Origin: Solen grandis
Lineage: Eukaryota; Mollusca; Bivalvia; Adapedonta; Solenidae
DNA: 64,000 bases
Assembly (NCBI GenBank): GCA_021229015.1
Contig: CM037782.1
Span: 36,688,912-36,752,911, forward strand
Direction: 5' to 3'
Numbering within the stretch: the stretch's first letter is position 1; each line of letters begins with the position of its first letter. The notes under the pieces are model-generated. The model saw nothing but the letters and a program-made list of their open reading frames with translations, ran no database searches and was not told the origin of the DNA. Positions 1 to 64,000 of this stretch are shown one piece after another. Position numbers and translations under genes: made by a program.

Positions 1-255
1 GGTAACTCTCTACTAAGATTGGTAAAATTATTCCGATCGGGAAAAAAACATGGCCACCAGGGGCGGGGCTAATTTGCCTTATATGTATATATTGTGATAT
101 CTTTAAACGACATCTCCTCTAAAACCGTTGAATGGAATTGGATTAAATTTAGCAGGGATGGTCCTTGGGTGAACCTTCACAAAAGTTGCTAAAATTATTC
201 TGATCCATATAAAAACATGGCCATCAGGGTGGGGTTTATTTGCCTTATATGTATA
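1..255 (+). repeat. Degenerate monomers of the AGCTCACCTGAGC-type element
   Basis: Two partial monomers carry the phrases 'accaagattg..taaaattattcc', 'catggccgccaggg' and 'ttgccttatatgtata', which recur at 17940-19130. The second monomer is cut at 255 by the LTR element that follows. No head hairpin is present in the window, so this is the internal core of an element that starts upstream. Confidence 0.7.
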
Positions 256-357
256 TGTCACAGGGTGAGAAAAATATGCAGCCTGACCTGGACTCGAACA
301 CGGGGCCTTTCGCTTACAGGCGAATGCTCTACCGACTGAGCTACCTGGCCGCTTACA
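256..357 (-). repeat. Complete 3' LTR of the TRIM, 102 bases
   Basis: It runs from TGTAAGC (357) to TGTGACA (256) on the minus strand. The A box TAGCTCAGTCGG lies at 343-332 and the B box-like GTTCGAGTCC at 299-290. The run TTTTT at 274-270 follows the tRNA-like part directly and could end a pol III transcript. The anticodon-loop region is one base shorter than in the other LTR. Confidence 0.8.
290..343 (-). promoter_or_regulatory. Putative pol III internal promoter (A and B boxes) inside the LTR
   Basis: The A box TAGCTCAGTCGG fits the tRNA consensus TRGCNNAGYNGG. The B box GTTCGAGTCC fits GTTCNANNC. The two are spaced about as in a tRNA gene. The acceptor stem is poorly paired, so I read this as a promoter module and not a working tRNA gene. 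Confidence 0.65.
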
Positions 358-362
358 TATGA

Positions 363-374
363 TTCTCCCCTTTT
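363..374 (-). other. Polypurine tract of the TRIM
   Basis: On the minus strand AAAAGGGGAGAA lies five bases before the TG that opens the 3' LTR. That is the expected place and composition for plus-strand priming in an LTR retrotransposon. Confidence 0.75.
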
Positions 375-494
375 GTGTTATCGGTACTGTGACGTTATAC
401 CCCTCCATTTTAAAATTTGTTCCAGAATTCTAGGAGTTAAGGGTAAATATAACCATGTGCAGGTGTCTTAGACATACCTAGCACTGATGCCACA

Positions 495-512
495 GCCCCA
501 CGTTGGGCGCCA
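495..512 (-). other. Primer binding site, tRNA-Lys type
   Basis: On the minus strand TGGCGCCCAACGTGGGGC begins two bases after the LTR end. All 18 bases match the primer site used with tRNA-Lys1,2 by several retroelements, as I recall it. This is the strongest single sign that the element replicates by LTR-type reverse transcription. Confidence 0.85.
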
Positions 513-514
513 AA

Positions 515-603
515 TGTCACAGGGTGAGAAAAATATGCAGCCTGACTGGGACTCGAATTCGGGGCCTTTCGCTTACAGGGCGAATGCTCTACTAACTGAG
601 CTA
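515..603 (-). repeat. 5' LTR of the TRIM, truncated at its outer end
   Basis: It matches the 3' LTR from TGTGACA (515) back to the A box (603-592, TAGCTCAGTTAG). The outermost ~14 bases are replaced by a TA-rich run. The B box at 558-549 reads ATTCGAGTCC, with a base changed from the usual GTTCGA. Confidence 0.75.
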
Positions 604-1059
604 TATATATAAAAAATAAAATATATAAATCTAGGTTTTATCATTATAAATTTAGTTTCAATACCATGATGCCTGTGATGGGGAAACCACCCATTTTTTT
701 TCAATGATCATGGATGGTTACATAGGGTGACCATGCGTCTGTAGATGGTAATTGATAGGTGTAATACACACATATAGTTAAACAAATCAAATTCTTTGCC
801 AATGACTGTCTGTGAAAGAGCTTCTTTAATTGACGATGTTTGATTACTATTTCCTCTCAATATTATCCTCATAGCCGAATATTTTATTGTCAGTACCTAG
901 GATGCTCAGTATTTAAAAAAGAAAAATAACCCCCAAAAAACTAACCTTCTGTTTTTATGAAAACTATTTTAACTAAATTTTAACTAATTAGATAAGCTCA
1001 GAAGAATGAAACTAGTATAGACCTATTTCAAGTAAAGTTAAGTTGAATATATTTTGCAG
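604..1059. other. AT-rich sequence upstream of the receptor exon
   Basis: I see no gene or recognisable repeat. It ends with 'tattttgcag' at 1050-1059, which looks like a 3' splice site. An untranslated first exon of the receptor gene therefore probably lies further upstream, perhaps outside the window. Confidence 0.5.
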
Positions 1060-1206
1060 ATTGCTTTACATTAATTTAAAGCACCATGGTGTGGAAAGAA
1101 TCATCAACAGCACTTGGAGACTTTTGCAAGCCAGCAAGATGTTCCAAATTACTGATGACAATGATGATGGTGATCAGCTTTTGGTCCTGCAGTGTTGAGC
1201 CTTTTG
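1060..1206 (+). CDS. Receptor exon 1 (coding from 1086): start codon and signal peptide
   Basis: The ATG at 1086 sits in a strong context, CACC ATG G. About 22 polar residues precede a hydrophobic core (LLMTMMMVISFW) that ends SCSVEP, a plausible signal-peptidase site. The exon ends before GTAAGA in phase 1. A 3' splice signal just before 1060 suggests that the first 26 bases are 5' UTR and that a non-coding exon lies upstream. Confidence 0.8.
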
Positions 1207-4200
1207 GTAAGATATATCCATATCAATGCTCCAGCTAGGATTTGAAAAGGGCTGGGTGGTGGTGCCTAAAAGGGTACTTTGAGGCACGTAGAGCCGCATT
1301 GGGGGAAGGTGTGTGGTGTGTGTCGGGGGGGGGCACACCCCAAGAAAATTGTTTAAGTTCAAACCCTTGAGAAGCCATCTCCTGCATTTTCAATTTCAGA
1401 CAAGAAATTTTGTTTTACAGCAGCTTTTGTACATTTCTTCCAGATTCAGAGAGTTATGTCGATAAGTGGTCCATTTATATGTTTTTAAACAGACATCATT
1501 TCAATATTTTTTATTTTTTTCCTCAAATTAAGATGTTAAAAAAGGCCTCTGCAAGAATGACTTATTTATGTGGAGATTTGAACAGTTGTTTGTATTTATT
1601 GGAAATATTTGTGCAAAGTTAAAAAAAAATAATCAAATTTGCATCAACATTCTTTGATTACAAATCTTCATTTCAAGTTATCAATAAAGGCAGTTAAATT
1701 GAATATAAATGATAAAGATTATGACAGTATGATAATGTGTCGATGCAGAATGCCAGATTTGAAATATTACAAATATTTATGTCAAATTAGGCTATCTTTT
1801 TCGTATTGAAAAACAGTCCCGTAGAATCAGCTTTTACTTTCACTTCGAAATCAACACGAGCCGTGAACATTATTACAGGGTTGTAGATTTGTGTTCACTT
1901 ATTTCCTCTACAATCATAAGCAATGGTAGCCATGATGACCTGTTGCTCAGAGCTGAACTTCCGGAGTTTTTGATTACCATGACAAGCGGCACATGCCGAT
2001 AAAAGGACATGGGCAATTTGCCGACAAAAGGGCAGGGGCAATATGCCGACAAAAGGGCACATGCTGGGCGTGACAAAAGGGCACCTTGGTGCCGCGCCCG
2101 GCTATTTAAGGCTAGCTTGGGCACTGCATATTATAGACAGACAACATCTTCTGAATAAGGAGTCAAAGGACTCTATACTGGCCAGGTCCAGAAATCCAGG
2201 TGGAGACTGTGATAATATTTAAAATAAAGAGTATTTCCATCAGATATTGCAGTATTTCCTTTCTCACAGCAGCTGATATGGAGGAGTCTGATGGACTAAA
2301 TAGCCTCACAATCTGAAAGCCCGTGACATATTTCAGGAGTTTTGAGACATAATGACTCCCATTAGTTTTTAACACTTTAAAAGAAGATTGGAGTCAAATA
2401 AAGATGGACATTTTTTCTTTGGATCAGACAGTTGCTTTCCTTTTCAGTTTTAGATATCTTATATACAAAGTGAGTAATTAAGGGAGGCCATTGTGGAGGA
2501 GTTTGTTCTGAGATATCATGAGTAGATCTATGAATCTGCCTATTTGCATGATTAATATCGGATTACTTCCATATTTTTACAAGCAAGGATATATCATAAT
2601 AAATCCACATGACAATTCATGTTTGTTTGGCAAGGTCTATTGTAACCAGATTTAAAAGTCACCACATAGATCTGTTTATTGCTGTGTTTGAATTCAGTCA
2701 GAACTGTAATATTAAAAGAAAAATATATACTATGGAGAATGTTTGTTAAATGTTAACCAAAATATCCATAGAGAAACATATCAGGTGATGCTTGTGCTCA
2801 AACTAGGTTACTATGGAAATATACAGTGCTACCTCCATTAATGATTATCCTATATAACAGTTCCCTTGCTTTTAACAGCAATATTTTTTATTTTTGCCAG
2901 TTTTATGTTCATAATTCACATTAAAATGTTTTTTTCCTCCAGTGGCTAATGACTGTCCATTATGTATTTACCTCCCAATGACATTTGCAGACCAATTAAT
3001 ATTTCCATTGTTTCCCCAAAACCCATATGAAACTATATAACCCATTCAAGTTCCCCTCAAATCCATCTGTCTCATTTTGTTCAGACTAAATCATGAAACC
3101 CCTTGCTAGCTTTTATTGAAACTATACAGAAATCAGCAATAAGAAACTTAGTTGTGTAATTTATTGGCTAGTAATGCTTTGATGTTTTGATGGATTTGCA
3201 GTCCCCTAATATTTGTTCTTAAGATCTGCACATTCGGATTATCTCCAAACCCCTTTACTGAGTGGAGAAGAAACTTTGCAGAAATAATTAATCTATAAGA
3301 AGCTTAATTATGCTTATTGTATACACATTGCAATCGGGTGAGTTTTGGCAGTGTTACGCTGCCCTCCCTCCCCATTGTCATAATTTTTTCAAGGCTAAAT
3401 TTTAACAAGAATTTCTCAAATACGTAATGTCTTAACCCTTTCCCTCATAGAGGATACCATGAAAAGACCTATGTGAACAGCATAAAACCAGATCAGCCTG
3501 CGAGTAACTCACAGGCTGATCAGGTTTTATGCTGTTCGCTGCAGCTCAGTGGTCTGGTAATGAGGATTTTACAATTAAATTTAGTAAGGTTTTCGTTTGG
3601 CTTTCTGCAGATCAGGCTTTATGTGGTACCTATTGATGAAAATGTTGGGAAAGGGTTAAATACATAATTTTTGTCCCCAACAAACCTTGTCTTATTGGCA
3701 CCTGTTGGTAGTGGTTAATCGAATGGGTCAAAATGTGAAGTCCATGACTGTATGATAAACATGTGTTAGAATACTGCAGACATTCACTGAATGACAGTCA
3801 TTAAATGCTTAGTGGTACCTGGAGTCTTGTACTGTTACATGTTGTCTGCCTAGACCCACAATAGTATATCATAGTCTAAAAATTACACACACAAAAACAG
3901 GCAATTAACAAAAGTTTATATCAGTTTATTTCAGACAGATGCAGTTTAAGTAATAGCATACAAATATGGACAGGTATATAATTCAGGTATATATAAACTT
4001 GATAGTTAGATACTTGATGTGAAGAAGAAGAAAAAACAAAAACTAAGATGGACATTAAAATGTAATTGGCATCAAAACATGATCAATAAAGCACATAGGA
4101 ATAAAAGAAACTAGAACCGCAAAGCGGCATCTTGGTTTTCGCTTTTAACTTGACTAGTAAGAGTACTGGTTTCAACTGCAGACATAATTGATTGATATTA

Positions 4201-6053
4201 ACTTTATTCGAATATTATTAACATATAAAAGTCAAATAGAAAGTTTGAAAAAAGAAGATACTTAATACAAAACAATCGTGTATTATATTACAAAGGGATA
4301 TCTCCTGACGTTATTTGATGATAACAGCCTGAATCGAATTTGATCGAGAGAGTGTGGTAAAAAAAAAGAAAATATAAAGTTTGAAGATAAGAAATGAAGT
4401 GCGATATTTTTTTCTTCTTTTTTAATATTCATGGGGGAAAAACTCAATATATAATAGGCTGATAACATTTGTTAACCTTCTTGCCCGAATTTAGGAAAGA
4501 ACACTGTGATTAAGTTTAAAAGTGATTGCTTAGAGAATGAACACGCAAGAAATTTGGATCTATTTTGAGCTGAAGAAAACGGCAATTATCTTTATATAAC
4601 CTTGACCAATGAAAATACTGTTTAATTTTTGATTTATGAGAATTTGTGTATCATAAAACTATACAACCACTGGAGAAAATGATGAAACTTGAACAAAGAG
4701 ACAAAAAAAAGACACACACTAAAAACTTATGTTTTTGAAATTGTAATTCATCCAATTAGTGACGTTTGCCGCATGCTGTTAACAAACAATACATACCCTT
4801 AACTCGCTTACCCAAATATTCTCTGTATATATGTTAAGCAAATTAATTAATGCAAATATAATTCAGATAACATACTGATTTACGATTTTTCGATAAAGGA
4901 TCAAACTTTGGACTGTTGTAAATTGATCAAATGAAGTCCGATCTTCAAAAACTAAACATCATTAGAACGATCTCTTCACGAACTAAAACTTTTGTTCATA
5001 TACTTTCTATAAAATATTTTTAGATTTGAAGATATTTTGTGCCGATAAAAATAACAATAATCGGTATTATAACCTTGACCTTTGCATATTTTCATCGTTA
5101 TTTACTATGAGTTTATTTGTATTATTTAAATGCATAAACAGTGAAAACATGATGAAGATTGAACAAAAAATAAAGTCAGGAACTGCAAAAAAGAGGAAAC
5201 ATACTGATTTACAATTGTTTGATAAAAGGATCAAAATTTGGACTGTGGTAATTTGATCAAATGAAGTCCAATCTTCAAAAACTAAACACCAATGGAAAGA
5301 TCTCTTCACAAACTAAAACTTTTGTTCATATACTTTCTATAAAATATTTTTAGATTTGGAGCTATTTTATGCCGATAAAAATAATAATAATTGGTATATG
5401 ACCTTGACCTTTGCATATTATGTTTGATTTTTTTTTCTATGAATTTATTTGTTTTATAAAAATGCATAAACAGTGAAATAATGATGAAGATTGAACAAAA
5501 AATAAAGTCAGGAGCTGCAAATAACCTTAAAAGTCAGGCTTTTAAAATGTTGATTTTTCGAAAATATTGGTTAAGTTTGACCGCATACTGTGGTCAAACC
5601 ATGTATTTGCCGAAATCGCCACCCCATATATTTTGTGCGTATATGTCTTGCAGATCATATGCAACAAACAAAATTCTTCTATCTCATCTCTGAATAAAAT
5701 GGGTAGGTTTTTGGTAGACCTACCCTTATTTCACAGTTTTTGCGAGATTCGAACTTTCAACCTCCTGTAGCACGAAAGTTTTATATACGCAAATTTTTGG
5801 AACCTATCATATTTTATTGGGCTATTTACAAGGAACATTATGCAAAAACCGCATTTGAATCGGACCTCAAATAATGGAGATATTGCTTATTAAACATTTT
5901 CATATAAAACGCCCCCTGGCAGGAAAATCAAAACAAAAATGAAGATTATCTCGACGTTAGGATCATCTTCAAGTACTTGGTTATTACTGATAAAAGTTTC
6001 ATAGATGTGGCTTTTCTCACCTCGGAGCTATGCCGTTCACAAAAAAGGGTAAG

Positions 6054-6085
<32 letters not shown>

Positions 6086-9000
6086 AACAGAAGAAGAACA
6101 ATAGGTTTTCGCAATGCGATGCGAAAACCTAAAAAGAAGAAACAACATTGACTATGTCTACTCAATGAATATTTCCCCCCCTTTTCTCTATATATCTATT
6201 TTTCAAATGGAGACTGATGGTAAGAACAGTATAGCAATAACAAGTAAATAGCATCCTTGTTTTCTCCCAAACTACTTATTTCTTATTTGACAGGTTTTCA
6301 GATGTTTCCAACACAAGATCTATTCATTGCTGCTGGAAACAAGCTTGAGATGAATTGCACTGCAAACCTCACCAGTACTCAGCATGAGATTGGAGCAGAC
6401 AAGTTGGATGTACATGATATTGATATTAAACCAAAAGGCTCTGGTTTGAACTTGCAACAGTGGCTGACATATTATTCAGCAACTAGAACTCTACAGCTTC
6501 TCATTCCAAGCACGACTGTAAATGATAGCAATACATATCAATGCTTCTATAAGGAAGAGAGAAAGGTCTTGAGGAAAGTTACCGTTAAAAGTGAGTGCAA
6601 TTCCTTATATATTTGTAATATTCCTTCTATTAACCCTACACCTTATATCTATGTGTTTGGACCCCTTAGTAAACAGGGCAGACCTAGACAAACAGGGTCT
6701 CCTTTGTTTGCTTATGCAACATTGTAGCTCAGATTCTTCAAAATCTTTGCTTCATAATTATGCCATTCAAATTTCAGTAAATTGATATTCATGAATATTA
6801 AGTCATAAATTTGAAATTGAATACTCATGACGTAAAGGGTTAAGCTTGATTGTACCTCTGATTAGGACAAAAAAGATAATAGAGAAAATTTAAAGTTCTG
6901 GTGGTGAACTTTTCATATTAAAAGCATCATGGATTTAGGAAGTTCAATCAAACTACAATTTTGTTGTCAAGTCACAGCATATTTGACAAAATTGAACATT
7001 ATTAGATACATAATATGTTTTATTAACTTTTATGAATATAATGGGTATATCTGCCACAGTATATATGCAGAGATGTGACTGGTCATGTGCCAGAGGTTTA
7101 CTCTGCTATTGATAGAATAAGATAACTATTATTTTTTTATTATATTAAGACAATTTTAGTCCCCTACCAGCAGAGGTGATTACCGGTATAGGTTTGCCCT
7201 CCGTCTGTCTGGAAATCTGGATCCCTCAATAACTAAAAAAACCCTTTAAGATAATATTATGAAACTTGGTATATGAATAGATGGCAGTATGGAGATTCTG
7301 CACGCCACTTTGTTTTTTTGTTTTTTTTTTCAGACCAAAATTCTGGTTGCTATGGTAATGTAAAAAATATGCACCTCACTGGTAGGGGACACATGTGTTG
7401 CGTGCAACACCAAATACTTGTTTTTTGTGATAAATATGTGATTTTTAATGATTTTTTAGACATTCCTGAGCCCAATCCAGCAGAATGCGTGTCATATAAC
7501 ATGAATAACTTGATTTGCTACTTTACACTGAAGAATGAAGACAACCTTGCTCCTTTCAATTGGAGTATGGCCTACAGAGGAAACATGTAAGTTGTTATCT
7601 GGTCAAGGTTTTTTTTCATAGTTTCTCATAAAGTCTTGTACTAGATGTATATAAGTGCCAATGAACAGTGAAGGGTTTAAATGAAGATTGGGATTGATTT
7701 TCGGGTCAACAGGGTCATGATTAAGGTCATTGAAACTAAGAATAGTTTTGCATCAAATAGGCTTTTGTGTCACCTGCTGTAAGCAGAGGTGACACAAAGA
7801 GAGTCACTTTTCCGTCATCTGTCTCTCCACCTGTCGGGCCATCTGTCTGTCCATCACACTTTTTCCATCATGCTTCAGCACATGTTCCAAAGAGCACTCC
7901 TGTTTCTGTTGAAAATCTCCTGTTAGAACTGAGAAACAGTAGAAATGAAATATATTTTTCATACTGGTAGGTAGATACCTTATGGTAAGAGGAAGATTGG
8001 GATTGATTTTTAGGTCAATAGGGTCATGGTCAAGTGACTGTAACTAAAATATAAGTTTAAAGTGTCAAACAGTTTGTTTCTGTCAAATATTTCCCTATAG
8101 AATTCAGATACATTTTTCATGACTTGGTAGTTATATACTTGAAGGGAAGAGAAAGATTTTGATTGAATTTCAGGTCATTATGATCAAGGTCTCTGTTACT
8201 TAAAATAATTAAGTGTCAAACAGATAGTTTCTGTCGAATGTCTCCTGTTAGAATTTAGGTACAGTTTTCATACTTGGTAGATAGATACTTAATTGGGAGA
8301 GGAATATTTGGATTTTCAGGTAAATAAGTCATGGTCAAGGTCACTGTTACTAAAATAAAAGTAGTTTTGTGTTACTTTGTAGGTAGATACCATTTGGAAG
8401 AGGAAGATTTGAATTGATATGCAGGTCAGTAGGGTCATGGTTAAGGTCACTGTTACTAAAAATATTTAGTGTCAGATAAGTAATTTCTGTAGAATATCTC
8501 CTGTTGGAGTTGACATACAGTTTTCCTGTTGATGGGGTTAAGGTCAATGTCACTGTTACTAAAAATAGATTTTTCATTTCAGTCAGATAACTTATTTTAG
8601 GATTGAGGTGATGAACAGTAAATAGATACCTCATGGGAAAGGGAAGATTGTGATTGATTTTCAGATCTATAGTGTCAAGGTCAAAGTCTCTGTACTAAAA
8701 TATTTTTTGAGTCCTTCAAAAAGGACAACTAAACACAAACCTATATTAAGTTGCAGTGCAGTCTTAATTCCTTGTACTGATGATGTCATCAATGAATAAT
8801 GACTTCATCAACATTCTAGAAGGAAATATACATATGTTCTTTAAACGACTCAAAAAAAGAAGAAAAAAAAAAGAAGAAGAAGAAAGATTTGTAATCATAA
8901 GCATTTGGGTGACAATATGTGTCAAAGACCTATAATAACGCTTAATAGGTCTTTGTATGTGTGATGTCATATATGTTTGCTTTTATGACAGGGTTGGAAA

Positions 9001-12000
9001 TAAACAGTAGTCTGGTTGCCTGGTTTCATGTCATTTGAGTGTTGTTGTTTTTTTAGCTCACTTGAGCAAACCTCAGGGTGAGCTTTTGTGATCATCCGTT
9101 GTGCGTCATGCATCAACATTTTCAACAATCTTCTCCTCTGAAACCACCAAATGGATTTTCATCAAATTTTGCCAAATACTTATATATATATACTTATGAT
9201 AGCCTAATGCAAATTCCTATTTTTTTTTCAATTCCATGAAAAACTCTGGTTGCCATGGCAACCAGAAGATAAAATCTTTAAAATGCCCTTTTTTCAGAAA
9301 TAAATAGACCTACAGATTTGATATTTGGTACATAGCATCAGCTCATGTTGCCTCAACATCAGAGCAAAATTTGTGCCAAATTTTGTTTAGAACAATATAG
9401 GGAATTCTTGAAAAATCTTCTCTTCTGAAACCACTTTATAGATTTTCACCAAATTTCACTAAAATGATACTTATGTAAGCTTGAGGCTAATTCCTAATTA
9501 TTATTGAATTTCATGAAGAACTTTGGTTGCCATGGCAACCAGAATACATAACTTGTGTTGTTGTGCGTCAACAATTTCAACAATCTTCAACTCTGAAAAT
9601 ACTAAATGGATTTTCATCAAATTTTACCAGAATGATACTTATGATAGCCAAATGCAAGTTCCTATTTTTTTTTCAATCCCATGAAAAACTCATGTTTCTA
9701 TGGCAACCAGAAGGGAAAATATTTAAAATGCTTTTTCTCAATAATATTTAGACCTACAGATTCGATATTTGGTAGATAGCTTCAGCTCATGTTGCCTAAA
9801 CATCAGTGCAAAATTTTTGCCCCCTGGGGTCACAATAGGCCACGCCCATGGTCGCACGCGGATTTTTATAAAGAACTATATAGAGAATTCTTGAAAAAAC
9901 TTCTCTTCCAAAACTAGTCAATTGATTTTCGCCATATTTAACTAAAATGATACTTATGTTAGCCTTAGGCTAATTCCTAATTTTTCTTAAATTTCATAAA
10001 GAACTTTGGTTGCCATGGCAACCAGAAAGCATAACTTCAAAATGCTTTTACTCAGAAACATAATTATAGACCTACAGATTTGATACTTGGTACATAGCAT
10101 CAGCTTCTGGTGCCTATACACTTAACAACAAATATGGTTGCATCAGGGTTTACATAAGGACACTCCTTGGACCACACACAGATAGGATCATGAAGAACTT
10201 TTGTTGCCATGGCAACCAGAATACATACTATAAAATGCCTTCTCTTAGAAATATACAGACCTACAGCTTTTATATTTGGTATATAGTATCCTCTTATGGT
10301 TTCTTTCTTCAGCAAACCAAATTCAGGTGAGCGATTTAGGACCATCTTGGCCTCCTTGTTTATGATGCGCCACAGTTGACATGTCTTCTTCACTAAGCAT
10401 CTCAGTTGATTTGCATTTTACACTATCAGTTTCATACTTTATAAAATCATATGCTAAGTGATAATCCTTTTATAACATGATGCTCTAATTGAAATAACTT
10501 TTGCAACTACTTGTAATTGTAGTATATAAGACCAGGCTCAAATTTCATCAACCATTCTTAGTGCTAAGTAATGTTTAAGTACCTGAGGGTGAATTTTGTC
10601 ATTCTCGTTTCTCTCATAAAAATGATTTAAGTTAGATCAGCTTGTTAGTAATTTGCATTTATGATAGTAAAGGATTAACCACACATATATTCAGATTGCA
10701 TGATAAATGATCTCATGGAATTATTGATGTTGCTGAGTTTTCTTGCCTATTTTTGAATGAGATGGATGTTAAAAATGAAGTAGTCTGTCTTGTTCCAGAG
10801 GGACAGATAGGCCTAAACACAATCAGAATTGACAAACATTGTTTCCTGAGTATCAGGTCTTTGTTCTCTTTCATATAGGTCAAGATAAGTGTTATCTTTA
10901 GCATGGGTCAAGTGTATGAATCATTGTTGTACATGACCTGTACTGTGTGTCTAACTTGATATTAAATGTGTAATGTCCTAATCATGTACTTGTTTCACAT
11001 TAAAATTTTAGTTTTCCTTATTTTTTCTTTTTATTCTTATTTTCCTGACAATTGTAGTTAGATCTAAATACTTGACAACAAATACTTATAGGTACTAAAA
11101 TAGTTTTTATAAATGTTAATATAATTGTAATTCCCTTTTCAACTCTTTTGTCTTAGTCAAGGTATTAACACCTTGTTTATATTCTATTCATTCATTAAAA
11201 TATGTGAGTTTATGAACATATGTTTTCCTATTTCAAGAATAACTATGTTAGAAATGTAGCTTGATATATAAAATCAAAATTTCATACTTTTTATTTAATA
11301 ATTACTGGTACCTTTTACCTCAAATATACCGATAGATGCTAATTAATGTTTTGGTTAACAGCAGACTCGAATCAGACGGCTGATCAAGGTCTCTGTTTGC
11401 TCAGATAATATAGTTGCCCAGATTATAAAGTCTACATGGTAACAATAACTTCATTGTCTCATTTACACATCAAAATTTTCATGGAATAACCCTTTCCCTC
11501 ATATAGACTCATTTTGACGCACTCAGTAGGTACCACATAAAGCCTGATCTGCAGAAAACCACAGTTAAAACCTAACAAATTTAATTACAAAATCCTCATT
11601 TCAAGACCACTGAGGAGCAGCGAACAGCATAAAACCTGATCAGCCTGCGAGTTACTCGCAGGCTGATCTGGTTTTATGCTGTTCGCATAGGTCTTTTCAT
11701 GGTTTCCTCTATGAGGGAAAGGGATGAATGCCTTGTTAAATCTTAGATACTGGTGTATGTCAGTATGTATTATTGATTTCTATGCTTATATAGAGAATTG
11801 TCCATGGCACATAGTCTCCAAATGACTGAAATATTGTCGGCAGGACATTAAACCATAACAAACTTGCCGACTATATGTGAATTTTTCATGAGTCCAAAAT
11901 CAACAGATTGTAAGTTGTAAATACAAGATTCCAATATTAAATTCACCAATATCATACTTCTCCGTATGATATACAGAATGCTTTATGGTGAATCAACTTG

Positions 12001-15000
12001 TTATAATTTCAGATTAATAGGACATAAACGAACACCCTGTAGCTCTGAAGGGAATCATGTACCCATACAGTGTCCTGTGTCACAGTTCGAGTTTTACATC
12101 TTCATGAAATACAACGATGTACATCTGACTGGGACAAACAAGATCTACAATAGAACAGTGGTGGGTCCTAGTGTGACTATATTTATCAACGCTTCTATAG
12201 GTAATTATATTAGATCTTGTGTCTTCTTATTTGATAGCAGTCTTTTTGTTGTTTGCGTTGTAGGAGTCTTAAATGTTTAAGCAGTATGTCTTATGGTGGT
12301 TTTTGTCTCAGTCAGCAACAACCAATAGAAAAAAACGGAGAAGTGATGCCTTTATAATTATATAATTACAGGTAATGAAAATGTATTGAGACATAGATAA
12401 CTTTTAATGAAATGATATTAACTTTAGCGTAAATTATATTTTGGCATGGCATTGTATTGAATGTAAGCAAAAGAATCTTCTGTTATTTCATATCATTTCC
12501 TACTACATAATCATGCTGTTATTTTGTCAGGAAACTTATGATTTTCAGTGTCATTATTTCTTTGTTAGGTCTATGGAAATTGGGTATTAATCATTCAAAT
12601 CAAATTCAACAATCAGATTTAAATACATTTGTACACACACACACGCACAAAAAAACAACAACAACAACAAAAAAAAACATATGTTTAAAGATGACTGAGT
12701 GGTTTATAAAAGCTCAAAAAATCATATGATGTAGAAAATATTAAGTAGAGGTATATTCACCAGTACTGAGGCATATTCACCAATATTGAAAGGAATATGA
12801 TCAACCACAAAAAACATAAGCATTATGTGTGAATCACAGAGACATATTTTGACATAGCCTCTTGAAATGTATTCACAAGAATATGAGTACTACATGGTTT
12901 TATCATTATTTTATTCTATAAATTATACATTTTTTGAAATGTTTCAGATACCACTCAGTTACTTTAAAGGCTACAAGTAATTACACATATATGGTTGCAC
13001 TGTATTGTATAATGCTTACAGTATGATTTTTGTAATTTGAAAAAAAAAAAGTTAAATTGTTATTGTGCCAAGTGTGTCTATGAAGAAATTATCGAAGATT
13101 GTGTTCTGCACCAATATATAGTTCCTTAAATTCTTGAAATACACAAGCCCTTTATAATATTAAATTAACATCAAATTTTGAACTTGAACTTATAGAATTG
13201 ATTTAATCATAGAAAAAAAGGCAGACCTTTTAGAGAAAGAAAGAATATAAGTGTAATCAATATATTTTATATTTTTAACTTGCAAATGCCTACTGTGTAA
13301 GCTTTATTAACCCCTTTCCCTCATAGAGGAAACCATGAAAAGACCTATACGAACAACATAAAACCAGATCAGCCTGCGAGTAACTCGCAAGCTGATCAGG
13401 TTTTATGTTGTTCGCTGCTCCTCAGTGGTCTGGAAATGAGGATTTTGTAATTAAATTTGGTAAGGTTTAACTGTGGTTTTCTGCAGATCAGGCTTTATGT
13501 GGTACCTATTGAGTTCGTCAAAATTAGTCTACATGAGGGAAAGGGTTAATATAATAATTGGTAGTATGATATGATAGAAATATGATCAGCAAAGTAAAGC
13601 ATAAGAATGAGTATTGCTAAGATTGCCTAATTGATGCTGGATATTTATGGAAATAAAATAGATAAAATATTTAAAAAAACATGGATCCTTTCATAGGCTT
13701 GTAAAACATTTGAAAGACATGTGTATATGCAGTCTTGGACATAATCGTTCAGTTTTGTCTTCATGTATATATATAAAAAAATGAAAAAAAGATAAAACAG
13801 AAAAAAAGAACTATTTAATACAGAAAAAACGACTGCTGAATGTGTATACAAGGTTAGGATTCTAGTTTCAGTAAAATCCAAGTATGTCTTATATGCAGTT
13901 AAACTAAGGAGTGGTCACCATTTATATGCTGAAGTACAGAACTGAAATGTGTATTGAAATAAGTATGTTAATTATAATGCAAGTGATGCACACAGATGTA
14001 AGACCTCTGGGGTCAATAAGGCATAATTATCATATGTCGACTGTATCTACAATGTATTACATGTAGTCATATTGCTCCAAATGTACAAAAAATACATACA
14101 GTGCAATATAGTGCATGACTGTTTGAAATGACTGAAGCTGAAAAAAAAAAAAATCTGATTCATTAGAGAAGTAGGAGTATTACCTCATTTAGTCTTTTGA
14201 AAACCATCTTAAAATATTCTTTTAACAGAATGTAATATCATGTTTAATCCTTTACCAAATATAGACTTGTTTTGACATATTGGCAAACTGGGGAGAACAA
14301 GCTCCTTCCCAGACAGCTCTTTCCAGGTCTGGTCAGGGCCTCCTCTGTTTGCTCATTTTATGTTGTGCTCAGATTTTACAGTCAGCACTGCAACGAAAAA
14401 TCCATTGTTTTAACCCTTTCCCTCATAGAGGAAACCATGAAAAGACCTATGCAAATAACATAAAACCATATCAGCCTGCGAGTAACTCGCAGGCTGATCA
14501 GGTTTTATGTTGTTCGCTGCTCCTCAGTGGTCTGGAAATGAGGACTTTATAATTAAATTTGGGAAGGTTTAACTGTGGTTTTCTGCAGATCAGGCTTTAT
14601 GTGGTACCTATTGAGTGCGCCAAAATGAGTCTATATGAGGGAAAGGGTTAATTAAATACCATTTTAAGCTCAGTAAATTTATATACATCACGTCATCAAG
14701 TTGTACATGAATATTCAGGAGGTACAGGGTTGAGTTTCCAGTATTCACAATATTCTGTTACAGCCCTCCCTGGCACATAGTGCTGGTCCTATCCAGGTCA
14801 AACCAGTAAGAATAAGAAGCATCATATTTACATGTCTGATTCCCCACCCTTGTCATGGCATTGATGACAGTAGCTTGTTATTAATTTGGTGGTGGCATCC
14901 CTGTCTTGACTGTTCTTTCATGTTATATGTGCAATCAAACCTGTCGTTAACTGTCAGTCAAGGGAACAAGAGAATGTGACCGATTAGCAGAGGTGGTCAT

Positions 15001-18000
15001 TAAATAATGGTTAAACAACAAAATGCTAGTTTTGTAAAATTAAAACTGACTGCTAAATGCAGGTTAACCGTTTAATACAAGTGGCCGCTAATACAGGTTC
15101 AACTGCATATGTAAGTAGGAAGTAGGAATAGTCCCACTTGTCTTTTCCTCAGAATTAATTGGTTTTGGGACAGAAATCCTCTTCTTTGTGCTTTTTAGCT
15201 CACCTGAGCACAAAGTGCTCAAGGTGAGCTTTTGTGATCGCCCGTTGTCCGTCGTCCATCGTCCGTGCGTCCGTGCATGCGTCCGTCGTCAACTTTTCGT
15301 TCAAACGACTTCTTCTCCTAAACCACTGGATGGATTTTAACCAAACTTCACAGGAATCATCCTTATCATGACCTCTTTCAAAGTTGTTCAAATTATTTTG
15401 ATTGGGTGAATAAGTAGGTCACAGGAGCTAAAAATAGATTTTTAAAATGCAATCTTAGAAAATCTTCTCCTGCAAAACTGTAAGGCCTAGAGCTTTAATA
15501 ATTGGTATGTAGAATTGTCTTATGAACATCTACAAAAGTTGTTCAGATCTTGACCCTGGGGTCAAAATTGGCCCCGCCCCAGGGGTCATTTTATTTTTCA
15601 TAGGTTTATATAGTGAAAAACTTTAAAAATCTTCTTCTATGAAACAATAAGGCCTAGAGCTAAGATATTTGGCATGTAGCATTGTCTAATGAATCTCTAC
15701 AAAAGTTGTTCAAATTATGACCCTGGGGTTAGAATTGGCCCTGCCCCGGGGGTCACTTGTTTTACATAGACTTATATAGGAAAAACTTTAAAAATCTTCT
15801 TCTATGAAACAATAAGGCCTAGAGCTAAGATATTTGGCATGTAGCATTGTCTAATGAATCTCTACAAAAGTTGTTCAAATTATGACCCTGGGGTTAGAAT
15901 TGGCCCGCCCCGGGGGTCACTTTTTTAAAAATTTAAAAAAATTTGGTAGATCATTAACGGTTCATTACCAAGATTGTTCAAATCATAGCCCTATGGTGAT
16001 AAATGACCCCGCACCAGGGGTTACTTGTTTTACATAGAGTTATATAGGAAAATCTTAAAAATCTTCTTTTATGAATCCATAAGGCCTAGAGCTTAGATAA
16101 TTAGCTCACCTGAGCACAACGTGCTTATGGTGAGATTTTATGATTGCCTTTTGTCCGGCGTCTGTCGTCCGTCCATCTGTCTGTGCGTGCGTGCGTCCGT
16201 GCATGCGTCCGTCGTCAACTTTTCGTTCAAACGACATCTCCTCCTAATCCGCTGAAGGGATTTTGACAAAATTTCACAGGTATCATCCTTATGATGTCCT
16301 CTAACAAAATTGTACAAATTATTATGATTGGTTGAAAAAGTAGGTCACAGGAGCTAAAAATAGATTTTTAAATGCAATCTTAGAAAATCTTCTCCTGCAA
16401 AACTGTAAGGCCTCTACAGCATGTAGAATTGTCTTATAAACCTTTACAAATATTGTTCAAATCATGGCCCTAGGGTCAAAATTTGCCCTGCCCCAGGGGT
16501 CACTTTATTTTACATAGGCTTATAAAGGGAAAACCTAGAAAAATCTTCTCATCAGAAACCACATGGCCTGGTGTTAAGATATTGGGTATGTAGTATTGTC
16601 TGGTGGATCTCTACTTAAGTTGTTCAAATCATGGCCCTTGGGTGAAAATTGGCCCTGCTCTAGGGGTCACTTGATTTTACATAGGAAAAATAGAAAAATC
16701 ATCTCCTGAAATACTGCAAGGCTTAGAGCTTGGATATTTGGTATGTAGAATTGTCTTGTGAACTACTACAAAAGTTGTTAAAATAATGACCTCTGGGTCA
16801 AAATTGCCCTCGCTCCAGGGCTCATTTTATTTTACAAAGGCTTATAAAAAAGTTATAAAAAGTTATATAGGGAAAAACTAGAAAAATCTTCTTATCAGAC
16901 ACCACATGGCCTAGAGCTTAGATATAAGGCTTGTACCATTGTCTAGTGGATCTCTACCAAAGTTGTTCAAATCATGGCCCTTGGGTCCAAATTGGGTCCG
17001 CCCCAGGTGTCACTTGATTTTACATAGGCTTATATAGAGGAAGAAAGGAAAATCTTCTTCTCAGAAACCACAAGGTCAAGAGTTAAGATATTTAGTGTGT
17101 AGCATTGTTTAGTACATCTCTATCAAGTTTTTTTCTTCAAATCATGGCCCTGTGTCAAAATTGGTCCCACTTTAAGTATGTTCATATTATAAGCCATTGA
17201 AAGCAATATTTCTCAGGTGAGCGATTAAGGGCCATCATGGTCCTCTTGTTTTTTAGTATGGTTTCTTAAATCAGGGGTTTCTTTAAGGATTTGACTTCCA
17301 CTTGCCTAAGGGGCAAGTTACTTTGAATATCTACTTGCCCCCAGTGAAAACAGCTTGTCCAATCTTTAAGTTAGTTAGTGTTTGTTAATGTTTAAAACTA
17401 ACTATGTGTAGTTTTAAAATGAATTTTAGTTAACATGTATCAAACGCAATTTGCAAGCAACTCACCCCCTATATTATGTAGAAAGTAAAATATAAAAAAA
17501 AAAACCCCGAAAGATTTCATTTACGAAAATAAACTTGCCCAATGCGCTATCTCCGTGATTTTAACCCGGCACGGGCAAGCGGGCGTCCACTTAAGAAAAC
17601 GCCTGTAAATGGTTCTATACCATGTGTATAATGGTATGGCACTTATTTATAGAAGGACTTCAAATGACAGCCCACATTCTATTAGCTTGGGTGAGGGGAC
17701 ATTCTTGATGTTTTTTTTGTTTTTTTTTTTTTGCTCAACCATTCACAAAGAATAAGGAGAACTATTCTACTCACCAGAGCATCGGCATCACTGATAATGA
17801 TTATTTTAAAGAATAAGGAGTAAAACTCTGGTTGTCATGGCAATGGAAAGAAATGAATTGTGAAACCTTTAGACGTCATCTCCTTCAAAACTACTGGCCA
17901 GATTTCAAAATGTTTTAGTACAGATATTCCTTGGGTAACCCTCTACCAAGATTGTTAAAATTATTCCAGTCTGTAAATAACTTGGCCGCCAGAGGCGGGG

Positions 18001-21000
18001 CTAAATTTTCCTTAAATGTATATAGTGAAAACTTTAAAAGACTTCTGCTCCAAAACTTCTGGCCAGATTTTAAAATGTTTTGGCACAAACCTCTACCAAG
18101 ATTGCTCCTTTAGAGCAGTGGTACTCAGGTGAGCGATATAGGGCCATCATGGCCCTCGTTTTAAGCTCACCTGAGCACAAAGTGCTCAAGGTGAGCTTTT
18201 GTGATCGCCCTTCGTCCGTCGTCGTGAGTCGTCCATCGTCAGTCGTCCGTCGTCAACAATTTGCTTTAAACGACATCTCCTCTGAAACCACTGGACAGAA
18301 TTTAATGAAACTTGGCAGGAATGTTCCTTGGGTGAGGCTCTACAAAAGTTGCTAAAATAAAGTTGATCCATGCAGAACTCTGGTTGCCATGGCTACAAAA
18401 AGAAAAAAAAATATGAAAACTTTAAAAATCATCTCCTTCAAAACTACTGGCAAGATTTCAAAATAATTTGGTACAGATGTTCCTTGGGTCAACCTCTACC
18501 AAAGTTGCTAAAATTATTCCGATCCGTAAAAAAACATGGCCGCCAGGGGCGGGGCTTATTTGCCTTATATGTATATAGAGAAACCTTTAAACAACATCTC
18601 CTCTGAAACCACTGGACAGATTTTGATTAAACTTGGCAGGGGTGATCCTTGGGTCAACCTTCACAAAAGTTGCTAAAATAAACTTGATCCATTAGAACTC
18701 TCCAGGCAACAAAAAGAAAAAAAAAATGAAAACTTTAAAAATCATCTTCTTCAAAACTACTGGCCAGATTTTAAAATAAATTGGTACAGATGTTCCTTGG
18801 GTCAACCTCTACCAAAGTTGCTAAAAAAATTCCGATCCATAAAAAACATGGCCGCCAGGGCGGGGCTTATTTTGCCTTATATGTATATAGGAAAACTTAA
18901 TCAACTTTCCTCTGAAACCACTGGACAGAATTTGATTAAACTTGGCAGAATGATCCTTGGTCAACCTTCACAAAAGTTCCTAAAATAAACTTGATCCATT
19001 TAGAACTCTGGTTGCCATGGCTACAAAAAGAAAAAAAATATGAAAACTTTAAAAATCATCTTCTTCAAAACTACTGGCCAGATTTTAAAATAAATTGGAA
19101 CAGATGTTCCTTGGGTCAACCTATTTATCTCAGGTGAGCGATTTAGGGCCATCATGGGCCTCTTGTTTTTTTGGGTTTTTTTTAGTTATTCTGCTTTTTC
19201 TCATTTTTGTGTCACCTGCTGTAAGTAGAGGTGACAATCCATTGTTTGTCTTTCTGTCACACATGTTTCTAGTAATAAATAGATATTAGATTCTCTTATG
19301 GTATTTAAAGCGGTATGATGGTTGATTAAGGCAGTATAAATCATTCAGTCTTAAGTTACTTTGCAGTATTAATCATACAGTCTTGAGTTTCTTTGCAGTG
19401 TAAATCATACTTTTTTGAGTACTTTATAAACTAAATAATTATATAATCAGATTAATATGGAAAAAGCTAACCAGAGCTCTGTGTAATTGCATAGTGTATG
19501 TCAGTGTTCTCACTAACTAATTTGGAGTCCTTTAGAACTCCAATATTTGGGGAAAGGACCCCAACAGCCACTTATCTAATATTCGTGAGAACTCCAACTT
19601 CAGCAATTAATCTTTGTCAAGGACAACAGTTTTCTGAATCCTTGTGAGAACCCTGGTATGTGAAATTGGCTCTGAATTGAATAATGTTGCAAATGCAAAA
19701 TGTGTCTTTATCTGATCATGCTATTCAAATGATCCAGTAATAAATAAATGCGATTATATTTAGGTAAAGTCCCTGTAATGGTTCCATTACATTTCGGACC
19801 TCATGGCCTTTGACGCAGATAACCAAGGTACCTTATGTTTCATTAGGGTACCTTGGTTATCTAGGTAGCGGACATAGCAGAACCATTACAGGGACTTTAC
19901 CTTAAGCTTTTATTCCATAACTTGTTAGGGCAGTATCTACACATCTTTTTACACTGTCATTTACATGTATGAATTTAATTTGATATGAAAATGATACTGA
20001 TAATATTATCATCATAATAACCGTAATATATAATAGATTTTACTATGCCATGAAATTGAAAAATGATACCAATGATACTGATTTTAACCCTTTCCCTCAT
20101 ATAGACTCATTTTGACGCACTCAATAGGTACCACATAAAGCCTGATCTGCAGAAAACCACAATTAAAACCGTACCAAATTTAATTACAAAATCCTCACTT
20201 CCAGACCACTGAGGAGCAGCGAACAGCATAAAACCTGATCAGCCTGCGAGTTACTTGCAGGCTGATTTGGTTTAATGTTGTTTGCATAGGTCTTTTCATG
20301 GTTTCCTCTATGAGGGAAAGGGTTAAATTGTATTATTTTGAAAGTAGCATACATGTATCAGTATGTAGGTCAGGGGTTTCCCCTGTTTTTGTTTCATTTT
20401 TCAAGAGAGTCATATGATCCTTGTTATATAGATAAAAAACAATTGTTTAAATACTTGAAGATCATTCAGTTTATATGAGGGTCAATATAGACATTTGTCA
20501 TCAAAAACTCATACATACATGAATATGATTTTGCTGTTTTCTGCTGTATTCTAATTTGTTATTCTCATATTGCCAATAGTCAAGCCAGACCCTGTATCCC
20601 AGCTGACATACATGAACCTCAGCAGTACCCAGGCTGTCCTGAAATGGGCAATCCCGGTCGGCCTCACATTAAAAATGCTCAAGTCCATGAACTACGAGAT
20701 ACAGGTGCAGTCACAAAATGATTGGGATGTTCGGATGGTTGTAAGTTCTGACTTATTGTAGACCAGCACTTTGACACCATTCTATCTCTATTTCTGTACA
20801 CACTTAATATAGTTCTACAATTGAAATAGTTCTGCAGACCACAATCTGGTCTTCAGGATTTAATCCTGCCTTTAGAAAAAAATATATTTTGCACTGGGAC
20901 AAAAGAAGGAATCTTTGGAGCTTTCCCAGCTTTGCTCTCAGCTCTATATCTGTTATAAGGAGATTTTCCCTTATGAATAGTATAGTTACGGAAGAAAATT

Positions 21001-24000
21001 GAAGCTGTTGGGACTCTTCTGAAAACTTCAAAATAATGATTATTCAGAACAAAAAATCCAACCTAAATTTTGGTGAGTGTAGTGGAAATCTCTTTAGCTC
21101 TGATCTGGCACTAAGTATCAAACAAGACAGCTTTGATTTTGTTTGGGTCACAGTCACTTGTAACTAAAATAAGAAAACATGACAAGATAACTATGGATTT
21201 TATTTGAGTTTTGTTGGGGTCACAGTCAGTGTTACTTAACCCTTTCCCTCATAGAGGAAACCATGAAAAGACCTATGCGAACAGCATAAAACTAGATCAG
21301 CCTTTGAGTAACTCGCAGGCTGATCAGGTTTTATGCTGTTTGCTGCTCCTCAGTGGTCTGGAAATGAGAACTTTATAATTAAATTTGGTAAGGTTTAACT
21401 GTGGTTTTCTGCAGATCAGGCTTTATGTGGTACCTATTGAGTGCGGCAAAATGAGTCTATATGAGGGAAAGGGTTAAATTAGAAACTGGACAAGATGCTT
21501 TGAATTTTATTAACCAGGTTTCAATGAAAATTCTGGTTATTAGAATGGGTTACATCAGTGGGTAGGAAAGTGTCAAACGTTTTGTTTCCATCGGATATCT
21601 CCTTTTAGAATGGAGATATAGTTTTCATACTTGGCAGGAAGATACCCTATGGGAAGAGGAAGATTGGGATTGATTTTCAAGATGATTGTGTCAAGGTCAC
21701 TGTAACTAAATAGATTTTTTGTTTCGGTTAAATAACTTTAGGGGTGAGGTATGATGATCAGATTTATTAGATAGATACCTTATGGAATAAGGAAGATTGG
21801 GATTGATTTTCATGTCAGTAGGGGCAAGGTCACTGTTACTAAAAATAGTTTTGCTTGCCTTGGGTGACAATTCAAGAAACTAGTTTCCAATCATTTGACT
21901 TGTTTCTTGTTTAAGATGTATTGGGGTCACAGTGACTGATACTAAAAATAGAAAATTGGAATTGGTGGCTGTATTAGAGATTATGGCATGTACTATTATA
22001 AAGTTATTGAGATATCATTTAGCTTAAGTCATAACTCTTGATCAATTATTCCCACAGCACTTTGACTCAGACCCAGTCATGGAACAGGAAACATACATCC
22101 TCTCAGAGTTGGTTCCCTTCACAAGGTATACACTGAAGGTCAGATGCAAACCAGCAGCTGCTAAGAACAATTCACTGTATTGGAGTGACTGGGCACCTAT
22201 ACATTTCACTACAGAACAGGATGGTAGGGTTCAAACAAATGTTTTGTCATAAATTGATTTATCTCACAATTAAGCAGGATGCTATGATAACAGTTTTTAA
22301 TTAAATTTGTCATAATAACGATATATCAAGTAAATAACTTTGAAGATGTAACACAGGTCCTGTCGAAGGTACAAATAATTAAGGTGTTATTTTCATGACA
22401 CTCTTGTTGGCATTAGTCAAGGTTTTGTTCAGATACATTTCTATAAAATTTAAAAACATATTTTCTTAAACTTGGAACACTTGTTTACTATTTAAAATAA
22501 CTCATTTCAAAAGGAAATGTAACTTTAAAATTCACTTTGACACAGTTATGCTCTTATTCAACTTAGACCTTTCAGTGTTGATTACGGTAGAATTTTTGTG
22601 ACAGTAAACTTCTCAAAAAAACAGTTACTGTCAAACATATTTCCTTCAAACTTGAAATACTACCAAAGGGGAACCCATTTTAAAAGGGCAAATAACCCTT
22701 AAATTCATTTGCACAGTTATGTCCCTTTTTCAACTTAGAATTTTTTGTGTTGATACGTTTTTTCTTAAGGTCAGTTTCTCAAAAACCGTCAAACATATTC
22801 TTTTCAAACTTGGAATACTTTTTGATTTTCAAACTGGAAAATGATTTCAAAAAGACGAGTATTTCTTAAATTAATTTTTATGCACAATTATGCCCCATTT
22901 CAACTAAAGTAATGGGTTTATATATCCCTGTACCTTCCTTTTGCCTAGAAAAGTTAAGTAGAATCTTTCCATATAGGGATCAAACCTACAGCCTTTGGCT
23001 GAAGAGTAAATGTAACTTCATCAGTACCAGTGTTCCATTATAAGTCAGATTAGATGTGTGCTTTATTCTTTCTTTTTCAGTACCTTCCGAGCCACCTATG
23101 CTGTCGGCAGGGTCCTATTACATCTCCAAATGTGGTACTGAAGATTGTCTTGTTCTGTACTGGAAGGTAGTTCTATATTCTGTATCTTCTGTATCTGTCC
23201 CTATCAATATGGTGTGATAACTGGATGTAGAAAGAAGAAAAAAAATGAAGGCATATAAGACATATTGGTATTAATAAGCAATCCAAAAGAGACACTTTGG
23301 TTTCATTTTTCACATTTGAGTACCATAATTATCATGTAAAAAAAGAACATAATGATATGTGATGTTATTATTTTTGTATTTTAAGACTTAACAGTCAGGT
23401 GACCTTTTCTTTTACCTCTTCTCCACAAAGGCTGTTTTGGATCAGGCACATTGGCCCATCCTGTCCAGTTATGTCCTGTTCTGTTTTTCAAAATAATCAA
23501 GGGTCATGGCCCCTTTTTTTTACCTGAACACTTTAGGTTAATGTTCAATATCATAAGAGCACTACCATTGCATGGCACGCAGCCCTTTACAGCATACCTT
23601 TCACCTATATTATTACCTTTGACCTTTGTAAAGTCAAGGCTGTGTAGATAGGATGTTAATTACAATCAGTCATAGCTTCAGTTTTTAAAGTATATGTTGA
23701 TCATTATTGAAAAAAAGGAGAGTATACAGATAAGAAATCATAAAAACTTTTGTGAAATAACAAACCTAAAAGGAAACTCCTTTTATTTTCAGAATCCAGA
23801 ACCAAGGTTCAGAAATGGACCATTGATTGGGTATCTTTTTAATATACTGCAAACTAGTAATGTTGAAATAGACAGTTTGACAGTGTCAAATCCAAGTCCA
23901 CTTCAGTTAGTTCACGTAATGGAAGCTTGACAGAGTGGGTTGATGGACAGAGGGTGTCTGTGCAAATACAAAAACCTCTTCTTAGACAGGAAGCATATGA

Positions 24001-27000
24001 GATTCAGGTCTCTGCAGCAACAGAAGTTGGGAATTCACGACAGGCCTCAAGCATTACTGTACCAGCCTTTGAGGAAGGTTTGTATTTCTGTTGATAGATA
24101 TCTACTTAGTTAGAGAGGGTATAATATTGTCACTTTTTTGGTTTTAATGTATTTAACCCTGTGGAAATCTTTTTTTTACCGGTTTGTTATTGTGTACATG
24201 TATTTATTTTATTCCCACCAAATTGTTGAAGTTGGTGTGTGTGTGGTGGAAGGTGGGGGGGGGGGGGGGCTTTATAGGAATGACTTTATTCTGTCCTATT
24301 ATTTCCATTACTTACTTTTGTTGGGTATTAATCGTGTCTAGTTCCTTATATAGCTTTAAAAATAATTTTAAATATGTGTAGTTAAAGGTTTATTTCATGT
24401 CTCTTTCATATATCATTTGCCAATTCTTCATACACAAATCTGTTTTGCTCCATCCAACATACACACCCATATGCTTGCATAAGACATATTTTCCCTCTAA
24501 TCAAATTGAATGCCAACCTAAATGTTTACTGTTAGGCTGGATGGTACGTGCCAAGTGGGTGTCAACTGAGGTTGACCAGGTAAACCAAGCAGTGCGAGTA
24601 TCCTGGGAGGCTGACCAAGACGTTTGTGGGTCTATAACAGAGGTCACCTACTTCTACTGCACCATCCAGCACACGGCCGATCGGAATGTCTCCCTTATAC
24701 AGTGTCGGGTAAAACACCTCTCTAGTCTACAAAGCAAACCTATCCTCCACTCAAGTATAGTTCCTATCTCATGGCATGAAGATGGATTACAGCATACAGA
24801 CTTGATCAAGAGGTCACACAGTCTTAGCTGTCACTTGTACTTTGCAGCCAACTTGTAAATGGGAGAAAATGTTTTCACCATACCTTTATGATGTTTATCA
24901 TTCTTTGTCTGAAAAAAACAAAAAAAAACACTTAAGTTTGAACTGATACATCTAATTGGGTGCTATAATGAAGTCACATCAGTCTGTCTGTAGATAAAAT
25001 TGGTCTACACTTTTTCTTGGCTTATGCTGGTCTGGTTACAGTGAAACTTCACAAAATCTGTACCAAGCATAGCAATGCATATCGTTAACATTTCATGCTC
25101 TGAAAAATTTCACTTTATGGCCCTTTGTTATTTTTGTGATATAAATGTGTACACCCTGTTTCTCTACTACCCTTAGTTGAATTTCATTGAAACTTTACTG
25201 GACTTATCAGTACCATACTTACTTGTTTAAGTTGTTGGCACATTACTCTTAGACACACAGAATGATAAAAAAGCTGAACAAAGTAAATCTTTTAATAAAG
25301 TGTTTCTTAGACTTTAATTAATGTTTTAATTACTACGACTTACCACTTTAAGTTTGAAAGTTTTTCCTGTGATAAAAAAGCTTACGTCAAAATATTAATA
25401 CAATCAAACCCCAGTTACTTCACCACCTCTCATTCAAATACCCGGCGTCATTCGAAATATTTTGTTGGTCCCAATCACTCTCCTTCTTATTTCTATATAA
25501 AAATATCTGGGTTATTCACATTTTCGCACCTCCTTTTCTGAAGTCGCTGATGAACATTAATTACTGGCGCAATTTTGAAAACAAACAATGGAAAGGCGCA
25601 AACGTCAATTAATTACCAATATGGGTGGGAGACGGCCGCTTACAGTTTGCATAAGTTGTTAATTGATTAGATGTTTTGTCCACTTCAATCATAAAGATTA
25701 AGGTGATGATTGATGATTTTATAGGTATGTGACATGTATTTCGGATACGCTGAAAAAGGAAGATTTCGAGATGACATTGATATCACATTGGTACATGTAG
25801 TTTTTTGTGGTTAAGTCAGACCTGATGAATGAATGTATGCATTGATTATGTATCATACATGCAGAAGATGAATGTTGTTAAATAAATATCAAATATCCAT
25901 TGCTGTTTTCAAGACGACGTTGATATTGGATACATGTAGTCGTATGTGACCTTATAAATGTATGTATGTATCTTTGTTATTGACGTATGCATTGATTATC
26001 TATGTAGTGATATCATTTATACATAAAAAGATGAAAGTTGTAAAATAAAAATTATATGTCGTTTTCATTATGTTCCTAAATCAAAGTAACATATTTTAAT
26101 AAGAGTACATTATATATTTCGTTCACTGCATGAAAAAGTGGGTGGAATGGGTTTTTGTCTCTATGGTTGACATGATTTGGGCTATTTGAATACATGCCTT
26201 ACTTGAAATAAAACTTTAGCTTGACTACTCAGAGAATAGAATGGGCTGTTGTCACCCTGGCATTGGTGTCAGCCTCTGGGTCCACAGAATGTTAAGGTTT
26301 TATTTAACATTGCCATTATCTCCACTATTACTCAATGGATGTCTCTCAAACTTCACATATGTGTTTATCACCATCAGACAAACCAGGAGAAACAGGAACA
26401 GAAATTTTCAAAATATTTTGCATATTTATGGCCCTATTTAGACTTGGAAAAAAATGTTTGTTTTGTTTAACATTGCCATTATTTTGACTTTTACTCAATG
26501 GATGCCCCTCTAACTTCAAACGTATGTTAATCATCATCTGACCAACCAGTAGGAACAGGAATAGTTACTCTTCCAAATATTTTTGCTTATTTATGGCCAA
26601 TTTTGGACTTAGAAAAAATGCTTAAGTTTTGTTTAACATTGCTATTATCTCCAATTTCTTTCCATGGATGTCCTTTATTGGTAGTCAGGCAAGAGTACAG
26701 AACTATGTTATGAATTATAGTTATGCCCCTTTTATTAATTATTAAGGTTTTTATTTTTTTTGTACTTAATTGCTTTTCTGTACATTTGATAATACAGAGA
26801 TTCTTGTTTTGCCTTTAATTGCAATATTCATTTTTATTGACAAGCACTAGAATAGCTGAGTGTGCTGTCACTTTTCTTTCATGCTTTAGCTATGTCAAGA
26901 CTGTCATTAACATTGTTAAAGTAACTGTGTCAAGGGTGGTATCTGGGGATATGAATGTACAATACTTATGAATCTCTTCTCATTTGCACTACAGTAAGGG

Positions 27001-30000
27001 GTAATTTTATCACTGGCACTGTAAGGGGTGATCTCATTGTCCTTGATGTAGGGGGAAACAAGTACTCAGAGAAATCCCACATGGGCAACCAATGCCCTTT
27101 CACATGCAGTGTCGAACTGACAAGGGATTAATCCTGGGTTGCATTCGTGTAAAGCCAGTGCCTTAACCACTAAGCAATCCAGAAACCTACTGCTTGTCCA
27201 GACATAGAAATTTATCTGTAGTATAAAATTATTACACCCCAACATCACCGAGTGAATTGGGTTTATATAGGAATCATGTGTGTTAATTGGGTTTATATAG
27301 GAATCATGTGTGTTAATTGGGCTTATATAGGAATCATATGTGTTAATTGGGTTTATATAGGAATCATGTGTGTTAATTGGGCTTATATAGGAATCATATG
27401 TGTTAATTGGGTTTATATAGGAATCATGTGTGTTAATTGGGTTTATATAGGAATCATATGTGTTAATTGGGTTTATATAGGAATCATGTGTGTTAATTGG
27501 GTTAATATAGGCCTCAGGTGTGTTAATTGTCCTCTCCCACCCCCTCTACTATGAATTCAATATTTTCTCATTTGCTTGAGTCAAGGCAGTGTAGCAGGGT
27601 TATTCACAACTTTCATGGTGGCTCTAGTTCTACCAACCATAGAAGATTTTTAAGTCGTAGAGACCATTACCACCCAAATGCTGGGCTTCATGTTCATAGT
27701 GTTAATCCAGCTGCCATCTCCTAGCTCCATTGATTTATATGATCTGGTTTACAAACACTTCAGTTCCAAACCATACAAATATGCTCAGTGATGGGCCGTG
27801 TAGTCTAGAAAGCCCGGAAGAGTGAATGCTTCATCTCTATTCTAGGGAAGAAGACCCAGTGCATAAAAGGAGGCATAAATTATGAGAAATATGGGAAAAA
27901 ACACTACTCAAAGCAGCCTTAGTTTAGACTTATTTATGTCAATTAAGAAACAAGGTCTTCCAACTTAACCCTTTCCCTCATAGAGGACACCATGAAAAGA
28001 CCTATGTGAACAGCATAAAACCAGATCAGCCTTTGAGTAACTCGCAGGCTGATCAGGTTTTATGCTGTTCGCTGCTCCTCAATGGTCTGGAAATGAGGAT
28101 TTTGTAATTAAATTTGGTAATAATTAAACTCTGGCTTACTGCAGATCAGGCTTTATGTGGTACCTATTGAGTGCGTCAAAATGAGTCTATATGAGGGAAA
28201 GGGTTAATATACTAATCTCTTTTGACGTATCCTTGGTTGGACAAGTACTTAGCGCCTGGGACGGTCATGAAAATTCTTTGCCCCCAACAGGGTTCAAACC
28301 TACAACCTTCAGAACTGCAGTCAGATATGTTACTGCTTAACCATGGTGTCCTTGTTGTGGAGTACTGGGAATTTCTGCATTTAGGGTTCAAACCTAGGTT
28401 TCTCATTAAACATTATATGGCAATTTTGCCATTATTTTGTGATGATATGACATAAGTAAACAAATATCTTTTGAGTCAATTGATTGTCTTTCATGATATT
28501 GACAATCACATTATAATGGAAGGTGTAGCATTCATTTTCTTTTCTAGGATGACCTTGACTGGATCACATACCCAGTAAATGATGGATGTATGAATGACAC
28601 ATGGAAGTGGCTCAATGCAACAGGGAACGTGGAAGATCTGAGATATGCAGTGGCATTTGTTGTCAATGGTACAAGTGGTGGAATGGTTTGGCAGACATTC
28701 CGCTTCAGCAACTATGCTGCAGGTGATATGATCAACTGGTTAACTTCGCTTCCATAGAATAGAATACTGAGTGTTTGTTTGTATATTCTTTGTGCTCCTG
28801 TAACATATTGTGCATTAGGTAAAAAAATCACTGCCTCAGAAACGGTCAATCTTTACAGTGAATGCTTGCAATGTGTTTGAACATTTAAACTTTTTCTCTC
28901 CACAAAATGTAAAGGAACCCTGAAATATTAAATTCTAGAAAAAATAATTGTCAAATTGATGTATTTAATATAAATATTTTTTTTTATAATTAAAATATAA
29001 TTTGAATCCAGGTTATATACTTGTTTCTGTTTGTATATCTAAAGTTTCAACGTTCTGGAGATACAGAATATATTGAATTTAAATCAGAAAAATAAAAAAA
29101 AACAACATATAAATGCATATTTTATAAAAAAAAAAATCAAATTATCTTAAAAAAAATTAAATTGATTTAAATCACTTTTTGTGTGTATAAATGTTTATTT
29201 TTATGATTCCTGTCAATTACCAGTTCATAGATCATTAGCATAAACTATTTAACCCTTTCCCTCATAGAGGAAACCATGAAAAGACCTATGCTGATCAGAT
29301 TTTATGCTGTTCGCTGCTCCTCAGTGGTCTGGAAATGAGGAGTTTATAATTAAATTTTATAAGGTTTAACTGTGGTTTTCTGCAGATCAGGCTTTATGTG
29401 TTGAGTGCGTCAAAATGAGTCTATATGAGGGAAAGGGTTAAAGTAATTGATTATCTTTTAATCTTTATATTGAATTTGATCATTATTGATTGCCTCATTT
29501 TAAACAAAACCATTTAAATTCTTTATTGAACTACACTCCTGTGACGATGAAAACATATTTTTAACCATTTTCAACCTTTAGCTTACTTAAGTAATATTCA
29601 ACATTTGTAAATGTTTTGTATGATGCATTGTAGCATTTTATGTTTTCATGACATCAGTATTGCAACTGTGTCCATAAACAAAGTTTAATATGATCAGCGA
29701 CAACCAAAAAAAGAAAAAAAACGTATTTGGGTTAATTTCAATGTTGTCCAACATGCTTTTTTCTTAAAATATGCCAAATCTTGCATCTGGTTTAATACCT
29801 GTGAAAAAGGCACTCATGTAACAAGGATGCAGGCAATCACTGTAAAGATTGGCCTGATCATGAGGCAGTGATTTTTTACCCGTTTCAATATGCTACAGGC
29901 ATTTGCTGTAAAGATTAGCCCATGTGCAAAGGATATAGTAATGCTTAATACTGTGTACATTTTACTTATTTGGTGTATACATGGTGAATTCCTTTTGTTA

Positions 30001-33000
30001 CAATTTTAGCTATATTTAAATGAATGCTAAATTCAAGATTAATGTTTTTAGGGTTTTTTTTGCATTGGGTTCCAAATTTTTTTCTTTGAAAGCAAAATAA
30101 ATTGTATATATATCATTCAGCTTCACTCGTATTCCTTATGTAATGAGGTTAAGGAGAAAAGACAAACCCCTTGAATATCATTAATTATAGTGTTTCCTGA
30201 ATATAACTCAAGGCATGCAGAATACTTTCAATTTAGTGAATTAAATCTATCAAGATTGAAAATGTCACTGGAAAGTTTGGTGTTGCAGCAAAAAATACTT
30301 TAAACTATGGTAAAAACTTCTTAAACAGGGGAGAGTCAATTAGTAAATCAGTTAATTTTGAAAATGTCACTTGTTATTTATTTATATTGCACACATGCTT
30401 TCATGTTGTTTTTATTTTGATATGAATAAATCCTTTAAAGAGTAACAACCTACATTATATGAAAACATGTAGTATTAGTAAAACTGCTGACAATAAGTGT
30501 GATTGTATAGTTCCAGAGCGACCGTTATTCTCGGTGGAGCCTGGACCTTCCAAGCAAGACTCCATCAGACTGACCATGCTGTTTGATGAAACTATGTCAG
30601 TAAGGGTGGTCGTCCTCAGCACTACCTCATCTCTTGTACCAGGACAGAGGACCGACAGTGTCGTGCAGGTCAGTTTACAACCACTGTGTGGTGGCTGGTG
30701 GTTATCAGTGTGTCATTATCAGATTATATGGGAATTGTTTGGAATCTGTGTTTTGTTTTTATACAATCTTGATATTTTGATATTGATTATGATTGATTAG
30801 TTTTTAGCTCACCAGAGCAAGAAGTGCTCAGGGTGAGCTATTGGGATCACCCTTCGTCCGTCGTCTGTCGTCCGTCGTCAACAATTTGCTTTAAAAGACA
30901 TCTCCTCTGGTACCGCTGGACAGAATTTGATAAAACTTGGCATGTATGATCCTTGGGTGGGCCTCTACAAAAATTGCTCAAATAAAGTTGATCCATGAAG
31001 AACTCTGGTTGCCATGGCAACAAATAGAAAAACTAATTGAAAACTTTGAAAATCATCTCCTCTGAAACCGCTGGACAGAATTTGATAAAACTTGGCATGT
31101 ATGATCCTTGGGTGGGCCTCTACAAAAATTGCTCAAATAAAGTTGATCCATGAAGAACTCTGGTTGCCATGGCAACAAATAGAAAAACTAATTGAAAACT
31201 TTGAAAATCATCTCCTCTGAAACCGCTGGACAGAATTTGATAAAACTTGGCATGTATGATCCTTGGGTGGGCCTCTACAAAAATTGCTCAAATAAAGTTG
31301 ATCCATGAAGAACTCTGGTTGCCATGGCAACAAATAGAAAAACTAATTGAAAACTTTGAAAATCATCTCCTCTGAAACAAATGGTCAGAATTTATTTTCC
31401 TTTGGCACAAATAGTCACCTTATGAATGTCTACCATAATTGCTAAAATAAAGTTGATGCCTTGAAAAATGAGGCCCCTAGGGGGTTGGCTAATTTCCCTA
31501 TATACTCTATATAGAAAACATCAAAATACTTTTTTTTATGAAGCCAGCTGTGAGAATCTAATTTCCTTTGGCCCAAATAGTTACCTCATGAATGTATACC
31601 AATATGGCTAAAACAAAGTTAATTCCTAAAAAAATGAGGTCCCTAGGGGTGGCTAATTCCCTTATATACTCTATATAGAAAACATCAAAATTCTTCTTCT
31701 GTGCAAAGGCCAATATGGGGCCGAAATTTGGCCCCATTCCCATCCGTAAAAGTATATATTTTTCCTCAACCGCATTTTACACACTTCTCCTTCTCAATTT
31801 GTTTTGTTTTTTCTCATGTAACTGGTAATCCGCCTGGTAATCTAAAGAGAACTAAAAAGAGCGAGGAAAAAACTAGAAATGAGCTTATCTGTTTAACTCT
31901 ATTTTGAATAAAATTTTGCCAGATTCATGGCGATGTCACGTACGCAAATTGCCGATTTTGTTACGAAAATATTTTAATGTAGAGATGCATTGTTTTGAGG
32001 ATAAAAGCTAAAAAGACACACTGTAGGTAATATGGAGAGTACTTTTAGTATTTTGCAAAATAGAATCACAACTTTCTCTGACCATGTAAATAAAATTAAT
32101 AACCAAAAAAGCTTTGCATTTCTAAATGTCATCAGTTTTCGCGGATTTACTTTCTCTTTTGACAACTTGTAAATAAAAGGAATCTGAAACGATATTAAAG
32201 AATTTTCGAAATATTTTGTTACAGATTGTTATTTAAAAGTTTAATCATGTTATGTAAAAGTTAAATCAACCATTTTAATGGACTGCTTTCATTTTCTTCC
32301 CATACAAAAAGCCCTTTGGCTTTCAAACTATCACATCATGTAACTGCAACTGATAATACAATATATTATATTATCTTCAATTAATAAATTTCAGAATTTT
32401 ACTTCCATGAAGTTAATGGTCAGGATTGATTTCATGAATGTCTGCCATGATTGCTAAAATGAAGTTAATCTCTGGTTTGTCATTTGATTTCCTTATAGAA
32501 AAAATCATCTTGAATATGCTGATTTACACTGGTGAGCATTTATGGCCCTTGGGCCTCTTGTTATCATGTCTTAATCCATTCTTGCCTCAAATATTTGTTG
32601 TATTTAACATGTTGAACCAAGTTGTTAGAGCATCCCTGTACTTGGGGGGTTGTGGGTTCGATCTACAGCTGTGACATCAATGTTGTTAAACATAAAACAG
32701 GTGTATATTCTCAGCATACCAAAAATGGGGATAATGAAAAATGTATGTGAAAAAAAAAATGAAAAAAGTTTTCAATGTCTAAAAAACCGTCATAAGGACA
32801 TAGTCATTAAACTCAAGCAAACATATTATTTACAGGTGGAAGGATGAGGAGAGAGACTGTTGATTTCAGCAACCCAGCCATCACTATCACAGATCTGGAT
32901 GCTGGTTCCATGTACAGCCTCTGTGTAATAGCAGAAAATACTGCCGGAAACAGCAGTCTCGGGGAACCAAAGTTTGTCACTCTGCATAAAGGTAGGGAGA

Positions 33001-36000
33001 TTTTCAACTCATCTTTATGGTGATATCACAGTTTGGAATGTATTTAAAATTGAAAATAAGAATAAGAATGCTCCTATCTGAACATGATATTGCATTATTT
33101 TTGACCGTCTAAGGTGTTGCTCAAACTATTACTATTACATTTTTTCAAGGAATGCTTTGAAACAAGGTACTTTTGAGGATAAATATGCTTGAAATTTTTA
33201 TCATGTGACTCTCTACTCATTGGTGATGTGCCCTTTGATATGCATATTGTTATGTTTTCTCAGACACAGCAGTGTGTTGGATAGGGAGATATAAATGATT
33301 TTCAGTGATAGTTCAAGTTTATCTCCACAGTCAGAATCCTTTATATCACATGCGCACTCAAACATAGTGTAAGTTTGGACCCAAGGTCTTTACTTTTAGT
33401 TGTTTAGATGCATTTTCGCAAAGATTTAATCACTTTGGTATTTTAAATGCTATATCTTGATTTGACCCAAATACTAGTATGGTGTTTTATTAAAAAGAAG
33501 TTGCTCTGAACCCATTATTTTTATTTCAGTTGATGAAGATAATACAGGCCTGTTTGTGGGACTAATCTTAAGTTTAACAGTAATTGTTATAGCGATTATT
33601 GTCGGGTAAGTGCTACTGTTAGGAAGTGAATTTCTTAGAACTCTTATCTAGATTAATAAGGCAGTACATTTGTTATAATCCATAGTGTATGTAGACCAGA
33701 AAAATGAGAGAAATCAGATTCAGTCATGATTTATGACATATTTAATTGGTGACTATGGAAATCCTTCCTGAATAAAGAAAACTGACTTTGATTTCAAGAC
33801 GCATTTTTTTTAAATTCAACTGTTAAATTCTGTATCATTTCAGTTTTAAAGAAATGGAGATTTTTTTCAGAATACATGTTTAGGAAGTCTCTATCTAATG
33901 AATGACTTTTCTGTAGTTGCATAAGTAAGGAAATTATAGATTGTCCTACATTTTGAGTGGAGGAAATGTTAAGTTTTACAGTTCCTTGAAACAAGCTTGT
34001 AGTGCTTCTTGAAGGTTTTCAAACTTTCATAGCTCTTTAAGAAATCTTTAAAACATTCTTAGTTGATTGCTGATTGCTTATCACTGAACATTAAAATGCA
34101 GTTTCTGTTCCAATTGTATTTTTTAGCTCACCTGAGCACTTGTGCTCGGGTGAGCTTTTGTGATCGCCTTTTGTCCGTCGTGCGTCGTCCGTCGTCAACA
34201 ATTGCTTGTGAACACTCTAGAGGCCACAGTTTTGGCCCAATCTTCATGAAACTTGGTCAGGATGTTTGTCTACATGATATCTCGGATGAGTTCGAAATTG
34301 GGTCATGTGGGGTCAAAAACTAGGTCACTAGGTCAAATCTTAGAAAAACCTTGTGAACACTCTAGAGGCCACAAATTTGGCCCAATCTTCATAAATTTCA
34401 GGATTTTGTCTACATGATATCTGGATGAGTTCGAAATTGGGTCATGTGGGGTCAAAAAGTAGGTCACAGGTCAAATCCTTGAAAAACCTTGTGAACACTC
34501 TACAGGACACAAATTTGGCCCAATCTTCATGAAACTTAGTCAAGGATATTTGTCTACATGATATCTCGGATGAGTTCGATATTGGGTCATGTGGGGTCAA
34601 AAACTAGGTCACCAGGTCAAATCTTAGAAAAACCTTGGAACACTCTAGAGGCCACATTTGCCCAATCTTCATGAAAATCAGGTGTTTGTCTACATGATAT
34701 CTCGGATGAGTTCAAAATTGGGTCACATGGGGTCAAAAACTAGGTCACCAGGGAAAATCTTAGAAAAACCATGCGAACACTCTAGAGGCCACAGTTTTAG
34801 CCCAATCTTCATGAAAAATGGTCAGGGTGTTTGTCTACATGATATCTTGGATGAGTTCGAAAATGGGTAATGTGGGGTCAAAAACTAGGTCACCAGGTCA
34901 AATCTTAGAAAAACCTTGTGAACACTCATTTTTGTCCCAGTCTTCATTAAACTTAATATGAATGATGACTGCATGAATTCCCAGTTGAGTGCAAATTCAG
35001 GTAGGATCAATATGTAGGTCACTTAGTCAAATGTTAGAAAAACACTTTTAGATGCCAGATTTTTTGTCATTATGCCTAACACAGCCATCTTACTCAGGTG
35101 AGCGACACAGGGCCATCTTGGCCCTCTTGTTTTTTCAACTGACCATAACCCAAATGTTTTTTTTTTTTTTTCTTCTTAAAACCTTTTTTCCTGATTTTAT
35201 AAAAAAATACTATGTTTGCAATACTCTCTTAATAATAACTTGATATCATTTTATTTTGTAGAATTAAACTAGGCTTTAAAAAGTATTTGAAGAAGCTGGC
35301 CAGAAGAAACAAAGTCGAGATTCTGGTATGTATCTTGACTTTGTTGTGTACTAGTATGCAATTCCTAATCATGGCCTGAACATGCAAAGATTTTATCTTA
35401 CTTAGTTTAACCCTTACCTGCTGAATTTCTCAAATGGACTTAGCCAGCACCTTTCTTAGAACTGTCCATTATCAATTTTAGGGATAACAAGATGAAAACT
35501 TGTAGTTGGTCAGCCAACAGTAAAGAGCCAGGCCAGCCTACACTTTCATGCAGGCTGGTCTGGCTCTTTACTGGTGGCAAAGGATAGGACTTTTGGTTCC
35601 GGCAGGGTAAGGGTTAAAAATTATACTGGTATATCTCTTTGAAATGTGCTCTCACAGTATACTAGGGTAGTACCAGGACTAGGTGTGGTATCATGCTGCA
35701 TGTCCAGAGCGTATCACAGTGAGGTAGCATTTAAAACTGTTGGGCTACAAAAATCATTTTGATTTAAATAAAAAAATATAACAATGCTTTCTGTTTGACA
35801 ATTTATATTCGTAATGAGTTATTGTGAGTAAACTTAGTTCATAATTAATTTTAATTTAGGTAGTTTTCAGAGATACAAAGATTTGGTCTCTTTTTGGATT
35901 ATTATGGGTCAAGGTCATTGGTACTTAAAAGTGAAAGAGGTTTCCTTTTAATTTTACTTAGTTACAAGTGATTTACTGATAGTCAAGTAAATATGGTAGT

Positions 36001-38863
36001 GTAACCATATGTGCAAAAAACTTTTTTTGCAAATTAACACATGTATAATTGTGATTTCATGATTTTGTAAACCCATTTTGTTTAAAAGGTACTGAGGTCA
36101 AATATTTGTTTAGATAGAAATATACATAACAATCTGAATCAGACAATTTTTCACTTACACAGTATTTTTTTTTTTTTAATGAAAATATGGTTGCTATGGC
36201 AACAGCTGTTATAAAGAAATGAAAAAAAAATGCAATGAAAAAAAATGCAATAATTATTGCTGTTTTTCTCTGCAAGAATTAGATATTTCCATTTCATGTA
36301 GGAATAAGTTTAGCTACAGATAGATATCCATGACAGCCTACCAGCTGCCTTGCGGTAGGTTGATGGTTCTACCCAGATGCCTTGATGCATTCATGGTCTT
36401 CCTCCACCTGTAATTAGCTGGATGTCTCTATGTGACTGAAATACTGTCGCAACGATGGTAGACTAAAAAAATCAATCAATCTTATCTTTGACAGATGAGT
36501 CTGATTTTTATTCACAGGACTTTGACCCATATTTGATTCAGCAGGACAGTAAGAATGTGCAAGTTGTTTACTATGAAAAGAAACCTAACAGTGATGATGA
36601 GGTAGTGTATTAAATATATTTAGTTCCTTAGACAAATAATCAAAGATCAAAGTTTAAATTCTTTTGATGATCTTTTTTTATTTTCAAAAATGTATCAAAT
36701 GAATAATCAACACTGGATTATAGTTGTGAAAAAAATGGATAGAAATACCTCTGGTTGCTTTTGAGCTTCATGTACTGAGAAAACAAGCAAAAAATAATTT
36801 TGGTTTTAACTCATTATGAAAGTGTATGTAAATGAAATATGAATTGAATGTGTATTTATGTTTAATTCAAACGAATAGACATTTAAAAAATATTGGATAT
36901 AGTCTTGTTAATTAAGAACGTTGGGTAGTGTGCATAAAATGGTAGACACAGGTTGGAAGTAAAATTATTTTTTGCCTATGTGAATGCATTATTGTGTGCA
37001 CCATGCATCAACTTGATAATGCAATAGATGAATGAGCTACACAGGGTCTTCCCTTCTCCTGTACGAGTAAGATTATAGACCTTTACAGACTGGTCCTGTT
37101 GGTCGCGTGGTTAAAGCATCTGTCACAGAAATCGGAGGTCTTGGGTTCGATCCCGGCTTTGACGTAGCAAAGTCATATAAAGTTGTACTTGCATAGCTCC
37201 CTTGCTTGGTGCTCAGCATATAAGGGTAGGTCCAGTACCAGTTGGCCCGGTATCGGGATAATGTGACTGGGTGAGGTATCATGCCACATGTCTTCGGTGT
37301 TATACTGCAGTGTGACAGCACTATAAAAGTCTCAAGTAGACAACGTCTCTAAATGACCATAATACTGTCGATGGGATACTGTTAAACCCAATACACAATT
37401 AAACAAACACTAGACATTTACAGTTAGGAAGCCCTTCCTATACCTGATGTTGATGGATTGGTTTCTCATGGCAAGGTCAACTGAACAATAATCACAAACA
37501 AACCCATGCTCCTCTGTGCAAACTATCTATCACATGATATCCAAACAATGGCATTTGATAATTTGATGTTCTAACTAGTTTGTATGTGTAAACACTTGAA
37601 AGGTCCATTCTTGTGGCATGTTAAATTTTAGGAAAGTTTCCCCCAAGACTGTGATACCAGTACATTCAGTGGGGAAATGGATGTCACTGCATCCAAATTA
37701 CAGAAAGGTAAGATTTTCACCTGTGCTACTCAGTCTAGCATTACTCTTGCCAGATGATAATTTGCCAAAAGTAGTTTTTACCTGTATGTAAAATACTCAC
37801 TTCAAATGACCAGGTAATTTACAAGATAAATTTAGGATTGAACCTTTTTTCTGTTTGGGAAAAATCAAGTTAAATAACTAGTATATCAGCGGTTTCAAAG
37901 CAAATCAACATGAAACTGAATAGAAGATTTACAGTTGCTGTTCACTGCCCATTAGTATAATGTGGATAAGAAATAAACTGTAATACTTGCTTAGGAGCAT
38001 CAATAAGGCTGATCATGCTTTTCATCTAACAGCATCTAACAGCAAAAGAGATAATACATGCCATTTTCATAATATCATTCTTATTACTTTTTGCAGACTG
38101 TACAGCCAGCACACACATTTCCTGCTCCACATCATCTTCCCAAGACAGACTGTGCAGTACACCAAGTCTAGCCATGACCGACTACATGAAAGTTAACGAT
38201 GGAATGCTTACATCCTCAGATGAGTCATTGGATAGTGTTGGAAGTGATGGGAGAGATTCAAGTGTAGTGGAGTTGAATACACATCCTGAGAGTGGGATAG
38301 GAGGCAGTAGTGATGCATATGGTAAAACTCTTCAAGATCAGACTGAAAATCCTGCTATGGGAAATGAGAATGGAGTGTCTACACAGGTAGCAAACAATGC
38401 CACAACACGCAAAGAAAAAGATTTACAACATATTCATCCGACATGTCCAGTCTTTGAAAAAGGTTTCTTGCCAGGAATTAAAATAGAATCTGCGGAGACA
38501 GATGGGAACGAAGTAAAACATGATGTTGGCATTAAAATGGCAGAAGTGATAGACTCTTCAGACAGCAAACAATATATGCAAGAATACACAACAACTACTT
38601 GGGTGCCTGATGATAGCACAGGAAAATCCAGAAGTGAAGTATGTAGCCTACACATTCTCAGTGGGGATAATATTGATAAGCCCAATCAAGCATCTGTTGA
38701 TGGGACTGGATTTCAGGACTCCTGTCAGTTTCAGCCCAATAGTTTGGATACTTCTGTAGATGTTGATTATGATGATGATGAGGAAGAGGAGGAGGACCTT
38801 GACCAGGGTCTTATAGGCTATGGTAATCCTGATGAAATTTCATTTGAGTTGAATTCGGCGTAA
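1086..38863 (+). CDS. Class I cytokine receptor, gp130/Domeless-like (17 coding exons)
   Basis: Chained exons: 1086-1206, 6294-6590, 7460-7586, 12013-12200, 20580-20740, 22058-22223, 23081-23166, 23793-24077, 24536-24708, 28548-28722, 30511-30668, 32856-32991, 33530-33605, 35262-35325, 36518-36601, 37632-37707, 38097-38863. Their sum is 3140 bases, one short of a multiple of three. The missing base falls in exon 8. The ~1046-residue product has a signal peptide, an Ig-like domain (Cys62/Cys124), cytokine-receptor homology domains (Cys149, 159, 191, 202 and WSDWA near 340-344), three further FNIII domains, a transmembrane helix near 699-717 and an acidic Ser/Thr-rich tail. This is the domain order of vertebrate gp130. 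The family binds helical cytokines at the cell surface and signals through JAK and STAT. The symbol is left blank because orthology cannot be tested here. All chosen sites are GT-AG and phases agree throughout, apart from exon 8 and an alternative at exon 12. Confidence 0.9.
1207..3431. other. Intron 1, left part
   Basis: AT-rich intron with no coding sign. The only structure I see is a GC-richer patch with a short tandem repeat at 1991-2083. The short open frames here show no family feature. Confidence 0.5.
1991..2083. repeat. Short tandem repeat, GCCGACAAAAGGGCA type
   Basis: Three to four diverged units of ~25-37 bases share TGCCGACAAAAGGGCA. The patch is GC-rich against its flanks and probably belongs to a mobile element whose ends I could not define. 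Confidence 0.5.
3432..3659 (+). mobile_element. piggyBac-like MITE, family 1, copy 1
   Basis: Flanked by TTAA at 3432-3435 and 3656-3659. Ends are CCCTTTCCCTCATA and a matching GGGAAAGGG, with the inner right end diverged. A central near-perfect palindrome runs from GAACAGCATAAAACCAGATC to its complement. Non-coding. Ends and target site fit piggyBac-type MITEs. Transposase source unknown. Confidence 0.8.
3660..4110. other. Intron 1 spacer
   Basis: AT-rich with no recognisable element or gene. Confidence 0.4.
4111..6130. mobile_element. Composite repeat bounded by GGTTTTCGC hairpins
   Basis: Left end is CCGCAAAGCGG followed by GGTTTTCGC. Right end is the palindrome GGTTTTCGCAATGCGATGCGAAAACC. 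Between them lie three diverged monomers (around 4560-4870, 4871-5201 and 5202-5530) and a smaller hairpin, GGGTAGG..CCTACCC, at 5700-5726. A run of ~30 A lies at 6054-6083. Read as one decayed non-coding element with a tandem core. The boundaries are inference. Confidence 0.5.
4871..5530 (+). repeat. Two ~331-base tandem monomers
   Basis: The phrase 'catactgattta' at 4871 recurs at 5202, followed in both by the same blocks in order, including AAATGAAGTCC, CTTTTGTTCATATAC, GCCGATAAAAATAA and ACCTTGACC. A third, more diverged and shorter copy precedes them. Confidence 0.75.
6294..6590 (+). CDS. Receptor exon 2: Ig-like domain D1
   Basis: This 99-codon exon, phase 1 at both ends, encodes one Ig-like fold. 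MNCTAN and NTYQCFY supply the two disulphide cysteines 62 residues apart. It has potential N-glycosylation sites (NCT, NLT, NDS). The position before the cytokine-receptor module matches the Ig domain of gp130, which makes an extra cytokine contact. The open frame runs past 6590, but GTGAGT and the phase of exon 3 fix the end. Confidence 0.87.
6630..6843. mobile_element. TTAA-flanked MITE, family 3
   Basis: TTAA at 6630-6633 and 6840-6843 with ends CCCTACACC and CGTAAAGGG. The inside (GGTCTCCTTTGTTTGCT, GTAGCTCAGATTCT) matches the fragments at 42306-42480, 50101-50259 and 14244-14733. It lies ~40 bases after exon 2. Confidence 0.65.
7158..7422 (+). mobile_element. Short element, CCCCTACCAG family
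   Basis: It starts AGTCCCCTACCAG just after TTTT, runs through a TCCGTCTGTC-like stretch, repeats the complement CTGGTAGGGGAC at 7379-7390, then has hairpin GTGTTGCGTGCAACAC and ends CTTGTT before more Ts. Its layout matches the other hairpin-ended families in this window. Confidence 0.6.
7460..7586 (+). CDS. Receptor exon 3: first half of D2 (CHD)
   Basis: It encodes the first cysteine pair, AECVSYNMNNLICYF, spaced C-x9-C as in class I receptors. The usual C-x-W is C-x-F here. The donor GTAAGT at 7587 is in phase 2. The 3' splice site lies only ~37 bases after the end of an inserted element (7158-7422). Confidence 0.87.
7671..8712 (+). mobile_element. GTGTCACC family element with tandem monomers
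   Basis: A head hairpin, GTGTCACCTGCT..AGCAGAGGTGACAC, lies at 7767-7795, followed by a CCGTC/CTGTC-rich stretch. About six diverged monomers follow (GTGTCAAACAG, CTCCTGTTAGAATT, CATACTTGGTAG, GAAGATTGGGATTGAT). One monomer also lies to the left of the hairpin. No clear 3' end. The monomers recur at 21560-21850. Confidence 0.65.
9055..10360 (+). mobile_element. AGCTCACC family element, copy 1
   Basis: Diverged head AGCTCACTTGAGC at 9055 and tail CAGGTGAGCGATTTAGG..CCTTGTT at 10324-10360. The core has four to five monomers, each with GGTTGCCATGGCAACCAGAA (9248, 9526, 10008, 10202). Non-coding. It fills the intron 3' of exon 3. Confidence 0.7.
10361..11489. other. Intron 3 spacer
   Basis: AT-rich intronic sequence. 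I see no gene or definable repeat. Confidence 0.45.
11490..11723 (-). mobile_element. piggyBac-like MITE, family 1, copy 2
   Basis: Inverted relative to copy 1. Ends CCCTTTCCCTCATATAGA and GAGGGAAAGGG. Flanks read ATAA and ATGA, so the target duplication has decayed. The central hairpin is intact. Confidence 0.75.
11811..11870 (+). repeat. SINE 3' tail fragment
   Basis: 'atagtctccaaatgactgaa' then 'atattgtcgg..ggacattaaacc' is the same tail seen complete at 57490-57545. Confidence 0.55.
12013..12200 (+). CDS. Receptor exon 4: second half of D2 (CHD)
   Basis: It encodes the second cysteine pair, TPCSSEGNHVPIQC, then the beta strands of the first cytokine-homology domain ending IFINAS. It joins exon 3 in phase 2 and ends in phase 1 before GTAATT. 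The 31 residues between the second and third conserved cysteines are normal for the family. Confidence 0.86.
12201..13306. other. Intron 4, left part
   Basis: AT-rich. A short CA/CAACAA-rich patch lies at 12633-12670. No gene or definable mobile element. Confidence 0.45.
13307..13549 (+). mobile_element. piggyBac-like MITE, family 1, copy 3
   Basis: TTAA at 13307-13310 and 13546-13549. Ends CCCCTTTCCC and GGGAAAGGG. The central palindrome is present with a few mismatches. Confidence 0.82.
13550..14243. other. Intron 4, AT-rich spacer
   Basis: Homopolymer-rich AT sequence without recognisable features. Confidence 0.4.
14244..14733 (+). mobile_element. Family 3 TTAA MITE, split by a family 1 MITE
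   Basis: Left half 14244-14409 starts TTAATCCTTTAC and contains GGCCTCCTCTGTTTGCTC. Right half 14652-14733 matches the 3' part of the copy at 6630-6843 and ends ACAGGG TTGA. A family 1 MITE sits between them. Confidence 0.65.
14410..14651 (+). mobile_element. piggyBac-like MITE, family 1, copy 4 (nested)
   Basis: TTAA at 14410-14413 and 14648-14651, intact ends and central hairpin. It lies inside the family 3 MITE, so it is the younger of the two. Confidence 0.85.
14932..15106. mobile_element. Possible pogo/Tc1-like MITE
   Basis: GCAATCAAACCTGT at 14932 and ACAGGTTCAACTGC at ~15092-15105 form imperfect terminal inverted repeats (11 of 14). A similar single end, CAGTCAAACCTGTATTA, lies at ~42806. 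Target duplication not clear. Confidence 0.35.
15197..16102 (+). mobile_element. AGCTCACC family element, copy 2a
   Basis: Perfect head hairpin (AGCTCACCTGAGCAC, AAA, GTGCTCAAGGTGAGCT) followed by TTTTGTGATCGCCCGTTGTCC and CCGTC-rich sequence. The core has monomers of ~180 bases with GGGGTCAAAATTGGCC and CTTCTATGAAACAATAAGG. It runs into a second head at 16103 without its own tail. Confidence 0.75.
16103..17250 (+). mobile_element. AGCTCACC family element, copy 2b
   Basis: A second head at 16103 and further monomers lead to the tail CAGGTGAGCGATTAAGGGCC at ~17215, ending CCTCTTGTT at 17250. Two heads share one tail, as after insertion beside, or recombination between, two copies. Confidence 0.72.
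17251..17730. other. Intron 4 spacer with low-complexity T and A runs
   Basis: Contains a GGGCAAGT / CTTGCCC motif in both directions (17310-17600) that may mark another decayed inverted element. No gene. Confidence 0.4.
17731..18160 (+). mobile_element. Chimeric element: CTCGACTATTC-type head, AGCTCACC-type tail
   Basis: It opens TTGCTCAACCATTCACAAAGAATAAGG, a variant of the head at 42859. It ends with the AGCTCACC-family tail CAGGTGAGCGATATAGGG..CTCGTT. The middle carries the monomer shared with 18164-19170. Confidence 0.5.
18164..19167 (+). mobile_element. AGCTCACC family element, copy 3
   Basis: Perfect head hairpin at 18164-18200, CCGTC-rich zone, then about three monomers of ~310 bases (GAACTCTGGTTGCCATGGCT at ~18371 and ~19003). 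Tail CAGGTGAGCGATTTAGGGCC, ending CCTCTTGTT. Confidence 0.8.
19209..19290 (+). repeat. Truncated GTGTCACC family head
   Basis: GTGTCACCTGCTGTAAGTAGAGGTGAC followed by about 50 bases like the heads at 7767 and 46194. No body or tail. Confidence 0.5.
19763..19901. mobile_element. Palindromic PIF/Harbinger-like MITE
   Basis: Terminal inverted repeats GGTAAAGTCCCTGTAATGG of at least 19 bases, flanked by TTA on both sides (19760-19762, 19902-19904). A second inner inverted pair is GATAACCAAGGTACC. The TTA duplication and GG.. ends fit PIF/Harbinger. Non-coding. Confidence 0.65.
20084..20326 (-). mobile_element. piggyBac-like MITE, family 1, copy 5
   Basis: TTAA at 20084-20087 and 20323-20326, inverted orientation. 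One arm of the central hairpin has several changes (GATTTGGTTTAATGTTG). Confidence 0.82.
20580..20740 (+). CDS. Receptor exon 5: first half of D3 (CHD)
   Basis: It begins VKPDPVSQLTYMNLSS, very like the VKPNPPHNL.. linker between the two halves of the gp130 homology module. It continues through strands B and C (AVLKWAIP, YEIQVQS). The exon ends in phase 0 before GTAAGT. Confidence 0.88.
21236..21477 (+). mobile_element. piggyBac-like MITE, family 1, copy 6
   Basis: TTAA at 21236-21239 and 21474-21477. It is inserted in sequence related to the GTGTCACC-family monomers. Confidence 0.82.
21560..21850 (+). repeat. Monomers of the GTGTCACC family
   Basis: GTGTCAAACGTTTTGTTTCC, CATACTTGGCAGGAAGATACC and GAAGATTGGGATTGAT recur here as at 7910-8700. 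This is the headless core of a copy. Confidence 0.6.
22058..22223 (+). CDS. Receptor exon 6: second half of D3 with WSDWA
   Basis: It encodes LVPFTRYTLKVRCKP and then LYWSDWAPIHFTT. The phrase matches the F and G strands of gp130 D3, including the WSxWS box, here WSDWA with the last serine replaced by alanine. The basic residues of RYTLKVRCK would stack between the tryptophans. Phase 0 in, phase 1 out (GTAGGG). Confidence 0.9.
22224..23080. other. Intron 6 with decayed repeats
   Basis: 22380-22960 has three diverged blocks with 'tcaaacttggaatac' and 'cccctttttcaacttag', like the core at 43000-43260. A tRNA-like remnant lies at 22970-23040 ('agggatcaaacctacagcc'). Confidence 0.45.
23081..23166 (+). 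CDS. Receptor exon 7: first half of D4 (FNIII)
   Basis: This short exon (VPSEPPMLSAGSYYI..DCLVLYWK) has the proline-rich A strand and the B-strand Tyr-Trp of a fibronectin III domain. Phase 1 in, phase 0 out (GTAGTT). It has two extra cysteines, KCGTEDC. Confidence 0.84.
23167..23792. other. Intron 7
   Basis: AT-rich with a possible fragment of a repeat core ('ccagttatgtcctgttctg', 'gtcatggcccctttttttt'). Nothing definable. Confidence 0.4.
23793..24077 (+). pseudogene. Receptor exon 8: second half of D4, with a frameshift
   Basis: The first part reads NPEPRFRNGPLIGYLFNILQTSNVEIDSL and stops at TGA 23928-23930. The remainder is open in another frame (SLTEWVDGQRVSVQIQKP, then YEIQVSAATEVGNS, ending SSITVPAFEEG) and is clearly FNIII sequence like gp130 D4. 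A one-base loss between about 23866 and 23930 explains both. With that base restored the exon would end in phase 1, as its neighbours require. It may be a sequencing error, an inactive allele or a real lesion. The intervening stretch is too short to be an ordinary intron. Confidence 0.8.
24536..24708 (+). CDS. Receptor exon 9: first half of D5 (FNIII)
   Basis: The sequence ..AVRVSWEADQDVCGSITEVTYFYCTIQ is an FNIII B-C region with the core Trp. It resembles the LWVEWTTP..YILEWC region of gp130. Phase 1 in, phase 0 out (GTAAAA, a weaker donor). Confidence 0.84.
24709..26218. other. Intron 9, left part
   Basis: Mostly unrecognised. 25400-25560 has 'caatcaaaccccagttacttc' and an AATACCCGGCGTCATTCGAA stretch that resembles one end of a pogo/Tigger-like DNA transposon. 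No matching end was found. Confidence 0.35.
26219..26870 (+). mobile_element. CTCGACTATTC family element, decayed
   Basis: Head AGCTTGACTACTCAGAGAATAG, then three diverged monomers ('tttaacattgccattatctcc', 'caatggatg', 'atttatggcc'). It ends near 'gctgagtgtgctgtcac', like the tail at 47545-47574. Confidence 0.5.
27075..27185 (-). repeat. tRNA-derived SINE remnant
   Basis: On the minus strand 'ggattgcttagtggttaagg' and, downstream, a degenerate B-box region suggest a decayed tRNA head. Confidence 0.35.
27252..27531 (+). repeat. 30-base minisatellite, about nine units
   Basis: The unit carries GTTAATTGGGTTTATATAGG and AATCAT. Units differ at two sites (GTTTAT or GCTTAT; CATGTG or CATATG) and partly alternate. 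Because 30 is a multiple of three it reads as a repeated ten-residue open frame, which I do not take as a gene. Confidence 0.9.
27965..28207 (+). mobile_element. piggyBac-like MITE, family 1, copy 7
   Basis: TTAA at 27965-27968 and 28204-28207. Intact ends and central hairpin. Confidence 0.85.
28250..28345 (-). repeat. tRNA-derived SINE remnant
   Basis: The minus strand has GGTTTGAACCC (B box-like) and a degenerate A-box region 'ggttaagcagtaac'. It lies directly beside a family 1 MITE. Confidence 0.4.
28548..28722 (+). CDS. Receptor exon 10: second half of D5 (FNIII)
   Basis: It starts DDLDWITYPVNDGC and has WKWLNATGNVEDL, RYAVAFVVNG and VWQTFRFSNYAAG, the E-G strands of an FNIII domain. 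It has N-glycosylation sites NDT, NAT and NGT. Phase 0 in, phase 1 out (GTGATA). Confidence 0.84.
28723..29248. other. Intron 10, left part
   Basis: AT-rich with poly-A and poly-T runs. No recognisable feature. Confidence 0.4.
29249..29441 (+). mobile_element. piggyBac-like MITE, family 1, copy 8, internally deleted
   Basis: TTAA at 29249-29252 and 29438-29441. About 45 bases, including the left hairpin arm, are missing, and so is a short stretch (GGTACCTA) near the right end. Confidence 0.82.
29442..30510. other. Intron 10, right part
   Basis: AT-rich. 29800-29960 repeats 'gcaatcactgtaaagatt' in a diverged second copy ('gcatttgctgtaaagattagcc'). No element could be bounded. Confidence 0.4.
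30511..30668 (+). CDS. Receptor exon 11: first half of D6 (FNIII)
   Basis: It opens VPERPLFSVEPGPSKQDSIRL and ends GQRTDSVVQ, the A-C' strands of the membrane-proximal FNIII domain. Phase 1 in, phase 0 out (GTCAGT). Confidence 0.82.
30806..32562 (+). mobile_element. AGCTCACC family element, copy 4
   Basis: Head AGCTCACCAGAGCAAGAAG.. at 30806. The core begins with a very regular 155-base tandem array, followed by older, diverged monomers and a stretch unlike other copies (31730-32400). Tail TGGTGAGCATTTATGG..GGGCCTCTTGTT ends at 32562. Confidence 0.72.
30899..31370 (+). repeat. 155-base tandem repeat, three units
   Basis: 'catctcctctg' starts units at 30899, 31054, 31209 and a partial fourth at 31364, exactly 155 bases apart. 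The units are nearly identical, differing mainly at the start of the first (GGTACC against GAAACC). Confidence 0.9.
32610..32700 (+). repeat. tRNA-like SINE fragment
   Basis: 'aagttgttagagcatcc' and the B box-like GGGTTCGATCT form a degenerate tRNA head. The tail 'aatgttgttaaacataaaac' resembles the SINE 3' ends elsewhere. Confidence 0.5.
32856..32991 (+). CDS. Receptor exon 12: second half of D6 (FNIII)
   Basis: It encodes VDFSNPAITITDLDAGSMYS and then LCVIAENTAGNSS, a textbook FNIII E-F-G run. The only site that keeps the phase of exon 11 is the unusual '..ggagagag' at 32848-32855. The stronger-looking 'tttacag' at 32829-32835 would put exon 12 out of frame by one base. The phase pattern of the whole gene favours 32856. 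Donor GTAGGG, phase 1. Confidence 0.72.
32992..33529. other. Intron 12
   Basis: AT-rich intron with no element recognised. Confidence 0.4.
33530..33605 (+). CDS. Receptor exon 13: transmembrane helix
   Basis: VDEDNTG is followed by LFVGLILSLTVIVIAIIVG, about 19 hydrophobic residues with no charge. This separate transmembrane exon is typical of the family. Phase 1 in, phase 2 out (GTAAGT). Confidence 0.88.
33606..34124. other. Intron 13, left part
   Basis: AT-rich intron with no element recognised. Confidence 0.4.
34125..35131 (+). mobile_element. AGCTCACC family element, copy 5
   Basis: Head AGCTCACCTGAGCACTTGTG.. at 34125, CCGTCGTGCGTCGTCC stretch, about five to six monomers of ~140 bases (CTTGTGAACACTCTAGAGGCC, CTACATGATATCTCGGATGA), tail CAGGTGAGCGACACAGGGCC ending CCCTCTTGTT. 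The cleanest full copy in the window. Confidence 0.85.
35262..35325 (+). CDS. Receptor exon 14: juxtamembrane segment
   Basis: IKLGFKKYLKKLARRNKVEIL is strongly basic, as expected just inside the membrane. This is where Box 1, the JAK docking site, should lie. The usual P-x-P is absent, so Box 1 is either divergent or not recognisable by eye. Confidence 0.8.
35407..35617 (+). mobile_element. TTAA-flanked MITE, family 2
   Basis: TTAA at 35407-35410 and 35614-35617. Ends CCCTTACCTGC and GCAGGGTAAGGG. A central hairpin GTAAAGAGCCAGGCCAGCCT pairs with its complement. Same plan as family 1 but a different sequence. Confidence 0.75.
35640..35760 (+). repeat. SINE body fragment
   Basis: 'gtagtaccaggactagg', 'ggtatcatgctgcatgtc' and 'tcacagtgaggtagc' match the middle of the SINE at 37085-37400. 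Confidence 0.5.
36330..36482 (+). repeat. SINE A, 3' body and tail only
   Basis: 'cttgcggtagg', 'ggtcttcctccacctgtaat', 'tgactgaaatactgtcgcaa' and a terminal ATCAATCAATC run match 51340-51500. The tRNA head is missing, as after incomplete reverse transcription. It ends 35 bases before exon 15. Confidence 0.75.
36518..36601 (+). CDS. Receptor exon 15: cytoplasmic, YLIQ motif
   Basis: DFDPYLIQQDSKNVQVVYYEKKPNSDDE contains YLIQ, a match to the YxxQ STAT3-type docking motif, near residues 743-746. Phase 0 at both ends. The acceptor lies ~35 bases after the end of a SINE fragment. Confidence 0.78.
37085..37400 (+). mobile_element. SINE B, full-length but diverged
   Basis: The tRNA-like head has 'ggtcgcgtggttaaagcatc' and B box GGGTTCGATCCC. 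The body includes CTTGGTGCTCAGCATATAAGG. The tail is 'ctaaatgaccataatactgtcg' then '..gttaaaccca'. It lies between exons 15 and 16. Confidence 0.75.
37632..37707 (+). CDS. Receptor exon 16: cytoplasmic tail
   Basis: ESFPQDCDTSTFSG then EMDVTASKLQKG. No named motif is visible. It joins exon 15 in phase 0 and exon 17 in phase 1 (GTAAGA), which supports it as a real exon. Confidence 0.75.
38097..38863 (+). CDS. Receptor exon 17: distal cytoplasmic tail and stop
   Basis: This is an uninterrupted 255-codon exon ending TAA at 38861-38863. It is rich in Ser, Thr, Asp and Glu, with DYMKV, QYMQEY and GYGNPDE as tyrosine contexts (YGNP fits a YxN Grb2-type site) and an acidic run of D and E near the end. 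In-frame ATGs inside it are not starts, because the exon joins exon 16 in phase. Confidence 0.85.
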
Positions 38864-38927
38864 AGTGACACAAAAAATTATCCAATTGGAGTAATCATTG
38901 AGGCTACTCCCTTAGAAAACACACCTC

Positions 38928-38933
38928 AATAAA
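38928..38933 (+). terminator. Polyadenylation signal AATAAA
   Basis: The first AATAAA after the stop codon, 65 bases downstream. It would give a very short 3' UTR. Later AATAAA-like sequences exist in the AT-rich flank, so longer forms are possible. Confidence 0.5.
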
Positions 38934-39159
38934 ACTTTCAATGGCCTTGACCATCTTTTATGGACATGCAATACAGTATAAGTTGACACTGATAAAAGCT
39001 ATTCATTAACTTTGAAAAATATGGAGGCTGGTGTCAAAAAATGATGAAATATGTTTGGCAGTAACAGAGATGCAATGCCATGGCAGGATGAGTTAGATGC
39101 CCATATGTTAATGATGAAAGGCTTGTATTTACCTCAATTTCTCATAGTTTGTGCTTTTA

Positions 39160-40188
39160 AGCTCACCAGAGCAGAGCATGCTCAAGGTGAGCTATTGTGG
39201 TCACATTATGTGTGTTGTTGTGTGTCATCTATCGGGTAATGTTATTAATATGATTTGATTTGAATAAATCTTTACAAGTTCTATTCCCTGAAGCTGTTGA
39301 TCAGGATTCCATGGGCTCAGTCAGGGTTTAATATATACATTTTCATTTTGGGGACATGTGTCCCCTCGAATATTTGATTTAGGGGTCATTTGAAAATTTA
39401 GGGGGACATGCCTGCAGCTAGGTAATAATAATAATAACCATTGTTGCAGCATTTGTGATGATCCGAATGACGTTGCTATGCAACAACTCTCCATCATTGG
39501 TTGGGACTAGTTGTACAGAACGTATCGGAACATCAGACTAATTTATAAAGGGAGAATTTTTCTGTGATAAAATTTTTATTCAGATATATAAAAGGGCGAT
39601 ATATGGTGAGAAAAAAATCAAAGTAAGTCTAGTTTTCATAAATAAAATCATGCATCCATGCACGTAAACACAGCCTAATATTCGGGACGACAACACCGTG
39701 AGGTCATCGTTTTATGCAATGCCGGCAGTCCGGGTTCTATTTTAAGAAACGGAAAGTCCTATATCTTGATCTGTTATTCAGAACAAGCAGAAAAAATAAA
39801 ATGAACATGCATCGTTAACGTCAAATGTTGTTTCCAAAATAAAGGAAACACATACAGTGGGTTTAAACTGACATCTATTTGATATCAGTCGAATATGTCT
39901 CATATTTAGAACCTGGTTTTGAAAATGCGTCATTGACGGCGCACTAGCATTCAACATTGGGGTCTTTCAGATTATTTTGCGACAAAACGCACAATTTTGT
40001 GCGTCACCGAAAACCCTGCTCATTAATTATTCCTTAACTCATCATGCAAACAAGGGGATTTGATTGGTAATCTTGTTTAAAATCAGGTGGTCAAACCTTG
40101 TTTGGGTCACAAGGTCAAGTCTAAGTTTCCTTTATTCACCGTAATCACGCTAAGTCCTGGGACAGAGAAAAAATGATATATATATAGG

Positions 40189-40226
<38 letters not shown>

Positions 40227-40722
40227 CCCAATTCTTAAAGCCATAAAAAATAATTTTTCAAAATACATCTCCCAATACTTAGGTACACGTCTATTTTTTA
40301 TAAGGTCACGTGGCAATGTTTATTTTTCTACATACACTAAGAAACATCATAGACATGCCTATAAATCCATATAAATATGACTCTTTAATAATAAAAAAGA
40401 CGTATTTGTGATGATTTTGTTAAATAATATATTGATATTTAAAATTTACTTTCTTCCAATCTGTTGGATTAGTGTATTTTCTGGGACTTATAGATTAAAC
40501 AAAAATTGTTATGCAAACTTAATATATTAATTAACATTAATTTATGGTATTTATCTATCCAATTATAAGTGTTCCAAGATTTAGAGGCATGAAAAATAAT
40601 TATTTTATCAATAATCAGGGGTGTCCCAAAACTTAGAGCATCCAAAAACTTAGAGTGATTACGGTACCTTATAATTGCTGATGGTACTCAGGTGGATAAT
40701 CTATGGCCATTATGACTTTGTT
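39160..40722 (+). mobile_element. AGCTCACC family element, copy 6, heavily decayed
   Basis: Head AGCTCACCAGAGCAGAGCATGCTCAAGGTGAGCT at 39160-39193. A possible tail GTACTCAGGTGGATAATCTATGG..CTTTGTT at 40684-40722. The inside is largely unlike other copies and includes other decayed insertions and a TA repeat. Confidence 0.5.
40176..40222. repeat. TA microsatellite
   Basis: An almost pure (TA)n run interrupted once by GGGTGTGTG. Confidence 0.9.
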
Positions 40723-42305
40723 ATTCAGAAAGTTACTGTGAAATCTGTTGTGCTTAATGAACCTTTGGTTTCAGCATTAACTTTTTTTTATTATCATATT
40801 TAATGTATTTTATACATTATTGACACTTTATAATATATATACATGTACAATGTATGTCACAAAGGATGGTCATTGGCCACATAAAATTTGTTAAAAGAAA
40901 ACAAATATATTTTCTAGTCATTTTATTTTGCATTTGCATTTTGATCATGCATATAGGCATATATACATTTTTTTAGAGATTCTGTTTTGATGAAAATCTA
41001 TACTATTTAACAAGATGTACCAACCAATATTGGTTGAAATCTGTAGGTTGGTTGACCTGCTTCCATGTACATGATCCCTGCAAGTTCATAGTTCATAGGG
41101 TAAGGTCTCATTAAGAGATTGAAGGTTAAAATTAAGTATAATAGACATTGTCCAGGCTGTAACTTCCTCATGCATTGAAGATTTTTCAGAGAACTTGATA
41201 TAATTGGTCAGCTTGATTAGAGTTATTCAGTATGATGAGACGGCATGCAGGGATATGACCCAAGTTTCCTTAGCTTCATATTCAAGGTCACACTTAGACG
41301 TTGAAGGTCAAAAATGGGTAAAATACTTCCATAAGGAATACCAGTCCAGTTGTTTTTCTCTTGGAATTTCCACATCTCCTGTTTAAAACTGATTTACAGG
41401 TAAAACTTAAAACTGGTCATTTATACATTAAGCATGCTTTTATAGTGAAAAAAAAGTCAACATGATTATGTTTTTTTAAGTTATAAGGTGTATGTTAGAC
41501 TTACATTTTAGTGAGCAATGGTGCTAAAGGTATGCCATACCACTTTAAATATCTGAAAGTACTAGTGTACGCACATGTTGTATAAAATGCAGACTTCTGT
41601 ATTGTCTATAGTTTTGTTCTTGATCAGATATACTGTTTGATATATATGTATATTAAGGTTCTTTATTTTAATGTTACCTTATTTTTAAGATAATAAATGT
41701 ATGAATAATATGGAAGAAAAGTGTGAAACAATATTAGGGAGACAACCAACAAAAGAGAACCTCCAGTTTATATGATAAAAATAACTATAAATACCCAGTA
41801 ATGTTAATTTGAATTTTGAATCACTGAGGCATATTTTGACAAAAGCTTTTACACAATTATATTTAACAGAGAGGATTAGAAAGCAGTAGTTTTATTCAAG
41901 AAACATTGATTAGTAATATTTTTAGTAGTCTTCCATAATTTTGCGTTAGTATTTTTGAAATGTGGTCTTCCAGTTTTTAGCTGGAAAATTAAGGATCTCC
42001 TTTCCCATTGATTGTGAGGTCACCTTCTCACAAACAAAACCATGTGTTCTTGTGTAAACCAGGTCTACCATTGAATTGACTACCTACAATCCAAGGGTAG
42101 CTATTTGATTTTCTGTAAGTCAGTATGGATAGATCTGTAAACACTGGAAAAGTCCATTCTTGTAAATATTTTTAGAATAGTTGAATATAATTTTGATTAT
42201 CATATCACATTTTTGTTGTGGATTTGAACATAAACTTACTCTTTCTGATGTAATTATTACTTAAATTTAAAATGTCAAATTAACTGCATGCTTGTATAAC
42301 AGTTC
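40723..42305. other. Downstream flank of the receptor gene
   Basis: AT-rich, no gene found. 41000-41360 has 'ggttgaaatctgtaggttgg' and 'attcaaggtcacacttagac', which may be an old repeat core. Confidence 0.4.
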
Positions 42306-42480
42306 TTAACCCTTTACAACAGAACTTTAAATGGCATGTGAAACAATTGATTTTTCTTTGCCATGCAGACTGTGTAGAATCTGAGCTACAATTTTGTATG
42401 AGCAAATATAGGAGATCCTGATCAGACAGCTCTGTAGTGATCTAGGTCTGCTCTGTTTTCTGTAAAATTTATGTAAATGT
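42306..42480 (-). mobile_element. Family 3 TTAA MITE, one end only
   Basis: TTAACCCTTTAC at 42306, then the complement of the GTAGCTCAGATTCT and GGATCTCCT..TTTGCTCAT blocks of 6630-6843. The other end is not recognisable. Confidence 0.55.
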
Positions 42481-42858
42481 TGGAAAGAACCATAGTACTT
42501 TTCATAATAGATGATCTTGAAATCTAAATAGGTCAAACACTTGCCATAAAAACAAGAAAACAGCCTGAAACTTGAGATACTATTATTCAGTCTTGTTGCT
42601 TTTTCTTTTCATTTAAACTGATCTCAGTGACAGATTTCAAATCAGTATATACATGATTGTATCATTGTATTTTGCAACAGATTTTTGCATAAGAAAATTT
42701 CATTTGTAGTCATGTCACACTTTTGTTTTGCAGCTTAAGGCTACAAAGTTTGCAAGAATCAGTCTTACTCATTTTTAGTTGTAAGTTCAAATGCACTGTA
42801 CGCAGTCAAACCTGTATTAAATTGTCACGACAGGTTCGTGGCTCATTTAGATTTTTTT

Positions 42859-44112
42859 AGCTCGACTATTCAAAGAATAAGGAGGGCTACTCTTCTCACC
42901 CGAGTGTTGGCGTTGCAGTAACAGTTAAATTTTTGTACTACTTTTTTTTCACTGAATCCTTAGGGTTTTGATTTAATACTTGGAATACTTGTATATGACC
43001 ACCATCCCAAACTGTAGGCTAGAGGGGATATGTTAGATAGGGGATAAAGGGGATTTTGACCAAATTATGCCCCTTTTTTGACTTAGCATCTTGGTTAAGT
43101 TTTTTGTACCATCTCACTTTTTAACTGAACCCCTTTAGGTATTGTTTTGATACTTGGAATACTTGTATATGACCACCACCCCAACCTATCAAGAGGGGAT
43201 AACTCTGTCATTGATTTTGACTAAATTATGCCCCCTTTTTCGACTAAGAACCTAGGTTTAAGTTTTTGTACAACACTTTTAAGTCTCCCAAACGATGTTT
43301 GGTGACTTATTGTTATTACTCTGTTTTTCTTCTCTTTCTTCATTCCTCCTCCAGCAACTTTGTATGAGCCATATCTCAGAGGCTACTCAACCTATCTTTA
43401 CAAAACTTTACACACTTACAGTCCTCAATGAGTAATGATGCTTTCCTGATTTTTAGCTTGACTATTCAAAGAATATGAGAGCAATTGTAGTCGCCCTTTA
43501 TCGAAGTTGCAGCTTTTGGTTAAAGTTTTGCATGCAAGTTACTATCAACCTTATATCTCAATAACCATTTATGGTATTGACTTAAAGTTTATGAATATGT
43601 TCAGGGGCATCACACAACCAAGGTGGATAATCTTCACTGAATTTGATATGAATTATGACCCCTTTTTAACTTAGAAATTCTGGTAAAAGTTTTGCATGCT
43701 AGCTACTATCAGCCTTACATCTCAATAACCATTCATGGTATTGACTTGAAATGTTATGAATATGTTTAGGGGCATCAGACAAACAAGGTAGATAACTCTT
43801 GATGGAATATTTACATTATCCTTTTTGTTAAAGTTTTACATGCAAGGTACTTTTATGCCTATATCTCAGTATCCAGGCATGCAATTGATTTGAAACATCT
43901 TTAATATGTTCAGGGGTATCATACTATCAAGATAGATAACTCTTGATGGAATATGTTACAAGTAATAGCCCCTTTTTAACTTAGAAATGTATGGTTAAAG
44001 TTTTACATGCAAGGTTCTTTCATGCTTATGTCAGAGTCCAGGCATGGGATTGATTTGAAACATCTTTAATGAGTTAAGGGGTATCATACTATCAAGGAAG
44101 ATAACACTTGTT
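42859..44112 (+). mobile_element. Cluster of CTCGACTATTC and CTCCCAAACGATGTTTGG elements
   Basis: Head AGCTCGACTATTCAAAGAATAAGG at 42859. A second family head AAGTCTCCCAAACGATGTTTGG at 43281. A third head AGCTTGACTATTCAAAGAATATG at 43455. The last is followed by four monomers with 'aaagttttgcatgcaag' and 'tatctcaataaccat', ending ACACTTGTT at 44112. Only the last has an end. Confidence 0.6.
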
Positions 44113-44250
44113 TATTATTATTATTTATTTCATGTCTTTTCTTTATAGTGCAATTCAAACGTAAAGTTCATTTTTTTTTCACACTGATATTTTATAATTT
44201 ATAATGAGGTTTGGCTAGTCATCATGAATATATGATTTTATATATCTTTT

Positions 44251-44894
44251 AGCTCATCGGAGTACACAGTGTTTCATTCAATGTTTGTTACTGTGATCAC
44301 CTTGCTTTTGTCCTTGTTGTGCTTCATTCTCATCATTATCTCTCCCGCCAAAGGTGGTTGGGGGATGTGGTAATAGTATCCGTCCCCCCCCAGTTTTGTC
44401 TGGCTCATAACTCAAAGTGTTTGAGATATCAACTTGAAACTTCATAGGTGGATGGATCTCATTGAGGAGGAGATCAGTGCACAAGAATTATGACTCTACC
44501 TTTCATAATTTTGAGTTATTGCCTTTGTTATTTTTCAGGCTTAATATTTGTCTAGAGCATAAGTAAAAAAAGTATTTTGAGGTATCAACTTTCATAGTTG
44601 GGTAGATCACATTGAGGAGGAGTACAGTGCACAAGAATGATAACTCTACCCTTCATAATTGTTTTGAATTATTGCCCTGTGAAGGAAAAAATCAAACATT
44701 TTACCTGTAGACCTCAAAATAGGGGAATTAGTACCATAGGTCTTTGCATGGGTCACTTCAAACATCAGTCTTCATTACCAAAAAAAAAAATAAATGAATT
44801 ATTCTATTCTTGATCACATCTAACAATCTGTTCTCCATCACATCTAACAAGCAAGCATTCAGCATGGGATGGCCATGTCAACATGACTCTTGTT
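44251..44894 (+). mobile_element. AGCTCACC-related element, short
   Basis: Head AGCTCATCGGAGTACACAGTG at 44251, two monomers with 'catagttgggtagatcacattgagga' variants, tail hairpin GTCAACATGAC followed by TCTTGTT at 44888-44894. Confidence 0.55.
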
Positions 44895-46193
44895 AATTTT
44901 GATAGCTCTGAAATAATTTGGCAGAAACTAATAAAAATTGGCATGATTGATCCTTGAGTGCCCCATCCACTAAACAAACTTGATCCATGTAGAACTCCAC
45001 TGGTATTGCAAACAGAATTGTGTTTAAAGGGTAAGAAAAGTTATTCATCATAAAAACAAAAGGTTCTGCAGAATTCATGTTCATTTGGTACAGAACACAT
45101 ATTTGGTTAGAAAGAAGAGTAAATTAATATTTTTCATACATAATATTTAGTGAGAGTTAAATTAACTCTAATAAAACAATTCACACTGCTTGCCTTTACC
45201 TTATTTCATGGAGCACAATGTTTTTATCTCAACCAATTACCACAAGAACAAAAATTAATTTGATCTCATGGAAATTTGATCAAAGTGAAGGTGGGGCTGG
45301 TTGTTGTTTTTTTAACATAAAAACTTCAACATAGAAACCCTTTAAGTCTGCCTTGAAACAGTTTGCCCTCTTTGCAGAAATTCATTCAAACTTCATATCT
45401 CCCTGACAAAAGAGTACTGAAACAAAGATGATCCCTCTGGAAGGAAGGCTTGTTGTCTAAAATTATCTTTGTTAAAACTTCTTCATTGTGATTGTTACTT
45501 AACAAAAATAATCAAATTGCAAGCACAATTGTTGAAAGATGGATGATTCTTTACAAATGAGATTCTCAAAGGGTTGTGCTGGTTATATGTAGTTAGGAGT
45601 AAAGCCAGCTGTTGCAGGATAATCTGGCCACCGTTTTGAGATCTAAGTGTAATTAAGGCTGATGGTATTCAGGTAAATGTTAAAGGCCTCTGTGGTAAAG
45701 TAAGTGAAATGCATTTTACAGTCTAAGTTTCATGCCGTTGGCACATTCACCGATTTACAATATTTATCCTGGTCATCTGGCTATCAATCTCCCTGGGGGT
45801 GAAGAGAAACAGTGCAGGGTAAATTTCTTGCTCAAGGTAATTAGCAGTGTCCTTGGCAGGACTCAAACTCAGAACCCCTTGATCCTGTAGAGCATGTCCT
45901 TCCACTGTTGCTCTTGTTTTTTTAATAGGACAAGTCTTTGTATATCTGAAAGTTTTGACATAAGGATTCAGAGAGAGAGATAACCCTAGAATGACCCAAA
46001 ATCAAATGCAATATTTCCTTGATATCTATTTTAATTATTTTAAGGTATGGTTGCTACATTCTTATTGATTTAAACATTTCGATCAAATTATATTGAACAA
46101 GATAGACAGATAAACTGTAAGTAAAAGTTTGTCTTCCATTGATACTCTGCATTACCTATATAGACATACATGTAATCCTGTCAATCTATTTTT
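44895..46193. other. Decayed repeats
   Basis: 44900-45010 resembles AGCTCACC-family monomers ('cttgatccatgtagaactcc'). 45720-45900 has 'cttgctcaaggtaattagcagtg' and 'ggcaggactcaaactcagaacc', a tRNA-like remnant on the minus strand. CTCTTGTT at 45911-45918 may be a 3' end. Confidence 0.45.
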
Positions 46194-46327
46194 GTGTCAG
46201 CTGCTGTAAGCAGAGGTGACACATAGGGATCACTTTTCCGTTGTCTGTCTGTACGTCCGTCGGTCTGTCCATCACACTTTTTCCATCATGCTTCAGCAGG
46301 TGACACATATGTTCCAGAGAACACTCT
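46194..46327 (+). repeat. GTGTCACC family, short copy
   Basis: Head GTGTCAGCTGCTGTAAGCAGAGGTGACAC, then CCGTTGTCTGTCTGTACGTCC and 'ccatcacactttttcc', and a tail GTTCCAGAGAACACTC followed by Ts. It has head and tail with almost no core. Confidence 0.65.
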
Positions 46328-47120
46328 TTTTTTTATATTGATTACATTCTGAGATTACTTTGTTACTTGATTTGTTTTTGATAGCATGAAACTGTGTATG
46401 TGATACAAGTATACATGTAGTTAGTAACTGAATACTAATATGATAAACACATAATAAATATAGAATTAAATCACTTGTTTCTGTTTTATACATATATCTC
46501 TTTACACGTTTTCTACAATCTTCTTTCATCTTTTCTCTTCTTTATAAGAATGCAAGATAGGTAAAATAATGGTGGATGTTAAATATATTACGATCATAAT
46601 GTCCCTATAGAAAAAAGGCAGTATGATTATATATCAATATACATGTGTAGTATGAATGATAAAAAGTTGTTCTCTTATATATAATGAGCAGTATATTAAT
46701 ATCTTAACATTTTCAGCTATTCAGCCTTCCTTCTCCATACACACAGTTAAATCCTAAACTAAGAGGGGAAAATACAAACTAACTAAAGTGCACGATCTTT
46801 AAACTCAGAATAGCTTATAGTAGGGATTTACTTTAGTCAGATTGAGAAAAACACTGCCTATTTTATATTTTATGTTCGTTTTTTATCTCTCGTGGCATGT
46901 TTCTGAAAATAAAAGAAATAATGAGTAAAAAGATGGAAAGAACAAAAGAAGGATTTATTTTGGTAATTTGAGGAAACCATTTTGTTCTTTGTTCTTCCTA
47001 TTTTGTTAATATGTTCTTTGCTCTCTCATGTTTGTCAAAGCAGGTGCATTTTAAGTCGTAACCTACCCAAACCCGTTATTTTTGCCATTTCCATTCTCTT
47101 TTCCTCAGCATTCTTTTATT
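46328..47120. other. Unrecognised AT-rich stretch
   Basis: No gene or bounded repeat seen. Confidence 0.4.
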
Positions 47121-47574
47121 ATACCGCCCTTCAAAGAAGATAGGGGCATATTGTTTTGCAAATGTCGGTCCGTCTGTCCATAGACCACTTTGTTTTCGAT
47201 AAATAACTGGAGAACTCTTGGGCCCTCATTCCTTAAACTTCATAGGGTGGTTAGTCATGACTAGGAGATGACCCCAATCAATTTTGGGGTCACTTGGTCA
47301 AAGGTCAAGGTCACAGTGACCTTGCTGGGAGTGGGGGGATCGTAGGGGGACATATGTGTCATTCCGAAAACTCGTGTTATACTTATGTCTCGGTTACTAG
47401 GCATGGATTGATTTACGACTTCACAAACATATTCAGGGAATATTATCAAGGTAGATCATTTTTACTTTTCTTATACCTGGGGTATGTGAAAGGCAAAAAC
47501 TGAAAAAGATTTCATTTGTTTTATCAACAAGCATTTTGAATGATTGAGTGTGCTGTCCTCTGACAGCTCTTGTT
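47121..47574 (+). mobile_element. ATACCGCCCTTC family element
   Basis: Head ATACCGCCCTTCAAAGAAG, a GTCGGTCCGTCTGTCC stretch, a core with CACTTGGTCAAAGGTCAAGG, and a tail hairpin CTGTCCTCTGACAG followed by CTCTTGTT at 47567-47574. The part after ~47390 looks like CTCGACTATTC-family core, so the copy may be chimeric. Confidence 0.6.
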
Positions 47575-47684
47575 ATGTTGTTTACAAGATCCATACTGGA
47601 TATCCAAATTCAGTGCCCTCTGGCAGGTAAGCTATACATGCACCTGTTTGCTTGTTAACCATCGCTATACAAAAGATAAATGTG

Positions 47685-47705
47685 CTTGCATGACAAGCTC
47701 TTGTT
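47685..47705 (+). repeat. Isolated element 3' end (hairpin plus CTCTTGTT)
   Basis: CTTGCATGACAAG followed by CTCTTGTT has the same plan as the tail at 47553-47574. No matching head was identified. Confidence 0.4.
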
Positions 47706-48466
47706 TATGCGTGTGACATTTCTTTTACAAATGCACAACAATCACTCATATGATTTACTGGTATTTATCATTTTGTAGAACTCAAGGAATGATAACTCTG
47801 CAATGATGCATAAATGGTAAAAATTATCTATCAAAATACTATGAATGAAATTGTGTGACGTAAGCGTTGAAAGTTTGCTAGACATGAAGTGCAGCAGTTC
47901 ATACACCTCTGGCATGTAATATGTCATTTGGTTAGGCATATGGCAAATAAAATTGTCGTTCATTGAAACATGTTCCACGTTCACAGTAAAATGACATATT
48001 AGCTACAGTATCCATTTGACGTGGAAAAATCAATAGAAGTCCCAAATAACAAGCCACTTGACTTCATCCTTTTATGCTTAACACAATATTGGGACACTCA
48101 GTCCTTTGATTTATTTTGAGAGTGTAGATTTTATTGCTATTTTTCCTGTCGCTTTCAGGAATCAAACCTAGATCCCCCACTTCAAGAGACTTGATCACTG
48201 TGCTCATATTACAAGTCATAAGTACAGTACAAAGAAACTCAATATGAATAGCTGAATTTGATGTACATGTACCTAGGTAATTAACTATACATAATGACAG
48301 AAGTGACTGAACTGGTAGATCTACTTTTGATGGATGTCTTAGCAGGAGCAGTGCAGGTAGTGGTGATGATTGCAAAGATAGTGTTGCTACTGACTTTGTT
48401 ATCAACCAGTGCCATCAACATATAAATAGCAAACATTGATATTCACAAAACCAAACATGCTCATTT
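47706..48466. other. Unrecognised stretch with one tRNA-like remnant
   Basis: 48150-48215 ('ggaatcaaacctagatccccc') is a degenerate tRNA-derived head on the minus strand. The 113-residue open frame across this region shows no family feature. Confidence 0.4.
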
Positions 48467-48744
48467 AACAAGAGTGTTCTCTGGAACACGTGTCACCTAC
48501 TGAAGCGTGACGGAAAAAGTGAGACAGACGGTTGTGCAGCCCCACATAAGAGGTAGGGGCCATTTCTTTTTCTTTCTTTTTTTGTGTGGCCATGGCCCCT
48601 TATTCCATTGTTGCAGAATGAAGTCAATTGTTCTCTTTTGTTCTGTTTACCTTTAGATGGCCCTTAATCTAATCTGGCCGCATGGACAGACAGACGACGG
48701 AAAAGCAATCCCTATGTGTCACCTCTGCTTACAGCAGGTGACAC
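48467..48744 (-). mobile_element. GTGTCACC family element, complete short copy
   Basis: On the minus strand it starts with hairpin GTGTCACCTGCTGTAAGC..GGTGACAC (48744-48716), then CCGTCGTCTGTCTGTCC, a short core, and ends GTTCCAGAGAACACTCTTGTT (48487-48467). It gives both ends of this family in one copy. Confidence 0.75.
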
Positions 48745-49397
48745 AAAACCATTTACACTTATCATAATACAAATTCAGCAAACACTGCTTTAAATATACT
48801 GGTGCTATAAATTATACAGACAGCAAACAAAATACATGAAGATGTATGTTTTAGTTGTATACAGACAAGTGCTGGTGTAGATATGTCGCATATTACAAAT
48901 TTGATTGAAAGGTTCATTGTATGGAATTCAGAAATACGGAATAAAACATTTTAATATAGGAATGTTTATTGAAAAATTAAGCAAATAGCAAGCTGTAATA
49001 TGATATAAAAGTGCCAAAAAAACAACAACAACTTACCAACGTAACATGTACAATGATAAAACTATACCTGTATTAACAAATACTTGTATTAACAAACAAC
49101 TCGAACTGAAACAAGTACTTGGGTGCCTGCATGTTGGGTAGAAAATTTCTGGTACCAAGGAAGAAATTATTACCAGTTTCACGATGTCCGCCTTTTCTAT
49201 TATGATACTTTGTGTACTTTGTTTCTTTATAACGTTTACATACGTCAATAGCCATTTTTTAATGATAACCTTTAAAACAGAATTTTATCTTCACATGCTT
49301 AAAGATGGAATGTATTTTGGGTGTACAAAGTCTGTATCATATTGAAATGTGTTAGTAATTACAGGTGGTTAAGCAATAAAAAAAAATTAAAAAAAAA
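48745..49397. other. Unrecognised AT-rich stretch
   Basis: Two overlapping minus-strand open frames at 49033-49255 have no recognisable domain. I leave them unannotated. Confidence 0.35.
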
Positions 49398-49910
49398 TTG
49401 ATTATATACTTTAACCACACGTTACATTTGCCATCGTATGTGAAAGATACCACCGACTTTATAAATAAGGTGAGGAATATTAAAATTAAGAGTAGTACAT
49501 CATATCTAGCAACTCTAGATGTATCATCTCTATATACTAACATTCCCCATAATGACGGCATAAATGCTTGTAAATTTTTCTTGCAACAAGATGGACACCA
49601 CAACAAATTGTCGAGTGATGAAATTGCTCGTTTATTGAAGCTTGTACTTGAAAATAATTATTTTGAATTTGACAATGAATTTTACCTACAGAAGATGGGT
49701 ACAGCAATGGGAAGCTCGATGGCGTCTACCTATGCGTCATTATTCATGGGAAAACTTGAACAGGATTTCACCAAGACATGTAAAATAAAACCCTCTGTAT
49801 GTTTAAGATTTCTTGACACATCTTTATTATATGGGATCATTCACTTGAAGAGTTAGAAACATTTATTGACAACTTAAATAATTTTCATCCGATTATTAAT
49901 TTTACATGTG
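49398..49910 (+). pseudogene. Penelope-like element reverse transcriptase, fragment
   Basis: The frame from ~49413 has LPSYVKDTTDFINK, then LATLDVSSLYTNIPH (RT motif A with the catalytic Asp) and GTAMGSSMASTYASLFMG (motif B). Both are typical of Penelope-like elements. In the next motif the frame reads CLRFLD and then TSLLY. The expected continuation (IFIIWDHSLEELETFIDNL) is open in the -1 frame from 49816, so one base has been lost at the catalytic Asp-Asp. No GIY-YIG endonuclease domain is present; a SINE head follows from ~49911. The N-terminal part is missing. Confidence 0.85.
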
Positions 49911-50000
49911 GGGGCCGCCGTGGCAGAGCGGTTACAGTCGTGGACTACAAATCTCTCAGCCCCTCACCGCTGTGGGTTCGAATCCCGGTAGGGACTTCGG
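49911..50000 (+). mobile_element. SINE A, head only, cut by the gap
   Basis: The tRNA-like head has 'ggccgccgtggcagagcgg' and B box GGGTTCGAATCCC. It matches 51230-51320 closely and runs into the N run. Confidence 0.8.
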
Positions 50001-50100
50001 NNNNNNNNNNNNNNNNNNNNNNNNNNNNNNNNNNNNNNNNNNNNNNNNNNNNNNNNNNNNNNNNNNNNNNNNNNNNNNNNNNNNNNNNNNNNNNNNNNNN
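50001..50100. other. Assembly gap (100 N)
   Basis: A fixed-size run of N that follows a SINE head. The true length and content are unknown. Confidence 0.99.
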
Positions 50101-50259
50101 GATCGGGATCTCATCTGTTTGCTCATACAATATTGTATCTCAGTCTGAAGAAAAATCTATTGTTTCATATACAACTTGAATTTCCGTAGATCTTAATATT
50201 CATTTAAGTTATAAATTCGGAAATTTGTACAATGATATATATGAGGCAAAGGGGGTTAA
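50101..50259 (+). mobile_element. Family 3 TTAA MITE, 3' part
   Basis: It begins after the gap with GATCTCATCTGTTTGCTCAT, continues as in 6630-6843, and ends AAAGGGGG TTAA at 50256-50259. Confidence 0.6.
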
Positions 50260-50388
50260 ACTATTGTGCTATGTAAATATAATGATGGACGACACGAAGT
50301 AATGGAGATCCCAGAGTCACATTATGAGTATTCCATTTCAACCTCTGCAAACATCAATCTCATTTAAATCAGATTCAGTATGCTAACT

Positions 50389-50745
50389 GGATCTGACCAC
50401 ATCGTATAGAGGGTCGTCTTAGATTGACCTTTAAACCAATCAAATCGGCAGCTACAGAATCGTTCGGTATAACCAGAGTAAATAACCGCATTCATCTCGC
50501 AATAGGGTAGAAAGATGTGTAAGCGCCGGGTAGCTCATTCGGTAGAGCATTCGCTCTGTATAAGCAAAAGGCCCGGGTTCGAGTCCCAGTCAAGCTGCAC
50601 ATTTTTCTAACCCTGTGACAAATGTTTTACCGAAATCAGTTAGAAACGCGCTATTTGATTGGTTTAAAATCGAGCACTTGTTTATTTATATAAAATACTT
50701 TAAAGGTCAATCTGATGTGAACCCATATGAAATGTTGTCAGATCC
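50389..50745. mobile_element. Imperfect inverted-repeat element
   Basis: Three arm segments pair in order: GGATCTGAC (50389-50397) with GTCAGATCC (50737-50745); AGATTGACCTTTAA (50421-50434) with TTAAAGGTCAATCT (50700-50713); ACCAATCAAAT (50435-50445) with ATTTGATTGGT (50653-50663). The true outer ends may lie further out. Superfamily unknown. Confidence 0.65.
50518..50620 (+). mobile_element. Solo LTR of the tRNA-like TRIM family
   Basis: It starts TGTAAGCGCCGGG and ends CCCTGTGACA, 103 bases. A box TAGCTCATTCGG at 50531-50542, B box GGTTCGAGTCC at 50576-50586 (better than in the 256-603 copy), TTTTT at 50602-50606. Flanks GATG and AATG may be a diverged four-base target duplication. There is no primer site after it, so it is a solo LTR. 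Confidence 0.75.
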
Positions 50746-51229
50746 TAATCGCGGTTAATAGAGGAGCGCAAATTAGGATATGATTTTTATGAGATTGTGC
50801 AAATATAGCATTGGTAGCTCCTTGCCGACGCTAAGAATAAATATAAGAAAATTACAGACTCGAATTCCAGTTGCAATTTATTATTCCTGTTTTAAGAAAT
50901 ATTCCAACTACAGGTCCAAGTTTTTCCTTCATAACTGACAAAATGTGTTTGAAAATTAACTTCATTTTAATATGACTAATTTTTAGAGAGCAAAAAAAAA
51001 AATAAAAAAAAAATGACGCTACTCTCTTCTAATTATTGAAGTTTTGCGTAGCGCTAAGTATCAGAATTATGTGGCAGGAAGTGGTAGCATGTTATATGAC
51101 TTGATTGTAACATAGTCTCAAAATGACTGAAATATGAAACACACCGACACAGGGACGAAAATCCAGCAAACATATATATCAATACCGTTGAAGTTTGCAA
51201 ACCGAAAATATGGTTCGATGATCATTTAG
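50746..51229. other. Spacer with a SINE tail fragment
   Basis: 51110-51150 ('acatagtctcaaaatgactgaaat') is a short SINE-tail remnant. Otherwise nothing recognised. Confidence 0.4.
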
Positions 51230-51500
51230 GGGGCCTCCGTGGCCGAGAGGGTAAAGTCTTTAACTTTAACACTCACTCAGCCCCTCACCGCGTGGGTTCG
51301 AATCCCGGCAGGGTCACTCGGATTTTCATGTGAGGAAGCCTTCCAGCTGGCTTGCGGTAGGTCGGTGGTTCTACACGGATGCCTCCGTACATTCGGGGTC
51401 TTCCTCCGCCTGTAATTAGCTGGACGTCGCTATATGACTGAAATACTGTCGCAGCGACGGTAAACTCAAATAGTCAAGTCAACAAGTCAAGTCAAGTCAA
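51230..51500 (+). mobile_element. SINE A, full length
   Basis: Head GGGGCCTCCGTGGCCGAGAGG with B box GGGTTCGAATCCC. A long extra arm before the B box suggests a Ser- or Leu-type tRNA ancestor. The conserved body ('gcctgtaattagctggacg', 'tgactgaaatactgtcgcag') is followed by a (TCAAG)n tail at 51474-51500. This is the reference copy for 36330 and 49911. Confidence 0.85.
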
Positions 51501-54500
51501 AATTGCTGTGTATTACCTGGCGATAGACTACAGTGATTCATTTCAACACTTTTACCGGAGTTAATTAAACATTACTTTCTGTTTGACCCTGTGAACGGTA
51601 TTGAGTCATTGAGTTACTGTCAGTATGATGCATTTGCTTGAAATTTTTCGTGTCTATGAAAGTTGGAAAATTTGCCATACAATCTGGGTATATTTCAAAA
51701 CTTGAAAGTAGTTTGTAAAATTGTCTGTGAATCACATACTGAAACTCATTTGATCACTGTCATGAAACGCTTGAATAAAATGATGTGTAAATGGTTTTAA
51801 AAAATAAGAGACAATCAGATCGTGAAATTGTCTCTGTTTCACTGCTGACTTCTGGGTTCCCCATAAACAGAGAGGAGAGGCGCCCTCAGGTGTTAGTTTA
51901 TAGAGAAACCTGAGAAAATTACACAACCATTGACTTGGATGATTTGATACTTACTTTTCCTTTATATTGAACATAAAATGTTATTGCATTCAAGAAGTTA
52001 TCTCACTGCTGTGCTTCTGTAATTGTGATGTTGTCTCTTAAGACAGTGTTTTGCCCCTCTTTTTTTTTATCTCGACTGTTTCAAAAAATCTCCTCGTATC
52101 TTCTGTGTCGGCTCTGGTTTTTGGGAGATGTTTTCCGGCAACTTTCGTTTTCTTCACATCTTTTTGCACTCGCAACTTGAGGTCTTATCTCTTATTCCTT
52201 AACTTTACTATGGTTCATATTGTGCTTGCTTGTAGTTCTGGTGGTGATGGGGACTTCAGTGTGAGTAACATTAGACCATTTCAACAGAGCCAATACCTGA
52301 TTCAAATTGACCAATCAGAGACTGGGGAAAATATCAACGTAGGTTAACACCTCATTTCGAAGTAAAACAGTCTAGTAGGATAACGATATAATGCACATTT
52401 TATGTCCTTTTATACATCTACGCCTTGATTAATGTGTTGCTCGCAAGGAGAAAGATATAATTATATGTATGTCTCAATATATATTCATGGAATTGAAAAT
52501 CAATATAAGAACTACCGTATATATCGTCCTCTTGTACACAAAAGAATCCAATAATGTTGGCTTCACGTAAACCCATGCTAACAAAAGTCTTACTCAAAGA
52601 ATTAAAGGAATCAATCATTCAGGTTTGAAAACATTTTTCTTTCTAAATATACATATATTACAAATTATAGCTTTTTTTACAAAGAAATTCTGCGTGTATT
52701 TTAACTGATTTTTCTTAGGCCTTACAGAGAACTTTTGTTACGTTAATAAATCGCATTTGTTTAATTTGAACCATTTGTATGAATGGCGACTGAGTGGCTT
52801 AGGAAACATGTACACAGTGTATAGCGTATATGAATTTCATTTATTATACATGTCAAATATTGCTGTCTTTTAGCACTGTCATTGAGTGGTGCAAATCTTG
52901 TGTTGAATCAAGAATAACGAAAGCCCGACGCCAATCTCCAGCTTAACTTCATGTATTTTCTTTTTTCCCCCGTATATTTTCTTCATGTCCGGCTGGCCCA
53001 AATGACCACCCTTGCAAATGACATGAGTCAAACAAACGAAAACAACGTTTTATTGCGCATTTACTCTATATATATTTGCCGGAATTTTAGCCACTGAATT
53101 TCTATAATCCCTTGATAATAAACGATTTCAGGATCTTTTCCCTACAGAACTGTTTGTTTGTGGGTACTTTATGATCAAGAACGGATCAAGTTTGCTTAAA
53201 CAGATTTGACAGAAACCTTTATCTGAGAAATATCTCTTTTTTTTTCTTTTCTTTTTTTTTTTTGTGATGGGCGGGGCATTTGTGTCGTATCGACACATGT
53301 ATCTGTTTCTACACCACATATCTTGAACCGTTTGAAATAACTTCTTTTACAAACGCCCACGTCAACTGACCTTCACATAACTATTGGTGATCTCTTTAGT
53401 AATGGCCTCTCCATGTGCTGACAATGCCTGCATGGGTGGATATGTAATACACTGAAAACCAAGCTTGGATTGTATTTACTTATGAAAAGCAATTGTACGA
53501 GTTCTTTGTCTACAGTGAGTCGGTCTGACCTACAGGTGGTACAACTATCTCATAATCAAACGGTGTCGTTATTTTATTAACACATACATATTGAAAACTT
53601 TGTATGATGGGGGAGAACTTCATCTTGAATGTCAAGTAATGGTTCACTCATTATGGTACATACACTTCGGGAAAATTCAACCATCAAATTATCGATATGA
53701 TTAACATGTATCTAAAACCAAACTGCGTCAAGATATTGACGGTTATATGATCTGCGAAATGACAGGCATACTACTGGCCCTTTGATATCACCTTTACAAC
53801 CTAATGTTTAACTTACGAGGTCGATTTCACGGACATTAAAAAATGTATATATTGGGTAAAAGAAGAAAAAGTGTTAGTGATAAAAAAAAAAGATTAATGT
53901 AAATGTACCAACGAAAACTCAGCAGTAAAACTAATTTTATGAAGTTTAACTTCATAAATGTCCACCTTAAATATCTACTGTCGATATACAACTTGGACTA
54001 CCTATTAATAAACATTAGCTTTATGAGGCGCTGTTAACTTTCTCACCCTCACCAACCATTTGCAACAGTGTCCCACATCGTGTGGTACAGACATCCATCA
54101 GTAAATGAATCATATCAGGATATCATTGTATTATTTTTAAAAAAAACCCAACAATCTCACTCACCGACTCATTTGTAAAAATGATGTGAGAAGTACAGTT
54201 AGAAATATATGACTTGATCAGAACAGTTCAAATATACACTTGACACGTCACCTAAACCTTGTGACATATTTGATATATAGTTGTTGTTATTCCCGACTCG
54301 ACAACCCATTTGATGTTTCACGTGATAATTTTTGACAAACTCTAAATAACTGTTGGCTTCGTTTACAGTTCATACCATTACTTTTATTATTGTCTCGATC
54401 TTTATCTAAATTTAAGTTGTTAATCGTGTGGTGAAACACCAAGGGTTAGATGAACTTTACCTGTATATTTCTTAATGAAATTATTGTTTAACATGGATGT

Positions 54501-55585
54501 TTAAATCAGTCACATAAAAACAATTTTAAAAAATAACTTACTTTAATTTCACTCACAACAGACTTAGGTATTTCAAGTTATTTATGACGAGACATTATAG
54601 CGGTGTTAGAGCTTTCAGAAATTTCCTTACGTCCTTGACGAGGATTAAAACAGCAATAATTACACAAACACCCCCCCCCCCCTCCCCCCAGACACCAGGA
54701 CATTAAGTCAGGCGTCTGACTAATGGTCGAATTATGTAACGAAATGCTGAATATACCTTTTCATATTAATCACCTGGTAGTCTGCAAGTCTTTAAAGTGG
54801 CCTCCACTATTTTCTCACGGGTATATTGACCATACCGGATCATACCTGTGAAAAGATTACTAGTATATATACTGATATTTTGACCTGCTTTTGTGCGTCG
54901 GTGGACGTAAGAGATTTTGGTCACTTTTAAATGACTTTGAACGGCTTATGACAGAATATCTATGCATGGTTAAGGTAACCATATGTACTAAGCATATGTT
55001 AACGAAATATATCAATTACCTTACAGCTACATATGTTTGAATCTTGCCATACCATAGAGACAGATTGGCACAGACATCTAGTTCAAGGCCACTTTGAACA
55101 GTGGTGATCACTATGTCTTATGCAGTCTAAATCCCTAAAATAGCTTAATTCTGAATGTAAAACATTCAACCTTATCAGAACAACATATTAAGCAATTTTT
55201 TGTGCAATGGTCACCAGAACTGCTTTTCACGAAAAACCTTTATTTAAGATTTTCAAAAATTTCAAATTCGTTGTCGCCACAACTACAAAATTATGAAATA
55301 AAATACTTTATGCGAGCATGTTGGTTATAGCCTGTATGCATTTTGATATTCTCTAGGACAGCTAACAAAGGAGTACTATGTCTTCGAACTTAAGAGCTGA
55401 TAAAAATCTCAATTAAGTTTTGTGTGACTTTGGCCTCAATCGCCATTGTGCATTTAACACACTAGATATATCATTGCATCCAAACAATTTTAATTGGCTT
55501 TCTGTTAAGCTACTTTTTTTTCTTCAAAAAATACTTATACTGTCCCGAGCTACTAATTCAATTCAGTTTAAACGCGAAGATTAAT
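51501..55585. other. Low-repeat intergenic or intronic sequence
   Basis: No gene, RNA or bounded element seen. Poly-C runs at 54671-54690 and T-rich runs at 53240-53265. A 98-residue open frame at 52051-52347 lacks any family feature. Confidence 0.45.
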
Positions 55586-55673
55586 GAAGATCATTACACA
55601 GTTTCTCGTGGCCGTATCGTGGTTTTAATGAAGATCATTACACAGTTTCTCGTGGCCGTATCGTGGTTTTAAT
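55586..55673 (+). repeat. Exact 44-base direct duplication
   Basis: GAAGATCATTACACAG..GTGGTTTTAAT occurs twice back to back with no difference, so it is either very recent or an assembly artefact. Confidence 0.9.
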
Positions 55674-55969
55674 TCCTCTTTAAAGTAGGTAATTCAGAAG
55701 TGGGTTTCAAAAGACACAAATAGCCTTTGTTAATTGGGAAACCGGTGGTGGGAACTTGGTCTGTCATTAATATCTTATGAATGAGATCCTACATAGGTTG
55801 ATCTTCTTCAACTATATAGGCCAATGATTTCATTTCTTTTTAAAGCAGGAATCTGTATTTTTTTTACAGCGAGGAGAACGTTTATATAGACATCTTTTTA
55901 AGATCATTATGTTGTCTTATGATGTTGATTGATCATGTTGAAATATAAGAAATGGGATATAACGCTGGA

Positions 55970-56170
55970 ATTGAACGGTCCCGGTCTCGTACCTTGGAGG
56001 TTGTAGGTTAAATACTCGGTCGCTACTCATCCAAAGTTGTGAAAAATGACACTTGTATATCCCACCTGCTTAACGTTCAACACAAATGGGATTATGTTTG
56101 GGTGTGTTACCATGTCACTTGTCACCGTTGGGATATCGCAGTCAACATCGTAACTGTTCCTAACGAAATA
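55970..56170 (+). repeat. SINE B-like remnant
   Basis: 'ttggaggttgtaggttaaatactc' is a decayed B-box region, and 'ggtgtgttaccatgtcac' and 'gggatatcgcagtcaac' match the body of 37085-37400. Confidence 0.45.
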
Positions 56171-57135
56171 AAGATCGAGAGTGATTTGTTAAAGTCGTAA
56201 TAGCTTATTTCCAAATCTACGTTAATAGAAATAAACGATGGTGAAAAATACATTAAATGCTTAAATTAATATTCTTGTTTTACAAATATATTTTTCCTAT
56301 AAGCTACTGTGCGGCCATCATGCTATTTGTAAAGTTTATTTTCATGTTAATTCTTTGTGAGCCAGGTTCATAAACAGCCAAGATAGTGTGTTTTTCATAT
56401 CATATATACGTAAATTTGATTGAATGACAAATATTCCTAATGACTACTCATGGTCAGATTATCAATAGCAAGTGGGGACTCGTAAGTGCCTTAATGAATC
56501 TAGATAACCCGCCGGCCACTTTTTATCACAAGTAAGTGTGCTGGCTAACATTTCCCATCATACCTGGTACCCATTCGGATGAGGTAATCCAATATTTAAC
56601 ATCGGAAACTTGAAAAATACAAAGACAGTATTATCCTTGAAATCAGTCAAGTGAAACACACCTACGCTGCTTTCAACCCACACGTTATTTCAAAGCAGGG
56701 TTGTGTCATGCAAAAACCATGTCCTATGAAAACATTTATCCAAGCGGTGTATAGTAAAAATGTATGTTTATACACTTCGATTGCTCTATACAAATTATTT
56801 ATCGATTAATCAGTCCCATGGCTGAGCTGTTTTCCACTCAGTAGCCCGGTGTAAGGTGTGTCCCGAGATATATACATGTCCCAGACTTGTGGTTAAATAA
56901 AGGACACCCGACATCGGTCAGTTTGTTATAGTCTATGCCAGCAGTGAGCAAAATATAAAAAATAAGGACTTATTCATGAAATAATTATGCGGTTTGATGG
57001 ACCAGTAGTTGAAGGGCAAACCAGGTTTGTCTTCCTTTATTTGTCTAAATTTATTTTTTATGTAACTTAAAACGGTATTTTGACATTTGACGTCAAGACT
57101 CAAGATTACAGAGCCTCTTTGATAATGGAGTCTGC
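56171..57135. other. Unrecognised stretch
   Basis: Nothing definable. The open frame at 56933-57385 on the minus strand is created by the minisatellite that follows. Confidence 0.4.
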
Positions 57136-57300
57136 GACGTACAGCGACTTGTGGCATTGTCAGTCTGAGACGTACAGCGACTTGTGACATTGTCAGTCTG
57201 AGACGTACAGCGACTTGTGGCATTGTCAGTCTGAGACGTACAGCGACTTGTGGCATTGTCAGTCTGAGACGTACAGCGACTTGTGACATTGTCAGTCTGA
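57136..57300 (+). repeat. 33-base minisatellite, five units
   Basis: The unit starts GACGTACAGCGACTTGTG and ends GTCAGTCTGA, exactly 33 bases, with one variable base (TGGCATT or TGACATT) and a partial sixth unit. Being a multiple of three it gives repeated open frames on the minus strand. Confidence 0.95.
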
Positions 57301-57332
57301 GACGTGGTCTGAACCACTGCATTGTTTGTCTA

Positions 57333-57548
57333 CTGTCCCCGGTGGCCGAGTTGTTAGAGCGTCCGCCTCGGGAGCGGGAAATCACGGATTTGATCCCCGG
57401 CCGCGACTTACCAAAGTCGTAAAAATGGTACTAGTAAAGCTCCTTTGCTTGGCGCTCAGCATATAAGGGTAGTATCAATATCTGCTTCAAGAAGATATAG
57501 TCTTCAAATGACTGAAATACTGTCGGTGGGACGTTAAACCCAACAATA
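57333..57548 (+). mobile_element. SINE B, good copy
   Basis: The head has GGTGGCCGAGTTGTTAGAGC and a B-box region GATTTGATCCCC. The body has CTTGGCGCTCAGCATATAAGG. The tail is 'caaatgactgaaatactgtc' then GGTGGGACGTTAAACCC. The tail is shared with SINE A in part, so the two families exchanged or share a 3' module. Confidence 0.8.
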
Positions 57549-60500
57549 TTGTTTGTCTACTTAGCAATGGTAATGGTCATGTGGCGTATGGGACTTGTTT
57601 ACGACAAGTTATCATTTAAATTTTACATTTAAAACGAACCATACTGTGGAAAGAAATTTTCAGGTCATATTTTGGTGTAGCGCTCGACTTTTGCATGTTA
57701 AATGACATGATAAAAAGAATGTGTGTCAACGGTGTGGTATTGTGACACTTAAAATAATGATAAAATACATTTGTTCATAACAAATCAAGCAGTTTCAAAT
57801 ATGATTTATTCTGATATATGTATTTTTTTATCATTTTTTCCCTACAAGCGATGCGTCAAAATGGAAATGAATTCTGTTCGAAATTGATGCCATTAATGAA
57901 GACGCATCTGATATGTTAAGGTAATTTATATATATAAAAAAACACTGAATGTTAACAAATGACAAATGTAAAGTGACGATAATTTGTAATGAGCAGTAAT
58001 GTGTTTAATTAAGATGTTAAAGCAGTATACAATCATAAAAAAATATGGCTGGTCTATTTAGAAAAATAAATTCCTCTAAACTTGTTTATTCGGTACTTAC
58101 ACCCTAATCAAACGAACAAACATCCTGTACGGAGATATTTACATACCTATATAATCAGCTTAAAGTACGAGCAAGCCGTAAATTCTCCGTTACTTTTTAT
58201 AAATAAAATATGACTGATCGTTGTACATTTCACAGTTTCTTTAGCCAGTAATTCAAAAATTTATCTGTGTATAATTTATTCACACTCTTGTTTTTCCTCA
58301 CATAGTAAATACGTTAACTGTATGAAACTTGAAAGCTGTTTTATTTAGAATGAAGGTGGTTTGATACCAACTGTAAACAAATCTGGCTATAACAATATTT
58401 GCAGTTTTTTTTGTTTTTTTTTTATTGTTTGTTTTTTTGGGGAGGGGGGGGTCAAAAAATGAATGTATAATATAAAAGGAAAATATTGAGAGAGTAAAAC
58501 TGCGCTGCAGTACCAGAGTACATATGTACTTGAAGAAATAAAAACGGTGACACCACTTTTTCTACCACCCCAACCACAGCACGTAGCAGCGTTTATTGGG
58601 ATAAGTAAATATGTACCATCATACTTACCTTATTGTATTCGACCCTACACAGAAATAATCCCTTTTGTGTCAAGTGAATTTCACCACGACTGATTTATTC
58701 GATTTCAAAAGGACTGGCTCGTTATGTGATGATGTAGCTGGATGTATTTCCTTCACATCTGTCAAATAAATTGCATTATCTACAACATACCTTCCTCACT
58801 CGCATCTGGAGGCTTCGCTGATGTTGTAGTAATATAGTTATGAAGACGTCGATTTCTTGAGGATATGAGAATTTAGTCATTTTCAAGGATTATACACCTC
58901 GTATTGTTAAAGGATAAAAGTGTTGGTGTATCAAAGAGAACGAGGAAATGTCGCTGTAAGTTAATGGATTACAATCTACTAGTCTCAAAATGTGCCTTTG
59001 AATGTTTAATTAGACGAGAGCCACCCGCTGTATCATAGGGTAAGCCCAGGATTGTTGTGTGCGTGACTTGGTAAACATATCGTCACGGACAGCCGAATTA
59101 TAATTGTTGTGCAGCAGGTGGTTCAGCTTTCTAACTAGATTTTGGACACTTTTTAAAAAAAAAAAGACATTTGACGGAGTAAAGTAAAACTCTGTTGAAT
59201 TCTAGTAGTCACTTTATATTTCACAAAAGTATCCAGATAGATAGAATTGCGTATAGACACCAGTAACACTACTCATGACGTTAACAGTAACATCAGTGTC
59301 ACAAATTATAGAACTGTCTTTACTCTGATTTCATGTCACAATAAAAAAAAAACAACGATGTATTCTTCTATTTGGCAGCTTGAAGCTCCAAGGTTCTATT
59401 AATACAGATTATTAAAACATCAACACAAACGTTTTCATAAAGTTTATGGTGCAGATTCAAATGTCATTGCCCGAAAAGGTTATTTTTGCAATATAGCCAT
59501 AGGAGTAGAGCATTTACATGTTCGCATGTTCTAGGCTAGCCTAAAGTTTTCTTCCTCGGTAACTAAAGAAACCATGTTATTCACATAATTCAATGTATTT
59601 TTGGTTATCAGGCGTAATCTTTTGGTATATGCACGCATGGTTTACTCGAAATTTATGCCCCTCATTACTTGCGGAACAAACAAGTCAGGAGGCTTTATGG
59701 TCCAGATTTCTTAGGTCAAGAGAGGAGGAGGAGGAGAGAGAGAGAGACGGTATCATATTCATATTCTATTTACCACATCAGATATAAGTGTAGATTTTCA
59801 GATATGTCCGTTTTGTTTAATAAATATTATAATGATATTAAACCACAATAGATGAGTGACAGTTTCGTTGAACTGAAGACTAATAAAACAAACCGTGCGT
59901 GTTAGCGGAAATGCAAAGTCCTGCGGTAATCCCCGTGAAAGAAATGCGTATATATTTTACTGACAGCATCTCACTATTCTTTACATGAATATTAATATGT
60001 TTTACTTTACAAATGAAAAGAAGATTGGTGAAATATAAAATACCAGATATATCTTATGCATAATTAATTAAATTAAAAAAGGAAATAATCTAAGGTAATA
60101 TTTTATATTAGCTTTTATGAAGGACTCATATTTTGTACACTTTATCATATTTGTCCGCCTCAGAAATTCTCAACAATCTCGTTATTTCTATAATCACTGT
60201 CATTAGTCTGTTGTGCAAATCTTTGTGGTTTATTTTGCGGAAGCCTTAAACCATATAGGACCATATGCTCAGTTGTACCCGTGATAATATCACAAGACCG
60301 TCTGAAAAATCAAGGCTGGACAATGAGATTGTAGATTGTCCCTGCGTACTGAACAGAGCCTTTTAAATATTTGTTATTGTGTCAATACAAAGACATACTG
60401 CGTCTGGATTGTAAACAACAAATGTTTACCTGTCATTGCTTTTGTTTATGTACACGCGTTATATGATGAATGATTCCCGAGACTGTATTGTTTCCCGAGA

Positions 60501-60923
60501 CTGTATTGTTTAAGTAAAGTAATTAGAAACATTTATAATTTGTTTTCTGTTAGGGATGGGTATGATACATAATTTAGTATTGCAGTATTAAATAAATATG
60601 GCATTAACATATATATCTAAAACCATCAGTGTATATTGATTCTGTACTCATTGTCAAATAAATGAATAAATTAATTAAATAAATATATAAATGTTGTTAT
60701 TTCAAGAAATGTAATTGGCAGTTTCGAACACAGCTGCAACGCAGAATTCTTTGGATGCTCGTAGTTAACATCGGTACCATGCTGATTGTCTTTGGTCTGA
60801 TGCTGCAGTATGGCAAATGGTATAACATCAAGACAAAAAAAAACTGCAATATCACTTCTCTATCATAAATAAGTCCATGATCATACGAATAAATAAATAT
60901 ATGTATTATGTGTTTGCAGTAAC
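57549..60923. other. Low-repeat sequence upstream of the SAM exons
   Basis: No gene seen. It has a T/G homopolymer patch at 58405-58450, an AGAGAG run at 59729-59746 and an exact 18-base tandem duplication at 60474-60509. Any promoter or first exons of the SAM gene may lie here, but I cannot place them. Confidence 0.4.
60474..60509 (+). repeat. Exact 18-base tandem duplication
   Basis: TTCCCGAGACTGTATTGT occurs twice in a row. Confidence 0.9.
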
Positions 60924-61035
60924 ATGTCGCCTCTTCCCTCGCCCACCTCCCCCAAGGACGGAGGGGCCTCCCCAGATGCCTTCACGGTCTCCCCGCCAAA
61001 ACCAAAGCTCAAGAGTCGACCGAGTAGTGCCAAAC
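60924..61035 (+). CDS. SAM-domain protein, upstream exon
   Basis: After the splice-site-like 'gtgtttgcag' at 60910-60919 the frame reads NMSPLPSPTSPKDGGASP, then DAFTVSPPKPKLKSRPSSAK, and ends before GTAAGT in phase 1, which fits the next exon. The ATG at 60924 could be the start, with 5' UTR spliced on upstream, or this could be an internal exon of a longer gene. The segment is Pro/Ser-rich and probably disordered. Confidence 0.6.
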
Positions 61036-62146
61036 GTAAGTCGATTTTACTTAGGCTCTAATTATTTATGAGGATATGGTTGAAAGAGGGGTTTAATAGT
61101 TTATTTTGCTTACTTTTTAGAATGCACACAGAAAGCAGATTATAAAAAGAAGACATGCATCAGCAAGAAGTAAGGTTTTTGAGATGTTAGAAATCCGGAA
61201 AATCAATAGAATCGAACTGTTAAAGCCTTTGTACTTTGTATCTCCTATGGGAATATTTTATGTCAACAAGTGTTGGATGGCACTATATCTAGATCCAGTT
61301 TTGACTTACAATAGTGAAAATACCTCAAGGTGTTTAACTAGAATAGACAAGGAATACGCTTGCTTGCAAGACTTCAATACTCGCTGTTGATGAAAGATAT
61401 TGCCTTGTCGCAGACAATGTACATGAAATTGATAATTGTTTTCTCAAGAAGAAATGCAAACATTGCAGTGTAATCACAAAAGTACACATACAACTTTCCC
61501 TTTTGTTGTATATACAAACAATTGTTTAATGAAACCCACTAGCCGATATTCCTTGTCAGTCAGTTATTTTCGCTGTTACAATTCAATTATTGACTGAATG
61601 AGAGCTCCAGAAAACGAGATTTGAATTCAAAAGATCAGATCGATCGTGCATGATTGTAAAAGTTAACTTCTTTGTCTGTCCTTTAAGAAATTTTAAGTCA
61701 TTTTAAAAGGTATACATCTACCATGGAAATGATTGAAAATGCATTATTATTAAACGTTTCCTCTCTATTCATTTATATGAATATTCTATTTTAATGTATA
61801 TTATACCGTGACAACTCGTTTGTTTGAACTCTGGCCCAAAATTCTTGTAAATAAATCTTGTATTTCAGTAAGAATTTCATCATAAACTCAAAGTATGCCA
61901 ATTAGATATAGCAGAAATATTCAGTTTGGTATTTTAGATTGAGCGTGAGGTCATACTCAAGTAAATTTGAGAACTTGGAGCCAGATGAAAAAAACCTCTG
62001 ATCTTACGAATTATTAACTCCGTGCCAACCATAGTTCTTTAGCCTTTTCTTCTATCCCAATTCTCATGTGTTCGAATGTTCAGCTGTTTCATTAATTTTT
62101 TATAAACGATGCTTAGTTGTGTGGGGAATATCATTTTGGTGTTTAA
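61036..62146. other. Intron between the SAM-gene exons, left part
   Basis: AT-rich. No element recognised before the MITE at 62147. Confidence 0.45.
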
Positions 62147-62387
62147 TTAACCCTTTCCCTCATAGAGGAAACCATGAAAAGACCTATGCGAACAGCATAA
62201 AATCAGATCAGCCTGCGAGTAACTCGCAGGCTGATCAGGTTTTATGCTGTTCGCTGCTCCTCAGTGGTCTGGTGATGAGGATTTTGTAATTAAATTTGGT
62301 AAGGTTTAACTGTGGTTTTCTGCAGATCAGACTTTATGTGGTACCTACTGAGTGCGTCAAATGAGTCTATATGAGGGAAAGGGTTAA
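62147..62387 (+). mobile_element. piggyBac-like MITE, family 1, copy 9
   Basis: TTAA at 62147-62150 and 62384-62387 with a well-preserved central palindrome. It shows that the family also lies across the gap, inside the SAM-gene intron. Confidence 0.87.
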
Positions 62388-62642
62388 GTTTGTCAAGATC
62401 GACCTGAAAATGTGCAATCTGTCCAACACTGGCACTTTGGACAGAGGTGCATGGAGAGAGGGTGTTGGACACTGTAGCTGCCTGCTGCCTACCCCAGAAC
62501 ATGGGACACCCGCAGTAGTTGAAATATATAAGCTGGACCAAGTCAAGTTTCTGATATAAGATTATTACTTCGTTATTTTGAAAATAGAAAAAAATAGAAA
62601 CAAAGCGAGTATGACGATAACGAAGTGTTATTTATATTTCAG

Positions 62643-62926
62643 CTAAAGAGAAGTTCATACCAGAACACGAGATTGACATTCCGAAAGACGGCAGTTTGCA
62701 CGATTTTTCCACGGACGACATGTCCACGTTCTTCCGGTACATGGGCGTGGAGGAACGCATCGTGAATCACGTGCATAAGAAGGGGCTTGACGGATTGAAA
62801 TTCTCAAAGTTGAAAGACTCCGACCTTGAGGGGCTAGGAATGAAAAACCCCATTATTTGCCACTTCCGAGACAAAAGTATCCGGGAAAAAGGAAGCAAAA
62901 AGAAGAAAGCCCCATTTATGTTGTGA
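62643..62926 (+). CDS. SAM-domain protein, last exon
   Basis: After 'tatatttcag' the frame reads KEKFIPEHEIDIPKDGSLHD and then a sterile alpha motif of ~65 residues: STDDMSTFFRYMGVEERIV, NHVHKKGLDGLKFSKLKDSD, LEGLGMKNPIICHFRDKSI. It ends in a basic tail (GSKKKKAPFML) and TGA. SAM domains mediate protein-protein contacts, often as polymers. The W usual early in SAM helix 1 is F here. Which SAM family it belongs to cannot be told by eye. The only sure part of the gene is this exon and 60924-61035. Confidence 0.85.
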
Positions 62927-64000
62927 TCAATTTGTGACAAACACATATATTAATGTGATATTATGTTCATATTTCTGTGCGGCCTTCCTGCATTTATGCA
63001 TTTACATCGACAACGGATACAAACATGAATGTTCGCGAGAGTGCATTTAATTCAGTGTAATATTTACACGTTCGTGCAGATCACATCTGCTAGAGAGACG
63101 GAGCAATAGTAACAATATTAACCTTATGTGTACAGTGTACATAGGACTTGTAAGGCATTGGCTTTCTTGTGTTCAGAGGTAAAGCCAGTATCCATGCAAT
63201 CGTTTTGATCCAAATAATCAAAATATTTCTTCTTTTAAAATTCTTCGTCCATTTTTGCATATGATAAGACGCTGAACGCGATAATTTTGATCACCGTGAC
63301 GCAAATTCAGCCTTTTTTAAAACAAATAAGTATACACGCCATCATTTCTTTACTCAGGCCGTGAAGTACATTTTCACTAAAGTGAAAACATAGTTCAAAG
63401 GTATACAAAGTCAATTTAATTATCTCCTGTCTGTAAAAGTTGTTTTTCTGTAATATGTCCGTATATATCTCCTGATGATAAAAGTGCCAATTTGACCAAT
63501 TTTGGAATTAAAATATATACTAAATACTATATAGAAGACGAAATAGAATTCCATTTTATAGAATATTTGTATTTGTATAGTCTATTACCAATGCAATACT
63601 TTGAATTTCTCTTCTTCTATAATATTCACATCATATGTTACGTTTCCTGCATGCTAATGTTGCCATTAACATTAAGAAGTTGCGATTTTTCAGTCCGATA
63701 TGTGTTGTACAATATTAGTGTGCACATATTTTCTTGGTCACGTGATACACTTACTGCTCAACCCTCCTAGTCTTCACCTACATCGTGCTGTTAATTAATC
63801 TTACGTGATATTTATCACAATATATCTGGTATCTGTTATATAACAGGCATCTTTATTATGTAAATTAAATTGATAAGTTTGGACGAACCTTCATCACATT
63901 GTGTCGTCTTATCTTTCCCCTTCACTGCACCCCTCTTTCATACAAAATAAATGTAGATTACTCTTTCATGCATTATTTTCACCGCACAGATAATGTATCT
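62927..64000. other. 3' flank of the SAM gene
   Basis: AT-rich, nothing recognised. No AATAAA directly after the stop; 'aaaataaatg' occurs at ~63945. Confidence 0.4.

Follow-up and report, generated by a model that had tools for sequence, protein, structure and literature searches.

A short LTR element with tRNA-like repeats, most probably a decayed Helenus-type TRIM

The window, by which we mean the whole 64-kb stretch of DNA that was analysed, carries at positions 256–603 of its minus strand a short element that is very probably a decayed TRIM of the Helenus type. Such TRIMs are LTR retrotransposons that are non-autonomous and whose LTRs consist largely of a tRNA-derived unit; the likeness to Helenus is drawn here from the published description. 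TRIMs with tRNA-like LTRs were named Helenus by Kojima from bivalves and other organisms (Kojima, 2024; PMC10886601). The original prediction of a TRIM whose LTRs contain a pol III-like unit derived from tRNA is supported by the primer-binding site (PBS), by the polypurine tract (PPT) and by another unit elsewhere in the window whose termini agree with those of the 3' LTR. It had also held that a tRNA version of the plant element Cassandra was not recognised from molluscs, and here it was mistaken, as Helenus is already in print (PMC10886601). The element is thus an ordinary example of a published class, and the tRNA counterpart of Cassandra in molluscs is already known.

Structure of the element

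The element is 348 nt long. A repeat search and pairwise alignment both place two direct repeats on the minus strand at a spacing of 259–260 bp, with the boundaries set by alignment. The 3' LTR (256–357) has 102 nt and runs from TG to CA, as had been described for both repeats, but the 5' LTR (515–603) is a remnant of 89 nt without a TG; about 14 nt are missing from its start, and AT-rich sequence stands in their place. When the LTR pair is aligned, a check proposed along with the original prediction, the 89 nt give 82 identities, 6 mismatches and 1 gap. Between the LTRs lies an internal part of 157 nt (358–514), the length first reported, which leaves no room for gag-pol, and the element shares this small size with Helenus. 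Because the start of the 5' LTR, and with it the outer boundary, is lost, no target duplication can be read at this copy. The outer flanks have TATA in common directly at the borders, and ATATA if an offset is allowed, a likeness that carries no weight in AT-rich DNA beside a truncated LTR.

The signals for reverse transcription lie where an LTR retrotransposon of the Helenus plan has them, with a PBS after the 5' LTR (here lacking its first 14 nt or so) and a PPT before the 3' LTR. The PBS (495–512, minus strand) is of the tRNA-Lys1,2 type, matches at 18 of 18 positions and starts 2 nt past the end of the 5' LTR, exactly as predicted; with up to three mismatches allowed, the 18-mer is matched once in the window and never in 100 shuffles. 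An identical 18-mer is printed as the tRNA-Lys1,2 PBS in passages of two papers (PMC1084362; PMC8775094). The PPT, AAAAGGGGAGAA, is 12 nt long (363–374, minus strand, placed by alignment) and lies 5 nt ahead of the 3' LTR, so that the tract reported before the second repeat is likewise present. In viral contigs, a pattern combining the LTR end with the PBS found no match.

A tRNA-like unit in the LTRs

Covariance models bear out the tRNA-like nature of the LTRs. On the minus strand, the Rfam tRNA family RF00005 matches the 3' LTR at 279–350 (40.1 bits, E 5e-5) and the 5' LTR at 545–604 (30.7 bits, E 0.02), and it also matches the further LTR unit described below (29.5 bits), all three scores lying above the gathering score of 29. 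In the 3' LTR the match takes up 72 of 102 nt, and ARAGORN independently calls a tRNA at 278–350, whose isotype could not be assigned.

Pol III promoter boxes were scored against the consensus sequences TRGYNNARNNGG for the A box and GGTTCGANTCC for the B box. The 3' LTR has an A box, TAGCTCAGTCGG, at 332–343 (12 of 12 positions) and a B box, TGTTCGAGTCC, at 290–300 (10 of 11), followed by a run of five T at 270–274; the corresponding features of the 5' LTR are TAGCTCAGTTAG at 592–603 (11 of 12), AATTCGAGTCC at 549–559 (9 of 11) and a T5 run at 529–533, all again on the minus strand. The T5 runs, located by alignment, are candidate pol III terminators. In the further unit, the A box agrees at 11 of 12 positions and the B box at all 11. 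Spacing between A and B boxes is 31, 32 and 33 nt in the three units, and the T5 run keeps one position throughout, 15 nt past the B box, with 14 nt left to the end of the LTR. Of the promoter as first described, then, the A boxes and the T5 run right after hold in both LTRs of the TRIM, but the B boxes had been overstated. Judged by their fit to the consensus, both B boxes of the TRIM copy are damaged, and since its 5' end is also gone, this copy is unlikely to be active.

This damage could be taken to favour an ordinary pol II-transcribed TRIM in which a tRNA piece of SINE origin plays no part as a promoter, and pol III use by Helenus and by another TRIM, Ajax, has not been experimentally validated (Kojima, 2024; PMC10886601). 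We nevertheless regard such an element as unlikely. The A–B spacing and the placement of the T5 run are kept in all three units, the B box is exact in one of them, and the extent of the tRNA match in the 3' LTR leaves scant space for another promoter; moreover, A and B boxes are conserved across Helenus families (PMC10886601).

Scanning both strands of the window for an A box of at least 11/12, a B box of at least 9/11 and a T4 run gave a raw count of five: the three LTR units, a tRNA match near 28343 and a SINE-like unit at 51240. The first of the two additional places corresponds to a fourth RF00005 match (28279–28350, minus strand, 30.8 bits), the last that the window has at the gathering score and a different sequence to which the TRIM shows no BLAST match. 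The second belongs to a different tRNA-like pol III unit at 51229–51400, with the B box GGTTCGAATCC; the sequence that follows it seems to resemble the conserved core of RUDI-type SINEs.

A further LTR unit in the window

By BLAST, the 64-kb window holds the TRIM and one further LTR unit. This plus-strand unit (50518–50620) has 103 nt, runs from TG to CA and contains its RF00005 match at 50524–50597. Aligned over the full length of both, it and the 3' LTR have 91 identities, 9 mismatches and 5 gaps, and their termini are alike. Its flanks, GATG and AATG, agree at three of four positions; by themselves they would point to a solo LTR whose 4-bp duplication is almost intact. The 17 nt in front of it (50501–50517, plus strand), however, may be a decayed purine tract: they agree at 12 of 17 positions with the 17 nt preceding the 3' LTR, a similarity reached by 27 of the 126,972 17-mers of the window, and the BLAST match of the element extends into them. 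Because this tract-like stretch precedes the unit, GATG may belong to the element rather than to the target. Further upstream, nothing else of the internal part can be recognised (29 of 60 nt agree; best BLAST E 0.55), and no PBS was found in the downstream flank. The unit may accordingly be a solo LTR or the 3' LTR remnant of a truncated copy. Whichever it is, an LTR element explains it better than SINEs inserted independently would, and the choice between the two leaves the odds of the Helenus-type reading unchanged.

That the repeats instead come from one tRNA-derived SINE, inserted twice independently and flanking 157 nt by chance, is very improbable. Such insertions would account for tRNA-like repeats with a T run close to their ends, and for a partnerless unit with equal limits at 50518–50620. 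They would leave to coincidence a PBS 2 nt past the 5' repeat and a PPT 5 nt ahead of the 3' repeat, as well as a tract-like stretch ahead of the third unit too. SINE duplications are about 7–20 bp long. With each unit taken alone, and with exact matches at offsets of up to 5 as the scope of the test, we found no flanking repeat of at least 3 nt at the 5' LTR, one of 3 nt at the third unit and one of 4 nt, offset by 4, at the 3' LTR. The original prediction had itself raised independent SINEs with their own duplications as the opposing case, and within this scope none of the three units is flanked by an exact repeat of more than 4 nt. Pseudogenes of tRNAs brought together by chance, for which the tRNA scores above the gathering score might speak, are scarcely credible given homology that continues beyond the tRNA part as far as the end of the LTR and an exact PBS that 100 shuffles did not produce.

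The possibility that the tRNA-like LTR serves as its own primer found no support. Compared ungapped with the primer 18-mer, the 3' LTR reaches 12/18 at best and the 5' LTR and third unit 10/18 each, values attained by 35, 335 and 389 per 1000 shuffles, respectively, so that the match to the 3' LTR is slightly above chance. Self-priming has no support in Helenus either (Kojima, 2024; PMC10886601).

A possible route of replication

The anatomy supports replication in trans by the machinery of LTR retrotransposons, as far as sequence can speak to it. In the route that we envisage, pol III would start at the tRNA-like unit of the 5' LTR, would sometimes read past the T5 run of that LTR, cross the internal part and stop at its counterpart in the 3' LTR, the T5 run there. 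The R region would then extend from the tRNA-like start to the T5 run, and U5 would be the last 14 nt of the LTR. Minus-strand DNA would be primed by tRNA-Lys at the PBS and plus-strand DNA by the PPT, with reverse transcriptase and integrase probably supplied in trans by a Gypsy-type element. At some later time the copy would have lost its 5' end and accumulated the changes in its B boxes.

We tentatively propose, while thinking it less probable than not, that a leaky T5 run, which pol III would read through in the 5' LTR but obey in the 3' LTR, sets the border between R and U5 and so yields both a short tRNA-like RNA and a full template, and that the reported molluscan range of Helenus would widen if the host is not a pteriomorph bivalve. 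The puzzle raised in the original prediction, of a pol III unit that stops within the LTR, is real, but it is common to the whole published class: the question for all of these elements is how an RNA across both LTRs is made despite a pol III stop in each. A decayed copy that has lost its 5' end offers little hope of an answer.

Relationship to known elements

The present element has the structural features of Helenus, namely tRNA-derived sequence in the LTRs, the order of LTR, PBS and PPT, and a short length. In bivalves, Helenus comprises 51 families in five pteriomorph orders, and its primers there include tRNA-Lys; lengths range from 311 to 1263 bp (screen limit <1000 bp), and the target-site duplication (TSD) in animals is 4 bp (Kojima, 2024; PMC10886601). 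The likeness to bivalve Helenus thus covers the TRIM form, the tRNA-like LTRs, the PBS and PPT, the tRNA-Lys primer and a similar size, whereas our copy lacks its 5' end and was likened by the published description. Gypsy elements are similar to Helenus at the PBS, and the comparison of Helenus with Cassandra has already been drawn (PMC10886601). A literature search for Helenus together with retrotransposon and tRNA found this one paper (PMC10886601) only.

In plants, the LTR of Cassandra also contains a gene for a small RNA together with a pol III promoter and terminator, but that gene is 5S rRNA rather than tRNA and the PBS is TGGTATCAGAGC (PMC7215508). Ajax, a nemertean TRIM, likewise has an LTR promoter derived from a small RNA, and differs in its 5S-derived LTRs, tRNA-Leu PBS and 5-bp TSD (PMC10886601). 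Another bivalve TRIM, biv-TRIM, has a purine tract GGGGAGA that also occurs within the tract found here, but its repeats are 202–218 bp long, its inner domain measures 77–80 bp and it has no unambiguous PBS (PMC6934838); none of the eight passages of that paper on tRNA or SINEs describes a tRNA-like repeat.

Elements of the Helenus type can inflate counts of tRNA genes, as reported for Pucciniales fungi, and seven bivalve Helenus families are able to encode tRNA-Thr (PMC10886601). For the clam Mercenaria mercenaria, a passage of the Ostrea edulis genome paper gives 791 tRNA-Thr and 465 tRNA-Ala predictions (PMC9679248), numbers that could reflect Helenus-like elements outside Pteriomorphia.

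Neighbouring sequence

Elsewhere in the window, a reverse transcriptase fragment at 49380–49856 matches Pfam RVT_1 (E 3.5e-7, 30.6 bits; cut-off 29.6), and we take it from its motifs to be Penelope-like. For 49380–49853 we found 156 relatives at E≤0.001; among the best 120 of these, the two matches named by organism are Ruditapes philippinarum, the nearer at 62% identity, and Actinostola at 46%. These relatives are compatible with a bivalve host, though no proof of one. A gap of 100 N follows at 50001–50100.

A 277-aa exon-like reading frame at 38030–38863 had no relatives at E≤0.001 among 475 candidates, a result that is weak for a single exon because of the length limit of the search, and a short reading frame at 62621–62923 had no match among solved structures. 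Diverged repeats with tandem periods of 155, 165, 188 and 313–314 occupy 1–255, 15300–19122 and 30889–31393, and several diverged repeats are related to 1–255, the sequence that adjoins the TRIM. Two minisatellites, at 27255–27529 and 57129–57305, have units of 30 and 33 nt and reading frames open on both strands. Matches to mir-1253 at 11614–11694, 35509–35584 and 62177–62263 score far under the gathering score. In two of the three cases they occur on both strands, an arrangement that points to hairpins of a palindromic, MITE-like kind.
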